A stretch of 63,060 bases of DNA from Nanobdellati archaeon. Lineage in GTDB: Archaea; Nanobdellota; Nanobdellia; Woesearchaeales; GCA-2686295. The stretch lies in NCBI GenBank assembly GCA_014384375.1, contig JACNFY010000017.1, positions 1 through 63,060 on the forward strand, read 5' to 3'. Positions 1 to 63,060 of the stretch are shown one piece after another. Each line of letters starts with the position of its first letter. Within the stretch, counting starts at the first letter, position 1. Position numbers and translations under genes: made by a program. The notes under the pieces are model-generated. The model ran no database searches, was not told where the DNA came from, and worked only from the letters and a program-made list of their open reading frames with translations.

Positions 1-25
1 TAATCTCAGGGCAAGCCTGAGATTA
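1..25. repeat. Perfect inverted repeat (10-bp arms, 5-nt loop)
   Basis: The first 25 bases form a perfect hairpin: ten-base arms reading TAATCTCAGG and CCTGAGATTA around a five-base loop. The core (CTCAGG...CCTGAG) resembles the inverted repeat inside the CoA-binding gene at 7901-7917. It could be the terminator of a gene that ends upstream of the window or a copy of a dispersed palindromic element. Confidence 0.6.
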
Positions 26-146
26 CTAAAACAACTTTTTAATGCGACAAACTCGTTTTTTCACCAAAATATTTAAATATTAGTTCTTTCACTAATAAGA
101 TATACTTTGCCTTATTATCAAGTTTGAAAAAACTTTGATAAATAAA

Positions 147-170
147 AAAAAGCTTTTTTGAGCTTTTTTC
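147..170. terminator. AT-rich palindrome with T-tracts, possible terminator
   Basis: A run of A followed by AGCTTTTTT, G, then AGCTTTTTT gives a self-complementary A/T hairpin and two T6 tracts. Archaeal transcription commonly ends at such T-runs, so this may close a gene lying left of the window. Nothing else in 26-225 is recognisable apart from a short hairpin near 190-213. Confidence 0.35.
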
Positions 171-235
171 GGTGAAAAAAAGAGAAAACAAGTGTTTTTA
201 CTTGATAACAAAGAGAACAACCGCGGTGACAGAAA

Positions 236-424
236 ATAATACCAAATAGAGATGAGTTCATCGATTTCTTAAAGAATAATCCTAATCAGACCTATACCTC
301 TATCTCTAAACACTTTGACATCGAAATGGGGACAGTACGCGATCTCATCAAGATGTACCGCGAAAAACTTGAAATCCTCAAGATAGGCACAGCTCTAATG
401 GTGAATCTGAAGAATGAGAAATAA
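236..424 (+). pseudogene. HTH-domain reading frame without a canonical start
   Basis: From 227 (a TGA) to the TAA at 422-424 a frame stays open and encodes about 60 residues. They begin near DEFIDFLKNNPNQTYTSISK and continue as a helix-turn-helix or small winged-helix fold (SISKHFDI, then MGTVRDLIKMYR). There is no ATG, GTG or TTG before an internal ATG at about 329. A GGTGA stands 7 nt before an ATA at 236, so use of a rare ATA start cannot be excluded. Its codons (ATC, CTC, CGC) differ from the AGA/ATA-rich genes that follow. Its end overlaps the start of the surface protein by 11 nt. Either a decayed or truncated DNA-binding protein, or a real small gene with a non-standard start. Confidence 0.4.
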
Positions 425-3400
425 GAGAATAATAGGAGTTGGCATAATAATTGCAATAATCCTAGCTATATTTGTATTAGCAAATGTAAGTACAGTAACG
501 CTCTTAGCTCCTTCAGACAATCTATGGACTAATGAAACAAATAATACCCTAGAATTCTCATTCAGATTTATAGCTGACACCGCAACAGAGACATGTACTT
601 TGGAAATAGATGGAGAAGGAACAAACTGTAGAACCAACGCTTCAACCCAAAATGATACTGATACAGTCTTGTACTCCTCTTGTCCACTAGTTAATGGGAC
701 TCATACATGGAATGTACGCTGTGGTGCTGGAGAAGTAAGAGGTACAGAAAGAACAATAAAAATAGATACTATAACACCATCAACATCACATGATGCACCT
801 GGTGGATGGCAGAGTAGTGATGTTACAGTAACCTTTACAAATAGTAGTGATGACGGGTTAAGTCCTATAACAATCTATTCATGTATAGGAGCAAGCTGTG
901 CTCCAACAGCACAAAGTAGTGTAACAGCAACCCAGGAAGGAAATAATACAATAAGATATTACTCAGAAGATGAAGCAGGAAATCAAGAATCAATAAGCAC
1001 AACTTATGTAGCTCTAGATAAAACAAACCTGGCAATCTCTTTGTCTGCACCTGCTGACGCTACGACATTCCTAAACCAAAACACTTTCAACTTCACATTC
1101 ACACCAACAGATGCTCTGTCAGGCACTCTTGACTGTGATTTAAAGATAAATGGAGTCATTAATCAAACTAACTCAAGCGTTACTAACAACACTGAAACTA
1201 AATTTGAAAATATAAGATTAGGTGATGGAAGCTACACATGGCTCATAAACTGCAGTGACTTAGCTGGCAATGATAATGTTTCTGAAACAAGAACACTAAC
1301 AGTTGATGTTGCTCCACATAAACCAGTTGTCTTTACACCTGATGCTGTAACAAGTGCAAGCAGAGTGAATATTTATGGATATGTAAACAGGAGTCAGTAT
1401 ACTACAAACGTAACTGTTTATGCTCAACAGTTAGATCTTGGAAGACAAAATGTAAACTCAACCTTGACAACTGAAGTCTCTAATCAAACAGGAACCGCAA
1501 TCATAAATGATTCGCAAGTTGCAGGTAGTGATTATTTCTACATAAACACAAATGGAGGAGCTCTACCTACAGGATTTGGTGTAGGTAACTTCACAGAGTT
1601 CTCAAATCATCAACCTTCTTACTGGATAAGATATCAAATAATAGCAGTTGAAAACTATGGAGACAAATACAAGATAAACATAAGTCCAACTCTAAGAGAA
1701 GCGATAAACATAACAGACTCAGTTACAGCCTATAATGGTTCAAGACCAACTGGTTGGTTCAACATCTCAGTACCGTTGTACCCAGGAAACAACACAATGA
1801 AGGTCACGGCTTCAAGATTAGGAACTTATGGACTAGTATCAGATGTTTTCTACATACACTCAGACCAGACAGAACCAACCATAAACCTGACATTAGTGAC
1901 TAACTACTCAACAAATACGCCAACAATTCAATTCACAGTATCAGATGACTATGGAGTAAATATATCAACAATATTAGTAAATATATCCAACAGCACCAAC
2001 AGCACAATATATAATAGCACACAAGTAGACTGCACTTCTCTACCACTATGCGAACTACAACCAACACTTGGAAATGGCTACTATAACATAACTGTGAATA
2101 TAACAGACTTTGTTGGAAGCAGAAACACAACAAACAAAACATTCCTAGTAAATACACAAGAACCAACAATCCAGTTAGTTAGTCCTTCAGATAATTATGA
2201 AGAGGACATGACAAATAATTTGACATTGAGTTTTAATGCGACAGATTTATTCGATTCAACACTGAACTGCTCACTCTACATCAATAGTGCATTAAACCAG
2301 ACAAATGAAACTGTGCAGACTGGAACAACAACACTCTTTAACTTGTACAACTTGTCTGACGCTACCTACAGTTGGAATGTGACGTGTCAGAATAGTGTAA
2401 TTAGCACTAACACTTCAGAGACAAGAAGCTTCACAATTGATAACATTCCTGATAAGGCGAAGGTATGGCCTTATGAAGTTGTAACCATTGAAAATACAAC
2501 TAATATAGTGGGAGTAATAGGAAAAAATAACACCTTAATCAACGCAACAGTTGAACAAGGAGAATTAATGCCATATTATAATACAACTACAAGCACGCAA
2601 GATTCAACCTTGAATGTCTCAACAACAACCTTGAGACAAGCTGTTTCACAAGGAGAGTACTGTATATATATAAACAAAACACTTAACTCGAGCTTCCTGC
2701 CAGGAAGATGGATAGAGTTCTCAAACCACAACAAGAGCGATGCATATTTCGCAAGATACAATATTACCAACCAGACAAATGACTGGGGTGAAGGAGAGAA
2801 CCAGTTCTACACCCAGGTATGCCTACAAGAAAACTTGACAGCAAATGTCTCTCAATACACTTTAATAGGCGTATATGATACTGAGTATCCGAAAGGATGG
2901 TTCAACATAACAGTTAGTCTAAGAACAGGAGCAAATAATATAACCTTAGTTGGCAGTAGATTAGGATTAACAGGCCCTACCTCAGACTTAATAGAAGTCT
3001 TTAGAGACGATGAAAACCCAATAGTCAATCTATCAACAATGCAAGGAAACTCAACAATTTCAACACCTACATTGAACTTTATATTACAGGATGATTACAA
3101 TGTTTCACTACAAACACTGTTTGTGAATATCACTAACGGAAGTAGCAACACAGTGCATGTTTGGAGTGGAGGAACTGCTTACAATACTAGTAACTGGACC
3201 ATGGGTGCAAATGTTAGTTGTACAAATAGTCTTCCAACATGGAGGAACTGCACATTAATTCCAACACTAAACGATGGAATATACAACTTTACATTCATGG
3301 TTAATGATAGTGTAAACTATCAAAACATAACATACTTCAACAACTTCATAGTTGAAACCACACCACCAAACATACTAGTGGTTGAAGATGAAGGAATAAC

Positions 3401-6400
3401 AACAAGCACAATCCAGCTATTTTTTAACTGGACTAATGTAACATCTGATATATACTTCAACTATTACGAAGTAGCCTTAGGAAGAGAGAGATACCAAACA
3501 GAAGGATATAATAGCAGCCGAGCATGGTTTAGTGTAGGAGCCAACATCTCTATCAACCTATCTTGGAATATAACACCAGGATATGTATACTACTTCCACG
3601 TTAGAGTAGTTGATGTATTTGACAACGCAGGAAACGTAACCATAAGCAATGGAGTAATATATGAGGATAACACGCCGCCTCAGTTAGTTAATATGACACT
3701 AATAGGAACAAGTGATAACAATGCATGGACTAATAACCCTGATGAGTTAAGAGCGACATGGAACTTCACTGACAATGAAACAGGAATAAGCCACTACGAG
3801 TATGCAGTTGGAAACACGACTTATCCAGTACCAGGTTGGAATACAATAAAGAATGTAACACAAACGAATTATAGTAATGTAACAGCAGCTAGCTTAACAC
3901 TTGAACAAAACGTTTCATACTACTTCAGTGTCAGAGCCAGGAACAATTACCAGTATGGCTATGGATGGAGTGACTGGTACAGCAGTTCAGCCAGTATAAG
4001 AGTAGATACAACAACGCCAATAGGCGGAATCATCTACTACACATACGGAGAGTACACTGCAAACTCCATCACAATGATATATGGAACAGGAGAAGACATC
4101 TACTCAGGAATTGACAGAGCAGCGTTGATGGAAGCAACAGCTCCGATGCAACCAGACAATGGAGGAACCTGTGGGGGATACTCAAGTTATAGTGAGATAA
4201 CAAACGCAACCTTAACAAATCCTAATGAAACAACCACTTATACATATAATGGATTAGCGAATGGAAATTGTTACAAATTCGCTTTGTATGTCTGGGATGA
4301 AGCAGGTAACAAAGCAGAGTACTACCTAGGAAACCAGATATATAATGTGAGCGTTGACACTACACCACCAACAGCTTTCTCAGTAACAGATGATGGTCAC
4401 CTAACAGCTTCAAAAACCATGGACTTCAGCTGGGACGGAGCGAATGACCCGGAGTCAGGGATAGATTACTACGAATACACTTTAACAGATTCAGATGGAA
4501 CAACAATAGTTGGCTGGGCTAATAACGGATTGACAACATCTATCCAGCTAGCAAATCTAAACCTGACTGATGAAAATACCTATTACTTGAGTGTAAGAGC
4601 ATGGAACAACATCGGATTACAAACAAACAGCACTAGTGACGGAATAATCTACTTAGACTTATCAACACCTGCTTCATTAACAGTGATGAGCGTTGACAGT
4701 GATACTAACTCAGGCGATGGATGGCTTGACTTGACTAATTCAACAAATACTACAATAAACTTGACAGGAGAGCAAGGATTAAGCTGCGTATGGTCATACT
4801 ATGACATAGCATTCACACAACCAAGTAATGCAACGAACTATTCATGGTGGTGTGATAACTCTGCTAACGCGACAGGACAATATCAATGCATAGCAACCGG
4901 CATAACAGAAGAAGAATGGAACTTACACGTAACATGTAGAGATACCGCAGGCAACAAACAGACACAGAATGAGAACACAGACTTCACATTCATAAAAGAG
5001 AATGCAGCTCCGCAGATAAACATAACATACCCAGAGAACAACTCAGTAGTGAATGGAGTGATAAACGCAAGTGCAACAATATGGGATGCCTCATCCTACA
5101 ATGCAACCTATGAACTAAAAGATCCAGATAATAATAGCGTAATGCTTTCCGGAGTGATAAATGACTCAAGTGCAATAGAACTAGATTTGACTAATTTAGA
5201 AGGAGAATATACTTTCATAGTAAATGCGACAGATGCTTACAATCACAGCAGTAATGCATCGATAAGTTTCGTAGTAGATAACAATATACCAACAGTGAAT
5301 ATAGTCTTAAGTAAAGCTTACTATGGCCAGGACTTCAACATCACATTAAGAGCTACATTATTCACAAACTTGACGTACAACATAACAAATACCTCAGGGA
5401 ATATAATCCAAAGTAGCAGATGGGATTATAGTCTCTTACAAAACACGACAACTATGAGCAACTTAAGCGTGAATCTCACACCTCTATCTGAAGAAACATA
5501 CACAATAACAGCAGCAGCAATAGACAATGAATCAAATACAACAACAGATACAGAGACCTTCACAGTTGACAAGACAGCACCCGAATATAAGGGAGCAGTA
5601 GATATAGAGCCTGATGAGCCGCACGAGAATGACTCGATAACATTATACCTGAACTGGAAAGAGCTTGTATCACTAGATGAGATATGGGTTAGACACAATG
5701 CTAACGGCTCATTTGTAAACTACACAGCAACAGCAACAACTCCGGGAACACAGATATATGAGAACGCCACGAGATACAAAATAGATATACTTGCATATCT
5801 AACAACAGTTAATGATACTATAACATACACATGGTATGCAAGGGATAGTGCAGGAAACGAGGCAAACTACTCAACACAGACACTACAGGTAGAAAACAGA
5901 CCGCCAATAATAACAACTACGAGCCTACCAGATGCATTTGAAGGAGCATTGTATGAACAGTTTATATACTTTGAAGACCTTGACGATACCCAGAAAAACA
6001 TCACATTCTTCAACTGTACAGTAGATGGACCAGCAGGAATGAATGCAACAATACAATCCAACACAATATGCTTAGTTGAATGGGGAAACCCAGTTGCTGG
6101 AAACTACTCAGTCAACATAACAGTGAGTGATTACTTGAATGGGGGATTGCTAAATAGCACGATTGGTGAATTCAACCTTTCGGTCCCACCGTCAGCGACT
6201 CAGAACAATACAGTGAACACAAGCCATACAATGACATTTGAATATTCAGTAAATGGAACAGTGACTAGCTCAACAACTACGACAGGCGATGTAAACATAA
6301 CACTACCAGAGGCGAACCTATACACAGTGACTTTCGAGGTAGATAATTTGATAATAAGTACTGATAACTTCAACGTCACAAACAACATGGATGTGTTCTT

Positions 6401-7643
6401 CCAGTTACTAAACAACAACACAATAGATAATAACAACACAGACATAGGTCCAAATAGAACCTATAGGCCATTGGAGGCATACGCATTCAGAATAACCTCG
6501 AGTCACAACGGAAACTACACCATAAGCTTCAACTACTCGGAGTATGGTGTTTCAGACACAAGCAGGTTGACGATATTCAAGTTCGGATATAATGAAAATA
6601 CTGGAGAGATAAACTACTCAGATCAGCAGAACATGACAACAAGTCTAAACACTTCAAGCTTGTTAGTATACACAACAGTGTCAAACTTCTCGACTTTCAT
6701 ATTAGCATATGACACGTCAGAAGGAAGTGGTGATTCACCACCGCCATCAAATCCACCTTCAGGCGGTAGAAGAAGGAGCTCATCATCGTTTTACTATGTA
6801 CCACCTGCTACTTGCGATGATAACATCTCAAACCAAGGAGAGATAGGAGTAGATTGTGGAGGTCCATGCGACCCATGCCAAACCTGTCACGACAGGGTAC
6901 AAAACCAGGGAGAGACCGGAGTTGACTGTGGAGGACCTTGTCTGCCATGTCAACCAGCGACCTGCACAGATGGTGTAATTAATGATGGAGAAGAAGGAGT
7001 TGATTGTGGAGGTCCATGCCTACCATGTCCTGGATGCGAAAATAACTATTTAGATGAAGGAGAGGAAGGTATGGACTGCGGAGGAGTATGTCCTAATGAA
7101 TGCGAGGTAGAGATAGTGGAGACAGTAGTTACAGAAACACAGATAGTTGAAACACCTGTCAAGACAACACCTTCATATGTGTGGCTGATAATAATAGGTA
7201 TAACCCTCTTCGGAGGAATAACCGCTCTCTGGATATATAACAGAGAAGAGAGAGTAGTGAAGGAAACAACTGTCAGAGCAGAAGTAGAGGAGAAGGAATT
7301 AGAAGAGTTGAAGGATGAAGAGCAAGACATAATGAGCAGATATGTCTACAATTATATGTCACAAGGACTATCAGAGAATGATATAAAGAACCAGCTAGTG
7401 GTTGATGGCTTCAAAGAACATCACATTAATACAGTGATGGTAGCCGTGTTAAGAGACAAAAAGATTCTTGAGATACAGGAGTACTTTGACAACTATGCAG
7501 ATCAAGGATACACTGTTGATGAGTTGAAGGATTGGGTACTAAGTCAAGGAGTAGATCAAAACTTACTTGAGGAAGCATTGGCTAAAAGAGGAGTAAATGA
7601 TAACCAAGGACCAGCAGATAAAGGAAGTGTTGTCCAACAGTAG
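414..7643 (+). CDS. Giant membrane-anchored surface protein with Ig-like modules and DCGG Cys-rich repeats
   Basis: This 2409-residue protein has an N-terminal hydrophobic segment (residues about 5-24) acting as signal or anchor. A very long extracellular part follows, rich in Asn-X-Ser/Thr sequons and built from Ig/FN3-like modules with recurring TTPP and DTTPP linkers. One region of about 270 residues is present twice (nt about 1320-2120 and 2460-3320). After a Pro/Ser/Arg-rich linker come four Cys-rich repeats of about 23 residues with a VDCGGPC core (nt 6808-7110). A single membrane helix (about 2255-2276) and a charged cytoplasmic tail of about 130 residues end the protein; the tail holds two similar helical repeats. 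GGTGA at 400-404 supports the start. It is probably an N-glycosylated adhesin or envelope protein; the ligand is unknown. Confidence 0.85.
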   Translation: MRNKRIIGVGIIIAIILAIFVLANVSTVTLLAPSDNLWTNETNNTLEFSFRFIADTATETCTLEIDGEGTNCRTNASTQNDTDTVLYSSCPLVNGTHTWNVRCGAGEVRGTERTIKIDTITPSTSHDAPGGWQSSDVTVTFTNSSDDGLSPITIYSCIGASCAPTAQSSVTATQEGNNTIRYYSEDEAGNQESISTTYVALDKTNLAISLSAPADATTFLNQNTFNFTFTPTDALSGTLDCDLKINGVINQTNSSVTNNTETKFENIRLGDGSYTWLINCSDLAGNDNVSETRTLTVDVAPHKPVVFTPDAVTSASRVNIYGYVNRSQYTTNVTVYAQQLDLGRQNVNSTLTTEVSNQTGTAIINDSQVAGSDYFYINTNGGALPTGFGVGNFTEFSNHQPSYWIRYQIIAVENYGDKYKINISPTLREAINITDSVTAYNGSRPTGWFNISVPLYPGNNTMKVTASRLGTYGLVSDVFYIHSDQTEPTINLTLVTNYSTNTPTIQFTVSDDYGVNISTILVNISNSTNSTIYNSTQVDCTSLPLCELQPTLGNGYYNITVNITDFVGSRNTTNKTFLVNTQEPTIQLVSPSDNYEEDMTNNLTLSFNATDLFDSTLNCSLYINSALNQTNETVQTGTTTLFNLYNLSDATYSWNVTCQNSVISTNTSETRSFTIDNIPDKAKVWPYEVVTIENTTNIVGVIGKNNTLINATVEQGELMPYYNTTTSTQDSTLNVSTTTLRQAVSQGEYCIYINKTLNSSFLPGRWIEFSNHNKSDAYFARYNITNQTNDWGEGENQFYTQVCLQENLTANVSQYTLIGVYDTEYPKGWFNITVSLRTGANNITLVGSRLGLTGPTSDLIEVFRDDENPIVNLSTMQGNSTISTPTLNFILQDDYNVSLQTLFVNITNGSSNTVHVWSGGTAYNTSNWTMGANVSCTNSLPTWRNCTLIPTLNDGIYNFTFMVNDSVNYQNITYFNNFIVETTPPNILVVEDEGITTSTIQLFFNWTNVTSDIYFNYYEVALGRERYQTEGYNSSRAWFSVGANISINLSWNITPGYVYYFHVRVVDVFDNAGNVTISNGVIYEDNTPPQLVNMTLIGTSDNNAWTNNPDELRATWNFTDNETGISHYEYAVGNTTYPVPGWNTIKNVTQTNYSNVTAASLTLEQNVSYYFSVRARNNYQYGYGWSDWYSSSASIRVDTTTPIGGIIYYTYGEYTANSITMIYGTGEDIYSGIDRAALMEATAPMQPDNGGTCGGYSSYSEITNATLTNPNETTTYTYNGLANGNCYKFALYVWDEAGNKAEYYLGNQIYNVSVDTTPPTAFSVTDDGHLTASKTMDFSWDGANDPESGIDYYEYTLTDSDGTTIVGWANNGLTTSIQLANLNLTDENTYYLSVRAWNNIGLQTNSTSDGIIYLDLSTPASLTVMSVDSDTNSGDGWLDLTNSTNTTINLTGEQGLSCVWSYYDIAFTQPSNATNYSWWCDNSANATGQYQCIATGITEEEWNLHVTCRDTAGNKQTQNENTDFTFIKENAAPQINITYPENNSVVNGVINASATIWDASSYNATYELKDPDNNSVMLSGVINDSSAIELDLTNLEGEYTFIVNATDAYNHSSNASISFVVDNNIPTVNIVLSKAYYGQDFNITLRATLFTNLTYNITNTSGNIIQSSRWDYSLLQNTTTMSNLSVNLTPLSEETYTITAAAIDNESNTTTDTETFTVDKTAPEYKGAVDIEPDEPHENDSITLYLNWKELVSLDEIWVRHNANGSFVNYTATATTPGTQIYENATRYKIDILAYLTTVNDTITYTWYARDSAGNEANYSTQTLQVENRPPIITTTSLPDAFEGALYEQFIYFEDLDDTQKNITFFNCTVDGPAGMNATIQSNTICLVEWGNPVAGNYSVNITVSDYLNGGLLNSTIGEFNLSVPPSATQNNTVNTSHTMTFEYSVNGTVTSSTTTTGDVNITLPEANLYTVTFEVDNLIISTDNFNVTNNMDVFFQLLNNNTIDNNNTDIGPNRTYRPLEAYAFRITSSHNGNYTISFNYSEYGVSDTSRLTIFKFGYNENTGEINYSDQQNMTTSLNTSSLLVYTTVSNFSTFILAYDTSEGSGDSPPPSNPPSGGRRRSSSSFYYVPPATCDDNISNQGEIGVDCGGPCDPCQTCHDRVQNQGETGVDCGGPCLPCQPATCTDGVINDGEEGVDCGGPCLPCPGCENNYLDEGEEGMDCGGVCPNECEVEIVETVVTETQIVETPVKTTPSYVWLIIIGITLFGGITALWIYNREERVVKETTVRAEVEEKELEELKDEEQDIMSRYVYNYMSQGLSENDIKNQLVVDGFKEHHINTVMVAVLRDKKILEIQEYFDNYADQGYTVDELKDWVLSQGVDQNLLEEALAKRGVNDNQGPADKGSVVQQ

Positions 7644-8046
7644 GAATATAGCTGTTGTCGGTTGCTCCTCGACACCTTTCAAAGCAGCCCATGAGATACC
7701 AAAGTTCTTGCAGCAACACGGCTATAAGATAATACCAGTCAATCCATTTTCCAAAGAGATACTAGGTGAGAAATCCTACAAGTCAATATCTGAAGTCAAG
7801 GAAAAAGTTGATATTGTAAATATCTTCAGGCCAAGCGAAGAAGTGCTTGGAATAGTGAAGGAAGCACTTAAGATAAATACAAAATCAAAAGATTTTGAAT
7901 CTCAGGGAAACCCTGAGAAGCCGAAAGTCATCTGGATGCAGCTGGGGATAGAAAACAAAGAAGCAGAGAAATTAGCAGAGAGTCATGGTATAAAGGTGGT
8001 TATGAACAAGTGCATGATGGTTGAGTGGAACAGATTGATGAAATAA
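7597..8046 (+). CDS. CoA-binding domain protein (YccU-like)
   Basis: The 149-residue product is a single Rossmann-type CoA-binding domain. The N-terminal part has the AVVGCSS nucleotide-binding turn (about residues 19-25), then IIPVNPF, VDIVNIFRP and the C-terminal IWMQLGIEN and VMNKCMM motifs of the family. These proteins are thought to bind CoA or acyl-CoA; the physiological role is not established. The start overlaps the surface-protein gene by 47 nt; AGGAG just before the ATG supports it. Between the motifs that normally lie close together (VKEAL and VIWMQLG) the protein has an extra segment of about 12 residues, encoded by a perfect inverted repeat. This looks like a palindromic element tolerated in frame. 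Confidence 0.85.
   Translation: MITKDQQIKEVLSNSRNIAVVGCSSTPFKAAHEIPKFLQQHGYKIIPVNPFSKEILGEKSYKSISEVKEKVDIVNIFRPSEEVLGIVKEALKINTKSKDFESQGNPEKPKVIWMQLGIENKEAEKLAESHGIKVVMNKCMMVEWNRLMK
7901..7917. repeat. Inverted repeat inside the CoA-binding gene
   Basis: CTCAGGG, AAA, CCCTGAG is a perfect 7-bp inverted repeat. It encodes the SQGNPE part of an extra loop not usual in the CoA-binding family and resembles the hairpin at 1-25. Confidence 0.6.
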
Positions 8047-8055
8047 AGAGGTGAG

Positions 8056-9228
8056 ATGATGCATTACTTTCCTTTAAAGCTAGGGTATTTTCTTAAGAGT
8101 GAGATAAATGAGCTATATATAACTAATGCTTTAAGGTCTTTTGCATTATCAACAATTGCTATTTTCCTACCAATATTTTTTCTGAAGAAAGGTTATTCTT
8201 TGTACGAAGTTCTTCTATACTTTTTGGTAATTGTTATTATTGCACCATTTTTTTGTGAGTCAGCATTAAGGTTTTCTTCTAAGAAAGGAGTTAAACACAG
8301 TATTGCTTTGAGTACACCTTTATTAATAGTTTTCTTCATAGGACTATATAATATTGACTACTTAATTAATTTTTTTGGAAGAATAAGCACGCTTGTATTT
8401 CTCTCAATTTTTTCTAGTATTTCGACATCTTTTTATTTTATGGGGTTTCATATTGACTTTGCAAGGTTTTCCGAGGTTAAGCAATCTGCAAGGCAAATCA
8501 GTATTATTCAGGCGCTGGGAATAATTTTCTCCATTATTGGACCTTTATTCGGGGCTCTTGTAATAAGCTTCTACTCGTTTAATGTGCTTTTTGTTATTGT
8601 GATGATAACCCTGTTATTCTCGGTGATGCCGTTATTTTTTTCAAAAGAAGTTCACGAGCCGTTTGAAGTTAAAATAAGAAATATATTTTCAAAGGAGGAG
8701 ATAAAGCGGTCATGGGTTTTTTTTGCAGAGGGAGTGAGCGATTATGCAGCTCGAATCTTCTGGCCTTTACTACTGTACTTCCTTATGATTAACCTTAATC
8801 AAATAGGAGGTCTTTTCACATTATCGAATGCGCTCTTAGCTCTCTTCACAATTTATGTTGGGAAAAAAATACACTCGCACAATAAGAAGAAAATACTACG
8901 TATTGGAGCAATAATAAGGTCATTAACACTTGTGATAAGAACTCTTTTAAAAACAGTATCTACTATTGCAATAGTTCAAGGTTTCGGGGGCATATCATTG
9001 GCATTGGTGAGCATACCATTTCAGTCTACTTTCTACAACAATTCAAAAAAGATAGGCATAGCTCACACAATATTTTCAAGAGAAGTATATTTGCATCTAG
9101 GAAGATTTTGCCTGATTCTTCTCCTTGCCTTACTGCTTCTCTTTACAAAAGCAATAGTAGCATTGATAGTAGCCATAATTGTTGGAGCACTCTTCACTCT
9201 TTTCATGATTAAAATAAGGGAAGAATAG
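8056..9228 (+). CDS. Major-facilitator-like multispanning membrane permease
   Basis: The 390-residue protein is hydrophobic throughout, with roughly 11-12 predicted membrane helices and a central charged loop near residues 207-225, the layout of a major facilitator superfamily carrier. No substrate signature is recognisable. GAGGTGAG directly before ATGATG fixes the start; either ATG could be used. It follows the CoA-binding gene by 9 nt and may be co-transcribed with it. A T-run (9232-9237) follows the stop. The gene is rich in T-ending codons compared with the surface-protein gene. Transport role is inferred only from topology. Confidence 0.7.
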   Translation: MMHYFPLKLGYFLKSEINELYITNALRSFALSTIAIFLPIFFLKKGYSLYEVLLYFLVIVIIAPFFCESALRFSSKKGVKHSIALSTPLLIVFFIGLYNIDYLINFFGRISTLVFLSIFSSISTSFYFMGFHIDFARFSEVKQSARQISIIQALGIIFSIIGPLFGALVISFYSFNVLFVIVMITLLFSVMPLFFSKEVHEPFEVKIRNIFSKEEIKRSWVFFAEGVSDYAARIFWPLLLYFLMINLNQIGGLFTLSNALLALFTIYVGKKIHSHNKKKILRIGAIIRSLTLVIRTLLKTVSTIAIVQGFGGISLALVSIPFQSTFYNNSKKIGIAHTIFSREVYLHLGRFCLILLLALLLLFTKAIVALIVAIIVGALFTLFMIKIREE

Positions 9229-9247
9229 TTATTTTTTCATACAACAG

Positions 9248-9258
9248 TTTTTATATAT
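9248..9258 (+). promoter_or_regulatory. TATA box of pyrG
   Basis: TTTTTATATAT centred 26 nt before the pyrG ATG. This is the usual archaeal TATA-to-start distance, so the message is probably leaderless. Confidence 0.65.
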
Positions 9259-9278
9259 GAAAACTTATTCCTTGTGTC

Positions 9279-10874
9279 ATGCCGAAGACGAAATGGATAA
9301 TCTTTACCGGCGGAGTTCTATCAGGTTTAGGCAAGGGAATCGCATCTGCAAGCGTTGGAGGTCTATTATCTTCTAAGTACAGGGTTATACCTGTAAAATG
9401 CGATGGGTACCTGAATGTTGATCCAGGAACCATGAACCCGATAGAGCATGGAGAGGTATTCGTTCTTGATGATGGTGCAGAAGTAGACATGGACTTTGGA
9501 CACTACGAGAGATTTATAGGTGTGAGCTGCAAGTCTGAATGGAATCTCACAATGGGTAAAGTATTTGATGCAGTTCGGAGAAAAGAGAGGCGCGGAGACT
9601 ATCTTGGGAAGACAGTGCAATATATACCCCACGTCATAGAGCTGATAAAAGATTGGTGGAAAGAAATAGCTCGCAAGGAGAAAGCTGATGTAGTGTTAAT
9701 AGAACTGGGGGGGACCATTGGAGATATTGAAAATGAATTATTCGTTGAAGCTGCTAGACAACTCAAGAAAGATGTCGGTGCAAAGAACATAATGTATGGT
9801 CACTTGACGTATGTGCCGGTTCCTTATGGTGTCAATGAGCAGAAGAGCAAACCTACACAGCAGAGCATCAATCTGCTTCGGGAGAAAGGCATAACACCTG
9901 ACCTAATAATTGGAAGATGTTCTGAGATACTAACAGATAAAATCAAACAGAAAATAGCTACTTTCTGTGACGTTCCTAAAGGTGGTGTAATATCAGGAGT
10001 TGATGTTAAGAATGTCTACAAAATACCACTAAACTTTGAGAGTGAAGGAATCTCTAAAATAATAAACAAATGCCTTCGTATAAAAGTAAGACTGAGAATG
10101 AGAAAGTGGAGACAACTAGTGAAGAATATGGATGAAGCAGAGATACCAGTCCATATAGCTATCTGCGGAAAATACACTAGATTAGAGGATTCATATGCAA
10201 GCGTTGTAGAAGCACTATTCCATTCATCAGCACACTTGAAGTGCAAGATGGAAATATCATTCGTAGAGACATCTGGCTTGAAAGATCCTGCAGAACTTCT
10301 GAAAGGGATTGATGGAGTAATAGTTCCTGGAGGTTTTGGAGGAAGAGGTGCAGAAGGAAAAATTAATGTAATAAGGTACTGTCGTGAAAATGATATTCCT
10401 TTCTTAGGAATATGTTACGGACTGCAGTTAGCAGTGACTGAATTTGCAAGAAATGTTTGCGGCTTGAAAGGAGCTGATAGCAGTGAGAAAAATAAGAAAA
10501 CAAATCACCCAGTAATAGATATACTCCCAGAACAGAAGAAGATTAAAGACAAAGGAGGCACGATGAGACTAGGGGCTTATCCTGCATTATTGAAGAAAGG
10601 AACGAAGATATTAGGGTTGTACGGTAAGGAAAATGTTTCTGAAAGACACAGGCACCGATATGAGGTAAATCCAATATATCACAAGATACTTGAAAAAAAC
10701 GGACTGATACTTGCAGGCATGTCACCAGATAAAAAGCTAGCAGAGTTCATAGAGTTCAAATACCACAAGTACTTTGTAGGCTGTCAAGGACATCCAGAAT
10801 TAAAATCTTCTCTGTTAAAACCAGCGCCATTGTTCTATGGGTTGGTGAAGGCAGCGTTGGACGGGAAGAAATAA
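9279..10874 (+). CDS. pyrG: CTP synthase (glutamine-hydrolysing)
   Basis: The enzyme makes CTP from UTP, ATP and glutamine, the last step of pyrimidine nucleotide synthesis, in the cytosol. The 531-residue length is standard. The N-terminal amidoligase domain starts with the P-loop region GGVLSGLGKGIASAS (residues 11-25) and has the family block ELGGTIGDIE. The C-terminal class I glutaminase domain has the oxyanion GGFGGRG strand, the nucleophile in LGICYGLQ (Cys379) and GHPE near the end. The start is supported by a well-placed TATA box and no Shine-Dalgarno sequence. It stands alone, followed after 41 nt by the zinc-ribbon/aEF-1beta pair, which has its own promoter. Confidence 0.97.
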   Translation: MPKTKWIIFTGGVLSGLGKGIASASVGGLLSSKYRVIPVKCDGYLNVDPGTMNPIEHGEVFVLDDGAEVDMDFGHYERFIGVSCKSEWNLTMGKVFDAVRRKERRGDYLGKTVQYIPHVIELIKDWWKEIARKEKADVVLIELGGTIGDIENELFVEAARQLKKDVGAKNIMYGHLTYVPVPYGVNEQKSKPTQQSINLLREKGITPDLIIGRCSEILTDKIKQKIATFCDVPKGGVISGVDVKNVYKIPLNFESEGISKIINKCLRIKVRLRMRKWRQLVKNMDEAEIPVHIAICGKYTRLEDSYASVVEALFHSSAHLKCKMEISFVETSGLKDPAELLKGIDGVIVPGGFGGRGAEGKINVIRYCRENDIPFLGICYGLQLAVTEFARNVCGLKGADSSEKNKKTNHPVIDILPEQKKIKDKGGTMRLGAYPALLKKGTKILGLYGKENVSERHRHRYEVNPIYHKILEKNGLILAGMSPDKKLAEFIEFKYHKYFVGCQGHPELKSSLLKPAPLFYGLVKAALDGKK

Positions 10875-10884
10875 TTTCAGTAAT

Positions 10885-10893
10885 CTTTATAAA
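10885..10893 (+). promoter_or_regulatory. TATA box of the zinc-ribbon/aEF-1beta pair
   Basis: CTTTATAAA centred about 27 nt upstream of the zinc-ribbon ATG, consistent with a leaderless transcript covering both genes. Confidence 0.6.
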
Positions 10894-10915
10894 CCCTCTA
10901 TTTTTCCACAAGCGT

Positions 10916-11083
10916 ATGACAGAACAGTGTATTTCATGCAAAACAACTGTGGCTAATGAGACTGGTTCAGTTAGATTTCTATGCCCAAAATGTGGCAAGT
11001 ATGAAATAGTTAGATGCAAGAATTGTAGGCAGATAGTAGCGAAGTACACCTGCCCTAAATGTGAATTTACAGGACCTAACTAG
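10916..11083 (+). CDS. Small double zinc-ribbon protein upstream of aEF-1beta
   Basis: A 55-residue protein with four CxxC knuckles (CISC, CPKC, CKNC, CPKC), enough ligands for two zinc ribbons. Small archaeal proteins of this kind (HVO_2753-like) are commonly encoded next to elongation factor 1-beta, as here: the aEF-1beta ATG follows the stop by 3 nt. Its role is unknown; a translation-related function is inferred from the neighbourhood. The start is supported by the TATA box 27 nt upstream. Confidence 0.85.
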   Translation: MTEQCISCKTTVANETGSVRFLCPKCGKYEIVRCKNCRQIVAKYTCPKCEFTGPN

Positions 11084-11086
11084 AAA

Positions 11087-11365
11087 ATGACTAATGCAAT
11101 AGTGACGGTTAAGATAATGCCTGTATCTCCAGATGTCGATCTTGAAGCAGTTAAAGAAAAAGCTCTTGAAGAAATAAAAACATTTGCAGGAGAAGGCGAT
11201 ACAAAATCAGAGATACAACCAGTGGCTTTTGGCTTAAATGCTCTTAGTATAATCTTTATCATGGATGAAAGCCTTGGAAGTCCTGATGTCCTTGCTGAGA
11301 AAGTTGAAGCAATGGATGGCGTAAACTCAGCAGAAATAACAGATGTCAGGAGAGCTGTTGGATAA
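11087..11365 (+). CDS. aef1b: Translation elongation factor aEF-1beta
   Basis: The 92-residue protein matches the archaeal EF-1beta guanine-nucleotide exchange factor, which reloads aEF-1alpha with GTP in the cytosol. It has the alpha/beta fold of the family: the first strand IVTVKIMPVSPDVDLEAV, the middle EIQPVAFGLNALSIIFIMDE and the final strand with VNSAEITDVRRAVG. Length is normal for archaea. It lies 3 nt after the zinc-ribbon gene and shares its promoter. A T6 tract at 11371-11376 probably ends the transcript. Confidence 0.93.
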   Translation: MTNAIVTVKIMPVSPDVDLEAVKEKALEEIKTFAGEGDTKSEIQPVAFGLNALSIIFIMDESLGSPDVLAEKVEAMDGVNSAEITDVRRAVG

Positions 11366-11370
11366 TACTA

Positions 11371-11376
11371 TTTTTT
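11371..11376 (+). terminator. T-tract after aEF-1beta
   Basis: TTTTTT beginning six bases after the aEF-1beta stop codon; consistent with an archaeal oligo-T terminator. No hairpin. Confidence 0.35.
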
Positions 11377-11400
11377 CTTATGGTAAAATTATAAGCAAAA

Positions 11401-11408
11401 TTTAAATA
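11401..11408 (+). promoter_or_regulatory. TATA box deciding the start of the next gene
   Basis: TTTAAATA lies only about 15 nt before the first in-frame ATG (11420) but about 27 nt before the second (11432), which argues for a leaderless message starting at the second. Confidence 0.45.
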
Positions 11409-11431
11409 GTAATAAATTAATGAAATACTAT

Positions 11432-12022
11432 ATGGATAGTGATTTATTAAAAAACAGTAAAAAAGTTGGTGCAATTTTCTTGGCAACTATATTAATTTCA
11501 TTTCTTTCTTTGATGATTATAAACTCTCAAGAAACATTTGAATTAGGTAATATAAGCAAAAGTTTATTTTTTCTATTTTTATTTTTCTTAATAATCTTTC
11601 ATTTTTTATTTAAATATCAAAAAGAAGTATATCATAAGAAATCCATGTTTTGGAAAATTCCTTTAATAGCAATTGCAATATGGATTTTAGGGATGGCACT
11701 CCTTTTTATTCAAGCAAGTTCTAAGTATTCTGATCCTGGTTGGGCATTGTGGGCAATAATCATGATTGGTTTAATTGGAGCAGTCATAATTGTAGTTTTT
11801 TCTCTTATACTAGTTGTAAATTCATGGTTCAGAACAAATCTTTTCATTGTTGCATGGACAATTTTTGTGTTTGTAACCATAGGATCATTATTTAAAGAAA
11901 GTGCTTTTTATATATTCTCATTTCCTATTGGTTCTTTAGTTGGAACATTACTTGCAATTTATTTTAAAAAACACCCTTGGAAATTAAAAGAACCACAAAA
12001 AGAAATATTTAATGAGGAATAA
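11432..12022 (+). CDS. Unknown membrane protein, five to six helices
   Basis: I do not recognise this protein of 196 residues (200 if the ATG at 11420 is used). After about ten polar residues it has a hydrophobic helix (VGAIFLATILISFLSLMII), a second one ending before a KYQKEVYHKK basic loop, then three or four more, and a short charged C terminus (KKHPWKLKEPQKEIF). This resembles a small polytopic inner-membrane protein. The coding sequence is T-rich with little GC, unlike the neighbouring housekeeping genes. The TATA box position favours the start at 11432. It converges with trm1. Confidence 0.6.
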   Translation: MDSDLLKNSKKVGAIFLATILISFLSLMIINSQETFELGNISKSLFFLFLFFLIIFHFLFKYQKEVYHKKSMFWKIPLIAIAIWILGMALLFIQASSKYSDPGWALWAIIMIGLIGAVIIVVFSLILVVNSWFRTNLFIVAWTIFVFVTIGSLFKESAFYIFSFPIGSLVGTLLAIYFKKHPWKLKEPQKEIFNEE

Positions 12023-12053
12023 ATAAAATTAGAACTAATATCTTGATTTTTCT

Positions 12054-13085
12054 TTAAATATTTTTTATTATCAATACAAGATTCTCTTTTTCTATATCTG
12101 ACTTGATTCCAAAAGGATTGAAGTGAGTCCTGGAAACCTTGTAACCTTTCTTTTTTATCAAACCCATCAATGTTTCATATTTGGGAACCTGTATTTTGAA
12201 TTCTTCGCATATTCTATGTATGTCGTGAAATCCTACAATATCAAGCTCTTCATCAATAACTGAAAGAAACTTCTTTGTCTCTTCATCAGCATCCTTTAAC
12301 ATTTTCTTAACAAGTCTTTTGTCAAAAAGCTGTCCAAGCCATAAAGGGCCTGCTGTGTTAAAGAAATCATGCTTTCTTAATATCTTATCAACTTTCTTCT
12401 TGCCTTTCTCGCATTTGAAGAAAACCCTGAAATAATGATCCTTGCTGTATGTAAAGATAGGTGTCAATGCCTTGTCATACTGCGCGCCAACTAACTGCAC
12501 TTTTCTGATTAATATCCTCACTCCCATTTCATGCTTTAACTCGTTTCTCACAGGCTTTGCCCAGTACTTTCTCCTGCAAGCGTTTTCATAAGTGCCTGAA
12601 AGTGCAGAAGTGTCTGTGGCAGTCACTGCAAGAATTCCTTTCCTCGCAAGTCTTGTTATAGCTGCATCTAAGAAGGGATTTGGAGTTCCGAAAGGATCAA
12701 TGTCAATATAGTCAAAACCAGAGCTGTTTAATAAGAAAAGGTTTGCATCTTCATTAGAAATGAAAATATTATTTTTTCCTTTTATATTATTAATAGTAAT
12801 AGTATCTTGCATAGTTTTCAAGAAATCTTTTTTATTATCATTGAAAGAAATACTCTTGATTTTATTTCTCTTTAATTCCAATAGAAACCTGATCCCCCTT
12901 ATTCCAGTGCCTGATAATGGAAGTCCTATCTGTAACTTGCTTTTTCTCAAAGAGTTAAGAAGCAGGACACTAATATCCCTGTTTAATTTCATAACTGGAT
13001 TGTAAAATACAAGTAGTTTCTTTGAAATCTTCTTTTCTCTGGAAACCTTTATCTTTGCTTTTCCTTCCTGAATAATCTGAAACAT
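12054..13085 (-). CDS. trm1: tRNA (guanine-26 N2)-dimethyltransferase
   Basis: Trm1 dimethylates G26 of tRNA using S-adenosylmethionine. The 343-residue protein shows the N-terminal F-x-NP-x-M-x-x-NRD element (FYNPVMKLNRDIS), the SAM-binding strand GTGIRGIRFLLE and the catalytic DYIDIDPFGTPNPFLDAAI block. It also has the ATDTSALSG and ARKYW-like region (CRRKYWAKP) typical of the family, and the C-terminal domain ending in THFNPFGIKSD. It is a little shorter than many archaeal Trm1 proteins. The start ATG is 27 nt downstream of the stop of the upstream membrane gene, so the two may be co-transcribed. Confidence 0.95.
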   Translation of the reverse strand: MFQIIQEGKAKIKVSREKKISKKLLVFYNPVMKLNRDISVLLLNSLRKSKLQIGLPLSGTGIRGIRFLLELKRNKIKSISFNDNKKDFLKTMQDTITINNIKGKNNIFISNEDANLFLLNSSGFDYIDIDPFGTPNPFLDAAITRLARKGILAVTATDTSALSGTYENACRRKYWAKPVRNELKHEMGVRILIRKVQLVGAQYDKALTPIFTYSKDHYFRVFFKCEKGKKKVDKILRKHDFFNTAGPLWLGQLFDKRLVKKMLKDADEETKKFLSVIDEELDIVGFHDIHRICEEFKIQVPKYETLMGLIKKKGYKVSRTHFNPFGIKSDIEKENLVLIIKNI

Positions 13086-13112
13086 TTAGAATAGAAAAGA
13101 AAATTTGTTTAT

Positions 13113-13520
13113 TTAGCTTTTCCTATAATAGAACACAATAACTGCAATAACCAATAACACAAAAGAACTTCCGTATAGGTTCAAATCAGTTATTGCTGTC
13201 TTGAAGAAACCACTAATTCCAGCTATTAATAATGAATGCAGCACCCAGCTTATCAATACAGGGTAACCATACTCTTCCCAGTATGTGTTGAAGATTCTGT
13301 GTTTGTAAATTGCTCTGAAGATGAACAATCCAGGCACGAAGAACATGTACAATGCACCGTAGAACTTGCTGAAAGTAGTTGTCATAGGAACTTTGAATGC
13401 CAGCAACACCAATGCAAGGACAATTCCTGTAACTATGTAATATCCAAAGAACTTCAACTCTTTCTTGCTAATCAATTCTTTTCTAGAACTTGGTTTATTC
13501 TTAGCTTTCTTTTTAGCCAT
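13113..13520 (-). CDS. Small unknown membrane protein
   Basis: 135 residues starting at MAKKKAKNKPSSRK; a longer in-frame extension to 13574 is mostly Phe/Lys low complexity and is unlikely to be translated. The N terminus is very basic, followed by about four hydrophobic helices (YYIVTGIVLALVLLAF, ALYMFFVPGLFIF, LISWVLHSLLIAGI, SSFVLLVIAVIVFYY) and a short RKS end. The basic N terminus should stay in the cytoplasm. No family recognised. It is immediately upstream of trm1 on the same strand. Confidence 0.6.
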   Translation of the reverse strand: MAKKKAKNKPSSRKELISKKELKFFGYYIVTGIVLALVLLAFKVPMTTTFSKFYGALYMFFVPGLFIFRAIYKHRIFNTYWEEYGYPVLISWVLHSLLIAGISGFFKTAITDLNLYGSSFVLLVIAVIVFYYRKS

Positions 13521-13662
13521 TATAAAAAAGAAAAATAAAAAGAATACAAAAACTTTTCGGTTTTTGAACAACAAAATATTTGGATTTTGAGTTCCAAAAA
13601 GCTTTGCTTTTTGTTATTCCAAAAACTTCTTTTTTGTAACTTTAAAAATTTATTGAAATTAT

Positions 13663-14040
13663 TTATACATGAGGTATATTATGTTCTTCTAATATATATT
13701 CTAATAATCCATGAGTTTTTCTTATGGATTGTATTACTCGATGGTTCTTGAGTCTTTCAATCTCTGTTCTTGTAGATTCTGTTTGAACTTGGTTATGCAG
13801 CCATATTGCTTGTCGGAGGTCTCTAACATTTGGATGATGATAGAGGTTTTTCATATGTGACGGGTACTCTTGTCTCTGGTCTGTGTGGTCTAATCTATGA
13901 CAGTTAACAACATCTAGAAATATTACTGCATCTATTGGAACCTGACTGAAATCTATTGTTCCACTTTTTTTATATTGTTCTGCAGCTGGCAGTAATTGGA
14001 TATCTATTGTATATTTGCTAGTTCCTTCTGATGACATCAC
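13663..14040 (-). CDS. Unknown soluble protein, 125 residues
   Basis: No family recognised. The sequence is soluble and His-rich: IDAVIFLDVVNCHRLDHTD (about residues 35-53) is a buried strand followed by Cys/His/Asp, then an amphipathic helical half (VRDLRQAIWLHNQ, TRTEIERLKNHRVIQSIR). A TATA-like TATTTATAAATT (14059-14070, read on the reverse strand) is about 24 nt before the ATG, so it is divergently transcribed from aIF5B and probably leaderless. The strand with Asp/His residues could be a metal site, but this is speculation. Confidence 0.5.
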   Translation of the reverse strand: MMSSEGTSKYTIDIQLLPAAEQYKKSGTIDFSQVPIDAVIFLDVVNCHRLDHTDQRQEYPSHMKNLYHHPNVRDLRQAIWLHNQVQTESTRTEIERLKNHRVIQSIRKTHGLLEYILEEHNIPHV

Positions 14041-14090
14041 TACTATAAAGTGATAAATTATTTATAAATTTTTCTATTTAGGGATAAATA

Positions 14091-14102
14091 ACTTTTATAA
14101 AG
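14091..14102 (+). promoter_or_regulatory. TATA box of aIF5B
   Basis: ACTTTTATAAAG centred 27 nt before the aIF5B ATG; leaderless transcription expected. A second TATA for the divergent 125-residue gene lies at 14059-14070. Confidence 0.6.
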
Positions 14103-14123
14103 CGACAATTATTTCTCCAAGGT

Positions 14124-15884
14124 ATGGCAACAAGAAGCCCAATAGTCTCTGTACTAGGACACGTGGATCACGGAAAATCCTCTATTTTAGATGCTATTAG
14201 AGGCACGAATATTGTTTCTGGGGAGGCAGGAGCTATCACACAAGCAATAGGTGCTTCAATAATACCATTAGAGGTTGTCAAGAAGAAATGTGGCAAACTC
14301 TTAGAAACCTTGAAGATGGACTTCACGATTCCTGGACTTCTATTCATAGACACGCCAGGACATGCAGCTTTTACAACCCTGAGAAAGAGAGGAGGCAGCC
14401 TTGCAGACATAGCAATCCTTGTTGTCGATATAAATGAAGGTTTCAAGCCGCAAACAATTGAAGCAATCGAAGTATTAAAAAGCTATAAGACACCATTCAT
14501 CATCGCAGCTAACAAGCTGGATTTAATACCTGGTTATAATAAAGTATATGGTACAGTTCTTCAAGACATCAAAGCACAGAATCCAAATGTTCAATCAGAG
14601 GTTGATAAGAGGTTATATGAGTTGGTTGGACAGCTTCATGACAGGTTTAGTCTTGTTTCTGAACGGTTTGACAGAGTAAGCAATTACACTGAACAAATCG
14701 CTATAATTCCCTGCTCTGCAAAGGAACGAATTGGATTGCAGGAATTATTAATGGTGATTACTGGATTAGCCCAGAAGTTTTTGGAGGAAAGCCTTAAGGT
14801 TGATGTTTCTGGAAGAGCAAAAGGAACAATACTTGAAGTAAAGGAGGAGAAGGGTCTTGGGAAGACAATAGATTTGATAATCTACGATGGAACCTTGTCT
14901 GTCAATGATACCATAGTTATAGGAAGTCTTGATGAGCCAATAGTTACAAAGGTGAGGGCTCTATTAGAGCCTGATTCTTTGGCAGAGATGCGTGACAAGA
15001 AGACCAAGTTTCGTTCCGTAAAGAATGTAAGCGCTGCTACTGGTGTGAAGATAGCTGCTCCTGAACTAGAAGGAGCAGTAGCAGGAATGCCTGTCAGAGC
15101 TTGTTCTCCTGAGGAAGTCGAGCAGGTCAAGGAGAGCCTGATGTCAGAAGTAGAAGAAGTCTTGATAGAGACGGATTCTTCAGGCATAATTATAAAAACA
15201 GACACCATAGGAAGCTTGGAAGCTGTGATCAAGATTTTGAAAGACAAGAACGTTCCTATTAGAAAAGCATCCATAGGTAATATCACAAAGAAGGACTATG
15301 CAGAAGCTGAGAGTAATTATGAAAAGGATCTTTTGCTAGCAGTGATTCTAGGATTTAACGTGATTGATGAAGCAATTGCTTCAAGTAAAGTTGTGAAAGT
15401 GTTGGTCAATGACGTCATTTATAAATTGGTGGATGACTTTGAGCAGTGGCAGGAAGAGACAAGGAAGTCTGAGGAAGCTAAGAGATTAGATGCTCTTGTC
15501 AGGCCATGCAAACTAGAAGTGTTGCAGAACTGTATATTCAGACAGAGCAACCCATGCATTGTTGGAGTGGAAGTAATTGTAGGTACTGCTAAGATAGGCA
15601 TGCCTTTGATGAAACCTGATAGGAAGCTATCTGAGATTAAATCAATCCAATCAGAAGGTGAGAATCTTCAGAAAGCAGAGAAAGGAAAACAAGTCGCAAT
15701 ATCAATACCAAAAGTCATGGCTGGTAGGCATATTAACGAAGGAGATATTCTCTACTCAGACATACCTGAGGATGATTTCAGGAAGATTAAGAAGTTCACT
15801 AATTTCCTGACAAAGGACGAGATAAATGTTTTGAAGAAGATAGCAGAGATAAAGAGAAAAGATAACCTTGTGTGGGGTGTATGA
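14124..15884 (+). CDS. infB: Translation initiation factor aIF5B
   Basis: aIF5B is the GTPase that promotes ribosomal subunit joining with initiator tRNA. The 586-residue length is that of archaeal aIF5B without the eukaryotic N-terminal extension. The G domain has GHVDHGKSS (12-20), DTPGH (76-80) and NKLD (130-133). The following domains II-IV contain the KGTILEVKEEKGLGKTID and QVAISIPKV blocks, and the C terminus is helical, as expected for the IF1A/tRNA-contact region. The stop overlaps the start of the PUA protein gene (ATGA), so these two ribosome-related proteins are translationally coupled. Confidence 0.97.
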   Translation: MATRSPIVSVLGHVDHGKSSILDAIRGTNIVSGEAGAITQAIGASIIPLEVVKKKCGKLLETLKMDFTIPGLLFIDTPGHAAFTTLRKRGGSLADIAILVVDINEGFKPQTIEAIEVLKSYKTPFIIAANKLDLIPGYNKVYGTVLQDIKAQNPNVQSEVDKRLYELVGQLHDRFSLVSERFDRVSNYTEQIAIIPCSAKERIGLQELLMVITGLAQKFLEESLKVDVSGRAKGTILEVKEEKGLGKTIDLIIYDGTLSVNDTIVIGSLDEPIVTKVRALLEPDSLAEMRDKKTKFRSVKNVSAATGVKIAAPELEGAVAGMPVRACSPEEVEQVKESLMSEVEEVLIETDSSGIIIKTDTIGSLEAVIKILKDKNVPIRKASIGNITKKDYAEAESNYEKDLLLAVILGFNVIDEAIASSKVVKVLVNDVIYKLVDDFEQWQEETRKSEEAKRLDALVRPCKLEVLQNCIFRQSNPCIVGVEVIVGTAKIGMPLMKPDRKLSEIKSIQSEGENLQKAEKGKQVAISIPKVMAGRHINEGDILYSDIPEDDFRKIKKFTNFLTKDEINVLKKIAEIKRKDNLVWGV

Positions 15885-16342
15885 TGCAACACCTAAAAAT
15901 CCTTAACTCAAAGGAAACTAAGAGGATTCTTAAGTTGCTAAAACAACAGTTCGGCTTTGAAGGAAAACTTGGCTTTGTTTTTCTAGTGAATAATAAAGAT
16001 AGAGTTTATGTTGTTAATCGTGATATTGAAAGGGTTGAGTTGGAGAAGTTAAGGATTAATGCTCTTGGTCTCTACTTCGGCACTTTTATTAAAGGTGAGT
16101 TGAGGCTTAGCATAGAGGGAAGCCAAATAATTGGGCCGAGAGCAAAAAAGAACATCCTTGACATTAATGATAAGGAGTTTGAGATTTGGTTGAAAGGAGA
16201 AGATTTCAAGATGAATACTGACTTAGAAGGTTTTGTTCTTGTAAAATACAGAGATGACTTTGTAGGTTGTGGCAAGGTCAGTAATGGAACACTTCTAAAC
16301 TATGTTCCAAAAGCGAGAAGATTAATTGTTGTGAATAATTAG
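15881..16342 (+). CDS. PUA-domain ribosome biogenesis protein (Nip7-like)
   Basis: 153-154 residues from the ATGATG that overlaps the aIF5B stop. The N-terminal half is an alpha/beta pre-PUA domain (RILKLLKQQFGFEGK). The C-terminal half, from about residue 75, has the PUA pattern: RLSIEGSQIIGPRAKKNILDI, then VLVKYRDDFVGCGKVSNGTLLNYVPKARRL. It is closest to the archaeal Nip7/COG3270 group that binds rRNA during 60S or 50S biogenesis; RNA binding is family knowledge. It converges with the next reverse gene, overlapping by 4 nt at the stops. Confidence 0.8.
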   Translation: MMQHLKILNSKETKRILKLLKQQFGFEGKLGFVFLVNNKDRVYVVNRDIERVELEKLRINALGLYFGTFIKGELRLSIEGSQIIGPRAKKNILDINDKEFEIWLKGEDFKMNTDLEGFVLVKYRDDFVGCGKVSNGTLLNYVPKARRLIVVNN

Positions 16343-17535
16343 TTTTCTGGAGTGGTTTCTGGTATATTATCCACGTATTCCAGTCTCTCGAAAAGTGGTG
16401 CCAACTGTTTCTGTAGCTCATAGTGAATAGGTCTCCACTTATCTCTTCTTAGATTCTCTTGTCGCTCAACATACCTGGCGTGATTGAGATTCTTATCTTT
16501 CTTATCTTGGATTTCTCCTACAGTATCCTGCACTTGTATTTCAAATGTTTGGTAAACAGTATTACCTTGGAAATCTCTTATTTGGGTAGGAAGATCAATA
16601 TGTATGGCTGAGTGCTTGGATATGGAATCGAATTTTTCTCTTGGAAGATTGTAATGACGAACTTTTCCTTTCAGATTTGTTCCATACTCTGCTGCCAGTT
16701 CTGATAACTTTTTCAAGACCCTTAAAGCATTATCCTCATCTGATGTGACAATTCTTATGGCGGATGTATCGCAAATTAACAATTCTTCAGATTCTATTCC
16801 AGCTATCCTATCAGTAAACTTGCTTAGAAGTCTACCTCCTGACTTCATCCTCCCACCTATCTTTGTAGCACATTCAGATTCTGACGGGTTTTTTACAAAA
16901 TACCAGTTTCCTGCAGCTATGAAGAATGTATCTTCTGGATCTTTGCATCTTCTTGTTTCACATTGAGTATCAACTTCTCCCTTTTTGTAACTTGCAAAGA
17001 AATCTTTGTCCATGATTGCAGACTCAGTCTCTGTGTCATACAATGTTACCTCATCACAAGTGTTGCATCTTACTTCATGCATATGAATAATATAGTAATC
17101 CAAGGATCTGTTCCTTCTATCAACAAAAAGTTTTGGAATAAGTTTATGTTCTATGAAATCAATCATATCGAACTCTAACTTTCCAAGCACGCTGACCATC
17201 TCATTAGCTAATGTTCTTATTTCTTCTTCTGGAATGACTTTGCCAAGTATTTCTTGGATATACATGGATTCGATTTCTTTAGCTTCTCTCCTTATTGCCT
17301 CATTTCCTGATTTTCTCAAATCTGTTATTCTTGCTTGTTGTTTTCGTATATAGTTAAAATCTGTTTTTGTAAGATACCCTTTGAATATTTTTCTCGCATG
17401 TGTCCCTTTTGCTCCTCTATCAAATTTCTCTAGGTCTATGGTTATATCTTCTAATAGTTCGATGCGGGTTATAAGGCTCTCAAGAGTCTCCTGCATCTGT
17501 TGATTTGCAAAAAAAGCTTTGGTTTTTCTTTTCAT
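16339..17535 (-). CDS. RelA/SpoT synthetase-like domain protein with Cys insertion
   Basis: 398 residues (399 if the first of two adjacent ATGs is used). The C-terminal third resembles the (p)ppGpp synthetase fold. It has a basic nucleotide-binding run GRMKSGGRLLSK (R230, K232, S233, K240 counting from the first Met), then a CDTSAIRIV strand (Asp257), SKHSAIHIDL in the position of the usual GYQSLH loop, and FEIQVQD (Glu343) followed by a helix. The aromatic residue that stacks the acceptor base in canonical enzymes is replaced. An inserted CxxC...CxxxxC (158-198) looks zinc-binding. The N terminus is coiled coil. It follows the HD-domain gene by one base, in the order the two domains have in bifunctional Rel proteins. 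Activity is uncertain. Confidence 0.6.
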   Translation of the reverse strand: MKRKTKAFFANQQMQETLESLITRIELLEDITIDLEKFDRGAKGTHARKIFKGYLTKTDFNYIRKQQARITDLRKSGNEAIRREAKEIESMYIQEILGKVIPEEEIRTLANEMVSVLGKLEFDMIDFIEHKLIPKLFVDRRNRSLDYYIIHMHEVRCNTCDEVTLYDTETESAIMDKDFFASYKKGEVDTQCETRRCKDPEDTFFIAAGNWYFVKNPSESECATKIGGRMKSGGRLLSKFTDRIAGIESEELLICDTSAIRIVTSDEDNALRVLKKLSELAAEYGTNLKGKVRHYNLPREKFDSISKHSAIHIDLPTQIRDFQGNTVYQTFEIQVQDTVGEIQDKKDKNLNHARYVERQENLRRDKWRPIHYELQKQLAPLFERLEYVDNIPETTPEN

Positions 17536-17539
17536 CATT

Positions 17540-19213
17540 TTATCCTACTGCTCCCCACCCAAAAACCCGGTATCTTTTATTTCTACTTTCTAGATTTATT
17601 TCTTTCTTTTTAATGATTTTGGGAACTTCCAGGTTTCTATCTCTGTACATATCATTAAGATATGTAAGCATTAATCTTTTGAATATTTGAAGATGGATGT
17701 ATTGTTTCCTGTAATCTCCTCTCAATGGTTCCATGAGAGTCCTTTCATCAGATACGAATTTATCATAATTTGCCTCTAGTATGTCAAATGGATACCTTCT
17801 TTCGTCCATTTTAAATCTTGTTCTTCTTGCAAGCCATCCAGCTCTTGTATAGTTATGTAGTCTTCTGTCAAGGTGTATTTTGTCCAATACATCAAATCTT
17901 TGATTCAAGTCTTTTATACTATAAAGGTTATTTATCCCTTTTATAGTTCCTATAACATTAGTGTCAAGCTTCTTTTTTCTTAATTCTTTTTCCAGCCAGA
18001 TTTGGTCTATTTGCATAATAGGTTTAATGACTAGTCTATCTTTTGAATATAATTTTTCATCGTCAAAACTAAGATATTCTCTTTTGAATCCTGCACAGTG
18101 ATATTTTAATAGATGTTGTTCCATGGATTGAATCCTGCCTAAAGTTGCTATTATAATGTCTTCTTTTAGTCTGCTTTGGAAGTATTCATAGCCTTCTTTG
18201 TTCAAGTATTTGTTTATGGTGTCTACAACACGGAAACTCTTGTATATTGCTAGGAGTTTTTCAGGACCTGTTATTGCTCTGTCACGCTCTGCCCTGTGAC
18301 TTAGACTTTGAAATTGTCTTCCTATTGTTTCTAATGTTTCATCTCTCCATTTTCTGAATTTTTTACTAAGAGTGTGTTTCACCACACTTATTTTTTTTGT
18401 TCTTCTCTTTTCTTCTCCTCCAAGCAAATAAACCACCATGTCTCTGAGGAAGAGCATCAGACGACTAGGAACATCCTTGTATAAGTCATCCAGTTCGTTG
18501 ATGTTTGCTATGATGTCACCTCCTTTGATTTTCAAGACTTTTGGTATGTATTTTGCCAAGTGTTTTTTTCCGTTTAAATCAATCATGTCATCGGTGAATT
18601 CATAGTAATCACGTGGCTCTCCTGTATCAACGTCATACTTTGTTAGTTTATCAGCAATGAATTCGAGACCTTCGGCATCTTCAAGGAAACGATCTTTATC
18701 TTCTATATCAGAGTTTATTATGAACTCTTCGAACTCCTTCTTTATATCAGCTGGCATTACAGGGTTATCTTCATCATGTGTTTCTTCGACTACGTCATGA
18801 AGCAATGCTCCTATAACGTCGAGATAGCTTAACTCGTCACCCATGACAACATCCTCAAGATGTATCTTTCTTACAAGTGGAAGAGATAATTGACGAAGAC
18901 TAGACATACTGTCTGTTGTTCTAAACTCTTTTTCATAAAGCTCAACCACTATTTTTGCTACATCTGTTGGGTGTCCTGAGTAAAGCCTCCCTGTTTTTCT
19001 CTTGTTTTCCCCGTGCTTTAAAAGCATGTATTGTAAGAAGTGAGTTATTACTTTCACTTCATCGTCGTCAAAATACTCTGATTTGTTGTAGTATTCATTA
19101 ACAAATTTTTCTAGTTTTAGCGTGTTTTCTTGTTGGGCGTAGAAGTATAATGAACTGACTTTTTTAGGTTCAAAGATTGGTTTGACTCTTTGGTCTATAG
19201 TGTCGACTAGCAT
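17540..19213 (-). CDS. SpoT/Rel-like HD-domain (p)ppGpp hydrolase half
   Basis: The 557-residue protein has the HD phosphohydrolase domain of RelA/SpoT enzymes, which removes the 3'-pyrophosphate of (p)ppGpp. It shows KTGRLYSGHPTDVAKIV (His81), IGALLHDVVEET (His139-Asp140), a following FIADKLTKYD block and KIKGGDIIANIN (Asp233), i.e. the four expected metal ligands. The C-terminal half is helical and unrecognised. The usual synthetase domain is absent here and lies in the next gene, one nucleotide after this stop codon, so the pair looks like a split long Rel. TATA-like TTTTTAAAC (19238-19246) is about 29 nt upstream. Confidence 0.72.
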   Translation of the reverse strand: MLVDTIDQRVKPIFEPKKVSSLYFYAQQENTLKLEKFVNEYYNKSEYFDDDEVKVITHFLQYMLLKHGENKRKTGRLYSGHPTDVAKIVVELYEKEFRTTDSMSSLRQLSLPLVRKIHLEDVVMGDELSYLDVIGALLHDVVEETHDEDNPVMPADIKKEFEEFIINSDIEDKDRFLEDAEGLEFIADKLTKYDVDTGEPRDYYEFTDDMIDLNGKKHLAKYIPKVLKIKGGDIIANINELDDLYKDVPSRLMLFLRDMVVYLLGGEEKRRTKKISVVKHTLSKKFRKWRDETLETIGRQFQSLSHRAERDRAITGPEKLLAIYKSFRVVDTINKYLNKEGYEYFQSRLKEDIIIATLGRIQSMEQHLLKYHCAGFKREYLSFDDEKLYSKDRLVIKPIMQIDQIWLEKELRKKKLDTNVIGTIKGINNLYSIKDLNQRFDVLDKIHLDRRLHNYTRAGWLARRTRFKMDERRYPFDILEANYDKFVSDERTLMEPLRGDYRKQYIHLQIFKRLMLTYLNDMYRDRNLEVPKIIKKKEINLESRNKRYRVFGWGAVG

Positions 19214-19275
19214 GGGCTTACATAGAAATTAAGAGAAGTTTAAAAATGTTATGACTTTTCACTATTAACTAGTAG

Positions 19276-19521
19276 TTAAAGTATGTCTTCTATTGGTTTT
19301 TTCTTTTTCTTTTGGTCTTTAACCATTTCCTCAGCTTGCTTCTGCAAGTCGATACCAAGATCCTTTAGGGCTCCGATGTGCATCTGCATCAACTGCTCAA
19401 CAATCTGTAGAATCCTTGCCAACTCCTGCCTCTCCTTAGCAAGAGTGCTCAAAGCACCTTTGTGAAAACCAATTTGTTCTTCTTTTGATTGCGGTTCTGC
19501 TTCGTTCTTTTTCTTAGCCAT
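19276..19521 (-). CDS. Small conserved-looking coiled-coil protein
   Basis: 81 residues with Lys/Glu-rich ends and a central helix (STLAKERQELARILQIVEQL followed by MQMHIGALKDLGIDLQ) that should form a coiled coil. No enzyme motif. GAGGAGG lies 6-12 nt before the ATG, a strong ribosome-binding site. The helical hairpin character is prefoldin-like in general shape, but no prefoldin signature is present. Encoded between the Rel-like pair and the HerA-type ATPase. Confidence 0.6.
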   Translation of the reverse strand: MAKKKNEAEPQSKEEQIGFHKGALSTLAKERQELARILQIVEQLMQMHIGALKDLGIDLQKQAEEMVKDQKKKKKPIEDIL

Positions 19522-19685
19522 TATGAATTCCTCCTCTTAATTATTAGTTGTATTATCGAAGAATAATGTTTGTTTTTTAAATCTTGCCATAACAAAAACA
19601 TTTTCATATTTTTGAATGCCAGAAAATCAATTACTTTTTTTTAGCATAGCAACATTAATAAATCATGAGCATTTCTAACTAATAC

Positions 19686-21614
19686 ATGATTTTAGGTCAA
19701 ATAGTAGGCAAGGTAACGCCAACAAACTTTTCATTTAAACTTGAGAAAGAAACGAAAAAGTTTGAGTACATCCAAGTCTACCATGGGGTATATGACTATG
19801 TTCTATGCCAAATTGTTGAGCTTGAAAGAACCAAAGATGGTACTATAGCCAAATGCAAAACCATAGGATACCAAGACAAAGATGGGAAGGTAAAGCAGAT
19901 AAGGATACCATTTGAACCAGGCGCAGAAGTGCTAGAATCAGATGATGAATTCATAAAAAGAATTATTAGTTTAGAAGACGAGGGAAAGGGAGCATACATT
20001 GGAAAACTGGAAGGAAAGGATATCAATGTATACCTTGATTTGAAGAAATTACTAACAAAGCACTGTGCAGTCCTTGCAAAATCAGGAGCTGGAAAAAGCT
20101 ACACAGTAGGAGTGCTGATTGAAGAGATACTTGACAAGAAAATACCTCTACTTATAATAGATCCTCATGGTGAGTATTCAAAGATGAGATTTGAAAATAC
20201 AGATGACAAAGAAAAGCTAGAGAAGTTTGGGTTGAAACCGCAAGGTTATGAAGTTAAGGAGTACGGAGATCCGGAGGTTAATGAAGGAGTTATACCCTTA
20301 AAGCTCACAAAAGATATCACAAATTCTGAATTGATACACTTACTGCCTGCAAAGCTTTCAAGTACACAAGTTGGTGTGCTGTACAGTGCCCTTAAAAATA
20401 TAGATGAGTTGAACTTCAACCAGTTGTTGCTAGAATTGGAGAAAGATGAAAGTGCAGCCAAGTGGACCATAATAAACGTTATAGAATATCTGAGTAACCT
20501 AAACATATTCTCAGATTCTCCAACGCCCTACTCTGAGCTTATATCACCAGGAAACTGCTCGATAATAAATGTTAAAGGAATGCCACCCGACATACAGGAG
20601 ATAATCGTTTACAAACTATGCAAGGATCTTTTTGAACTGCGAAAGAAGAACGAGCTACCACCTTTTTTTCTAGTGCTTGAGGAGGCACACAATTTCTGTC
20701 CTGAGAGAAGCTTTGGAGAAGCAAAGAGCTCGAAGATACTAAGAACAATCGCTAGTGAAGGAAGGAAGTTCGGTCTTGGATTCTGTGTGATAAGTCAGAG
20801 ACCAGCTCGAGTTGACAAATCTGTCTTAAGCCAATGCACAACCCAGATGATAATGAAAGTAACTAATCCTAATGATTTGAAAGCAATATCAAATAGTGTT
20901 GAGGGAATCACAGCAGAGTCAGAGTCTGAAATACAGAACCTGCCTGTTGGAACTGCTCTTGTCTCAGGAGTTGTTGACATCCCGTTGTTTGTCAATATAA
21001 GGCCTAGAAAAAGCATGCATGGAGGAGAGGCAGTCAACATCTTAGATGAAGAAGAAAGAGATGTTATAGAGGATTTAAAGAGTTTCGAGAAAAGAGATTT
21101 GATTCCTGTGATAAAACCAAGGACAACAGTGAAGGACATAAAACTAATGTCAGACAAGGAAGTCAAAGTCAAAGTCAAATTGATACCTGCTGCACTAGTC
21201 ACATGCACTGATAAAGAAGGAGACTTCAATGTATTGATAGAATTAGTTGATGGCTCAATAGTTGTTGACAAAGAGAAGTTCGTTATAAAGAAACTGCCTG
21301 ATATGAATCATCTCACAAGCCAGGAGATTTCTGTTTTGAAAAAAGCATTTGGGAAACAAGCATTGTCTGATGATGAAGCAAAAAGCTTGATTGATAAAGG
21401 ATACTTAAAAGATGATGGTTCTTTATCAAATGATTATATATTCTCAAAGCTCAGAAACCATGCTAGTTATGACAACATAGAGTTTCTCAGTATGACATAC
21501 GATGAAAAACTAGAACCTGTTCTAACCGAGGAAACAGTGAGGAAAAAACTCTCAAACATTGCAGAAATCAAAGCTTACAAAGAGTGTTTTATCGTGAAGC
21601 ACGAAATAGCTTGA
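19686..21614 (+). CDS. HerA-type hexameric ATPase
   Basis: A 642-residue FtsK/HerA-superfamily ATPase. The N-terminal beta-barrel (HAS-barrel, about 1-80) precedes the ATPase core: Walker A AKSGAGKSY (131-139), IIDPHGEY, Walker B FLVLEEAHNF (about 327-336) and the sensor/arginine region GFCVISQRPARVDKSVLSQC. In archaea HerA works with the NurA nuclease in DNA-end resection, but no nurA is adjacent, so the partner is unknown. The last 150 residues are a less conserved helical extension. TATA-like TTAATAAAT lies about 27 nt before the ATG; no Shine-Dalgarno. Confidence 0.88.
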   Translation: MILGQIVGKVTPTNFSFKLEKETKKFEYIQVYHGVYDYVLCQIVELERTKDGTIAKCKTIGYQDKDGKVKQIRIPFEPGAEVLESDDEFIKRIISLEDEGKGAYIGKLEGKDINVYLDLKKLLTKHCAVLAKSGAGKSYTVGVLIEEILDKKIPLLIIDPHGEYSKMRFENTDDKEKLEKFGLKPQGYEVKEYGDPEVNEGVIPLKLTKDITNSELIHLLPAKLSSTQVGVLYSALKNIDELNFNQLLLELEKDESAAKWTIINVIEYLSNLNIFSDSPTPYSELISPGNCSIINVKGMPPDIQEIIVYKLCKDLFELRKKNELPPFFLVLEEAHNFCPERSFGEAKSSKILRTIASEGRKFGLGFCVISQRPARVDKSVLSQCTTQMIMKVTNPNDLKAISNSVEGITAESESEIQNLPVGTALVSGVVDIPLFVNIRPRKSMHGGEAVNILDEEERDVIEDLKSFEKRDLIPVIKPRTTVKDIKLMSDKEVKVKVKLIPAALVTCTDKEGDFNVLIELVDGSIVVDKEKFVIKKLPDMNHLTSQEISVLKKAFGKQALSDDEAKSLIDKGYLKDDGSLSNDYIFSKLRNHASYDNIEFLSMTYDEKLEPVLTEETVRKKLSNIAEIKAYKECFIVKHEIA

Positions 21615-21656
21615 TATATTCTTCATTATAATTAATATAGAATATATTCTTTAGCA

Positions 21657-21664
21657 TATAAATA
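21657..21664 (+). promoter_or_regulatory. TATA box of the structured RNA
   Basis: TATAAATA within a strongly A/T-rich stretch; it would place transcription start near 21685-21690, just before the region that becomes structured and GC-richer. Confidence 0.5.
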
Positions 21665-21687
21665 TTTAAAAATAAAAATAATATCTA

Positions 21688-22000
21688 CCTTCTTGGGGGT
21701 GGAAATCGCAAAAGATTTTCAGCTTGAATCAGAACTCTCCTGATAAGGGTTTTGAGAAATTCGACGTTGCTTGCAACATCGAGCGTAAACGTCTTCGGAT
21801 GTTTGCAATGCCAATAAGAACTGACCAAGAGAAAAGAGATAAACTTGGAGAAGCTTAGTGGGAGACAAGCTCATAACCTGGAAAGGATGAACCAGATTCT
21901 CTTTTAAGGTTCACCAGGAGCGAAGATTCGCTAAAAAGTTGAGAAACGGATGCGATGGAAACCTCTAACTTTTTTCTAAGATTGTTGATTCAGACTAATA
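21688..22000 (+). ncRNA. Unidentified structured RNA, about 310 nt
   Basis: No reading frame covers this interval, yet it is full of stems. GGAAATC pairs with GATTTTC (21711-21720). CGACGTTGC pairs with GCAACATCG (21762-21782). A stem of about nine pairs is capped by a UUCG tetraloop (21783-21806). AAGCTT pairs with AAGCT(C) (21850-21872), GGATGAACC with GGTTCACC (21884-21915), and GCGAA with TTCGC (21919-21931). AAAAAGTT-GAG pairs with CTC-TAACTTTTT (21933-21974). The ends also pair: TGAATCA near 21725 with TGATTCA near 21987. The composition is purine-rich on the plus strand and a TATA box lies upstream. I looked for SRP helix 8, RNase P conserved regions and tmRNA motifs and found none. 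Ends are approximate. Confidence 0.55.
21978..21999 (+). repeat. 22-bp direct repeat, copy 1 (3' end of the structured RNA)
   Basis: AAGATTGTTGATTCAGACTA plus AT; an identical copy lies 933 bp downstream. Part of this copy pairs with the 5' end of the structured RNA. Confidence 0.75.
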
Positions 22001-22006
22001 GGCATC

Positions 22007-22879
22007 CTAACCATAGATAGAAATAATTATGGTCCCTACAACCATTAACGAAGCAGCGATAATTCTCTTCTTTAAATCCTTTTCCTTGAACCAATAATAA
22101 CCATAAATCATAGAGAACAAAATACTAAGCCTCTTCAAAGAAATAACATATGGAGCTATGATGAACTTATTAGCAAAATTCCCGAGCATAACAGTTGAAA
22201 ATAAAGCCAATCCAATCAACAAGAGTTTATTGAAAGCGACATTTGGTTTCAAAATGGCCTCTCTGTCAAACAATAAGCCAATAACCAACATGCTCAAACT
22301 CAGACTAAATATTCCCATAGTAGAATGAAAAACAGGAGAAGTCATAACCACAAGCATACGATCAAAAGAAGCGCCAATAGCATAAAGAAAAGCGACAATT
22401 AACATATAATAAGAACCCTTGTTCTTAATCATGGCCTTGAAAGGAACTAATAAATTCCGAGTTTTACTAGCATGTAAAACATAAGATCCAAGCACTACAA
22501 ATAAAACTCCAACTAAGCCAAATAGAGAAGTAAACTCGCCAACAATCAAAGGAGACATGAACAATAAGAAAAGGGGAGTGAAAGCAAGCATTGGCATAGC
22601 AAGAGTTAGATCAGCGAGTTTGAAGGCCTTCAAATAAAGCAAAGTAGCAAAGATATTGACAATAAGCCAAGGAATGATAAATAAGAAATACTTGGCAGGA
22701 ACAATAGGAATACCAATCAAAAATAAAGAAACAAATAAAAAAGGAAGAGTGAACAAATAAGGATAAACAGCCATAGAGAAGATACTGGCGTTCTTGATAG
22801 TCTTTTTAATTAATGCATAATAAGAAGCACTTGCAAAACCAGTCAATATCGCTAGTATGTAACCAATCATAAACTTCAC
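22007..22879 (-). CDS. DMT/EamA-type permease
   Basis: The 290-residue protein has about ten hydrophobic helices in two repeated halves, as in the drug/metabolite transporter superfamily. The first half starts IGYILAILTGFASASYYALIKK and contains the LYLKAFKLADLTLAMPMLAFTPLF stretch; the second contains FNKLLLIGLALFSTVMLGNFANKF and ends with KRIIAASLMVVGTIIISIYG. Substrate unknown. The gene is transcribed towards the structured RNA and is exactly enclosed by the two 22-bp direct repeats (21978-21999, 22911-22932), so it may have arrived as a small insertion. Confidence 0.8.
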   Translation of the reverse strand: MKFMIGYILAILTGFASASYYALIKKTIKNASIFSMAVYPYLFTLPFLFVSLFLIGIPIVPAKYFLFIIPWLIVNIFATLLYLKAFKLADLTLAMPMLAFTPLFLLFMSPLIVGEFTSLFGLVGVLFVVLGSYVLHASKTRNLLVPFKAMIKNKGSYYMLIVAFLYAIGASFDRMLVVMTSPVFHSTMGIFSLSLSMLVIGLLFDREAILKPNVAFNKLLLIGLALFSTVMLGNFANKFIIAPYVISLKRLSILFSMIYGYYWFKEKDLKKRIIAASLMVVGTIIISIYG

Positions 22880-22910
22880 TAATAATGAATTAGAATAAAA
22901 ACTTTTTCAA

Positions 22911-22932
22911 AAGATTGTTGATTCAGACTAAT
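22911..22932 (+). repeat. 22-bp direct repeat, copy 2
   Basis: Identical to 21978-21999. It lies between the divergent starts of the permease and the SWIM-like gene and abuts the TATA box (TTTTATAAATA, 22932-22942) of the latter. Confidence 0.75.
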
Positions 22933-22968
22933 TTTATAAATATGTGAATATTCCCATTTTAGAGATCT

Positions 22969-24207
22969 ATGCAACAAAGAATAAGAACAGGAGAAATTCT
23001 CGAAAGGGATTATGGAATTACATTGCATCTTTCAGGTGTCAAAAAGATATTCATAAGTCCTGTGAAGTATGCAATCGCAGAATTGATGCTTGAGACACCC
23101 AGCAGAATAAGAGAGAGAATAAAGGAAAAAGCAAGACGCGAAGGAGTTTCTATAAAAGAGTTAAGCGACAAACTTGTCCAAGGAGTTCTGAAAAGAGAGA
23201 AATCAAAGGATTTTCTGAATAGAAACACTCGTGGTTCTTTAAGAAAGGTCGAACTTCACAGTGGAGTGACCTATTCTGCACAGGTAAGATCTAAGGAAAA
23301 AAGCGGACCAGATTTTTTCAATGTTTTGATCAGGAACCCTTTTATTTCAGATGACAGATTTTTTGAATATGAATTTATGAGATGTAGCTGTGATGATAAT
23401 TTCTGGAATGACATAAGGAACTTTTATGCTATGTGCATACATCTGTCTGAATTAGAGGTTGCGTTATACAGGGATGAACTTGAGGGCTTATCTGCTAAGA
23501 AAAATCTAACAAGACTTTTCCCAAGGGAGAGAAAACCGAATCCCTGGGATACTTCGTCAATGCCATTTACCTTCTTTGACAAGGGAACTGGCAGAGCTGA
23601 AAGAGACCGATTGCTAACAGATGTTCTCTTTGAAAGATATGTTGATGGCAAAAGCTATTCCAAAATAAACAGGGAATTATTTCAGAATAGAGATATATAT
23701 TCAGAAGCATTAATCTATGCAATAGAAGAAGGAGCAGGAAGATTTGAAGTCCTAAGAGGAAAAGAGAGAACAAGAGAAAAAAGACTTTTAGCACCTAATG
23801 ATAAGAGGAGATATGGAGCAATCAAAGCTTTGGAAAAGAGAATAATAAGAATGTTTGATTATTTCAACATGTGGAAGAAGAGTTATGTTCTGGAATTCCA
23901 AGGTACTCCTTGGGAAGTCACTGCTCAAAGATTTGAGAAAAAAGACAGCGTATATTCTTTATGCATAGGAAAAAATATGCTTCCACTAATAGTGAAAAAA
24001 ACGCTTAGGAACGGAATAGTTAGTGATTGGACAATCTCAGAAGATAGAAATCTGAATTCTCCTTTCAAAAGAAAAAGTACTTATGAATCAATTGATGACA
24101 CAATAAGAAGAATAGGGTTGACACAGATAATAATCCCTGGCATAGGCGCTGGTGCAAAGATAGATGTTCCTGGAATGCTAAGACAGGAGTATAGAAGATT
24201 AATATAA
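22969..24207 (+). CDS. Unknown protein with a SWIM-like zinc motif
   Basis: No full-length family recognised (412 residues). An N-terminal basic helical part (RIRERIKEKARREGVSIKEL, about residues 44-64) looks nucleic-acid binding. Around residues 139-160 the pattern C-x-C-x16-C-x-H (CSC...MCIH) fits a SWIM zinc finger, a DNA/protein-binding module. The C-terminal region is mixed alpha/beta and ends with a Gly-rich IIPGIGAGAKIDVPG. A TATA box (22932-22942) is about 32 nt upstream. SWIM assignment rests on spacing alone. Confidence 0.6.
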   Translation: MQQRIRTGEILERDYGITLHLSGVKKIFISPVKYAIAELMLETPSRIRERIKEKARREGVSIKELSDKLVQGVLKREKSKDFLNRNTRGSLRKVELHSGVTYSAQVRSKEKSGPDFFNVLIRNPFISDDRFFEYEFMRCSCDDNFWNDIRNFYAMCIHLSELEVALYRDELEGLSAKKNLTRLFPRERKPNPWDTSSMPFTFFDKGTGRAERDRLLTDVLFERYVDGKSYSKINRELFQNRDIYSEALIYAIEEGAGRFEVLRGKERTREKRLLAPNDKRRYGAIKALEKRIIRMFDYFNMWKKSYVLEFQGTPWEVTAQRFEKKDSVYSLCIGKNMLPLIVKKTLRNGIVSDWTISEDRNLNSPFKRKSTYESIDDTIRRIGLTQIIIPGIGAGAKIDVPGMLRQEYRRLI

Positions 24208-24220
24208 TAATCAGAAACCC

Positions 24221-24228
24221 ATATAAAT
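24221..24228 (+). promoter_or_regulatory. TATA box of the phosphoribosyltransferase
   Basis: ATATAAAT centred 24 nt before the ATG at 24249; leaderless start expected. Confidence 0.5.
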
Positions 24229-24248
24229 GCGCAGATTTTCCCATTCCC

Positions 24249-24830
24249 ATGCCTAAAGAGATTGATGGTAAACTTTTCATAGACGCCAACGAACTCTATG
24301 ATTATTCTGTAGAATTGGCGGATAAGATATTGGCATCAGGTTTTAAACCTGATTTTCTAATTGCGTTGTGGAGAGGAGGAACCCCTCCTGGAATAGCAAT
24401 TCATGAAATCTTCAAGTATCTTGGTATAGAAACAGATCATATTGCTGTTAGAACTGATGGTTATACTGATGATAACAGACTAAAGAAAACAGTGAGAGTT
24501 TATGGTCTGAATTATTTGTTTGATAATGCAGGGCCAGAAAACAGTTTGTTAATAATTGATGATGTTTGGGATACAGGTACAACTATAGAAACTGTTCTAA
24601 AAAGAATTCATAGTAAGATGAGAGATAAAGCTCCTAATAATATAAGGATAGCTACGGCTTATTTTAAGCCAGAAGAGAATAAAACTAATATGACGCCTGA
24701 TTATTATTGTGAGGAAGTGAATCAGTGGATTGTCTTTCCACATGAGTTAATGGATTTAGACCAAGTACAAATAAGAAAAAAACATGCTGGAGTTGCAGAT
24801 CTTCTTGAGAAATACGGTGCTTTTGACTAA
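24249..24830 (+). CDS. Type I phosphoribosyltransferase (purine salvage-like)
   Basis: The 193-residue protein has the PRPP-binding loop LLIIDDVWDTGTTIETV (about residues 99-115) with the paired Asp residues of type I phosphoribosyltransferases. It also has the N-terminal FLIALWRGGTPPGIAIHEI block that resembles the hypoxanthine/xanthine group (COG2236). It probably converts a purine base and PRPP to a nucleotide; which base cannot be read from sequence. The gene converges on icd, ending one base before its stop. With the purine operon downstream this adds a salvage route. Confidence 0.8.
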   Translation: MPKEIDGKLFIDANELYDYSVELADKILASGFKPDFLIALWRGGTPPGIAIHEIFKYLGIETDHIAVRTDGYTDDNRLKKTVRVYGLNYLFDNAGPENSLLIIDDVWDTGTTIETVLKRIHSKMRDKAPNNIRIATAYFKPEENKTNMTPDYYCEEVNQWIVFPHELMDLDQVQIRKKHAGVADLLEKYGAFD

Positions 24831-24831
24831 A

Positions 24832-26028
24832 TCACATATTCTTTATTATCGCATCTGCAAATTGAGAGCATTTCAACAGAGTTGCACCTGTCATCTGTCT
24901 CTCTAAGTCATAAGTAACTGTTTTGGCTATGAATGTTTTCTCCATGCCTTTGATTATTAATTCAGCGGCTTCATCCCAGCCCATTAGCTCAAGCATCATA
25001 ACACCAGACAGGATTATAGAACTCGGATTAACCTTGTCCATGCCAGTGTACTTCGGAGCGGTGCCATGAGTTGCTTCGAAAACAGCTATGCCGTCACCAA
25101 CATTAGCACCTGGAGCAACACCTAATCCGCCAACTTGTGCGGCAGCTGCATCAGACAAATAATCACCGTTGAGATTCATAGTGGCGATAACATCATACTC
25201 ATTAGGTCTCAACAGTATCTGCTGAAACATTGAATCTGCAATCCTGTTCTTAACCAAGATTTTGCCTTTTGGAATCTCACTCTCAAGTTCTTCCTCGAAC
25301 ACAACTTTGTCACCAAAATCTTCTTTCAAAACCTCATAACCCCAATCCTTAAACGCGCCTTCAGTATACTTCATTATGTTTCCCTTGTGTACTAAGGTCA
25401 ATGATTTCCTGCTCTTTTCAATCGCATACTCAATTGCTGCTCTCACCAATCTCTTAGAGCCGAAAGCACTGATTGGTTTTATGCCGATGCCTGAGCCTTC
25501 TCTCACTTTCTTACCTTTGGATTCTAAGAAGGCAATAACTTCCTTGGCATCTTTTGAATTAGCCTCCCACTCAATACCCGCATATACGTCTTCTGTGTTC
25601 TCACGAAATACAACTACATCTAATAACTCAGGCTTTTTTACAGGAGCAGGCAATCCTTTGAAATAACGGACAGGTCTTATACATGAATAAAGGTCAAATA
25701 TCTGCCTGATAGAAACATTGAGGCTTCTATGCCCTCCACCAATAGGAGTTGAGAGGGGTCCTTTGAGAACTATCCGAATATTCCTTATCTGATTTAACGA
25801 ATCCTTTGGAAGAAGGTCTCCTTTTTTTTCTAAGGCCTTCTCACCAACAACTATTTCAGTCCATTCAATCTTTCTAGAACCTTTATACGCTTTCTTCACA
25901 GCTGCATTAATAACATTGATAGCGGCAGGAGTTACATCCATGCCGATACCATCACCTATTATATAGCCAATCTCTGGATTATTTGGAATAATCCATTTCT
26001 TGTTTTTATAAAGAATCTTCTCCCCCAT
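24832..26028 (-). CDS. icd: Isocitrate dehydrogenase (probably NADP-dependent)
   Basis: Oxidatively decarboxylates isocitrate to 2-oxoglutarate. The 398 residues show the prokaryotic icd pattern: [16 protein letters not shown] near the N terminus, the substrate block [23 protein letters not shown] (about 123-145), [55 protein letters not shown] and [16 protein letters not shown]. Cofactor choice is inferred from overall similarity. A TATA box on the reverse strand (26051-26060) is 27 nt before the ATG, so leaderless. It is divergent from aconitase, which makes its substrate. Confidence 0.95.
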
Positions 26029-26050
26029 GTAAACATTGAAAAATGCTTTT

Positions 26051-26060
26051 TTTATAAAAC
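26051..26060 (-). promoter_or_regulatory. TATA box of icd
   Basis: GTTTTATAAA read on the reverse strand, centred 27 nt before the icd ATG. It faces the aconitase TATA (26105-26115) in a 116-bp shared intergenic region. Confidence 0.6.
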
Positions 26061-26104
26061 TTATCTTTTAGCAATAAAATTTAGTTTCAAGAATTAAACC
26101 AAAA

Positions 26105-26115
26105 CTTTATAAATT
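26105..26115 (+). promoter_or_regulatory. TATA box of aconitase
   Basis: CTTTATAAATT about 35 nt before the ATG at 26145, leaving a short leader that contains AGGGGAT. Confidence 0.5.
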
Positions 26116-26144
26116 TGGGCTATCTGGATTTACTAGGGGATAAG

Positions 26145-28403
26145 ATGTTACTTGACAACGAGCAGATTAAATCATTCTATGATTCTTATTCAAAAAAAGT
26201 TACCGGCATAAAGAATAAAATAAATAGACCAATGACTTATGCAGAGAAGATACTGTTCTCACATATGAAAAATCCTTTTACAGATATTCTGCCTGGCAAG
26301 ACAAGTGTTACTTTAAAGGTTGACAGGGTTGCCATGCAAGATGCAACTGCCCAGATGGCTATACTACAATTCATCCTGACTGGAAAGGACAAAGTTGTAG
26401 TTCCAACAACAGTTCATTGTGACCATCTAATTAGAGCACAAGTTGGAGCAAAAAAAGACCTCGATCTGGCTAAGCATGAAAACGATGAGATTTATGTTTT
26501 TCTTAAAAGCGCTGCTAACAAGTATGGCATGGGATTCTGGAATCCAGGCGCTGGAATAATCCATCAAGTAGTGCTTGAGAACTATGCTTTTCCTGGCGGC
26601 TTGATGATTGGAACTGACTCACACACTCCAAACGCTGGAGGGCTTGGAATGATAGCTATTGGCGTTGGCGGAGCAGATGCAGTTGAGGTAATGGCAGGAG
26701 AAGACTGGAGCATCACCATGCCTAAACTGATAGGTGTGAAGCTAATCGGAAAGCTTAATGGATGGACAGTTCCAAAAGACATCATATTAAAAGTTGCAGA
26801 AACATTGACAGTGAAAGGAGGAACAGGTTGTATAATAGAATACTTTGGTGAAGGTACAAAATCAATAAGTGCCACTGGAAAAGCCACAATCACAAACATG
26901 GGTGCAGAGGTTGGTGCGACAACATCAGTGTTTCCTTATGATGAGTATACAGAAGCTTATCTTAGAGCAACAAAGCGAGAAGCAATTGCAGATATGGCTA
27001 ATAAAATTAAAGAGAATCTTAGAGCAGACAAAGAAGTGGAGGAAAATCCTTTGAAGTACTATAATCAGATTATTGAAATAGATTTGTCAAAATTAGAGCC
27101 TCAAATAGTTGGTCCACACACACCTGACCTTGGACGTCCAATTTCAAAGCTAGGTGAAGATGCTAAGAAGAATAAGTGGCCTTTGCAGTTAAAGTATGCT
27201 TTGATTGGAAGCTGTACTAACTCTTCATACGAGGATATGCAACGAGCAGCGACAATTGCAAAGCAAGCAATTGAGGCAGGTGTGAAAGCAAATTGTGGTT
27301 TCATGGTAACTCCTGGCTCAGAGCAGATTCACAAAACAGTCCAACGTGATGGACAGCTAGAACTTTTTCAGAAGATAGGTGCTGTTGTCCTTGCAAATGC
27401 ATGCGGTCCCTGTATTGGTCAATGGAACAGGACAGATATCAAAAAAGGAGATAAGAATTCAATAATAACATCTTACAATCGTAATTTCAAGAAACGAAAT
27501 GATGCAAATCCTGAGACTAATGCATTTATAGCTAGTCCAGAAATTGTTACTGCTATGGCATTAGCAGGTAGGCTTGATTTCAATCCTTTGACAGATGAAC
27601 TTGAGACTACGAGTGGTGAAAAATGCAAGTTGCAACCTCCAATTGCTGACGAACTTCCATCAAGAGGATTTGTCTTTGATATTTCTGGTTATGAAGAACC
27701 AACTGGTAAAGGAGAAGTAAAGATTGACCCTAAAAGTGATAGATTATCGTTCTTAGAACTGTTTGATGAATGGGACAAGGAAAATGACTTCAAGGATTTG
27801 TTTGTGCTTGTAAAGGCTTATGGTAAGTGCACAACAGACCATGTTTCTCCAGCTGGTATATGGCTGCGCTTCAGAGGTCATCTTGACAATATTAGTGACA
27901 ATGTCTTCAGCGGTGCTGTGAATGCATTTACTTCTGAGACAGGCAAAGGAAAAAATATTCTAACAGGGGAGAGAGGTGTTGAATTCAACAAGATAGCTAG
28001 ATATTACAAAGAGAAAGATAAAGGATGGGTTGTGGTTGGAGACACTAATTATGGTGAAGGCTCAAGTCGAGAGCATGCAGCGATGGAGCCTCGCTACCTT
28101 GGTTGCAGGGTTGTTATTGTCAAGAGTTTTGCACGAATAGCAGAGACAAACCTGAAAAAACAAGGCATTCTTCCCTTATGGTTTGTCAATGGGAGCGATT
28201 ATGATAAGATAAGAGAGGATGACATTATAGCAATTATAGATGTTGATATTAAAGAAGGAAAAAATGTTGAGCTTTTAGTAAAACATTCTGATAGTTCAAC
28301 AGAGACAATCAAGACAAAGCACACTTTTACAAAGGAACAGATTGGCTGGTTCAATGCAGGCTCTGCGATTAATCAAATAAGAAAAAAGAATTTTAAAAAT
28401 TAA
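26145..28403 (+). CDS. acnA: Aconitate hydratase, mitochondrial-like type
   Basis: Interconverts citrate and isocitrate with a 4Fe-4S cluster. 752 residues from the ATG at 26145, which has AGGGGAT upstream; an in-frame TTG at 26115 overlaps the TATA box and is rejected. Cluster ligands are visible in GSCTNSSYED and in NACGPCIGQW; VPTTVHCDHLI, GMGFWNPGAGIIHQ and GTDSHTPNAGGLG mark the substrate site. The swivel domain has GDTNYGEGSSREHAAMEPR. Both length and sequence fit the mitochondrial aconitase group rather than the AcnA/IRP or AcnB types. Divergent from icd: citrate to 2-oxoglutarate in two neighbouring genes. Confidence 0.95.
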   Translation: MLLDNEQIKSFYDSYSKKVTGIKNKINRPMTYAEKILFSHMKNPFTDILPGKTSVTLKVDRVAMQDATAQMAILQFILTGKDKVVVPTTVHCDHLIRAQVGAKKDLDLAKHENDEIYVFLKSAANKYGMGFWNPGAGIIHQVVLENYAFPGGLMIGTDSHTPNAGGLGMIAIGVGGADAVEVMAGEDWSITMPKLIGVKLIGKLNGWTVPKDIILKVAETLTVKGGTGCIIEYFGEGTKSISATGKATITNMGAEVGATTSVFPYDEYTEAYLRATKREAIADMANKIKENLRADKEVEENPLKYYNQIIEIDLSKLEPQIVGPHTPDLGRPISKLGEDAKKNKWPLQLKYALIGSCTNSSYEDMQRAATIAKQAIEAGVKANCGFMVTPGSEQIHKTVQRDGQLELFQKIGAVVLANACGPCIGQWNRTDIKKGDKNSIITSYNRNFKKRNDANPETNAFIASPEIVTAMALAGRLDFNPLTDELETTSGEKCKLQPPIADELPSRGFVFDISGYEEPTGKGEVKIDPKSDRLSFLELFDEWDKENDFKDLFVLVKAYGKCTTDHVSPAGIWLRFRGHLDNISDNVFSGAVNAFTSETGKGKNILTGERGVEFNKIARYYKEKDKGWVVVGDTNYGEGSSREHAAMEPRYLGCRVVIVKSFARIAETNLKKQGILPLWFVNGSDYDKIREDDIIAIIDVDIKEGKNVELLVKHSDSSTETIKTKHTFTKEQIGWFNAGSAINQIRKKNFKN

Positions 28404-28544
28404 TTAAAGTGTTATCACGTTTTCTTTCATTGCTTTCAATTGTTCACAATCGATAATATCTGCGACATTATCAAACCTGTCTTCACATTCAACTTTTGAT
28501 AAATCCACACAAATCCCGTTTTTACAAAACATCATTCTTTGCAT
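28404..28544 (-). CDS. 46-residue Cys-containing mini-protein
   Basis: Begins MQRMMFCKNGICVDLSKVEC and ends EQLKAMKENVITL. It has four Cys, the first two in a CKNGIC arrangement that could bind metal or form a disulphide. GAGGTGG 5-11 nt before the ATG is a good ribosome-binding site, which is the main reason to believe it. Its stop abuts the aconitase stop on the other strand. No family recognised. Confidence 0.5.
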   Translation of the reverse strand: MQRMMFCKNGICVDLSKVECEDRFDNVADIIDCEQLKAMKENVITL

Positions 28545-28637
28545 AAAAACCACCTCAAGAAAAAATAATTCTTTTTTTTATTTAGTTTTTACTTCAAAGC
28601 ATCAAAATAAAAATTAAGAAATCAAAAAAATAAATTA

Positions 28638-28760
28638 TTACAACACTTTAACGATTATAACTACAACCACAACTATAATTATTAGACCAAGCATCATTTT
28701 CTCATGCTTGCACATTCCTTTCTCCAGTTTACAGCTGTGATTTGGGCACATCAAAGACAT
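28638..28760 (-). CDS. 40-residue membrane mini-protein with CPxHxC motif
   Basis: Starts MSLMCPNHSCKLEKGMCKHE, a potential zinc knuckle (C-x2-H-x-C ... C-x-H), and continues as one hydrophobic helix (LGLIIIVVVVVIIVKVL). GAGGTG six nt before the ATG supports the start. It sits 93 nt upstream of the other mini-gene on the same strand, both preceded by GAGGTG. Function unknown. The remaining 28761-28892 holds only A/T-rich sequence and the promoter of the next gene. Confidence 0.5.
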   Translation of the reverse strand: MSLMCPNHSCKLEKGMCKHEKMMLGLIIIVVVVVIIVKVL

Positions 28761-28892
28761 GTACATCACCTCATACAACTTTTTAATTATCAAAACAAAA
28801 TTTTATTTATTATTTACTTAAGACTATCAAAACAAAGTTTTGACAAACAAAGGAAAATATTTTAAAATAAGATTGTATTTTTTATACTTAAA

Positions 28893-29537
28893 ATGGGATA
28901 TACTATAATCGCACCTGTTGGTGATAATCCAAAAGCATTGTTTATTGGCATGAAAGAGTTTCCAACAGAGAAAGTTATCTTGATAACTCTTCACAACAAT
29001 TTCAAGACTGCTAAAAAGCTGAGAAAGAAACTTGAAGACTTTACTATCAAAACCAAGATTATTGAAATGAAAGGTAGTCTGATGGAGGAGATGTTCAGAA
29101 TATTTGGAGAACTTTGCTCTATCTACAATAATGATGATTTAATAGTTAATGTCGCAACAGGTGACAAAATGAGTACATGCGCAGCATTGAGCGCCGCTTT
29201 CGCTAATGGCTTGAAGTCTTTTGGGGTCATGGGTGACCAATGCATGCTTATGCCAATCATGAAATTATCATATTACAACGAACTAAGTGAGAACAAACTC
29301 AGGATACTAAAAGAGATGGATGGAAGTAATTACTTTTCTTTAAAAGAATTAAGTGCTAAATTAGAAATGTCAATATCATTGCTGTCGTATCACATAAACG
29401 GAAACTACAAATACAAGGGTTTGAAAGAGTTTCGGCTTGTAGAAGTGAAAGAAGAGAGCAATAACTTATTTGTCAAATTATCTGAGATGGGTAACCTGTT
29501 GTTGAAAGGTTATATTCAACCAAAGACTGAAAACTAG
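28893..29537 (+). CDS. CARF-domain plus winged-helix regulator
   Basis: The N-terminal part (about 1-125) is a Rossmann-like CARF fold: TIIAPVGDNPKALFIGMKEF, KVILITLHNN, then LIVNVATGDKMSTCAALSAA, the conserved ligand-binding turn. The C-terminal part (about 130-210) is a winged helix-turn-helix: LRILKEMDGSNYFSLKEL followed by SISLLSYHI. This resembles Csa3/DUF6293-type proteins, in which a cyclic oligoadenylate or other nucleotide controls DNA binding. No CRISPR array or cas gene is in the window, so it is a solitary member. TATA-like TTTTAAAATAAG (28860-28871) suggests a leaderless message. Confidence 0.72.
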   Translation: MGYTIIAPVGDNPKALFIGMKEFPTEKVILITLHNNFKTAKKLRKKLEDFTIKTKIIEMKGSLMEEMFRIFGELCSIYNNDDLIVNVATGDKMSTCAALSAAFANGLKSFGVMGDQCMLMPIMKLSYYNELSENKLRILKEMDGSNYFSLKELSAKLEMSISLLSYHINGNYKYKGLKEFRLVEVKEESNNLFVKLSEMGNLLLKGYIQPKTEN

Positions 29538-29578
29538 AATGTTAGCGTTGTTGGGTTGACTATTGGAGTATGGATATA

Positions 29579-29971
29579 ATGCAAAGAATACTTGTTGTTG
29601 ATGAAAAGGAGAAGTCTTTTCTGAAGAAGATAATTCCAGTATCCGCGTTTATCGGGGGATTGTGCTGTTTCACACCCGTTGTTTTAGTGCTGTTTGGCTT
29701 AGGGACTGTGGCTTATGGAGTATCTCTAGCTAATGTTTTCTACGGCACATACAAATGGGCATTCAGAGGAGCTGCATTGTTATTCCTGTTTGCTGGATTA
29801 TTTTGGTATATCTATAAGAAAGAAGAAATATGCACTCTCGACAAATTGAGGAAGAATAAGAGAAAAGTGGTGAATTTGATTTTAATAACTTTAATTTTCG
29901 GGATAATTGCCTACATAATCTGGCTTTATGTCATAGTAGAGCTTATAGGTATAGCTATGGGATTATGGTAA
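29579..29971 (+). CDS. MerT-like small membrane protein
   Basis: 130 residues from the ATG at 29579, which has GGAG ten nt upstream (an earlier ATG at 29570 is too close to it). The first helix carries a vicinal Cys pair followed by Pro (GGLCCFTPVVLVLFGLG), as in the mercuric-ion transporter MerT and related metal-uptake proteins. Two more helices follow (ALLFLFAGLFWYIYKK, LILITLIFGIIAYIIWLY). A metal or thiol-related function is inferred. It sits between the CARF regulator and the redox-type lipoproteins. Confidence 0.55.
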   Translation: MQRILVVDEKEKSFLKKIIPVSAFIGGLCCFTPVVLVLFGLGTVAYGVSLANVFYGTYKWAFRGAALLFLFAGLFWYIYKKEEICTLDKLRKNKRKVVNLILITLIFGIIAYIIWLYVIVELIGIAMGLW

Positions 29972-29984
29972 GGGATGTGTCAAG

Positions 29985-30965
29985 ATGAGGAAAATGTTAT
30001 TTACATTAGGATTATTGGTTGCAATGTTTTTAGTAGGATGTGGTGCATCAGTAGATAAGGTGCCAAAAAGCTCTACACTTACAGATGAGGAAATTGAGAG
30101 AGGTATAAAAATAACTTCAGAAGGTGTGAAATATCTAGTACATCCAAGCAAAATACTTAGTGGAGGTCCTCCGAAAGATGGGATTCCATCAATAGACAAT
30201 CCAAAGTTTGTGACTGTTGAAGAAGCAGATGAATGGATTCAAGATAATGAACTAGTCCTTGGTCTTGTCTACAAGGGAGAAAAAAGGGTTTACCCGTTGC
30301 AGATTATGGTCTGGCATGAAATAGTGAATGACTTTGTTGCAGGTGATCCAATACTGATAACTTATTGTCCGTTATGCGGAAGCGGAATTGCTTACAAGCG
30401 TGAAATAAACGGTAACCCAGTTGAGTTTGGAACATCTGGGAAATTGTATAACTCAAACCTGGTAATGTATGATCGAAAGACAGATTCATATTGGGCACAG
30501 ATTGGTGGAAACGCTATTGTTGGCGAGTTGACAGGCACCCAGCTTGAGCCAATATCTGTTGATACAGTTGTCTGGCGAGACTGGAAAAAAGCTCATCCAG
30601 AATCACAAGTTTTAAGCCAGAACACAGGTTTCAGAAGATCCTATGGAAGAGATCCTTACGGCAATTATTATGAAGATACTTTCATCATGTTCCCTGTTGA
30701 GAATGAAGATGACAGAATACATCCAAAAACAGTTATCTTTGGCATTGAAATTGATGGTGTTTTCAAGGCTTATAGAGAAGATGACTTGATGGAATTAGGT
30801 GTTATTGAAGATGTTTTTAATAGTGTCAATATTAAGGTTGAAAGGGATGAAGCGGGAGTCATAAAGATAACAAATATTGAGACAGGAGAAGAGATAGTCA
30901 AGGAGAGAGACTTCTGGTTCGCATGGTACGCATTCCATCCAGAAACAGAGCTTTATGAGAAATAA
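29985..30965 (+). CDS. DUF3179-family lipoprotein
   Basis: A 326-residue exported protein with a lipobox-like FLVGCG (Cys19). The body matches the DUF3179 family: RVYPLQIMVWHEIVNDFVAG, YCPLCGSGIAYKR, GKLYNSNLVMYDRKTDSYW, and SQVLSQNTGFRRSYGRDPYG. The CPLC pair is characteristic and could bind metal or form a disulphide; biochemical function is not known. It is followed immediately by a thioredoxin lipoprotein and a CcdA homologue, which supports a role in extracytoplasmic thiol chemistry. Starts 14 nt after the MerT-like gene. Confidence 0.85.
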   Translation: MRKMLFTLGLLVAMFLVGCGASVDKVPKSSTLTDEEIERGIKITSEGVKYLVHPSKILSGGPPKDGIPSIDNPKFVTVEEADEWIQDNELVLGLVYKGEKRVYPLQIMVWHEIVNDFVAGDPILITYCPLCGSGIAYKREINGNPVEFGTSGKLYNSNLVMYDRKTDSYWAQIGGNAIVGELTGTQLEPISVDTVVWRDWKKAHPESQVLSQNTGFRRSYGRDPYGNYYEDTFIMFPVENEDDRIHPKTVIFGIEIDGVFKAYREDDLMELGVIEDVFNSVNIKVERDEAGVIKITNIETGEEIVKERDFWFAWYAFHPETELYEK

Positions 30966-30991
30966 TGAAAATTAGATTAGGAGGTTATAAG

Positions 30992-31480
30992 ATGAATATG
31001 AACTATTTATTTATAGGACTACTAATGTTGCTGTTAGTTTTCATTTCCGCTTGTACTAGTAGAACAACGACTAATACTGTGAGTGAGAATAGTGGTTTGA
31101 TAGAAGCAAGTGAGAGTGGCACTGTGTTAGCAGGCACTACAAGTAAATATATTGATTTTAACAAAGCAGATTATGAGAGAGCAAAGACTGAGAACAAAGT
31201 TGTGCTGTTGGATTTCTACGCGACTTGGTGTCTTATCTGTATAGAAGAGCAGAAAGAGACTGTTGCTGCCTTTGATGACTTAGATAATCCGAATGTTATT
31301 GGTTTCAGAGTTAACTATAAGGATTCAGATACTGATAGTGATGAGAATGCTTTAGCAGAAGAGTTCGGTATAATCTACCAGCATACAAAGGTCATAATTA
31401 AAGATGGTGAAGTAGTGCAGAAAGCACTTGACTCATGGGATAAGGATCGCTTTTTGAGTGAGATAAATAGATTTGTTTAG
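30992..31480 (+). CDS. Membrane-anchored thioredoxin-like protein
   Basis: 162 residues from the ATG at 30992, chosen because AGGAGG lies 7 nt upstream; an earlier ATG at 30965 overlaps the preceding stop and adds nine residues before the signal. A lipobox-like FISAC (Cys21) follows the signal helix. After a Ser/Thr linker comes a thioredoxin fold with the active site ATWCLIC (Cys80, Cys83) and LAEEFGIIYQHTKVIIKDG. It probably exchanges disulphides outside the membrane, reduced through the CcdA-like protein encoded 10 nt downstream. Confidence 0.85.
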   Translation: MNMNYLFIGLLMLLLVFISACTSRTTTNTVSENSGLIEASESGTVLAGTTSKYIDFNKADYERAKTENKVVLLDFYATWCLICIEEQKETVAAFDDLDNPNVIGFRVNYKDSDTDSDENALAEEFGIIYQHTKVIIKDGEVVQKALDSWDKDRFLSEINRFV

Positions 31481-31489
31481 ATAAACAAA

Positions 31490-32230
31490 ATGAAGAAGAA
31501 AAGAGACTGGAACATTTTCATAAGCAGTGTTTTCTTTGTATTAGGATTCTCAGTGATTTTCTCACTTGTTGGAGTGTTACTGCAAAGCGTATTGTCAAAT
31601 GTTGCTTATACAGTTCAGCAATGGCTTGGCAGAATAGGAGGAGTCATCATAATACTGTTTGGAATTTACCTTTTAGGGCTTCTGAAAATACCGTTCCTTG
31701 AAAGAGAACACACGATAACTGTAAAGAAGAAATTTAAATCCATGCACCTAGCATCTTTTATGTTTGGAGCCGCATTTGCAGTTGGTTGGACTCCATGTGT
31801 TGGTGCTGTCTTGGGAGCTGTTCTTACATTAGCAATCAGCAACCCTTCAAGCGCTTTCTTTCTCATGCTAGCATACTCTCTAGGATTAGGGATACCATTT
31901 CTACTTGTTGGTTTGTTCACCAATGAGGCTCAGGGACTCATAAGTAAGTCTGGCAAGTGGTTGCAGTACCTGAGATACTTCTTTGGAATTGTATTGATAT
32001 TCCTGGGAATATTGGTGTTCACTAACAACCTAAGCCTCATAGCTAACTTAGCATTTGCTTCCAACATTTTATCATCGCTCGATGCAGGCATAAGCACAGG
32101 TGCCTCAATAAATTTAAGCATTTCGTTTCTTGCAGGTCTTGTCTCATTTCTAAGTCCGTGCGTACTACCATTAATACCTGCATTTCTATCATATTTGGCT
32201 TCAATAGGTGTGAAACCAAATGAAAACTGA
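31490..32230 (+). CDS. CcdA/DsbD-type thiol transporter, circularly permuted
   Basis: CcdA passes electrons from cytoplasmic thioredoxin across the membrane to extracytoplasmic thioredoxin-like proteins. Here the 246 residues start with the segment that is normally helix 2 (SSVFFVLGFSVIFSLVG). They continue through helices 3-6, with GWTPC (Cys103) in what is normally helix 4, and then end with the segment that is normally helix 1: ISFLAGLVSFLSPCVLPLIP (Cys224). Both redox cysteines are kept. With six helices and both termini on one side, moving helix 1 to the end keeps every helix orientation. No upstream copy of helix 1 exists: the thioredoxin stop is only 9 nt before the ATG. Confidence 0.85.
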   Translation: MKKKRDWNIFISSVFFVLGFSVIFSLVGVLLQSVLSNVAYTVQQWLGRIGGVIIILFGIYLLGLLKIPFLEREHTITVKKKFKSMHLASFMFGAAFAVGWTPCVGAVLGAVLTLAISNPSSAFFLMLAYSLGLGIPFLLVGLFTNEAQGLISKSGKWLQYLRYFFGIVLIFLGILVFTNNLSLIANLAFASNILSSLDAGISTGASINLSISFLAGLVSFLSPCVLPLIPAFLSYLASIGVKPNEN

Positions 32231-32240
32231 TTTTATAAAA
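32231..32240 (+). promoter_or_regulatory. TATA box of transaldolase
   Basis: TTTTATAAAA directly after the CcdA stop, about 53 nt before the transaldolase ATG; the leader contains GGGGTGG (32279-32285) as ribosome-binding site. Confidence 0.5.
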
Positions 32241-32288
32241 AATTTTAAATAGAAGAACAAACAAACATCAGGTTTATGGGGTGGTAAT

Positions 32289-33113
32289 ATGGAAATATTC
32301 ATTGATACTGCAAAACTTGAGGAGATTGAGCAAGCTTATTCCTATGGTATTCTAGATGGAGTCACAACGAATCCTTCATTGGTCAAGAAGATAGTTGATG
32401 ACCTTAAGAGTAAAGGAAAAGATGTTAGTGTGGAATCCTACATTAAAAAAATCTTGAAATTAGCAAGAGGAACTCCTGTCAGCTTAGAGGTCATCGGAAC
32501 CACTTACAAAGAAATGGTTGAGGAAGGAAAAAGATTGTTTAAAAAATTCAATCCGGTTGCAAAGAATGTTTATGTGAAAATACCTGTCAATCCTGCGTTT
32601 GAAGAAGATTCAGAGAACATGTTTGATGGCATCAAAGCAATAAAGACATTAACAAAAGCAAGAATACCAATTAACTGCACCTTGATATTCACACCAGAGC
32701 AGGCATTGATGGCTGCAAAGGCAGGAGCATCTTTTGTCAGTCCTTTTGCAGGCAGAATTGATGATGATATTAGAAAACGTGTTGGTGTTAAGTTCGAGAA
32801 GAGTGATTACTTTCCTGCTTCTGGCTGGGAAAAAAGTGGAAAAATATTGGAAGACAACGGAGTAGTTTCAGGCGTTGACTTGGTGTGGCAGTGCGTAGAG
32901 ATTTTTAGAACTTACAACATAAAGACAAAAGTTTTAGCGGCGAGTATAAGAAACGCCAGGCAGACAAGAGAAGTCGCATTAGCAGGAGCGGATATCGCTA
33001 CACTACCTTTTTACGTTATCAAGGAAATGCTAACCCATTATAAAACAATTGAAGGGATGAAAAGTTTTACAGCAGATGTCGTTCCTGAATATGCGAAGAT
33101 TGTTAAAGGCTAG
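32289..33113 (+). CDS. tal: Transaldolase / fructose-6-phosphate aldolase-like
   Basis: A Schiff-base aldolase of the small transaldolase group, moving dihydroxyacetone units in pentose phosphate metabolism. The N terminus FIDTAKLEEIEQAYSYGILD and GVTTNPSLVKK are diagnostic. The catalytic Lys lies in VYVKIPVNP, with NCTLIFTPEQALMAAKAGAS and FVSPFAGRIDD following. At 274 residues it is longer than the 215-220 residue bacterial enzymes, mainly through an insertion around residues 35-60 and another in the C-terminal third. It could supply ribose phosphate for the purine operon downstream. Own promoter and GGGGTGG site. Confidence 0.92.
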   Translation: MEIFIDTAKLEEIEQAYSYGILDGVTTNPSLVKKIVDDLKSKGKDVSVESYIKKILKLARGTPVSLEVIGTTYKEMVEEGKRLFKKFNPVAKNVYVKIPVNPAFEEDSENMFDGIKAIKTLTKARIPINCTLIFTPEQALMAAKAGASFVSPFAGRIDDDIRKRVGVKFEKSDYFPASGWEKSGKILEDNGVVSGVDLVWQCVEIFRTYNIKTKVLAASIRNARQTREVALAGADIATLPFYVIKEMLTHYKTIEGMKSFTADVVPEYAKIVKG

Positions 33114-33223
33114 ACAAAAAATCGCTTTTTCTAACAAAAATCCTTGAAAAAGAGAAAAATTAATATACTATGAAATTCAAAATAGTATACAGAGATAGAT
33201 TATTAGAGATTTGACAGACAAAG

Positions 33224-34063
33224 ATGAAAGGATTAGCAAGGATTGTTTTTTTGGCAACATTTGGCTTGGCAGTTGGCTGTTCTGAACTCCAAGCTTCAGA
33301 GCCTGAGTCAGAGGGTTCTAAGCCTGATAAGAAAGATAAGCAGGAGCAAACTATTTCTAAGTCAGATTTGGAAAAGATAAGACATATGTACAATGATCTT
33401 CACCTTCCTATTCGTGAAGTTTATCCTGTGAAAGGAGATGCATACACTTTTTTCAGACTTATAAATTTCAAGGATGATGTGACTAGTGGAGAGATTGGGC
33501 TGTATGAAGGAGATAGCTTAGTTGCAAAGATTGATAGTTCTAAGTACATATTTTTTAATAAAGATAACGAGACATATATTGAGAAAGTGACTACAAATGA
33601 ATATTCTGAGTTGTATGAGTGGAGGAAGATAGATGGTGAATGGGTGTTTTTTCAGTACGATGGGCCAAGAGAGGAGAAACAAACACTTTTTGATAGTGGA
33701 TTCAGAACCTCTGAGATGACTTTAGTAGAAGCTATGGATTCTGGTTTTAGGGGAGAGCTCGGAAAAGAAACTAACATAAATATTTTAGGTAACATTTATA
33801 CTATAACACAGGATGTGGTAAAAGTTGGAATAGACGATGATCAATATAGAAAAATGCTTAGATTTAGGGTTGGATGGAATAATGTTGAAGAAGGTGAGGA
33901 AAAAATCAGATTTAAAGATGATATTAATATTATAATTCAAGAAATTGCTGGTCGTTATGTTCCATTATTAGGTGAGATGTGGGTTACCAGAGTAGAGTTT
34001 CTTGGTTTTCCGTTTGTTGATGTTTTAGTCTATGGATCCATGGCTTCATTAGGTGGAAAATAA
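33224..34063 (+). CDS. Unknown secreted lipoprotein
   Basis: 279 residues. The signal peptide ends in a lipobox-like LAVGC (Cys19), followed by a Glu/Ser/Lys/Asp-rich linker (to about residue 45). The mature part is mostly beta-strand with many charged residues (EIGLYEGDSLVAKIDSSKYI, LYEWRKIDGEWVFFQYDG). No enzyme motif and no family recognised. It stands between transaldolase and purL with its own short upstream region, and probably sits on the outer face of the membrane. Confidence 0.65.
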   Translation: MKGLARIVFLATFGLAVGCSELQASEPESEGSKPDKKDKQEQTISKSDLEKIRHMYNDLHLPIREVYPVKGDAYTFFRLINFKDDVTSGEIGLYEGDSLVAKIDSSKYIFFNKDNETYIEKVTTNEYSELYEWRKIDGEWVFFQYDGPREEKQTLFDSGFRTSEMTLVEAMDSGFRGELGKETNINILGNIYTITQDVVKVGIDDDQYRKMLRFRVGWNNVEEGEEKIRFKDDINIIIQEIAGRYVPLLGEMWVTRVEFLGFPFVDVLVYGSMASLGGK

Positions 34064-34112
34064 TTCTAAATTTTCTAAAAGCAACCACTTTAGAATGCTA
34101 ACAAAATAGAAA

Positions 34113-34124
34113 CTTATTTATATG
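34113..34124 (+). promoter_or_regulatory. Promoter of the purine operon
   Basis: CTTATTTATATG is the only TATA-like element before purL; the ATG is about 46 nt downstream, giving a leader of about 20 nt with AGGGGG (34157-34162). No operator-like repeat was seen. Confidence 0.45.
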
Positions 34125-34164
34125 AAAAAGTTCTTCGTTTTTCGAAAGGGTTTTATAGGGGGTT

Positions 34165-37100
34165 ATGATTGCTCAACAAGCTTTAGCTCAGGGTTTAAAC
34201 TTTGTTCTACCAAAGGGTGTGAAAGACAAAAGAGTGTCAGTCATAGAGGTTGGTCCCTTTCATGAACAACTTCTTGCAAAAGAGTTAAACAGATTCTTTG
34301 GAACTGAGATTGAAGAACTCAACAGAACAAATTCTTACTTGCTTGTTCATCAACCAGATTTGAAAGGTTTAGAGTCTCTTCTTACAGGAACACCATTTGT
34401 TGATTCGATAATCCACAGGGCAACACTGAATGAGTCACTAGCATTACAATTACAGATACCATTTGATTATGTTCTTCAAAGTATGCTGAATCCTGGAACA
34501 AGCGATGCAGAAGGAACAGTTGCTCTTGAACAGGCTTTACTTGCGTTGAACAGCGGAGTTTACGAGGATGACAGAGGATTCCTTTCACAGAATTATTTTC
34601 TAAAAGCAGACAATATAACACAGAAGCAACTAAGAGAGGTATCTGAATTTCTGGCAAATCCTGACTTAAAAGAATTAGTTACCATAACCAGACAGGAGTA
34701 TGAGAAAGGATTCAAAATAGAAGCACCAATAGTTGTTCTACCACCAAAAATCAAGGTTGAGAAATATGATATTGCAAATATGTCTGATGAAGAATTATTG
34801 GAACTGAATTCTAAAAGAAAATTAGCTGCAAGTCTTGAAGAGCTCCACCAGTTCAGGAATATGTACAAAGATGAGGAATTTCTGGCAAGGAGAAGAGAAG
34901 TCGGCTTGGATGAAAGAGCAACAGATGTTGAGATAGAAACATGGTTCAGCCTTAGGTCAGAGCATTGCTTCCATAAGGAATTCAACGCACGAATTACTTT
35001 AGATGACTTGGTTGATGATCCAATTTTCCAGAGAGCACATGATAGAGGTTGGTTTACAAAGAATGAAGATGGAGCATATGTGCTTGAGAAGGGATTGTTC
35101 AAGACATTTATTGAAGATCCTGCATTGGATGTTTATAACAAACTGGAAAAAAGAGGTAAGAACTGGATTGTTGACATGTTTAAAGACAACTCCGGTGTTG
35201 TTCTCTATAATGAAGATTATATGTTATGCATAAAATTCGAAACCCACAACTCCCCATCGAATAAGGAACCAATACAAGGGGCAAAAACAGGAATTGATGG
35301 GGTCAATAGGGATATCTTCGGAACGATGAGGGGAACATTCGAGGCGTTGGCTAATTTCTTTTTCTACTGCACTGGTGACCCAAGATATAAAGGCTGGTTG
35401 CCGGAAGGAGTCAAGCATCCGTACACTTTGCTGAAAGGAGTTACAGAAGGTGTGAAGCAGGGTGGGAATGAAATGCAGATTCCAACCTTTGGTGGGGGAA
35501 TGATTGCAGACCCAAGATACATGTTCAAAACCCTTGTCTATTGTGGAACTATCGGCTGGTCGCCAGTTAAGTCTTTTGAAGGCATAAGTTATATCGGTAA
35601 GAATCCTGGTGTTGGAGACTTGGTCTTTGTTGCTGGACAGGCAGTTGGTGTTGATGGCATTCATGGAGCAACAGAAAGCTCTTTATCAGCTGGCCGTCAT
35701 ATAAGCCTTGGCCATGTGCAAGCTGATTTCTCATTCATACAGGCGAAGATGCAAGGGTATTTGCTTGAGGTTGCAAGAGACAATTTGTTAACCAGTGTCA
35801 CAGACTTTGGAGCAGTCGGTTTGGGCTCAGCATCGCATGAAACAGCTGAGGCAACCGGTGGACTGTGGATGGACTTGTCTTTACACCCAAAGAAATACAT
35901 GGGTATACAACCATGGCAGATAAATATTTCAGAAACCCAGGACAGAATGCTATTGGTTGCAAAATCAGAAAACAGGGAAGAATTGTTGGAAAGAGCAAAA
36001 CTGCATGATGTTGATGTTACAGAACTCGGAAAACTAACAGATTCAGGATTTGTTGATTTGAAATATGGTGATGAAACAGTTGCTCTAATAGATATTAAGA
36101 AGCTTTTCAACAAAGAGCCAAGAAAGCAGATGCACGCTATCTGGAATGGAACTGAACGCAAGGAAGTAACTATAAAAGAAAAATACACGCTAGAACAAAC
36201 ACTACGTCTTGTGATGTCACGACCTGATGTGGCATCAAAAGAGTGGTTCTTCAGGCAAAAGGATTATTCTGTCAAGGGAGGAACAATACTTGCGCCATTG
36301 CAAGGAGCGAAGCAACAGATAGAGGCAGATGCAACAATCCAGAAACCACTGGATACAGAAGGAAAAGACTTTGGCGCTGTTGCTTATGCAATGGGTATAG
36401 CTCCGAAAGTATCAGACCTGGATCCTTATCATGCTGCCCAGAAATCATTCATTGACATGGCTGGAAAGATAATAGCAGTTGGTGGCGCTTTACCGGATAT
36501 GAAAAATGCTAAGTGGGATACTTGGGCTGTCTGCGGTAACTATTGCCAGCCAAACTCTGACTCTACAACAACCCTTACAGAAGAGGATGGAAAGCATAAT
36601 CTTGCCTCCTTGTTAAGAGAGGGAATGGGTGTCAGAGAAGCTATTGAAGCCACAAATATACCAGTTATTTCAGGAAAAGACAGCATGAAATGCTCTGGTT
36701 TCTATGAAGTTCCTAAAGACTTCAAGCTTGAACATATTCATCCAGATCTTAGGAGGCATATAACTCTTGTAGAGAACGAAAAAGGCAAGTTCATTGAAAT
36801 ACACGATCCAGACAGCTATCTTGCATCGGCAGCTGTCAAGATTGATGATTACAGGAAATGCGTTACTTCTGCATTCAAACAGGAAGGTGACTTGATATAT
36901 GTTGTTGGAACAACAAAGAATCATGTGGGAGCTTCGCAGTACTTGGAAGCTATTGGTTATGAAGAGCAGGAAGCTCCAATAGAAGGTGGAGAAGTTCCAG
37001 AAGCAGACCTTGAAGAGTTTGTAAGGATTGCAGGTAAAATTCACAGGACAATCGATAGAGAGTTTGTTGCTTCATGCAGTTACATCCATGATGGTGGTTT

Positions 37101-37425
37101 GTTGACAGCTGTTTCAAAAGCAGCGATGGCTGGAGATAAAGGTGCAGGAATAAATGTGAAAGATATTTTCTTTGAAGGAGATGCTAATACTGATGAAGAT
37201 GTATTGTATTCAGAAACTCCAGGTAGGTTTATTGTAACTATAGATCCTGAGAATAAAAGACGCTTCGAAAGAATAATGGGTTCGGATACTCGTATAATAG
37301 GGCAGGTAGGAAAAAGTAATCTATTTGTGACTGGATTAGATGGCAAGCATAATTTCATACATTTGGATACTGTAATGAAGAATTATCAGGAAACTCTAAG
37401 TTTCGGATTAAATGATGCAGCATGA
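34165..37425 (+). CDS. purL: Phosphoribosylformylglycinamidine synthase, synthetase chain (large type)
   Basis: Converts FGAR to FGAM with ATP and ammonia from PurQ. At 1086 residues this is the large-type PurL without its C-terminal glutaminase domain. It has an N-terminal PurS-like region, a linker domain with WFSLRSEHCFHKEFNARI and a FETHNSPS substrate block. DFGAVGLGSASHETAEATGG and the second ATPase half with VCGNYCQPNSDSTTTL and ISGKDSMK follow. The glutaminase is encoded by the next gene, whose ATG overlaps this stop (ATGA). First gene of the purine operon. Confidence 0.95.
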   Translation: MIAQQALAQGLNFVLPKGVKDKRVSVIEVGPFHEQLLAKELNRFFGTEIEELNRTNSYLLVHQPDLKGLESLLTGTPFVDSIIHRATLNESLALQLQIPFDYVLQSMLNPGTSDAEGTVALEQALLALNSGVYEDDRGFLSQNYFLKADNITQKQLREVSEFLANPDLKELVTITRQEYEKGFKIEAPIVVLPPKIKVEKYDIANMSDEELLELNSKRKLAASLEELHQFRNMYKDEEFLARRREVGLDERATDVEIETWFSLRSEHCFHKEFNARITLDDLVDDPIFQRAHDRGWFTKNEDGAYVLEKGLFKTFIEDPALDVYNKLEKRGKNWIVDMFKDNSGVVLYNEDYMLCIKFETHNSPSNKEPIQGAKTGIDGVNRDIFGTMRGTFEALANFFFYCTGDPRYKGWLPEGVKHPYTLLKGVTEGVKQGGNEMQIPTFGGGMIADPRYMFKTLVYCGTIGWSPVKSFEGISYIGKNPGVGDLVFVAGQAVGVDGIHGATESSLSAGRHISLGHVQADFSFIQAKMQGYLLEVARDNLLTSVTDFGAVGLGSASHETAEATGGLWMDLSLHPKKYMGIQPWQINISETQDRMLLVAKSENREELLERAKLHDVDVTELGKLTDSGFVDLKYGDETVALIDIKKLFNKEPRKQMHAIWNGTERKEVTIKEKYTLEQTLRLVMSRPDVASKEWFFRQKDYSVKGGTILAPLQGAKQQIEADATIQKPLDTEGKDFGAVAYAMGIAPKVSDLDPYHAAQKSFIDMAGKIIAVGGALPDMKNAKWDTWAVCGNYCQPNSDSTTTLTEEDGKHNLASLLREGMGVREAIEATNIPVISGKDSMKCSGFYEVPKDFKLEHIHPDLRRHITLVENEKGKFIEIHDPDSYLASAAVKIDDYRKCVTSAFKQEGDLIYVVGTTKNHVGASQYLEAIGYEEQEAPIEGGEVPEADLEEFVRIAGKIHRTIDREFVASCSYIHDGGLLTAVSKAAMAGDKGAGINVKDIFFEGDANTDEDVLYSETPGRFIVTIDPENKRRFERIMGSDTRIIGQVGKSNLFVTGLDGKHNFIHLDTVMKNYQETLSFGLNDAA

Positions 37426-38285
37426 AGCCTAAAGCATTAGTTGTTAACGGATTGGGAATTGGATGTCATAAAGAGATAAAGCACGCTTTTGAAGAAGCAG
37501 GCGCTGAGGCAGAGATAGTTCACATAAGGAGAATATTATCAGGAGATATAGATATATTTGGTTATCAGATACTCAACCTTTCAGGCGGATTCTTGCATGG
37601 AGATATGTTGGGTGCAGGTATATGCGCAGCTAATGAATTGGAGCATTCTGGAATAAAGGATAAATTATTGGAATATGCCGGGCAAGGAAATATTATATAT
37701 GGACAATGCAATGGATTCCAACTTTTAGTCAAAACCGGTTTATTGCCAGGCATAAATAATGATTATTCAAAACAAACAGTGACCTTAACTCACAATGATG
37801 TTGGCAATTACAGGGTTGATTTGATGGTTCCTCATATGGTTGAACATGGTCGCAAACACTTTGCGTTTGAAGGGATAGAATTTATTACATTGGCGTGCAG
37901 GCATGGTGAAGGAAAATTAATGTTCCATACTCCTTATGGCTTGATGTCAGGGGAGCAAGGAGAGACTAATAGGCAAAAAGTCAATGAAAATCATGTTTTA
38001 CTGAGGTATGTTGACCCATATAGATCTTATGAGCCAACAACAAGGTTACCCCACAATCCAAATGGCTCTGTTGATGGTATTGCAGGACTGGTTAATAGAA
38101 ATGGGAATATCTTTGGACATATGGCTCATCCAGAAGTAAGTGTCCATTTTTCAAGAAATCCAACTTTTTTCAGGATAAAGGATCAGAATAGAAGAGTGGG
38201 AATAAAATCAGCTGAAAGCAGTCAGATGTATGCTCATGATGATGGTTATAGTATTTTCGCTAATATTGTTAAACATGTAAGATAG
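37422..38285 (+). CDS. purQ: FGAM synthase glutaminase chain
   Basis: Class I glutamine amidotransferase that feeds ammonia to PurL. The 287 residues are the equivalent of the C-terminal domain of large PurL. They show LNLSGGFLHGDMLGAG (oxyanion region), the nucleophile in IIYGQCNGFQLL (Cys96) and the His-Pro-Glu of GHMAHPEV near residue 235, with the insertion RLPHNPNGSVDGIAGL typical of that group. It overlaps purL by 4 nt, so the original fused enzyme has been split, or never fused, at this point. purD follows after 11 nt. Confidence 0.93.
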   Translation: MKPKALVVNGLGIGCHKEIKHAFEEAGAEAEIVHIRRILSGDIDIFGYQILNLSGGFLHGDMLGAGICAANELEHSGIKDKLLEYAGQGNIIYGQCNGFQLLVKTGLLPGINNDYSKQTVTLTHNDVGNYRVDLMVPHMVEHGRKHFAFEGIEFITLACRHGEGKLMFHTPYGLMSGEQGETNRQKVNENHVLLRYVDPYRSYEPTTRLPHNPNGSVDGIAGLVNRNGNIFGHMAHPEVSVHFSRNPTFFRIKDQNRRVGIKSAESSQMYAHDDGYSIFANIVKHVR

Positions 38286-38296
38286 GGTAGTAAAAA

Positions 38297-39613
38297 ATGG
38301 CTAAAGTTTTAATTATAGGTTCTGGGGGTAGAGAGCATGCTCTCGGTTGGAAGCTCGCTCAAAGTCCTCATGTCGAAGAAGTTATTTATGCTCCTGGAAA
38401 TGGTGGGACTGAAGTTGAGGAGAAAGGAAGGAATGTTAAAATTTCTAAATCAAGCAGTCAGAGTTTTAGAGATATAGCAGAGTTAATTGCATCTGAAAGC
38501 ATTGATTTGACAATTGTCGGGCCAGAGGATCCTTTGGCTAATGGTATTGTTGACTATCTTAATGGCAAAGGATACAATAGGGTTTTCGGACCAACCATGG
38601 CTCCAGCGAAATTAGAAGCGGATAAGTTTTATTCCTATCAAATAATGGAAGAGTTGGGTATCCAACAAGCTCAGTCTGAATTCTGTTATTCAACAACTGA
38701 GGCGATAATTGCGATTACTAGAATGGCGACTTCAAAAGGAATTGTTATCAAGGCCAGAGGTCTTGCTGCCGGGAAAGGAGTCGTTGTTTGTGATTCAAAT
38801 AATCAAGCCCTTGAGGAGATAGTAAAACACACACTTAAGTTTGGTGAAGATGTATTGATAGCTGAACGATTATTCGGGCAGGAGTTTTCGGTCTTTGGGA
38901 TATCAGACGGTAATCAAGTGTATCCAATTGAGATATCTTTACAGGATCATAAACCTCAACTTGATGGGGACAAAGGTCCGAACACAGGTGGAATGGGCGC
39001 ATATGGACCTGCACCAATTGCATCAGTTGATGTTGTCAGAGATGTAGCTGAGAATATCATGACACCTGTTGTTCAAAGAATGAAAGAAAGAGGAGAGGAA
39101 TACAAGGGATTCTTGTATGCAGGTATGATGATGACAAAAGAAGGACCTAAAGTTATAGAGTTCAATGTAAGATTCGGCGATCCAGAATGCCAACCAGCAA
39201 TGATGATGATAAAGAGTGATTTTTATGAAACGTTATCGTTAGCTATGGCCGGAAGACTTGATGAAGTAGACATGGAGTTCAATCCAGGCGCTTCTTGTTG
39301 TGTTGTTATGGCATCAGTAGGCTATCCTGGTAGTTATAGAAAAGGTCTTCCAATAAGAGGTATAGAAGAAGTAGAAAGTGTTGAAGGAGTAAAGGTATTT
39401 CATGCAGGCACTGCACAGCATAAACATGAAGGTTTAATAACGTCAGGTGGAAGAGTTTTAGGAGTGACTCCTTATTCTCCTGAAGGTATTAAGGAAGCAA
39501 GAGAGCTTGCTTATTCAGCAACAGATGTTATACAGATAGCATCTTCCACCAGTTATAGAGGTACTGTCTTTCACTTCAGGAGAGATATAGCTAGTAAAGC
39601 ATTGGAGGATTAA
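38297..39613 (+). CDS. purD: Phosphoribosylamine-glycine ligase
   Basis: Joins glycine to phosphoribosylamine using ATP (GAR synthetase, ATP-grasp fold). The 438 residues are of normal length. N-terminal VLIIGSGGREHALGWKLAQS, then DLTIVGPEDPLANGI, GLAAGKGVVVC (ATP-grasp lysine region), GPNTGGMGAYGPAP and VIEFNVRFGDPECQ, the metal-binding end of the ATP-grasp, are all present. Third gene of the operon; the following purN ATG is one base after the stop and is preceded by GGAGG. Confidence 0.97.
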   Translation: MAKVLIIGSGGREHALGWKLAQSPHVEEVIYAPGNGGTEVEEKGRNVKISKSSSQSFRDIAELIASESIDLTIVGPEDPLANGIVDYLNGKGYNRVFGPTMAPAKLEADKFYSYQIMEELGIQQAQSEFCYSTTEAIIAITRMATSKGIVIKARGLAAGKGVVVCDSNNQALEEIVKHTLKFGEDVLIAERLFGQEFSVFGISDGNQVYPIEISLQDHKPQLDGDKGPNTGGMGAYGPAPIASVDVVRDVAENIMTPVVQRMKERGEEYKGFLYAGMMMTKEGPKVIEFNVRFGDPECQPAMMMIKSDFYETLSLAMAGRLDEVDMEFNPGASCCVVMASVGYPGSYRKGLPIRGIEEVESVEGVKVFHAGTAQHKHEGLITSGGRVLGVTPYSPEGIKEARELAYSATDVIQIASSTSYRGTVFHFRRDIASKALED

Positions 39614-39614
39614 A

Positions 39615-40484
39615 ATGACTTTAGGAGATGTAGTTAATGAAGGTTTGTTGGAAGAAATCTTTGATCCTAGGACGGGGATTATGCACTCAGTTGCATTTGC
39701 CTCTGGCAGTGGCACTAATTTCAGAGAAGCAGTTTTAGAATCACAAAAAGAAGACTCTAATTTTTCTATTGATTTGTTAATAACAGACAAAAAAAAGAAA
39801 AAAGGAGAGATAATAGGCGCTTTGGAGTATGCTGAAAAGTTTGGGGTAGAATCTTTTACATTGAATGGCTACAAGTTCTGCGGAAGCTGGATTAAAGCAC
39901 AAGAAACAGTTGAAGGACGTATAGCTTATGAAGAAAGAACCCAAGCCTTCAACATGGAGTTGTTGAAGAAAATACAAGATTACGAGTCATCTAACATTAT
40001 TAATTTTGACCTTGCAGTGCTTGCAGGATATATGAGACTTGTAAAAGGAGCATTGCTTAGAAGGTTTGATAGGAGAGCAATAAATGTTCATCCAGCAGCT
40101 CTTGATATTTTCAATGATAATGGAACTAGGAAGTATATTGGTGAAAACGCAGTCTTTGATGCTCTGAGTGCTGGTGAGGAAAGAACTCGCTCATCAATAA
40201 TACTTTTGGACCCAGAGACGGATGCAGGCTCAGTGCTTGTTTCAGGTTCATGGGTTGAATACACAGGAAAGAGGCCTGTCACACAGGATGAAGCTGATGA
40301 ACATCAGGAAAAACAGAAAGAAGAAAGTGATTGGCCAGCATTGAGGTTTGCATTGAGTGCAATAGCTAATGGGGAATTAGAAATCCATAGAACGACTTTT
40401 CATCATGATGGCAATCCTGCTATTGTCTATAAAGGAATAGAGCAACCGTATCAAGGAGTTGAGTTGCCTTTAGAAAATGGCTAA
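39615..40484 (+). CDS. purN: Phosphoribosylglycinamide formyltransferase
   Basis: Transfers a formyl group from 10-formyl-tetrahydrofolate to GAR. The 289 residues include about 20 extra residues before the typical start SVAFASGSGTNFREAV, an insertion after LLITDKKKKKGE, the DLAVLAGYMRLVK block, and the catalytic AINVHPAALD region followed by DPETDAGSVLVSGS. It is longer than the 190-210 residue bacterial PurN. Folate-dependent PurN is less usual in archaea, many of which use formate-dependent PurT. GGAGG before the ATG; overlaps purM by 8 nt. Confidence 0.9.
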   Translation: MTLGDVVNEGLLEEIFDPRTGIMHSVAFASGSGTNFREAVLESQKEDSNFSIDLLITDKKKKKGEIIGALEYAEKFGVESFTLNGYKFCGSWIKAQETVEGRIAYEERTQAFNMELLKKIQDYESSNIINFDLAVLAGYMRLVKGALLRRFDRRAINVHPAALDIFNDNGTRKYIGENAVFDALSAGEERTRSSIILLDPETDAGSVLVSGSWVEYTGKRPVTQDEADEHQEKQKEESDWPALRFALSAIANGELEIHRTTFHHDGNPAIVYKGIEQPYQGVELPLENG

Positions 40485-41637
40485 AAAACTAGATGATTAC
40501 GAGGATAGAGAAAAGGTAGCTATTCAAAGTGGAAAGCAAGCTCTTGCTAGGGCTCCATGGCTTTTCAACAGAACCAATCCAAAAGCAAAAGGTTTTTTCT
40601 TTGAGTTGAAAGAAAATAATATTGTTCATCCATATCATTATGCAGTGCACTGTGTTGACGGTGTTGGTACGAAGTTGTTCCTAAGTGTATGGGCTAATAA
40701 TTATGCTCTCCAGCCAATTGATGGGATAGCTATGAATGCTAATGATATGGCAACAGGAATATATGCATTCCCAGATGTAGTTAATCTTTACTTTGCAGTT
40801 CAGAGCGAGATAGAAGAGCAGCACATGGGTGAGATAATAAGTGGCTTTGTCGATGCACTTGAGAAGATTAGAATTCCGAATGCTCCTTTCGACTTGAATA
40901 TTGGAAAGATAGAGACAGCTTCTTTGGAAGAGATGATATCACTAGGAGTGCCAAACAAAGGGTGGGATGTAGGTGTTGTGATGACTGGCTACATATTAAA
41001 AGATTATGTTCCTGCTTTGAATCCACATGACGGTCACATCATTGTGGGTGTTTCGTCAACTGGTGCGCATAGCAATGGTTATACAGGAGCAAGGCATGTC
41101 TTGTTTACGCCAGATGCAGAGTATAGAGAAGAGTGGAAACCACACTATAAGGGAAGATTCCAGTTTGATGACAAACCAGATATCTTGGAAGGAATGAGTG
41201 TTATCGAAGCACTTCAAGTTCCGACAGCGTTATACATGGTAGAAGCAGCACTCATAGGTCAAAAGTTTAATATTCGCGAGATTTATGGTGTTAACATAAC
41301 AGGAAATGGTCTTGAAAATTTCAACAGGGTTGGAGAAAGAGTATCTTTTGAAATAACTGATCCTCTTGATCCTTTACCAATTCACAAGTTATTGATTCAA
41401 GAATCAGGTTGGACTCCTGAGCAGGCATACAAAAAGCAGAATATGGGAATGGGGTTTGCGTATGTTGTTCCAACATTAAATATTGCTGAAGAGGTTGTAA
41501 AATTAATAAATACTGGAGGAGAACACAGAGCAAAGATAGTTGGAGAAGTCAAGGAGAGCAAAGAAGAAGAACTCACAACGACAATCCATAGGCCCTACGA
41601 AGGAGGACCAATAACATTCACAGGTTATGCTAATTGA
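40477..41637 (+). CDS. purM: Phosphoribosylformylglycinamidine cyclo-ligase
   Basis: AIR synthetase closes the imidazole ring, converting FGAM to AIR with ATP. 386 residues; recognisable blocks are YAVHCVDGVGTKLFLS, DGIAMNANDMATGIYAFPD, GIVSGVDA-like positions replaced by EIISGFVDALEK, IVGVSSTGAHSNGYTGAR, and the C-terminal NITGNGLENFNRV and MGMGFAYVVPTL. It is somewhat diverged from bacterial PurM but keeps the order of motifs. Starts inside the purN end (8-nt overlap), indicating translational coupling. Confidence 0.92.
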   Translation: MAKKLDDYEDREKVAIQSGKQALARAPWLFNRTNPKAKGFFFELKENNIVHPYHYAVHCVDGVGTKLFLSVWANNYALQPIDGIAMNANDMATGIYAFPDVVNLYFAVQSEIEEQHMGEIISGFVDALEKIRIPNAPFDLNIGKIETASLEEMISLGVPNKGWDVGVVMTGYILKDYVPALNPHDGHIIVGVSSTGAHSNGYTGARHVLFTPDAEYREEWKPHYKGRFQFDDKPDILEGMSVIEALQVPTALYMVEAALIGQKFNIREIYGVNITGNGLENFNRVGERVSFEITDPLDPLPIHKLLIQESGWTPEQAYKKQNMGMGFAYVVPTLNIAEEVVKLINTGGEHRAKIVGEVKESKEEELTTTIHRPYEGGPITFTGYAN

Positions 41638-41646
41638 GGTCTTAAA

Positions 41647-42159
41647 ATGATTGATGAAGTATTCAAGGAAACAATGAAGTCAAATACTGGCTGTGCAGTA
41701 ATTTTGGCTGGATCAGACAGCGATAAACCGCACATAGATGCAGTTGTTAAATCGTTGGATAAGTATGGTATTCCATATGAAGTAAGAATCTGCTCAGCAC
41801 ATAAGCAGCCAGACACACTTATGGAGATGATTAATGAATATAATGATGTTGGTGGCTTAGTAGCATACGTTGCTATAGCTGGTGGAACAGATGCACTGTC
41901 AGGCACATTGTCTTTCCATGCACTTGGGCCTGTTATCAGCTGTCCACCTGATGCTCCAAACGAGAGTTGCTTGACAAATCCTCCTGGAAGCTCTAACGCT
42001 TACATTGCAAAGCCTGCAAATGTTGGAAAGTTTATTGCACAACTATATGCAGGTGTCAATCCAAGATTTAAGGAATTATTAATTCAATTCAATGATAAAA
42101 AAGTTGAGAATCTGCAGGGAAAAGATGCTGAATTCAAGCAAGAATATCAGAGGAGGTAA
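41647..42159 (+). CDS. purE: AIR carboxylase, probably class II PurE
   Basis: 170 residues with VILAGSDSDKPHIDAV, IPYEVRICSAHKQPD and VAIAGGTDALSG. The AHK (rather than AHRTP) signature and the VISCPPDAPNESCLTNPPGS segment resemble the class II enzymes found in animal PAICS. Those carboxylate AIR directly with CO2, unlike class I PurE, which needs N5-CAIR from PurK. No purK is in the window, which agrees with this. GAGGT precedes the ATG. The product goes to PurC, encoded at the end of the operon. Confidence 0.85.
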   Translation: MIDEVFKETMKSNTGCAVILAGSDSDKPHIDAVVKSLDKYGIPYEVRICSAHKQPDTLMEMINEYNDVGGLVAYVAIAGGTDALSGTLSFHALGPVISCPPDAPNESCLTNPPGSSNAYIAKPANVGKFIAQLYAGVNPRFKELLIQFNDKKVENLQGKDAEFKQEYQRR

Positions 42160-42165
42160 TTGAAA

Positions 42166-42870
42166 ATGACAATAAGAGGAAATGAATATCCAATTCCGGA
42201 GTTAATATTTCCACAACATGTTTTGTTAAGTGTCTTTGACAAAGACGGTTTGGATGAATTGGTCCAAGGATTGTTAGGAATAAACCCTAACATAATGTTC
42301 TACTCAACTGGTGGAACTGGAAAGGCCATAACTGAAATTCTAGGAGATAGAGCTTCGCAGAACTACACTTCTGTTGAGGGTTTCACAGGTTCTCCTGAAA
42401 TGGAGGGTGGTTTGGTAAAAACGCTGCATCCGAAAATTCATGCAGGTTTGCTTGGTGAGAGAGGAAACCCAGAACATGAGAGATATATTGGGGATGTAAT
42501 GGAGCAAATGACTGGAACGCCAGGTGTATATTTTGACGTATTGGTCGGAAACCTTTATCCTTTTGAGCAAATAATTATGAAATCAGATGTGACTCCTGAA
42601 GAAGCAAGAATAAACATCGATATTGGTGGACCAACAATGGTTAAGGCTGCTGCAAAGAACTGGCACAGCGTTGCAGTCTTGACAAATCCTAAACAATATA
42701 GTGATTTTGTCAGTGATTTAGTTGCGGATAAAGGTATTTCTGCAAAGCAGAGATTCAATCTGGCAAGGAGAGCATTTATTCAAGTAGGAAATTATGAGGG
42801 TGCTATAGGTAATCACTTTGCAGGCTTTGATTATACAACTGATATCCTGCCAGGGCTAAACATACAATGA
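42166..42870 (+). CDS. purH: IMP cyclohydrolase (N-terminal half of PurH)
   Basis: 234 residues from the ATG at 42166 (AGGAGG about ten nt upstream; an in-frame TTG six nt earlier is less likely). It is an MGS-like fold with LLSVFDKDGLDELVQGL, FYSTGGTGKAITE, EMEGGLVKTLHPKIHAGLL, VLVGNLYPFEQII and NIDIGGPTMVKAAAKNW, all characteristic of the cyclohydrolase domain of PurH, which closes FAICAR to IMP. The transformylase domain is a separate gene ten nt downstream, so the usual bifunctional enzyme is split. Confidence 0.92.
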   Translation: MTIRGNEYPIPELIFPQHVLLSVFDKDGLDELVQGLLGINPNIMFYSTGGTGKAITEILGDRASQNYTSVEGFTGSPEMEGGLVKTLHPKIHAGLLGERGNPEHERYIGDVMEQMTGTPGVYFDVLVGNLYPFEQIIMKSDVTPEEARINIDIGGPTMVKAAAKNWHSVAVLTNPKQYSDFVSDLVADKGISAKQRFNLARRAFIQVGNYEGAIGNHFAGFDYTTDILPGLNIQ

Positions 42871-42880
42871 GGGGAATAAA

Positions 42881-44020
42881 ATGACAGAGAAAATTCAATT
42901 AGGAAGATACGCTGAGAATCCACATCAAATGGGTTGGATGGAAAAAGATTTTTCATATAAAGGTCCTACTGTGTTGAATGAACCTTTGCATGGTTCACCT
43001 TTAGGGTATAATAATATTTTAGATGCTAATGCTGCATTGGAAGTATTATTGGATTTCAAAGGAGGACCTGGAGTTGTTGTAATCAAACATAAAAATCCTT
43101 GTGGACTTGCAACAGGAGAAACACTGAAACAGGCTTTTGAAAATGCTTGGTTGGGTGATGAGGTAAGCGCTTTTGGTTCAATTGTCGGTTATTCTCAGAA
43201 AGTCACTGAAGACGTTGTGAAATTATTGATGGGAAAATTTGTTGAAGTATTGGTAGCACCTTCCTATGACAAAGCAGCTTTGGAGTGGATACAGAGCAAG
43301 AAAGCCAAGAAAAATCTAAGGGTTATTCAAACAGGGCAATTAGATAATCCTGGTTTTATAGAGGCTCATGAAATAAGAGGTGGAAGAATTTCGCAGGAGC
43401 AAGATGACACTCTGTATCTTTGTGATACTATTGATGGATTATTTGGAGACCCTGTTGAATTGAAAGAGCCAAATAGTGGTATTGAGTATCGGGTTGGGAC
43501 TGTTTCTGATAGAAAATTTGAGATTGGAATGCAAGGTCTTGTGGAGTTCTCAATAATGGCAGGTAAGCATACAAAGTCAAATGCAATTATCTCAGCGTAT
43601 GAGTATGAAGAAGGCCAGTATAGGGTGCTAGGAATGGGCGCTGGCCAGCCAAACAGATTAGATTCTGCTCAGAAATTGTCATTGCCAAAAGCAAGAGAGA
43701 ATCTTATGAGGCAATATTTCAGAGAAAAAGGTTTGAATTATGAAATGACTATGGATAAGATGATTCAAGATGGGACCTATAGAGAAGACTTAATTGGAGA
43801 AGTTAATTCATACATCGCAAGTGTTCTCTCATCTGAAAAGGTTGTAGCATTCTCAGACGCTTTCTTCCCAAAGAGAGATGGATTAGATGCTATAGCTCGA
43901 ATGGGAGTAAAATATGTGATTTGTCCAGGCGGTTCAAAAGCAGATGAGGAAGTCATACAAGCTGCGAATGAACATGGAATAGCTATGGTATTTACTGGAA
44001 TAAGACATTTCAGACATTAG
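42881..44020 (+). CDS. purH: AICAR transformylase (C-terminal half of PurH)
   Basis: 379 residues equal to the folate-dependent AICAR formyltransferase domain. Family blocks include the start [45 protein letters not shown] with the catalytic Lys-His pair, [30 protein letters not shown] and [16 protein letters not shown] followed by [16 protein letters not shown] before the ATG. Archaea often use PurP for this step, so the split PurH is a bacterial-type trait. Its product FAICAR is closed by the preceding gene. Confidence 0.94.
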
Positions 44021-44029
44021 GAGGTTAAA

Positions 44030-45472
44030 ATGAACCACGATGTTTATCAAGAACCCTTAGTAAGCAGATACACAGATAAGGCTATGCAGAGAATTTTCTC
44101 AGATGACTTTAAATTCAGAACTTGGAGGAGATGTTGGATTGCGCTTGCAGAAGCTCAAATGGAACTTGGACTAGAACAGGTAACGCCTGAAATGGTTGAG
44201 GAATTAAAGGCTTATCAAAATTTTATAGATTATGAAGTTGTAAGAAAGAAAGAAGAAGAGATAAGACATGATGTTATGGCTCATGTTTATGAGTATGGAC
44301 TTCGGTGTCCGACTGCAAAGGGAATAATACATCTTGGAGCGACATCACAGTTTGTTGGATGCAACACTGATTTGATACAACAGAGAGAAGCTCTGAAACT
44401 CATAAAGGTCGATTTGGTGAATACTATATATAACCTTGCAAGATTCGCTGAGAAGTATAAGAATTTAGTAACCTTAGGCTTTACTCATTACCAGCCAGCA
44501 CAACCAACAACAGTTGGAAAGAGAAACACTTTGTACATTAATGACTTGCTGTTTGACATCAACCAGATTGAAAACGTTGAAGGATTAGTAATGGCAAGAG
44601 GTGCAAAAGGCACTGTTGGCACACAGGCAAGTTACCTTGAGTTATTTGATAATGACTATGAGAAAGTCAAAGAACTTGATAGATTAGTAAGCGAGAAACT
44701 AGGATTTGAAGGATATTTTCCAGTGACAGGGCAAACATACACTAGGAAACTTGATACTATAATTGCTAAAACGCTAGCAGGGACTGGTGAATCTGCTCAT
44801 AAATTCGCAGTTGACCTTAGGTTACTATCAAATCTGAAAATGCAGGAAGAGCCGTTTGCAAAGGGGCAGACAGGAAGCTCTGCAATGGCTTACAAGAGAA
44901 ACCCTATGCGCTCAGAAAGAATGACTGGATTGACAGAGAAACTGATGAACTTGTCTGTTGACTTCGCACATATACATGCCAATCAATGGTTTGAAAGAAC
45001 ATTGGATGATTCAGCAATTAGAAGAATGGATATTCCGCAGATATTCCTCTTAGCAAACGCAGTGCTGAAGTTATATCAGAACATAACTGATGGAATGGTT
45101 GTCTACCCTGCACAGATAAGAAGACATCTGAAGCAAGAATTGCCATTCATGGCAACAGAGACAATACTTATGGACTTATCCAAGAAAGGACATGACAGAC
45201 AAGAAATGCATGAGATAATAAAGATACACTCAGTTGCAGCAGGAAAAGCAGTTAAAGAGAAAGGAAAACCTAATGATCTCTTTGAAAGGCTCGCAGCTGA
45301 TCCAGCTATACCTGTAAGTAGAAAATATTTAGATGAGCTGCTTAAGAATCCAGAGAGATTTGCAGGAGCTGCAGCACAACAGACAGAAGAATTCCTACAA
45401 GAAAATGTTCAACCAGTCTTAGATAAATACCAAGATTTAATAGGTAAATCAGATTCCACAATTAATGTGTGA
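44030..45472 (+). CDS. purB: Adenylosuccinate lyase
   Basis: Fumarate-releasing lyase used twice: SAICAR to AICAR and adenylosuccinate to AMP. The 480 residues show LVSRYTDKAMQRIFSD, RHDVMAHVYEYGL, GIIHLGATSQFVGCNTDLI, LGFTHYQPAQPTTVGKR and the mobile loop signature GSSAMAYKRNPMRSER. The form is closer to animal ADSL (LVSRY start, SSAMPYKRNP-like loop) than to the short archaeal enzymes. GGAGG before the ATG. Its stop is overlapped by the guaB start by 8 nt. Confidence 0.95.
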   Translation: MNHDVYQEPLVSRYTDKAMQRIFSDDFKFRTWRRCWIALAEAQMELGLEQVTPEMVEELKAYQNFIDYEVVRKKEEEIRHDVMAHVYEYGLRCPTAKGIIHLGATSQFVGCNTDLIQQREALKLIKVDLVNTIYNLARFAEKYKNLVTLGFTHYQPAQPTTVGKRNTLYINDLLFDINQIENVEGLVMARGAKGTVGTQASYLELFDNDYEKVKELDRLVSEKLGFEGYFPVTGQTYTRKLDTIIAKTLAGTGESAHKFAVDLRLLSNLKMQEEPFAKGQTGSSAMAYKRNPMRSERMTGLTEKLMNLSVDFAHIHANQWFERTLDDSAIRRMDIPQIFLLANAVLKLYQNITDGMVVYPAQIRRHLKQELPFMATETILMDLSKKGHDRQEMHEIIKIHSVAAGKAVKEKGKPNDLFERLAADPAIPVSRKYLDELLKNPERFAGAAAQQTEEFLQENVQPVLDKYQDLIGKSDSTINV

Positions 45473-46940
45473 TGGAGATGGTAAAATAACTAAAAAAATA
45501 ATCTTGGAACCCGGAAGAACTTTTGGAGAGTTTAGTCTCTTACCAGGTTATACTGGTAAGGATTGTGATATTCACACTGTTAGTCTTGAGACAAAGCTTG
45601 CTGATGATTTGGTTCTTGGAATTCCTTTTTTGAGCGCTGCAATGACTTCTGTAACCGGTTATGAGATGGCTTTAGCTCTTGGAATGGAAGGAGGGCTTGG
45701 AGTTCTTCCTGTAAGAATGCTAGTATCTGAACAAGTTAGTATTGTGGAAAGAATAAAACGTCATGAAATGGGATTTGTTGAAAATCCTGATACAGCATAT
45801 GATACGCAGACAATAGAGCAGGTTTTGGGAAAGATGGACAAGCATGGCCATTCAAAGATTCCAGTTGTTGACAGGAACAATGTTTTCAAGGGCATGTTCA
45901 CAAGGAGGCATTACTGGGATGTAGGAGGTCATCCTCAAGCTCCTGTAACTGAAATAATGATGCCATTTGATTCTGATGAAAAATTGCTTTGTCATAAAAG
46001 GTCAAATATTAATATTAAAACTGCAAGAAAGCTACTAGAGGATTCTGAAAGTGATTATCTTGTTGTTCTTGACGGTCAGAGCAGGCTTGTAAAGATGGCT
46101 TTTGCAAAAGATATGAAACCCATAAGAGTCGCTTCTGCTATAAATACTCATAGAGGTTGGAGAAAACGAGTAGAGGCCAATATAGATGCAGGGGTTGATT
46201 TGATAGTGATTGATACTTCAGATGCATACGGCTATTTTGCAGAGGATGTTGTTGTTAAAAAATACAAGGATATGGATACAGGAGTTCCGATATGTGCTGG
46301 CAATCTTGTTACTTATGATGGTGCTTTAATGTTGATGAATGCAGGAGCTGACATTATCAAGGTTGGAATGTCCTCTGGCTCAATATGCACAACCCAAAGA
46401 GAGAAAGCTGTTGGCAGAGCTCCTATGACTGCTTTGATAGACGTTGATGAAGCGAGAAAACGTTATTATGATAATGCAGGAAGATATGTTCCTTTGATTG
46501 CTGATGGAGGAATATCTTCAGCAGGCGATATGATAATCGCTTTAACAGTTGCAGATGCTATAATGATGGGAAACTATTTCAACAAATTCTTTGAGGCAGC
46601 AGGAGATAAACTAGATGAAGATGGAAAGGTTACTAGGCTGGAATCAAAAATGAGGAATGTGATAACCTATGGAGAAGGTTCTGAAGAAGCTAGGAACCTT
46701 GAAAGATATGGGCATTCTGATATGATGACTTTCTTTCCAGAAGGAGTTTCATCAACAGTTGATTATGCTGGATTTATGAAACCAAGTCTCAAAGCAGATG
46801 CTTTAAGGATAAAAGCAGCGATGGTGAATGCTGGTTGTATGAATTTGCAGGAATTAAGAGAAGAATCTGTTATTGAGTTAATGTCAGAATATAGCAAAAG
46901 AATAGTTACAGAAACTCATGATATAGATACTAAAAGGTGA
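45465..46940 (+). CDS. guaB: IMP dehydrogenase, divergent
   Basis: Oxidises IMP to XMP with NAD, the first step to GMP. 491 residues with TIM-barrel blocks (LGIPFLSAAMTSVTGYEMAL, GLGVLP), an inserted CBS-domain pair (about 100-215) and GNLVTYDGALMLMNAGAD. The catalytic Cys is in SGSICTTQ (Cys308), followed by VPLIADGGISSAGD and FPEGVSSTVDYAG. Several canonical positions differ: the usual GPGSICTTR is SSGSICTTQ, and AHGHS-type sequence after the NAD-site Asp is replaced by SDAYGYF. The EGV flap fits IMPDH better than GMP reductase. guaA is not in the window. Confidence 0.88.
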   Translation: MCDGDGKITKKIILEPGRTFGEFSLLPGYTGKDCDIHTVSLETKLADDLVLGIPFLSAAMTSVTGYEMALALGMEGGLGVLPVRMLVSEQVSIVERIKRHEMGFVENPDTAYDTQTIEQVLGKMDKHGHSKIPVVDRNNVFKGMFTRRHYWDVGGHPQAPVTEIMMPFDSDEKLLCHKRSNINIKTARKLLEDSESDYLVVLDGQSRLVKMAFAKDMKPIRVASAINTHRGWRKRVEANIDAGVDLIVIDTSDAYGYFAEDVVVKKYKDMDTGVPICAGNLVTYDGALMLMNAGADIIKVGMSSGSICTTQREKAVGRAPMTALIDVDEARKRYYDNAGRYVPLIADGGISSAGDMIIALTVADAIMMGNYFNKFFEAAGDKLDEDGKVTRLESKMRNVITYGEGSEEARNLERYGHSDMMTFFPEGVSSTVDYAGFMKPSLKADALRIKAAMVNAGCMNLQELREESVIELMSEYSKRIVTETHDIDTKR

Positions 46941-46944
46941 TAAA

Positions 46945-48456
46945 ATGTTAGAAAAAATTGTAGGAGATGCTCAGGTAATTGCAGTTATCTGTAATCAATG
47001 GGGTGATTCAGGAAAAGGTAAGTTCTCAGATTATTTTGCTCAACATTGGGCAGATATTATTGCAAGAGGAACAGGTGGAAACAATGCAGGTCATACATCT
47101 GTTATAAATGGACAGGAAAGAATTTTTCATCTAATACCTGCAGGTATTTTTTATGATTCTATTGGGAAGATAAACGTTCTTGGCAATGGAATGGTTATTG
47201 ATCCAGAAGTTTTATGTAAGGAACTGAGTGCTTTGGATGCTGAAGGTTTAACCTATGACAATCTTATCATAAGTAAAGAGGCACATGTTATTATGCCTCA
47301 CGAAATAGCAAAAGATAGAGCAAAGAATGTGTCTCTGAAAAAGGGAAGTATTGGTTCAACAGGTCGAGGTATAGGTCCGACGTATACTGATAAAACTGCA
47401 AGATTCGGAGTTATGATAAGAGACTTGTATGATCAAGATTCTTTGGTTAAGAAACTAAATAAAGCTCAAGATGAATATCCGGAAATAGAAATAGATATTG
47501 ATGAAACAATAGCCTATTTGAAACCTTTCGCTGAGAAAATCAAACCTTTTGTCAGGAACACTTACATTGAAATGCAAAGATTTGTGAGAGATGGCAAGAA
47601 GATTCTGGTAGAAGGAGCACAAGGATTATTGTTGAGTATTGAGCATGGAACAAATCCATTTGTTACGTCTTCTGATGCCTCAAGACACGGCACCTTGTCA
47701 GGGGTTGGTTTGTCTGGAGCTGATTTGGTGTTTGGAATAGTGAAATTCCCTTTTATGACAAGAGTCGGTGGAGGGCCATTCCCAACAGAAATTGGTGGAG
47801 CAGATTCAGAGGCGTATTGCGCTAAAGGCCTTGACCACGATGTTTTTTATGAAACATCTCATTATCTGAATGCACCTATTGATCTTGTCAGGATACGATC
47901 TCTTCAGAAAAAAGATGGAATTGAAGGTCTTTCAACAAGTGAGAGAGAAGAATTAGTTGGATATGAGAAACAGACTATTGATTATATAAAATCACACAGG
48001 GAAGAAGTTGTTGGTTTAATCAATTCAAATGATCTTTTAACAAGAGGAGTAGGTATTAGATTGGCAGCTTTTGAGTATGGAGCAACAACTAAGAGACCTA
48101 GAAGGATTGGATGGACAGATGCAGTGGCTGCAAAATACGCAGTAGGTATTAATGGTCCATTAATGATACTTACCAAACCAGATTCTGTTGGAGGTCTAGA
48201 TGAATTCTCTCTCTGTTATGGATATGAAACAGACGGAACCGTAACTGAGAACTTTGACAGGGACCCTAAAGTACTTTATAATGTGAAGCCTGTCAATACA
48301 CCATACCAAGGTTATGGGGATATATCTGATGTGAGAATGTACGACAAGTTACCAGATAGCTTGACAAAAGCTATTAACGAGTTTGAAAAATTTACAAACG
48401 GACATGTTGCAATAGTCTCTGTCGGACCAGAAGCAGAACAAACGATAATAAGGTAG
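46945..48456 (+). CDS. purA: Adenylosuccinate synthetase
   Basis: Condenses IMP and aspartate using GTP. The 503 residues contain the P-loop-like NQWGDSGKGKFSDYFA, GTGGNNAGHT, HLIPAGIFY, GSIGSTGRGIGPTYTDK, VEGAQGLLLSIEHGTNPFVTSS and RIGWTDAVAAKYA. It is longer than typical bacterial (about 430) and much longer than many archaeal forms (about 340), with an inserted region around 190-215 and another around 300-335. AGGTGA is five nt before the ATG. guaB and purA together split IMP between GMP and AMP. Confidence 0.94.
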   Translation: MLEKIVGDAQVIAVICNQWGDSGKGKFSDYFAQHWADIIARGTGGNNAGHTSVINGQERIFHLIPAGIFYDSIGKINVLGNGMVIDPEVLCKELSALDAEGLTYDNLIISKEAHVIMPHEIAKDRAKNVSLKKGSIGSTGRGIGPTYTDKTARFGVMIRDLYDQDSLVKKLNKAQDEYPEIEIDIDETIAYLKPFAEKIKPFVRNTYIEMQRFVRDGKKILVEGAQGLLLSIEHGTNPFVTSSDASRHGTLSGVGLSGADLVFGIVKFPFMTRVGGGPFPTEIGGADSEAYCAKGLDHDVFYETSHYLNAPIDLVRIRSLQKKDGIEGLSTSEREELVGYEKQTIDYIKSHREEVVGLINSNDLLTRGVGIRLAAFEYGATTKRPRRIGWTDAVAAKYAVGINGPLMILTKPDSVGGLDEFSLCYGYETDGTVTENFDRDPKVLYNVKPVNTPYQGYGDISDVRMYDKLPDSLTKAINEFEKFTNGHVAIVSVGPEAEQTIIR

Positions 48457-48468
48457 GAGGTAAAGAAA

Positions 48469-49605
48469 ATGTCAAAATATGTTGAAGAGATAAGCAAGGC
48501 AACAAGTGTGAAAAGAATTGGGCTTATCTTAAAGCCAAGTCCTGAGAGTCCAGGTATTGGAGATATGGATTATCGACCTGTATTCTCAGTGTTTGATTAT
48601 GGAACTATAGAGCCATCTGTTCCATTGGACAACAGCACAGTGGCCCTGATGGCAGGGTTTAATTTTGAATTTTTAAGAGACCAAAATATTGACTCTCATT
48701 TTCTTGGGATGGTGAATGAGGATGGAAGTCTAACAACAACAAAGAACGCTATTAGTAGAAGCTACCTGTCAAATATTATGAGAGTTAGGTTTGTAAATAG
48801 GTTGTTGCCTGAATTTAGAAATGGTAGTTGGGATTACTCAGTGTTTCAAGATTCAGCAGTGAACAATTATGTGCAACCAATAGAATTCATAATGAGAAAT
48901 GAGCTTCCAGAGAGTTCATCAGTATGGAGAAGAGTAAAGAATAGAGAATTGACACTTGCAGATATTGGTTTACCTGATGATTTCAAGCCAGGTATGCCTA
49001 TTCCAGAAGAACTAGGTGGTGTGATGCTTGACTTTAGCACAAAGTTCGAACCAGATGACAGATACCTAACTCCAGAGCAAGCAAGAGAATTGATGTCTTT
49101 AAGTCCAGAGAGATTTGAAGGAATTAATGAGACGACAAAGATAGTTAATAGATTAATGACTGATTATGCTGAGTCAAGAGGTTTCAGAAGATTGGACGGT
49201 AAATTCGAATATGTAGTGATAGTTGAAGATGGTGAGCCAAAAGATGTCCTGGCAGATGCTGTATGCACATGGCATGAGGACAGACTTACATGGGATGGAT
49301 TTGGTGTAAGTAAGCAAAGGATAAGAGACGAGGTAAAAAAGCTAAATCCTATGTGGTATGCAGATATACAGAGAGCAAAGGAGCAAGCCAAGGAGGAAGG
49401 AGTTGCTGATTTTAGAGATTTAATGGATAAAAGCATTGAATACACTTCGCCTTCATCTGCATTCTTTGAAGCAATAAACACTTTATTCCAGGCTGCAACC
49501 AACCAATGGATAGGTGAAAGACTATATTCTGTTGGTTCAAAAGAAGAAAGTCTTGAGGATAGTCTTAACAGAGCAGTGGAAGAGTTTGAAAAAGCAAAAC
49601 TTTAA
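48469..49605 (+). CDS. purC: SAICAR synthetase, divergent
   Basis: Joins aspartate to CAIR. The 378 residues are longer than bacterial PurC (about 240) but keep its order of blocks: VFSVFDYGTIEPSVPLDNST, MRVRFVNRLLPEF, VQPIEFIMRNELPESSSVWRR, LDFSTKFEPDDRYLTPEQA, YAESRGFRRLDGKFEYV, and ADAVCTWHEDRLTWDG in place of the usual metal/substrate strand ending in RLWD. The position at the end of an operon that otherwise lacks purC supports the call. GGAGGT before the ATG; a T-tract directly after the stop ends the operon. Confidence 0.82.
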   Translation: MSKYVEEISKATSVKRIGLILKPSPESPGIGDMDYRPVFSVFDYGTIEPSVPLDNSTVALMAGFNFEFLRDQNIDSHFLGMVNEDGSLTTTKNAISRSYLSNIMRVRFVNRLLPEFRNGSWDYSVFQDSAVNNYVQPIEFIMRNELPESSSVWRRVKNRELTLADIGLPDDFKPGMPIPEELGGVMLDFSTKFEPDDRYLTPEQARELMSLSPERFEGINETTKIVNRLMTDYAESRGFRRLDGKFEYVVIVEDGEPKDVLADAVCTWHEDRLTWDGFGVSKQRIRDEVKKLNPMWYADIQRAKEQAKEEGVADFRDLMDKSIEYTSPSSAFFEAINTLFQAATNQWIGERLYSVGSKEESLEDSLNRAVEEFEKAKL

Positions 49606-49619
49606 TTTTTTTCTTTTTT
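49606..49619 (+). terminator. T-tract terminator of the purine operon
   Basis: TTTTTTT C TTTTTT begins directly after the purC stop codon, with no hairpin; a typical archaeal oligo-T terminator at the end of a 15.4-kb operon. Confidence 0.6.
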
Positions 49620-49626
49620 CTATAAA

Positions 49627-49635
49627 TTTTTAAAA
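49627..49635 (+). promoter_or_regulatory. TATA-like box of the AsnB-Dph6 fusion gene
   Basis: TTTTTAAAA centred about 26 nt before the ATG; a second candidate (CTATAAATT) lies just upstream at 49620-49628. Confidence 0.45.
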
Positions 49636-49656
49636 CTTTATCCTTTCTTAAAAAAT

Positions 49657-51732
49657 ATGTGTGGGATTATAGGAGTATTCAGAAGAAAAGATGCTTTGAG
49701 ACTTGTAAGGCAAGGCATAACTATTTTGCAGAATAGAGGCAGGGATGGGAATGGATTTTATGAAGAAGATAATTTCTCGTTAGGACACTGCCTGCACTCA
49801 ATCGTTGGAAGAGTAAAACAACCTTTGACAGACAAGGATGTTTTTGTGTCTAACTGTGAGATTTATAATTGGAAAGAACTCAACGAGAAATATAATCTCA
49901 AAGCAAGAAACGATTCTGAGATGCTATTCAAATTATTGCAGAAAAAAGGCGTAAGTGAAAAAACTCTTGACGAGTTGGATGGTGTCTTTGCATTCGCATA
50001 CATATCAAAAAACAAGCTCTGGGTGGCAAGAGACATAATAGGTGTAAAACCTGTCTGGTACAGCCACACGAACGGCTTTTACTTTGCATCTGAAAAAAAA
50101 GCTCTTGAAAAACTAGGTATTATAGACATCAACGAGTTGAATCCAAGAAAGATAATAGAGTATGATTTGAGAAAAGACAAACTAAAATTCATAGAAAGAG
50201 AATTTTTTTCAATAGAGCCAGAGATAAAAGAATCAATTGAGATTATATCTAGAAAACTAGAACTGAAGATAAAGGAATCAATCTCAAAGAGAATTCCACA
50301 GAGAAAGTTTGGAATATTGTTCTCAGGCGGTATAGACTCAACAGTTTTAGCGCTAATCCTGAAACAATTCAAGCAGGAATTCACATGCTACACAGCAGTG
50401 CTTGATGATCCTGGGCTAAAAGAGCCACAAGACCTTGTTTACGCAAAGAAAGTAGCGAAAGATCTAGGGTTAAATCTTAAAGTCATAAAGATAAAACTCT
50501 CAGAGGTTGAGAATTATCTGAGAAAAATCGTTCCATTAATAGAAGACTCAAACGTTGTAAAAGTTGGAGTTGCACTCACTTTCTACACTGCTTGCGAACA
50601 AGCAAAGAAAGATGGCTGCAAGGTATTGTTCTCAGGGCTTGGAAGTGAGGAAATCTTTGCAGGCTACCAGAGACACAGAGAATCGTACAATGTTAACAAT
50701 GAATGTGTCTCAGGACTTTTGAAGATGTATGAAAGAGACCTTTACAGGGATGACGTCATCACTATGTATAACTGCATAGAACTAAGAATTCCTTTCTTAG
50801 ACAAGGGCTTAGTAGAGTATTCATTGAGAATTTCTGGGAAGCACAAGCTATATGACAATCATGAAAAATACATTTTAAGAGTTGTTGCTAAGAATCTAAG
50901 ATTAAAGGAAGAGTTCGCACTAAGAAAGAAAAAAGCAGCTCAATACGGCAGCAACTTTCATAAAGCAATACAAAAGCTAACAAACAAAAATAAATTCAAA
51001 ACAAAGTCAGAATATCTGAGAACTTTTTATCCAACGCATAATGTCAAGCTAGGAGCTTTAATAAGTTCTGGAAAAGATAGTGTGTTTGCAATGTACACAA
51101 TGATTAAGCAGAACTATTCAGTTGAGTGTATGATTACTTTAGAAAGCGAGAATCTGGATTCTTTCATGTTCCACACACCAACAGTAAAACTAGTTAGATT
51201 ACAATCAGAAGCGACTGGAATTCCCTTGGTCACATACCAAACAAAGGGAGAGAAAGAAAAAGAGTTAGAAGACTTGAAAAAAGCTATAAAGAAAGCGAAA
51301 GAGGAATATAAGATAGAAGGAGTTATAACAGGAGCTATTTTTTCCAACTATCAGAGAAACAGGGTAGAAAAGGTATGTGATTCATTATCATTGAAAATCT
51401 TCTCACCATTATGGCATATCAACCAAGAAACAGAGATGAGGGAAATAGTGAGAGAAGGATTTGAATTCGTGATTAGCAAAGTAGCTGCTGAAGGTTTGAA
51501 CAAAAACTGGCTTAACAAAAAAATCGACAACAAAATGATTAACAAGCTGGTTGAGTTAAATCAAAAGATCGGCTTCAATGTAGCTGGCGAAGGCGGAGAA
51601 TTCGAAACACTGGTTCTTAACGGTCCAGTATTCAATAAGAAAATAGAAATAAAGAAATCAAAAATAATCGAAGAAGATGAGAATACAGCGACGCTTGTAG
51701 TAGAGAAAGCAGAACTTCTTCGCAAAGTTTAA
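49657..51732 (+). CDS. Asparagine-synthetase-like amidotransferase fused to diphthine-ammonia ligase domain
   Basis: 691 residues in three domains. Residues 1-150 are a class II glutaminase: Cys2 in MCGIIGVF, LQNRGRDGNGFY, NCEIYNWKEL, NDSEMLFKLL, VARDIIGVKPVWY. Residues about 215-455 are an AsnB-type ATP-pyrophosphatase with the PP-loop SGGIDS (223-228) and FSGLGSEEIFAGYQRH. Residues about 463-691 are a second ATP-pyrophosphatase of the Dph6 type: SSGKDS (470-475), EGVITGAIFSNYQRNRVE and the signature GEGGEFETLVLNGP. Dph6 makes diphthamide on aEF-2 from diphthine, ATP and ammonium. The fusion suggests glutamine-derived ammonia could be delivered to it, or that both activities coexist; this is inference. 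Confidence 0.9.
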   Translation: MCGIIGVFRRKDALRLVRQGITILQNRGRDGNGFYEEDNFSLGHCLHSIVGRVKQPLTDKDVFVSNCEIYNWKELNEKYNLKARNDSEMLFKLLQKKGVSEKTLDELDGVFAFAYISKNKLWVARDIIGVKPVWYSHTNGFYFASEKKALEKLGIIDINELNPRKIIEYDLRKDKLKFIEREFFSIEPEIKESIEIISRKLELKIKESISKRIPQRKFGILFSGGIDSTVLALILKQFKQEFTCYTAVLDDPGLKEPQDLVYAKKVAKDLGLNLKVIKIKLSEVENYLRKIVPLIEDSNVVKVGVALTFYTACEQAKKDGCKVLFSGLGSEEIFAGYQRHRESYNVNNECVSGLLKMYERDLYRDDVITMYNCIELRIPFLDKGLVEYSLRISGKHKLYDNHEKYILRVVAKNLRLKEEFALRKKKAAQYGSNFHKAIQKLTNKNKFKTKSEYLRTFYPTHNVKLGALISSGKDSVFAMYTMIKQNYSVECMITLESENLDSFMFHTPTVKLVRLQSEATGIPLVTYQTKGEKEKELEDLKKAIKKAKEEYKIEGVITGAIFSNYQRNRVEKVCDSLSLKIFSPLWHINQETEMREIVREGFEFVISKVAAEGLNKNWLNKKIDNKMINKLVELNQKIGFNVAGEGGEFETLVLNGPVFNKKIEIKKSKIIEEDENTATLVVEKAELLRKV

Positions 51733-51736
51733 ATAA
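51727..51736 (+). promoter_or_regulatory. TATA box of the MscS-like gene, overlapping the preceding stop
   Basis: GTTTAAATAA contains the stop codon of the AsnB-Dph6 gene and is centred about 27 nt before the next ATG. Confidence 0.55.
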
Positions 51737-51757
51737 CTCCTCCTCTTATTAATCACC

Positions 51758-52318
51758 ATGGCATTAACAGATTCAATTATAAATATTAGCGATGCATTTG
51801 TTCAGAACCAACTTCTAATAAAGATAGTAACAGCGATAATAATCTTACTCATAGGTTTCATCATAGGAAGAATAGTAGGAAGGATAATCTTAAAACTACT
51901 GAAAGAAATCGAGTTTGACAAAACTATAAGGAAAGCAACAGGTTACCAAGCTTCTTTTTCAGCCTTATTGTCTAAATCTTCCTCTTACTTCATATACTTC
52001 CTAGCAATCCTAATGGCATTGGAAAGTCTTGGACTAACACCGTTTGTTCTCAATATGATATCAGTCGTCATACTATTAATTGTCGGTATCTCAGTAATAC
52101 TAGCAATAAAAGACTTTATACCTAACTTCATCGCAGGTTACTCTGTTAGAAAAAAAGGCTTATACAAACAAGGAGATAGAATAAAGGTTGGGAAAGTAGA
52201 GGGTAAGATAACAAAGATAAGCCTACTAGACACACATGTCGTGACAAAGAAAAAAGACATGATAGTGATACCTAATTCTTATTTCATAAAAAATCTAGTA
52301 ATAAAGAAGTCAAGATGA
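51758..52318 (+). CDS. Small MscS-family mechanosensitive channel
   Basis: 186 residues. Three predicted helices: IVTAIIILLIGFIIGRIVGRII, a second around residues 70-90, and the pore-lining helix LLIVGISVILAIKDFIPNFIAG. A compact beta domain follows, with KQGDRIKVGKVEGKITKISLLDTHV and MIVIPNSYFIKNLVI. This is the MscS core; the C-terminal alpha/beta vestibule domain of the 286-residue E. coli protein is missing. It should release solutes on hypo-osmotic shock. Probably leaderless. Converges with the UPF0147 gene, overlapping it by 9 nt. Confidence 0.88.
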   Translation: MALTDSIINISDAFVQNQLLIKIVTAIIILLIGFIIGRIVGRIILKLLKEIEFDKTIRKATGYQASFSALLSKSSSYFIYFLAILMALESLGLTPFVLNMISVVILLIVGISVILAIKDFIPNFIAGYSVRKKGLYKQGDRIKVGKVEGKITKISLLDTHVVTKKKDMIVIPNSYFIKNLVIKKSR

Positions 52319-52558
52319 ATTATTAAGCTTCTCAAGCATACTCGCTATGCCCCATATCTGAGTTCTAACGAAGGTGGGAAGATTGATATCATTAGCAATG
52401 TCATCAAGCTCAGATAGGGACTTGTTCACTTTAAGAGATAAATCCTTGTCGCTCTTCATATCAGAGGTTATCTCAGAAATCCTTTGTTTTATATTCTTAG
52501 GAACAGATGTGTCTTCCTCGAGTTGATTAAGAGCGTCAATGACATTCTTGATTTCCAT
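52310..52558 (-). CDS. UPF0147 family protein
   Basis: 82 residues from the ATG at 52558; a GTG at 52567 overlapping the pfdB stop would add three. All-helical, with VIDALNQLEEDTSVPKNIKQRI and LSELDDIANDINLPTFVRTQIWGI, the two halves that define this archaeal family. Function unknown; its constant neighbourhood with prefoldin beta and Pcc1 suggests a role near translation or protein folding. Last gene of the L37Ae operon. Confidence 0.9.
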   Translation of the reverse strand: MEIKNVIDALNQLEEDTSVPKNIKQRISEITSDMKSDKDLSLKVNKSLSELDDIANDINLPTFVRTQIWGIASMLEKLNNSS

Positions 52559-52563
52559 TCTAA

Positions 52564-52896
52564 TCACTTCTTTTCTTTTTTGATTCCTTCCATCACTTCT
52601 TTTTGAATATTATCAGCTCTCTCTCGCATATTCTGCTCTTGCTTCTCAATAGATTTAAACCTTAGGTCCAGCATATCCTTCTTGGATTTTAAATCTTCCT
52701 GAAGCTTCTTCTTATCCACAGAAACCATAATATTGCCTATTATTTTATGAGCTTCACTGGCACTATTTAGCTCGTTAAGAGCAGTGTCCATCTCAACCAT
52801 CTGGGTCTGGAATTGCTGCTTCTGTGTAAGAAATCTCTGCAAATTCTGCTCAATAACTTGGAGTTCGCCTATTTTTTCTTCGGTTGCTTTATCCAT
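52564..52896 (-). CDS. pfdB: Prefoldin subunit beta
   Basis: 110 residues forming the beta-prefoldin layout: N-terminal helix (KIGELQVIEQNLQRFLTQKQ), central hairpin around ELNSASEAHKIIGNIMVSVDKKKL and C-terminal coiled coil with KKDMLDLRFKSIEKQEQNMR. Four beta and two alpha subunits form the hexameric cytosolic chaperone that hands unfolded proteins to the thermosome. It overlaps the pcc1 gene by 28 nt and the next gene follows closely. Confidence 0.93.
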   Translation of the reverse strand: MDKATEEKIGELQVIEQNLQRFLTQKQQFQTQMVEMDTALNELNSASEAHKIIGNIMVSVDKKKLQEDLKSKKDMLDLRFKSIEKQEQNMRERADNIQKEVMEGIKKEKK

Positions 52897-53117
52897 TTTT
52901 TAGTTTTTTCATAAACAGTCAGGTTTTTTGTGATGGAATTCAACACAGCCCTTAAAGCAGTTGAATCCTCAGCAGTGATTCTGAACTCTAGCTTTTCACC
53001 CTTCTTGTGTATTGAGTAAAAAGCTCTTTTGTTCTGAAACTCTTTTGTTTCAGGTTCAAACAACTTGGAGATGTTCTTTGCATCTCCATCAACTATTATT
53101 TTAGTAGTGTACTTCAT
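52869..53117 (-). CDS. pcc1: KEOPS complex subunit Pcc1
   Basis: The 82-residue Pcc1 dimerises and organises the KEOPS complex, which makes t6A37 in tRNA. Visible features are the two-strand start KYTTKIIVDGDAKNISKLFEPE, FQNKRAFYSIHKKGEKLEFRI and the helix AEDSTALRAVLNSITKNLTVYEK, with a basic C-terminal tail. Overlaps rpoP by 4 nt (ATGA) upstream and pfdB by 28 nt downstream, a compact archaeal arrangement. Confidence 0.92.
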   Translation of the reverse strand: MKYTTKIIVDGDAKNISKLFEPETKEFQNKRAFYSIHKKGEKLEFRITAEDSTALRAVLNSITKNLTVYEKTKKWIKQPKKK

Positions 53118-53251
53118 CTCGCTTTAACTTTAGTACCAACAGTTCTTTCCTTGAAGATTATTTTTGACCCACAATAAAGACACCTGACCCTCTTCCTTAT
53201 CTGTGTATCTGAAATCGTTTTATTACAAAAAAGGCATTTGTAAGAGCTCAT
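53114..53251 (-). CDS. rpoP: RNA polymerase subunit P (Rpb12-like)
   Basis: 45 residues with a zinc ribbon: YKCLFCNK at the N terminus and RVRCLYCGSKIIFKERT later, ending in the basic GTKVKAR tail typical of archaeal RpoP/Rpb12. It is a structural subunit between Rpo3 and Rpo2. Both ends overlap neighbours by 4 nt (ATGA): its start with rpl37ae, its stop with pcc1. Confidence 0.94.
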   Translation of the reverse strand: MSSYKCLFCNKTISDTQIRKRVRCLYCGSKIIFKERTVGTKVKAR

Positions 53252-53499
53252 TCTTCCTTAACCTCTGCTTTGATAGTTGGTGGCTTGGCAACTGTGTAGG
53301 CCTTGCTAGTAAACTTGGCTCCGCACTTATTACAGCTCCATATACCTATAGCAACCCTCTTGACTTTAACATAGTTGCAATATGGGCATTTATGCTTCTT
53401 CCTCTGCTCAGCCTCAATAGCGCCGTACCTGTCTCTAAGCCTTTTACCATATCTCGAACCGAACCTCTTCATAGAGCCATAAGTTGCTTTCTTTGCCAT
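53248..53499 (-). CDS. rpl37ae: Ribosomal protein L37Ae (eL43)
   Basis: 83 residues, large-subunit protein with a C2-C2 zinc ribbon: KCPYCNYVKVKRVAIGIWSCNKCGAKF. The N terminus FGSRYGKRLRDRYGAIEAEQRKK is rRNA-binding and basic; the end AYTVAKP is a family hallmark. First gene of the operon rpl37ae-rpoP-pcc1-pfdB-UPF0147. TATA TTTTATAAAT (53521-53530, reverse strand) is 27 nt upstream, so leaderless. Confidence 0.96.
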   Translation of the reverse strand: MAKKATYGSMKRFGSRYGKRLRDRYGAIEAEQRKKHKCPYCNYVKVKRVAIGIWSCNKCGAKFTSKAYTVAKPPTIKAEVKEE

Positions 53500-53520
53500 T
53501 CCGAGATGAAATTATGAACT

Positions 53521-53530
53521 ATTTATAAAA
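53521..53530 (-). promoter_or_regulatory. TATA box of the L37Ae operon
   Basis: TTTTATAAAT on the reverse strand, centred 27 nt before the rpl37ae ATG. Confidence 0.65.
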
Positions 53531-53533
53531 GTT

Positions 53534-53623
53534 ATGAAAAAATATATTTCAAAGCTTATCATGAATGAAATGCTAAGTGGAGTTATTGCATTCTTGATAC
53601 TTCTTATTATTCTTTTTGTATGA
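53534..53623 (+). CDS. Possible 29-residue membrane peptide
   Basis: MKKYISKLIMNEML followed by SGVIAFLILLIILFV and a stop: a short basic start and one hydrophobic helix. No ribosome-binding site is visible and it lies in the intergenic region between rpl37ae and the subtilase, so it may be chance. The rest of 53624-53768 holds TATA-like elements (53708-53717 and 53731-53741) for the gene downstream. Confidence 0.25.
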   Translation: MKKYISKLIMNEMLSGVIAFLILLIILFV

Positions 53624-53768
53624 TTTATCCTATTTTCTCAAAGTTTATCCCAAACAAAAAAAGTTTGTCCGAAAGACTTCTGAAACAACCGGAAAACTAA
53701 CAGAAAAGTTTAAATAAGATTATCAGAATAAAGTTTTATAGATTTGCTTAAAACTCGAACCTTGGGGG

Positions 53769-55535
53769 GTGAAGGCCACGAAGATATACTCGGTTGGTAA
53801 GCTAAATTTAAGCACATTTCTTCTGTTAGTTATTTTGAGTGTTTCTATCTTCTCTGCTGCGACTAATATAACTTTGAATGACAATATTTCTTACAATAGT
53901 TCTAATAATTCATTAAATATAACTTTGAATTTATCTTTCAATAATACTTTAGTAAATACTTCAATAAACATTACCAACACAACCACGATTAATGAAACAA
54001 ATGTTTCAGTCAATCTGTCTTCTAATAAAATAAAAAATATTCTTCCGCCTGGTTTATTGAAAAAGCTTCATAAGGACTTGGAGGGTTTATCTTATGAAGC
54101 AGAGGCAAAGGTTATTGTTCAGTTAAAAGATAAAAATTCAAGACACAAAATCAAGGATAAAGTAATTAAAGGAAAATCAAAAATTAGTAGAGATAGGAAC
54201 TTTATTTTTGCAGATGCTTTTGGTTCTGATGTTGTAGATGTTGTTTCTGATGAAGATGTTGTTATGGTCTGGCCTGACTTGGAGGTTACATCTTTCTTGG
54301 ATGATGCAGTAGACCAGATTCATGCAGACAGCCTATGGAATTTTAGTTTGAATGGCTCAGGTGTTAAGATAGCTGTATTGGATACAGGCGTTGATGCTTC
54401 TCATGAAATGCTTAATGGCAGGGTTATTTCTCAGGTTGATTTCACAGGTTCAGGCACTGGAGATTTTTATGGCCATGGAACCCATGTTGCAGGCATCGCT
54501 TCAGGAAACGGGTTATATAAGGGAGTAGCTTTTGATTCTCAGATTTATGATGTGAAAGTTCTTAATGATGAAGGAGTTGGTTATCTTTCATGGTTGATTG
54601 ATGGTATTGATTATGCCATTAGTGAGAATGTTGATGTTATATCTCTTAGTTTAGGAGCTATTTATTCAGGCACTCCTGAAAACCAGCTTAATAGTCCTGA
54701 AATCCTGAAAATTGAAGAAGCAATAAGCAACGGCATAACAGTTGTAATAGCCTCAGGCAACTGTGGCAGTGGTGTTTGCGGCGGTTTTGAAGGAGTCACC
54801 ACGCCAGGCATTACTCGTAATGCAATCACCGTTGGAACAGTTGATGACGCCAATGAATGGGCATACTTTAGTTCTGGAGATACAATTGATGATTATGTTA
54901 AGCCTGATATGGTTGCTCCGGGTGTTGATATTTGTAGTGCGGTTCCTTTAGATTATGATTGTAAGACAGGCACTTCTATGAGCACTCCCTTTGTCAGTGG
55001 AGCAGTTGCTTTGCTTTTACAACATAATAGTTCTTTGAATCCCACACATATTAAAGACATATTTGAAGATGGGGCTCTAGATTTGGGCGATTCTGGCAAG
55101 GATGTTCTTTATGGTAGCGGTCTGCTTGATTTGAGCAATCTAAACTTTGAGATTAGCCCTGTTGAAATAATCCCTGATGAGTATACTATCTCCTTTTCTG
55201 ACTTTGAGATTAGAAAAGAAGGCAAAGTTACTATAATATACCACAACAAAGAGACCTGTTACAGGAAAAAAGACTGCAAACCAAGAAAAATCAAAGTAAG
55301 ATTTGAAAGCGAAGAGCTAGACCGCACATTCCAATCAGAGAAAACCAAAACAATCCCAAATGACAAATACAAATCCTATAAATTCAAGACAACCTTCAAC
55401 CTGCCAGGCAAACACCTGCTCAAAATAACAATCGAAGAAGACAACGAACTAATCGAAGAAATAAACACCTTCATAGACGTAAAATCAAACTTTTTGGTTA
55501 ATTCATTAGGCACATTGAGGTTAAAGATAAGATGA
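53769..55535 (+). CDS. Secreted subtilisin-like serine protease (S8)
   Basis: 588 residues from a GTG. A signal peptide (LSTFLLLVILSVSIFSA) precedes an Asn/Thr-rich, sequon-rich stretch and an I9-like propeptide (about 105-170). The catalytic domain has Asp205 in IAVLDTGVDASHE, His236 in GHGTHVAGIASG, the oxyanion Asn in IASGNCGSG and Ser403 in GTSMSTPFVSGAVALLL. A beta domain of about 110 residues ends the protein. The triad is complete, so it is probably active outside the cell. Codon use changes near nt 55241 from T-ending to A/C-ending codons. The stop overlaps the start of a propeller fragment (ATGA). Confidence 0.92.
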   Translation: MKATKIYSVGKLNLSTFLLLVILSVSIFSAATNITLNDNISYNSSNNSLNITLNLSFNNTLVNTSINITNTTTINETNVSVNLSSNKIKNILPPGLLKKLHKDLEGLSYEAEAKVIVQLKDKNSRHKIKDKVIKGKSKISRDRNFIFADAFGSDVVDVVSDEDVVMVWPDLEVTSFLDDAVDQIHADSLWNFSLNGSGVKIAVLDTGVDASHEMLNGRVISQVDFTGSGTGDFYGHGTHVAGIASGNGLYKGVAFDSQIYDVKVLNDEGVGYLSWLIDGIDYAISENVDVISLSLGAIYSGTPENQLNSPEILKIEEAISNGITVVIASGNCGSGVCGGFEGVTTPGITRNAITVGTVDDANEWAYFSSGDTIDDYVKPDMVAPGVDICSAVPLDYDCKTGTSMSTPFVSGAVALLLQHNSSLNPTHIKDIFEDGALDLGDSGKDVLYGSGLLDLSNLNFEISPVEIIPDEYTISFSDFEIRKEGKVTIIYHNKETCYRKKDCKPRKIKVRFESEELDRTFQSEKTKTIPNDKYKSYKFKTTFNLPGKHLLKITIEEDNELIEEINTFIDVKSNFLVNSLGTLRLKIR

Positions 55536-55909
55536 GAAAAAACAAAGGAGATTTGTCAAGTTCTTCTAGTGCAGACGAATTCACCTTCCCTAGCAATGGC
55601 GAAACAGATGGCTCTGACCATCCTGCTTTTGCAGATTTAGATGGTGATGGCAAACAAGAACTAATTGTTGGAACCAAAAAAATTGTTTTTATTGGTAATG
55701 TTTCCGAAGAAAGAGGAAGAGTTTTCTCCTTCAACTTCGATAAACAAGGTAAGGATAAGGCTTGGAAGAGTACGTCTTATAATAAAAAAATTGGAATATA
55801 CTTACCTGTTATTGGAACGCCAACCATTGTTGACATAAACGGTAACGGAAACAAGGAAGTAATATTTGGCGATATCCATGAAAAGATTATAGGAGGTAGA
55901 TATTTATGA
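55532..55909 (+). pseudogene. FG-GAP/VCBS propeller fragment
   Basis: 125 residues with no signal peptide. They match the internal propeller segment of the downstream secreted proteins: KGDL..., DHPAFADLDGDGKQELIVGT with a DxDGD calcium loop, RGRVFSFNFDKQGKDKAW, YLPVIGTPTIVDINGNGNKEVIFGD. Upstream in the same frame, but after a stop, RH lies ten residues before KGDL, the same spacing as in the YRHD...KGDL start of the intact copies. A one-base insertion (or two-base deletion) near 55503-55515 would join the frame to the subtilase. It is probably the broken propeller of that protease, or a separate truncated copy. The frame ends where the next small membrane gene starts. Confidence 0.6.
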
Positions 55910-56181
55910 AAACTATAACACAATTATGGAGTAAGTTAAAGTATTGGCAGAAAGGAATATCTGTTGGTTTTTTGGGTTACATTTTATATTTTATAATAAT
56001 TGTCATTGTTCCTTCAATTTGGGATTTTAATTGTGGTTTCATCGCAGAGCACATACCTTGTTCTGCAACAGAATATTTTGCAGCCGTATTTTTTATGTTT
56101 GTGGCTTGGTTGAAGTATGGTGTACTTCTGATAATTGCAGGAGGAGTAATTGGGTCAATAATGGATTACTTAAAGAGATAA
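55906..56181 (+). CDS. Small membrane protein of the YWQKG type
   Basis: 91 residues. N-terminal LWSKLKYWQKGISVGFLGYI is a cytoplasmic amphipathic stretch leading into helix 1; helices follow around 58-75 (AVFFMFVAWLKYGVLLIIAG) with a Cys-containing loop (DFNCGFIAEHIPC) between. Another protein in this array (60030-60374) has the same W..L.YWQKG...GFL start. AGGAGG precedes the ATG. It overlaps the propeller fragment by 4 nt and its stop shares one base with the ATG of the next gene. Function unknown; partner or immunity protein of a secreted neighbour is speculation. Confidence 0.65.
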   Translation: MKTITQLWSKLKYWQKGISVGFLGYILYFIIIVIVPSIWDFNCGFIAEHIPCSATEYFAAVFFMFVAWLKYGVLLIIAGGVIGSIMDYLKR

Positions 56182-57968
56182 TGAAAATAAAAAGCGTTCA
56201 CATATTATTGTACTTTGTAATAGTTTCATTTACAATTATTAATGTGAATGCTTATAAAATGACTCCTCCTGATGAAGTAACTCACCAGTATATTACTAAT
56301 CAATCTAGGCGTATATGGAGTCTCATACCATATGAAATAATATTTCATCTTAATAATTCAGTAACCAAAGAATTAGATTACCGTGGAAAGGCAAATTTTG
56401 ATTATGAAGATGATATCATTACTGGTTCGGCAGAAGAAGATTTGGCATCAGATACTTTGAGCGCACTTTTCGGTAATCATTTTTGGCAACCCGACGATCC
56501 AGATACTTTGATGTTAGGTAATGATGATTATAATGATGGACTTGCAGAAAGAGATAGTTCCTATAGAACTGCGCTTGATTATTGGTATAAACCTTGCTCT
56601 TTTTGGGAGAATGATTGTGATGATGTTATAAACAATTATTTAAAAGGCAATATTGATGAATCTTATTATTGGCTTGGCAGAATCGCACATTTGTTGGAGG
56701 ATGCCGCTCAACCATCGCATGTTCTCCTTGATCCACACTTACCTGGTGATGATTCTGAATTGGAAATCTGGTCTGGGGATAATTTTCATAGCTATCAAGG
56801 AGTCAATTACGCTGGAAAACAATACAATTACGAAGATTTAATAGACAATTTTGATTGGTCTTCTGTCGAACCAACAAGAGCTCCTGACAGACAATATATT
56901 GAACTTTTCAGATTGTTTTGGTATACTGCACAAAAAACACAATATTGGGCTAGTGATGATGTAGATGCGAATTATGTTTATACCGATTTGAATGATGTTG
57001 AACAGAGTTGGTCTTGTAGTGGAAACGATAATCTTAATTTATGGGCTGATGAAGGTTATACAAGCTGTAGTGATTTTATAAGCACTGGTTTAAACGATTC
57101 TAATGTCGAACAGGAAGCCAACGCTACTATCCCTCACGCTATGAAAGCAGTTGCAGGTCTCTACAGATTGTTCTGGGATGCTGTTCATATTGATTGGCCT
57201 ACTTATCGTCATGATAACTTAAGAACTGGTACCACTGCTTTCAAAGGTGATTTATCCGAAGATACCGATGCTGAAGAGTTCACGTTCCCTATTAATGAGG
57301 ATACTGATAGTTCCAACAACTTGGCGTTCGCTGATTTGAACAAGGACGGAGATCAAGAACTGATAATTGGAACTAATAAAGATTTTTTAATTGAAAACAA
57401 TGAGGAGTATAGGGGTAGAGTTTTCACTTTTGAATTCAATAAGAATGATAGATATACTTTAGGATGGAGCACTTCTAATGAGAAGAGTGCTTCTTGGTTT
57501 AAGCCTGTTGTTGCTACTCCTGTAATCTCAGATATTAATAATGATGGTTTTAAGGAAATTATTTTTGGTGATAAAAGCGGGAAGATTTGGGTTTTGAATC
57601 CTGACGGAGAACCCCTTCCTCTTACTGAAGACGAGGATTATGTTCTTCCTAGAGGGGATAACAATTCTGCTATGTTCACTTCTTGGGCTATAGAAGATAT
57701 AGATTTAGATGGCACAAAAGAACTATTATTCGTTGAAAAGACAGACTCCACTACTCCATTATATGTTTTCGATGCTAAGATATATGTTTACAACCTCACA
57801 GAAGACGAGCTTCTAGAAGAATGGCAAGCTGATTTAGGTTCAACTTATGGCAGTGGAAGTTCTTCTGACCCTGCAATTGCAGACATCGATTCTGATGGTG
57901 ATATGGATATTATCGTTGGCACTCTATATGATGGAGATAAGAAAATAATATTCGCGGAGGTAATGTAA
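56181..57968 (+). CDS. Secreted zinc phospholipase C-like protein with beta-propeller repeats
   Basis: 595 residues from the ATG at 56181. A signal peptide ends around residue 24 (IINVNA). The first domain (25-330) resembles zinc-dependent phospholipase C / S1-P1 nuclease: His35 in VTHQYITNQSRRIW, an EEDLASD acidic block, and YYWLGRIAHLLEDAAQPSH (His170, Asp174, His180) followed by a further His186. The second part starts with WPTYRHDNLRTGTTAFKGDL and has FG-GAP/VCBS propeller repeats with DxDxDG loops. It stops abruptly after DIIVGTLYDG, where the longer copy at 60378 continues for hundreds of residues. Probably secreted and membrane- or lipid-targeted; substrate unknown. Confidence 0.75.
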   Translation: MKIKSVHILLYFVIVSFTIINVNAYKMTPPDEVTHQYITNQSRRIWSLIPYEIIFHLNNSVTKELDYRGKANFDYEDDIITGSAEEDLASDTLSALFGNHFWQPDDPDTLMLGNDDYNDGLAERDSSYRTALDYWYKPCSFWENDCDDVINNYLKGNIDESYYWLGRIAHLLEDAAQPSHVLLDPHLPGDDSELEIWSGDNFHSYQGVNYAGKQYNYEDLIDNFDWSSVEPTRAPDRQYIELFRLFWYTAQKTQYWASDDVDANYVYTDLNDVEQSWSCSGNDNLNLWADEGYTSCSDFISTGLNDSNVEQEANATIPHAMKAVAGLYRLFWDAVHIDWPTYRHDNLRTGTTAFKGDLSEDTDAEEFTFPINEDTDSSNNLAFADLNKDGDQELIIGTNKDFLIENNEEYRGRVFTFEFNKNDRYTLGWSTSNEKSASWFKPVVATPVISDINNDGFKEIIFGDKSGKIWVLNPDGEPLPLTEDEDYVLPRGDNNSAMFTSWAIEDIDLDGTKELLFVEKTDSTTPLYVFDAKIYVYNLTEDELLEEWQADLGSTYGSGSSSDPAIADIDSDGDMDIIVGTLYDGDKKIIFAEVM

Positions 57969-57970
57969 AA

Positions 57971-58273
57971 ATGAACATAAAAGAAAAATGGAAAGGTCTT
58001 TCTTTTAGGACTAAAGGAATGTATCTTGGAATTATATTAAATATTTTTATTGGTCTAGCAACATTCAAGGGTTTGTTAAATGATTTACTTGGAGAAAGAT
58101 TCGGCTATGCTTTTGTGCTTTTTTATTCCTATCCAGGTGTTTTCGCGTTTTATTTTTGTAAAGCTTTAGAATGTATTGTTTTAGGATTTATAATCAACTT
58201 TATTTGGGTAGTTGTTAGTGGTGGTGCAATTGGATTATTGTTCGCTGTTATCATTGAAAAAATTAAAAAATGA
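57971..58273 (+). CDS. Small membrane protein, YWQKG-like
   Basis: 100 residues beginning KEKWKGLSFRTKGMYLGIIL, a diverged form of the W..LSYWQKG start of its neighbours, then helices LNIFIGLATF, YAFVLFYSYPGVFAFYF and FIINFIWVVVSGGAIGLLFAVII. GGAGG (57956-57960) lies inside the end of the truncated propeller gene. The stop overlaps the next ATG (ATGA). Function unknown. Confidence 0.65.
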   Translation: MNIKEKWKGLSFRTKGMYLGIILNIFIGLATFKGLLNDLLGERFGYAFVLFYSYPGVFAFYFCKALECIVLGFIINFIWVVVSGGAIGLLFAVIIEKIKK

Positions 58274-59607
58274 AATTTCAGAAATTGGTACTTATATTGG
58301 TTTTTGTTTTGATCAGTTTAAGTAATGTTGTGGCTTCTTCAGTTTCCAATGCTGTACCTGTTTCTGAAACCATTGTTAGAAACAATTCAACATTTCTTGT
58401 TGATGGGTGGGATGAATTACCTTTCAAACATTTGAAGGCAAATAAGTCTTGGGTTGAATATGTCAATACAAATTACGATCCTTCTCCTAATTGGATTACA
58501 ATCCTTTATGATGAGAACAATGAAAAAATATCGCCCAAGTGTCTAAGTTATTCTGCTGCAACTGTTGCTGACTGGTTTTCTCTTGAGACGGGCGAAGTTC
58601 TTGATACTTACACAAGCTACCTCAACAATAGAATTGAATATGGTCATAATCCTAGGGAATTAGAGGCCATTTACCATGATAGGCACACTTTTTATAATAC
58701 ATATACCTATTTGTTTTTTGATGCTTCCGTAACTTGGGAGCAAATTCCTTATAATTTAAAAGGATATGTTGATATTCTTACTAATCCACCTTCAGATTGG
58801 ATAAACGTTACTGATCCTGATTTAGGTTCAAATTATCTTCATACTGTGAAGCCTGGTGAATACTTGCCAGGGGGAGAGACAGAAAACTTGAAAAGGTCAA
58901 TTCCTATTGTTTCGAATAAAGAACAAGTACAAAGCGCTCTGGAGAGATATGGTATTTTATATGCTCATTTAGACAGCACTCTTGTTGGTTGGGACTTACT
59001 TGGTATTGAGTTTCCAATACATGCAGTGACATTAATTGGTTATGGTAATTATGGTGGAGAAGATGTTTTTTGGATTCATGATACATATGATAGACCTTAT
59101 GTTAACTCATCTTATCAGGATGTAAGATATAAAGCAATTGATGTATTTGATTTAGATTCAATTTATGCTTTCTTTGATCCAACATGGTCCACGTACCGCC
59201 ATGATAACAGGCGTACTGGCTCTTCTACTTTCAAGGGTGACTTATCCAACGAAACAAGCCCTGATGACTTCACTTTTCCTGGTGATGGTCAGACTGATGG
59301 CTTGGATCATCCGGCTTTCGCAGACTTGGATGGTGATGGTTATCAAGAAATTATCGTTGGCACGAAGAATGATGTTTTAATTGGTAATTCTTCTGAAGCA
59401 AGAGGAAGAGTATTCGCATACAACTTTGATAAACAAGGCAAGGATAAAGCGTGGTGGTCTACGACTAATGAGGATATTGGTTTATATCTTCCTGTTATTG
59501 GAACACCAACAGTAGCGGATTTGAATAATGATGGCAATAAAGAGGTAATCTTCGGAGATACTTATGGCAGGATGTGGGTTTTGAATAATAAGGGTGATAA
59601 ACTATGA
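58270..59607 (+). CDS. Secreted papain-like cysteine peptidase domain with propeller repeats
   Basis: 445 residues. Signal peptide LVLILVFVLISLSNVVA. The N-terminal domain has a candidate nucleophile in SPKCLSYSAATVADWF (Cys91) at the head of a helix, and a candidate general base in PIHAVTLIGYGNYGGEDVFW (His251) followed by IHDTYD. This is the C-H-(N/D) order and HAV-x-x-x-GYG signature of papain-fold peptidases (C1/C39-like). From STYRHDNRRTG on it is a propeller with ADLDGDG calcium loops that ends after about 120 residues at WVLNNKGDKL, exactly where the next small membrane gene begins. An 86-bp block is identical to the paralogue downstream. Confidence 0.75.
   Translation: MKFQKLVLILVFVLISLSNVVASSVSNAVPVSETIVRNNSTFLVDGWDELPFKHLKANKSWVEYVNTNYDPSPNWITILYDENNEKISPKCLSYSAATVADWFSLETGEVLDTYTSYLNNRIEYGHNPRELEAIYHDRHTFYNTYTYLFFDASVTWEQIPYNLKGYVDILTNPPSDWINVTDPDLGSNYLHTVKPGEYLPGGETENLKRSIPIVSNKEQVQSALERYGILYAHLDSTLVGWDLLGIEFPIHAVTLIGYGNYGGEDVFWIHDTYDRPYVNSSYQDVRYKAIDVFDLDSIYAFFDPTWSTYRHDNRRTGSSTFKGDLSNETSPDDFTFPGDGQTDGLDHPAFADLDGDGYQEIIVGTKNDVLIGNSSEARGRVFAYNFDKQGKDKAWWSTTNEDIGLYLPVIGTPTVADLNNDGNKEVIFGDTYGRMWVLNNKGDKL
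59236..59321 (+). repeat. 86-bp block identical to 61287-61372
   Basis: Encodes the start of the propeller (from GDLSNETSPDDFTF to HPAFA) and is identical at DNA level to the paralogous position downstream; 17 more matching bases follow after a single mismatch. Confidence 0.85.
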
Positions 59608-60023
59608 AGAAAATAAATAAATTATTGTGGTTATCAGTAGCTCTGATAATTATTGTTGATATAATTAGTTATTTTACTGCAGGTACAACGCAAAGAAACT
59701 TAAGAATTAATATTCCTCTCTTTATAATTTTTGTATTGGCGACTCTACTTTTTTTATTCTCAATAAGAAATTTTATAATGCAAAATCAGAAAGGGTCGAT
59801 CATAGGTTTGATTATAGGATTCATTCTTGGAGCTATTAGTTTTGGTGTTGGAATGTTTGCGTTATTTTTCTTGTTCCCGATATATGGCTTAATATGGGCT
59901 ATCGTTGGATGTGCCGGAGAAGACTGTTGGGGATTCATGATTATGTTAAGTCCAGTCATATTAGGATTAACAGGAATGCTAATAGGCGCATATTTACAAA
60001 ATAAAAGAACTAATCAGAGGTAA
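59604..60023 (+). CDS. Small four-helix membrane protein
   Basis: 139 residues with four hydrophobic helices (LLWLSVALIIIVDIISYF, LFIIFVLATLLFLFSI, SIIGLIIGFILGAISFGVGMF, IMLSPVILGLTGMLIGAYL) and a Cys pair in a short loop (VGCAGEDCWGF). It lacks the WQKG start of its neighbours. Its ATG overlaps the propeller gene stop by 4 nt, with GGGTGA upstream. No family recognised. Confidence 0.65.
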   Translation: MKKINKLLWLSVALIIIVDIISYFTAGTTQRNLRINIPLFIIFVLATLLFLFSIRNFIMQNQKGSIIGLIIGFILGAISFGVGMFALFFLFPIYGLIWAIVGCAGEDCWGFMIMLSPVILGLTGMLIGAYLQNKRTNQR

Positions 60024-60029
60024 AAAACA

Positions 60030-60374
60030 ATGAAAAAAATAACTAAATTTTGGAGAAGACTAAGCTATTGGCAAAAGGGAGGAATTATAGGGTTTTTAAT
60101 TCCAATTTGTTTGTTAGTGATTGGTTTCTTATTAAACCACTTACTTTTTTTTAAAGATAATTCTATAAACCTACTTATAGTTGATATATTCTACTTCCCT
60201 ATGGGATTATTCTCATATTTTTTTGATTTATTTGTTAAGAAAGGAGTTATAGAATGTCAGAGTGAGGCATGTGCATTGGGAGGTTACCATATGTTAATTG
60301 GATTATTTGCTCCAATTATTTATGCTCTAATTGGCATTGGTATTGGTTTATTCATTCAAAGATACAATAAATAA
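60030..60374 (+). CDS. Small membrane protein of the YWQKG type
   Basis: 114 residues. The start FWRRLSYWQKGGIIGFLIPI is closely similar to the protein at 55906-56181 and leads into helix 1. A Cys-containing loop (ECQSEACALGGYH) precedes the last helix (IGLFAPIIYALIGIGIGLFI). Six nt after the preceding gene and three nt before the next. Function unknown. Confidence 0.65.
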   Translation: MKKITKFWRRLSYWQKGGIIGFLIPICLLVIGFLLNHLLFFKDNSINLLIVDIFYFPMGLFSYFFDLFVKKGVIECQSEACALGGYHMLIGLFAPIIYALIGIGIGLFIQRYNK

Positions 60375-60377
60375 AAA

Positions 60378-63060
60378 ATGTTTAAGAAAGAGATTTGTTC
60401 CATCGGACTGATTATGTTTCTTCTAGCCATAACTCCTGTGTATGCAAGAATACATACTGATGCACCGGTTGGATCAGAATTGGATTATTTAATTCCAGAA
60501 TGGGACAGACTTCCGTTTAAGGACCAGAGATATAACGCAAGTTGGATTGATTATGTAAATTCGGCTTATGGTGTTAATTGGGAGAAGCCATCAAATCCAA
60601 GAGTACCAAAGTGCCTAAGCTATGGTGCGGCAACAGTTAATGATTGGGTAAAATTAACCACAGGTATGACCTTAGGAACTTACTCAAATTTTGTAAACAA
60701 TCGAACTGAAAATGGGACAAATCCACGGCTGCTCGAATCAATCTATCATGATTCTTCTCCTTCTATATGTTTTATAGTACCAACTCTCACGTATTGCTAT
60801 GCTGCATTTTATAGAGATAGCGTGACAGGTGAAAGAGTACCTTTTAACACAAAAGGTTATGCTGATTTGTTAACTAATCCTCCTTCAGATTGGTTATACG
60901 AACCAGACCCGATAATATCAGAAATTAATTATGATGTAATGAATGGTGATCTTTTAGATGGATATGAATTCATACCAATAGATACAAACGCCGAAAGTTT
61001 GAAAGAAGCAATTAGAAAATATGGGATTATTTATGCACACATGACCTTTTTAGAAATTCCAGAATTTTTCTTTCCTCTTCACGCTATTACTCTTATTGGA
61101 TATAATGATACGGATTCTTCTACAGATTTTTGGGCTCATGATAGTTATGATGGAGAGGATTTCAGTAATTTTTCTAGGTATAGTATTGTTGACCAATCAG
61201 AAATTGACACTGCGTGGGCATTTTTTGATCCTCAGTGGCCTACCTATAGACATGACAATCGAAGAACTGGCTCTACTACTTTCAAAGGTGACTTATCCAA
61301 CGAAACAAGCCCTGATGACTTCACTTTTCCTGGTGATGGTCAGACTGATGGCTTGGATCATCCGGCTTTCGCTGACTTGGATGGTGATGGCAAACAAGAA
61401 ATTATTGTGGGCACTAAAAACAGTGTTTATATTAATAATGCTTCAGAGAACAGAGGCAGGGTTTTCGCCTTGTATTCTGATGGAAGTGGATTTGACGATG
61501 ATTGGACTACTACTGAGGGTGAGACTGATGTTGGTTTGTATCTGCCTGTTATTGGCACTCCGACAATAACTGATATTAATAATAATGGTGATAAAGAGAT
61601 AGTGTTTGGGGATATATATGGTCGTTTCTGGGTTCTAAACAGTCAGGGTGCTCCTGTATTAGAGTACCCGTATTATATCCATCCAAGAGAGAAGGATAAT
61701 TCCACGAGAATCACAAGATGGGCTGTTGAGGATATTGATTTGGATGGTGTTAAAGAGTTGTTGTTTGTTGAACGCTCGAATAATTTTTCTTCTTTAGCTG
61801 GTTTCGATGCAAAGATATACGCTTATAATCTTTCTGGGGATGAATTAGTTGAGGAGTGGTCTGCTCCTTTAGGAACTGCTTATGCTTATGGTACTGGTAG
61901 TAGTAATGGTGATCCTGCTATTGCTGATTTAAACAATAATGGTTCTATGGAGATTCTTGTTGGTACTGTCTATGACGGTATAAGAATGTATAATGGTGGT
62001 AGTGGCAGTTTGATAACTAGTTTTAATTTTAATAGTGCTGCTGGTCCTGTCACTATTGCTGATATTGACAGGGATAACAAGTATGAATTTATTTTCAACA
62101 CTAATTGTGTTACTGGAGCTTCCTGCAGCACCATTCCTAGTTTCAATGCTACTTTTGTTTTCAGTGGTGAGGATAACACTCAAGAATGGAATACTACAAC
62201 TTCGAGTAATTGGTGGCCTTATGGTCCTGTAGCTGTTGCTGATTTGGTAGGTGATTCAAAATTAGAAGTGGTTGTTGCTTTGAATAAAAATTGGAACCCT
62301 ACTGATGGTAAGATTGTAATACTTAATAGTTCTGATGGAAATGAGCTTTACAGCTTTACTGAAAGCGGCTCTCTAGACACAATTCAGAGCGCTGTAATCG
62401 CTGCCGACATTGATCAGAGTTCTTCTGGTAAAGAAATATTGTTTATGACTGAAGATGGGTATTTATATGTTTTAAGCAATACTGCTCAACTGCTTTGGAA
62501 AAAGTTTATTTCAGCCACTCCAACAAATGGTCCTATTGTTGGCGACTTTGATGGTGATGGCAGTGCAGAAGTTATACTCTCTCATAAAGGGTCAATTGAA
62601 GGAAGTTCTTTCTCTGCTGAAGAGCTTGAAATGTTCAATAAATGGAAGGTTTTGCATAAATATGTAGATGTCTATGGCAAAGGAATATTGGAGGAGAATG
62701 GCATTGACCTTTCTGCTTCTATTTTCAAAGCACATTCAATATCAGGAACCTCTATTGAAATCATCGACGGCCTAAACCATCAACCAATACTTAACAACCT
62801 AGACGACATCATAACAATCGAAGGAAATCTTGTTCAAATTAACGCTCAAGCAACTGATGAAGATGGCGACAATATAACTTATTATTACAGCTCTCCGATT
62901 AATTCTTCTGGTGTTTGGGAAACAACTCATGGCAACAGTACAGGAACTTATGAGATTTTAATAACATCGAGTGATGGAAACCTTTCAGATTACCAGCTTA
63001 TAACCTTAACTATGCGAAAGAAAGTGTATAGCGAAGTGACATATGTCACTAGTTGCTTTT
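60378..63060 (+). CDS. Secreted papain-like protein with long FG-GAP/VCBS propeller and Ig-like tail (runs off window)
   Basis: The frame is open from ATG 60378 to the window end (894 residues, 3' end missing). Signal peptide GLIMFLLAITPVYA. The peptidase-like domain parallels the previous gene: PKCLSYGAATVNDW (Cys79), LHAITLIGYND (His235), FWAHDSYD. PTYRHDNRRTGSTTFKGDL opens the propeller; seven or more repeats with D-x-[DN]-x-[DN]-G loops follow (ADLDGDGKQEIIVGT, TDINNNGDKEIVFGD, EDIDLDGVKELLFVE, ADLNNNGSMEILVGT, GDFDGDGSAEVIL). From about nt 62770 a cadherin/Ig-like tail begins (HQPILNNLDDIITIEGN). It is the only full-length propeller in the array and shows what the other copies lost. Confidence 0.8.
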   Translation, partial: MFKKEICSIGLIMFLLAITPVYARIHTDAPVGSELDYLIPEWDRLPFKDQRYNASWIDYVNSAYGVNWEKPSNPRVPKCLSYGAATVNDWVKLTTGMTLGTYSNFVNNRTENGTNPRLLESIYHDSSPSICFIVPTLTYCYAAFYRDSVTGERVPFNTKGYADLLTNPPSDWLYEPDPIISEINYDVMNGDLLDGYEFIPIDTNAESLKEAIRKYGIIYAHMTFLEIPEFFFPLHAITLIGYNDTDSSTDFWAHDSYDGEDFSNFSRYSIVDQSEIDTAWAFFDPQWPTYRHDNRRTGSTTFKGDLSNETSPDDFTFPGDGQTDGLDHPAFADLDGDGKQEIIVGTKNSVYINNASENRGRVFALYSDGSGFDDDWTTTEGETDVGLYLPVIGTPTITDINNNGDKEIVFGDIYGRFWVLNSQGAPVLEYPYYIHPREKDNSTRITRWAVEDIDLDGVKELLFVERSNNFSSLAGFDAKIYAYNLSGDELVEEWSAPLGTAYAYGTGSSNGDPAIADLNNNGSMEILVGTVYDGIRMYNGGSGSLITSFNFNSAAGPVTIADIDRDNKYEFIFNTNCVTGASCSTIPSFNATFVFSGEDNTQEWNTTTSSNWWPYGPVAVADLVGDSKLEVVVALNKNWNPTDGKIVILNSSDGNELYSFTESGSLDTIQSAVIAADIDQSSSGKEILFMTEDGYLYVLSNTAQLLWKKFISATPTNGPIVGDFDGDGSAEVILSHKGSIEGSSFSAEELEMFNKWKVLHKYVDVYGKGILEENGIDLSASIFKAHSISGTSIEIIDGLNHQPILNNLDDIITIEGNLVQINAQATDEDGDNITYYYSSPINSSGVWETTHGNSTGTYEILITSSDGNLSDYQLITLTMRKKVYSEVTYVTSCF
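61287..61372 (+). repeat. 86-bp block identical to 59236-59321
   Basis: Second copy of the propeller-start block, embedded in otherwise clearly diverged paralogous sequence. Confidence 0.85.

What the first reader, a model, noticed from the sequence alone, without database searches (positions are those of the whole stretch)
53769..63060. Array of secreted enzymes alternating with small membrane proteins, sharing one propeller module
Nine reading frames are mostly joined by start/stop overlaps or gaps of a few nt. Different N-terminal catalytic domains (subtilase, zinc phospholipase C-like, two papain-like) are joined to the same YRHD...KGDL propeller, and each is followed by one or two small membrane proteins, three of them with the same or a diverged W..LSYWQKG start. 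This modular layout is reminiscent of polymorphic effector/immunity or effector/anchor systems, but with the variable domain at the N terminus. It could be a predation, symbiosis or defence system of an epibiotic archaeon.
Basis: partly seen in the sequence, partly recalled or inferred. Interest (0 to 1): 0.72.

Follow-up and report, generated by a model that had tools for sequence, protein, structure and literature searches.

The report
Archaeal effector array with swappable front ends
This small archaeon carries a row of secreted enzyme genes that share one propeller-shaped carrier, and the DNA of its relatives shows that different enzyme front ends, each with its own small partner gene, have been swapped onto that carrier by recombination, much as bacteria swap toxins but in mirror-image order.

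Summary
The array is real, but two details change. Only the last gene (60378-63060, open at the contig end) has a full propeller. The others keep 5'-side stubs, and the subtilase is not fused to one. Each small membrane gene belongs with the enzyme that follows it, not the one before.

About 20 related loci (Woesearchaeota-type MAGs) share a constant frame: a secreted ~190-aa protein, the propeller carrier, and a secreted ~700-aa protein. Between them sits an exchangeable module: partner gene plus N-terminal subtilase, phospholipase C-like or papain-like domain. Stubs upstream of the module match the first part of the full propeller (73-95% nucleotide identity) although the neighbouring enzyme domains are unlike. 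In one genome five loci have 86-93% identical leader genes but 43-52% (unrelated-level) modules. The two papain-like genes in the window share a 125-nt tract (122 identical) at the propeller start.

Best reading: a mirror image of CdiA/Rhs orphan arrays, with variable domain N-terminal, partner upstream and retired modules stacked upstream. Exchange is well supported. Toxin/immunity function is inferred: one subtilase partner carries a subtilase propeptide, but the WQKG membrane partners are shared by two enzyme types and have distant relatives elsewhere.

The parts
53769..55535 (+). secreted subtilase (S8) with signal region, prodomain and own C-terminal region; not fused to a propeller
   Evidence: PF00082 E 4.1e-49; Asp/His/Ser motifs LDTGVD, GHGTHVAG and GTSMSTP intact; 54% identical to the first gene of the L072 array in another order
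55532..55909 (+). stand-alone propeller stub 1 (profile positions 17-123/578), lacks the YRHD start, ATGA-coupled on both sides
55906..56181 (+). M1: small membrane partner (WQKG type) of the following PLC-like gene
   Evidence: E 6.7e-25 to the M-family profile
56181..57968 (+). secreted Zn-dependent phospholipase C-like domain plus truncated propeller (positions 1-239)
   Evidence: family match to PDB 8cqm phospholipase C E 5.6e-5; Zn_dep_PLPC in 4 of 8 members; propeller
57971..58273 (+). M2: small membrane partner (diverged LSFRTKG) of the following papain-like gene
   Evidence: E 4.2e-19
58270..59607 (+). papain-like protein 1 plus propeller stub (positions 1-131)
   Evidence: conserved Cys, His and His-Asp
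59604..60023 (+). M3: small multi-TM protein, weakly similar to M4; possibly the partner of a lost module
60030..60374 (+). M4: small membrane partner (LSYWQKG) of papain-like protein 2
   Evidence: E 4.8e-26
60378..63060 (+). papain-like protein 2 with the only full propeller plus Ig-like part; open at the contig end
   Evidence: E 1.7e-167 to the family profile; likely continues on contig C2 (inferred)
59215..59339 (+). recombination/gene-conversion tract, copy in papain-like 1 at the start of its propeller
   Evidence: 122 of 125 nt identical to 61266-61390; other positions on that diagonal 60%
61266..61390 (+). same tract, copy in papain-like 2

Best explanation
The locus is a modular secreted-effector system of Woesearchaeota-type archaea. 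A constant carrier (FG-GAP propeller, Ig-like part, C-terminal tail) displays one exchangeable N-terminal hydrolase. Each hydrolase is encoded together with its own small upstream partner. Shown by sequence: [partner + N-domain] modules have been exchanged beneath a constant flank, with homology in the first ~100-240 codons of the propeller. A module that is displaced keeps a propeller stub and stays upstream as an orphan, still ATGA-coupled, while the newest module sits on the full carrier. Modules are thus flanked by direct repeats of the propeller start. Inferred: recombination between those repeats can delete the newest module and bring an older enzyme back onto the carrier; the enzymes act on other cells or on host cells; the partner shields the producer from its own enzyme (clearest for subtilases, whose partners are mostly lipoproteins, one carrying a subtilase propeptide).
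For: (1) Same operon frame and stubs in L051, L053, L059, L061, L067, L069, L071 and L072 as well as the window. (2) Stub versus full propeller in the same locus: 89.5%/306 nt (L051), 94%/254 and 89%/118 (L072), 95%/173 (L067), 88%/188 (L053), 84%/224 (L059), 78%/641 (L069), 73%/184 (L061). (3) L051: neighbouring subtilases are only 36% identical, yet their propellers are 89.5% nt identical; the first is 56% identical to L058 of another family, and their partners are homologous too. (4) Genome G203: five loci, leader gene 86-93% nt identical, modules 43-52%, propeller start 90-92% among three loci with different modules. (5) Window tract 122/125. (6) dN/dS of seven stub/full pairs 0.05-0.14, not neutral decay after duplication. 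(7) Partner type follows enzyme type: single-signal or lipoprotein partners 6:1 with subtilase, 1:17 with PLC or papain; Fisher p 3e-4, p 0.01 at family level. (8) L054 partner contains a subtilase propeptide, E 1e-21, ending at its boundary.
Against: No activity or neutralisation data. WQKG partners of PLC and papain modules form one loose family, unexpected for activity-specific immunity, and distant relatives lie away from the effectors. The propeptide-bearing partners (L054, L057) could be remnants of older subtilase genes. No known delivery apparatus beyond a signal peptide. Low stub dN/dS may reflect divergence before exchange rather than selection on stubs. MAG data; the array is cut by a contig end. 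The system is absent from the seven closest relatives searched.
Confidence: 0.6

Rival explanations
1. A modular secreted degradative system: exchangeable hydrolases for scavenging or for remodelling the surface of a host cell, with partners acting as anchors, chaperones or processing factors rather than immunity.
For: All N-domains are secreted hydrolases with Sec-type signals; one membrane-protein family serves both PLC and papain modules; in L062/L063 the membrane partner is in one open frame with the PLC; FG-GAP and Ig parts are typical surface-binding modules.
Against: Module exchange with stacked orphans is typical of conflict systems; partner class changes with enzyme class; one partner carries a protease propeptide.
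Confidence: 0.3
2. Decaying tandem duplicates: an ancestral enzyme-propeller gene duplicated and earlier copies are losing their propellers with no functional stack.
For: Stubs of variable length; the window subtilase is out of frame with its stub; frame-split N-domains in L069 and L072.
Against: Adjacent N-domains are unrelated or 36% identical while propellers are up to 94% nt identical; dN/dS 0.05-0.14; stubs stay open and start/stop-coupled; N-domain plus partner match other families.
Confidence: 0.08
3. Assembly artefact or MAG chimera caused by repeats.
For: The contig ends inside the last gene; several G203 contigs break in propellers.
Against: Same anatomy in about ten independent genomes from several projects.
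Confidence: 0.02

Closest known systems
CDI (CdiA-CT/CdiI) and Rhs loci with orphan toxin/immunity modules (Poole 2011 PMC3150448; Koskiniemi 2014 PMC3967940)
   Same: Large constant carrier, variable effector domain, small linked partner gene, tandem orphan modules carrying a stretch of carrier homology (522 bp at 95% in the Salmonella rhs case), exchange by homologous recombination.
   Different: Here the variable domain is N-terminal, the partner gene is upstream, orphans lie upstream of the full gene and keep the 5' side of the carrier and intact starts; no CdiB, VENN or RHS repeats; archaeal.
Polymorphic toxin systems in general (Zhang 2012 PMC3482391)
   Same: Modular effectors; papain-like peptidases and metal-dependent phospholipase/nuclease-type domains are among listed toxin domains.
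   Different: Defined by C-terminal toxin domains and known secretion routes; that paper notes a general paucity of classical systems and of immunity families in archaea.
VARTIG modules of Thermococcales (Makarova 2021 PMC8416519)
   Same: Archaeal hypervariable surface module compared by its authors with polymorphic toxins; Ig domains; recombination.
   Different: The C-terminal Ig domain varies, by exchange between species; no propeller, no N-terminal enzymes, no orphan stack.
SPEARE proteins of Nanohaloarchaeota (Hamm 2019 PMC6642349)
   Same: Secreted DPANN protein with serine protease and adhesion domains proposed to act on a host cell.
   Different: Single giant proteins with a type III restriction-enzyme domain; no module exchange, partners or arrays described.

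Membership tests
Polymorphic toxin system (CDI/Rhs type) | variable toxin domain at the C terminus of a constant carrier | tested here: not met
   variable domain is N-terminal in all full-length members
Polymorphic toxin system (CDI/Rhs type) | immunity gene directly downstream of the toxin domain | tested here: not met
   partner lies directly upstream
Polymorphic toxin system (CDI/Rhs type) | orphan modules sharing a stretch of homology with the main carrier gene | tested here: met
   73-95% nt identity stubs in eight loci plus the window, mirror-image order
Polymorphic toxin system (CDI/Rhs type) | effector domain and partner exchanged together by recombination | tested here: met
   L051/L058 comparison and the five G203 loci
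Polymorphic toxin system (CDI/Rhs type) | toxicity neutralised by the cognate immunity protein | not testable with these tools
   indirect only: propeptide in the L054 partner
CDI (CdiA/CdiB) | CdiB partner, filamentous haemagglutinin repeats, VENN motif | tested here: not met
   FG-GAP propeller carrier; no such domains in Pfam scans of the array or relatives
Rhs | RHS/YD repeats | tested here: not met
   Pfam gives only FG-GAP repeats
VARTIG | hypervariable C-terminal Ig domain | tested here: not met
   C-terminal part aligns along the whole carrier profile across loci; the N-domain varies
[quoted passage not shown]
   no restriction domain in Pfam scans; arrays of separate genes
Peptidase S8 | subtilase fold with Asp/His/Ser triad | tested here: met
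   PF00082 E 4e-49, motifs present
Zinc-dependent phospholipase C | helical PLC fold with zinc-binding His/Asp/Glu set | tested here: inconclusive
   E 5.6e-5 to PDB 8cqm; the HxxxD...H and Glu ligands align, one His ligand does not; Pfam below cut-off
Papain-like/C39-like cysteine peptidase | Cys-His-Asp/Asn triad in papain-like fold | tested here: inconclusive
   Cys79, His235 and His254-Asp255 invariant in six members; PDB E 0.037; AF2 model unusable, pLDDT 41

The most novel reading that the evidence does not exclude
A mirror-image polymorphic toxin system of DPANN archaea: N-terminal toxins with upstream immunity, stored as a last-in-first-out stack of orphan modules, where recombination between propeller repeats can remove the newest weapon and re-arm the carrier with the previous one.
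Probability: 0.38. Interest if true: 0.88.

Novelty: new variant of a known kind. Interest (0 to 1): 0.72.

Why it matters
DPANN archaea are thought to live on or off other cells, but few of their effector genes are known. This gives a defined, recurrent locus with candidate enzymes, candidate cognate partners and a visible mechanism for changing the enzyme. It would extend the logic of polymorphic effectors to an inverted gene order in archaea, and it is directly testable enzyme by enzyme in ordinary laboratory hosts.

Tried and rejected
Mobile or viral origin: no relatives in viral contigs, phages or plasmids. Known anti-phage system: PADLOC matches only subtilase-type models, to the subtilase alone. 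Genus and family comparison: no counterpart in the seven closest relatives. Papain domain by structure: AlphaFold model too poor. LIPO-B partner (L058/L051a) as a subtilase propeptide by fold: the model gives a beta-alpha-beta-beta-alpha-beta, ferredoxin-like fold (mean pLDDT 70; core 77-87), but Foldseek found only generic ferredoxin-like folds, none below E 0.001: compatible, not specific. WQKG motif as a dedicated effector partner: strong hits (E < 1e-18) are all inside modules, but four weaker relatives lie elsewhere, so the motif alone proves nothing. First genome-contig query failed for lack of conserved columns. Simple tandem duplication was rejected because of the mismatch between N-domain and propeller identity.

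Full report
Observation. The window is a whole contig (C21, 63,060 nt) of a 1.27-Mb, 95% complete archaeal genome. Nine ORFs run co-directionally at its end. Pfam confirms a subtilase (E 4e-49) and FG-GAP repeats in four ORFs. The PLC-like domain is supported by family-level comparison: PDB phospholipase C 8cqm at E 5.6e-5, with most zinc ligands aligned. The papain-like assignment rests on invariant Cys, His and His-Asp residues in six members and weak profile matches; a structure model failed. Only the last gene has the full propeller. Earlier copies stop at profile positions 123, 239 and 131 of 578, and the subtilase is separated from its stub by a frame change.

Recombination in the window. 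The two papain-like genes are 45% identical in their N-domains and their synonymous sites look randomised. Yet at the start of the propeller 122 of 125 nt are identical (59215-59339 versus 61266-61390); other positions on the same diagonal are 60% identical. This points to a recent exchange at the module boundary.

Relatives. The full propeller family (profile A5) occurs in a minority of genomes of the same order and class. Named members are MAGs deposited as Candidatus Woesearchaeota, Nanoarchaeota or Nanoarchaeia. Most loci share one frame: a secreted ~190-aa leader ending AYDxVxVxV, then a partner gene, then an N-domain joined to the full propeller and Ig-like part, then a ~700-aa secreted protein. 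The N-domain is a subtilase, PLC-like or papain-like. The papain-like domain was found in 6 of 353 genomes of the order, and in six of seven places it is joined to this propeller.

Stubs. Eight other loci carry one or more propeller stubs directly upstream of a partner gene: L051, L053, L059, L061, L067, L069, L071 and L072. They match the first part of the full propeller of the same genome at 73-95% nucleotide identity. Stub ends carry the partner's ribosome-binding site and mostly overlap its start by ATGA. The partner and N-domain are therefore flanked by direct repeats of the propeller start. Seven stub/full pairs have dN/dS of 0.05-0.14. That argues against neutral decay after a local duplication; it fits constraint on stubs, or exchange between alleles that had already diverged under constraint.

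Modules move as units. In L051 two adjacent subtilases are 36% identical although their propellers are 89.5% identical in DNA. The first is 56% identical to the subtilase of L058 in another family, and the two partners are homologous (35% over 142 aa, E 9e-29). Genome G203 has five loci whose leader genes are 86-93% identical in DNA and whose modules are 43-52%, close to unrelated; three of them, with papain, subtilase and subtilase modules, share 90-92% propeller starts. In L090 a PLC module sits on a different Ig-repeat carrier, again with an upstream carrier copy (82% over 375 nt).

Partners. Subtilase partners are mostly single-signal proteins (five of six with a lipobox-like Cys); PLC and papain partners are mostly multi-TM (6:1 versus 1:17, p 3e-4; p 0.01 by family). 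The classes were assigned by me from hydropathy and sequence. The L054 partner is a Cys-rich lipoprotein fused to a subtilase propeptide (E 1e-21; 40% identical to its own enzyme's prodomain), ending at the prodomain boundary. L057 has a similar secreted protein, which may be a remnant. Propeptides of subtilases are known as their inhibitors (general knowledge), so this is the best hint of immunity. Against a simple immunity reading, the membrane partners of PLC and papain modules belong to one loose WQKG family, and distant relatives occur outside the loci.

Comparison. The logic matches CDI and Rhs orphan arrays, where orphan modules share carrier homology (522 bp at 95% in Salmonella rhs) and recombine onto the main gene (PMC3150448, PMC3967940). 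The order is inverted: variable domain N-terminal, partner upstream, orphans upstream. By membership tests it is not CDI, Rhs, VARTIG or SPEARE. I found no paper describing it in the held library; the mBio 2019 survey of archaeal toxins is not held, so prior description cannot be excluded.

Verdict. Modular exchange under a constant carrier is well supported (my estimate 0.85). Cognate immunity (0.45) and antagonism (0.5) are inferred. The overall confidence covers the combined statement.

Noticed in passing
window 49657-51732: One 691-aa ORF joins a glutamine amidotransferase/asparagine synthase to a diphthamide synthase (Diphthami_syn_2) domain.
   Followed up: no
window 414-7643: 2409-aa protein with a single recognised Ig-like domain (Big_13), probably a giant surface protein.
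   Followed up: no
window 63030-63060 and L094 (contig C2) 9120-9183: Both contig ends carry the palindrome GTGACATATGTCAC, and the open ORF on C2 continues the Ig-like end of the carrier and then the ~700-aa protein family; probably the missing 3' part of the last gene, which would make it about 2000 aa (join inferred).
   Followed up: partly
L067 823-5565 and L074 6779-10930: A subtilase domain is inserted between propeller and Ig-like part of a PLC-propeller protein; it could be a releasing protease. The window and L072 instead have a 54%-identical stand-alone subtilase pair at the head of the array.
   Followed up: partly
L090 1-5930: The same membrane-partner/PLC module logic on an Ig-repeat carrier without propeller, with an upstream carrier copy at 82% over 375 nt.
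   Followed up: partly
L053 8323-8631: The small membrane ORF between the stub and the papain-like gene is on the opposite strand and fits the gap to within 2 nt on either side.
   Followed up: no
L062 2245-6564 and L063 2930-5997: The small membrane partner and the PLC-like enzyme lie in one open frame with no stop between them; fusion or in-frame internal start.
   Followed up: no
L095 2638-3012, L096 4450-4818, L097 3505-4137, L098 1801-2604: Distant relatives of the WQKG membrane family away from any effector locus; may be a general membrane-protein start motif in these archaea.
   Followed up: partly
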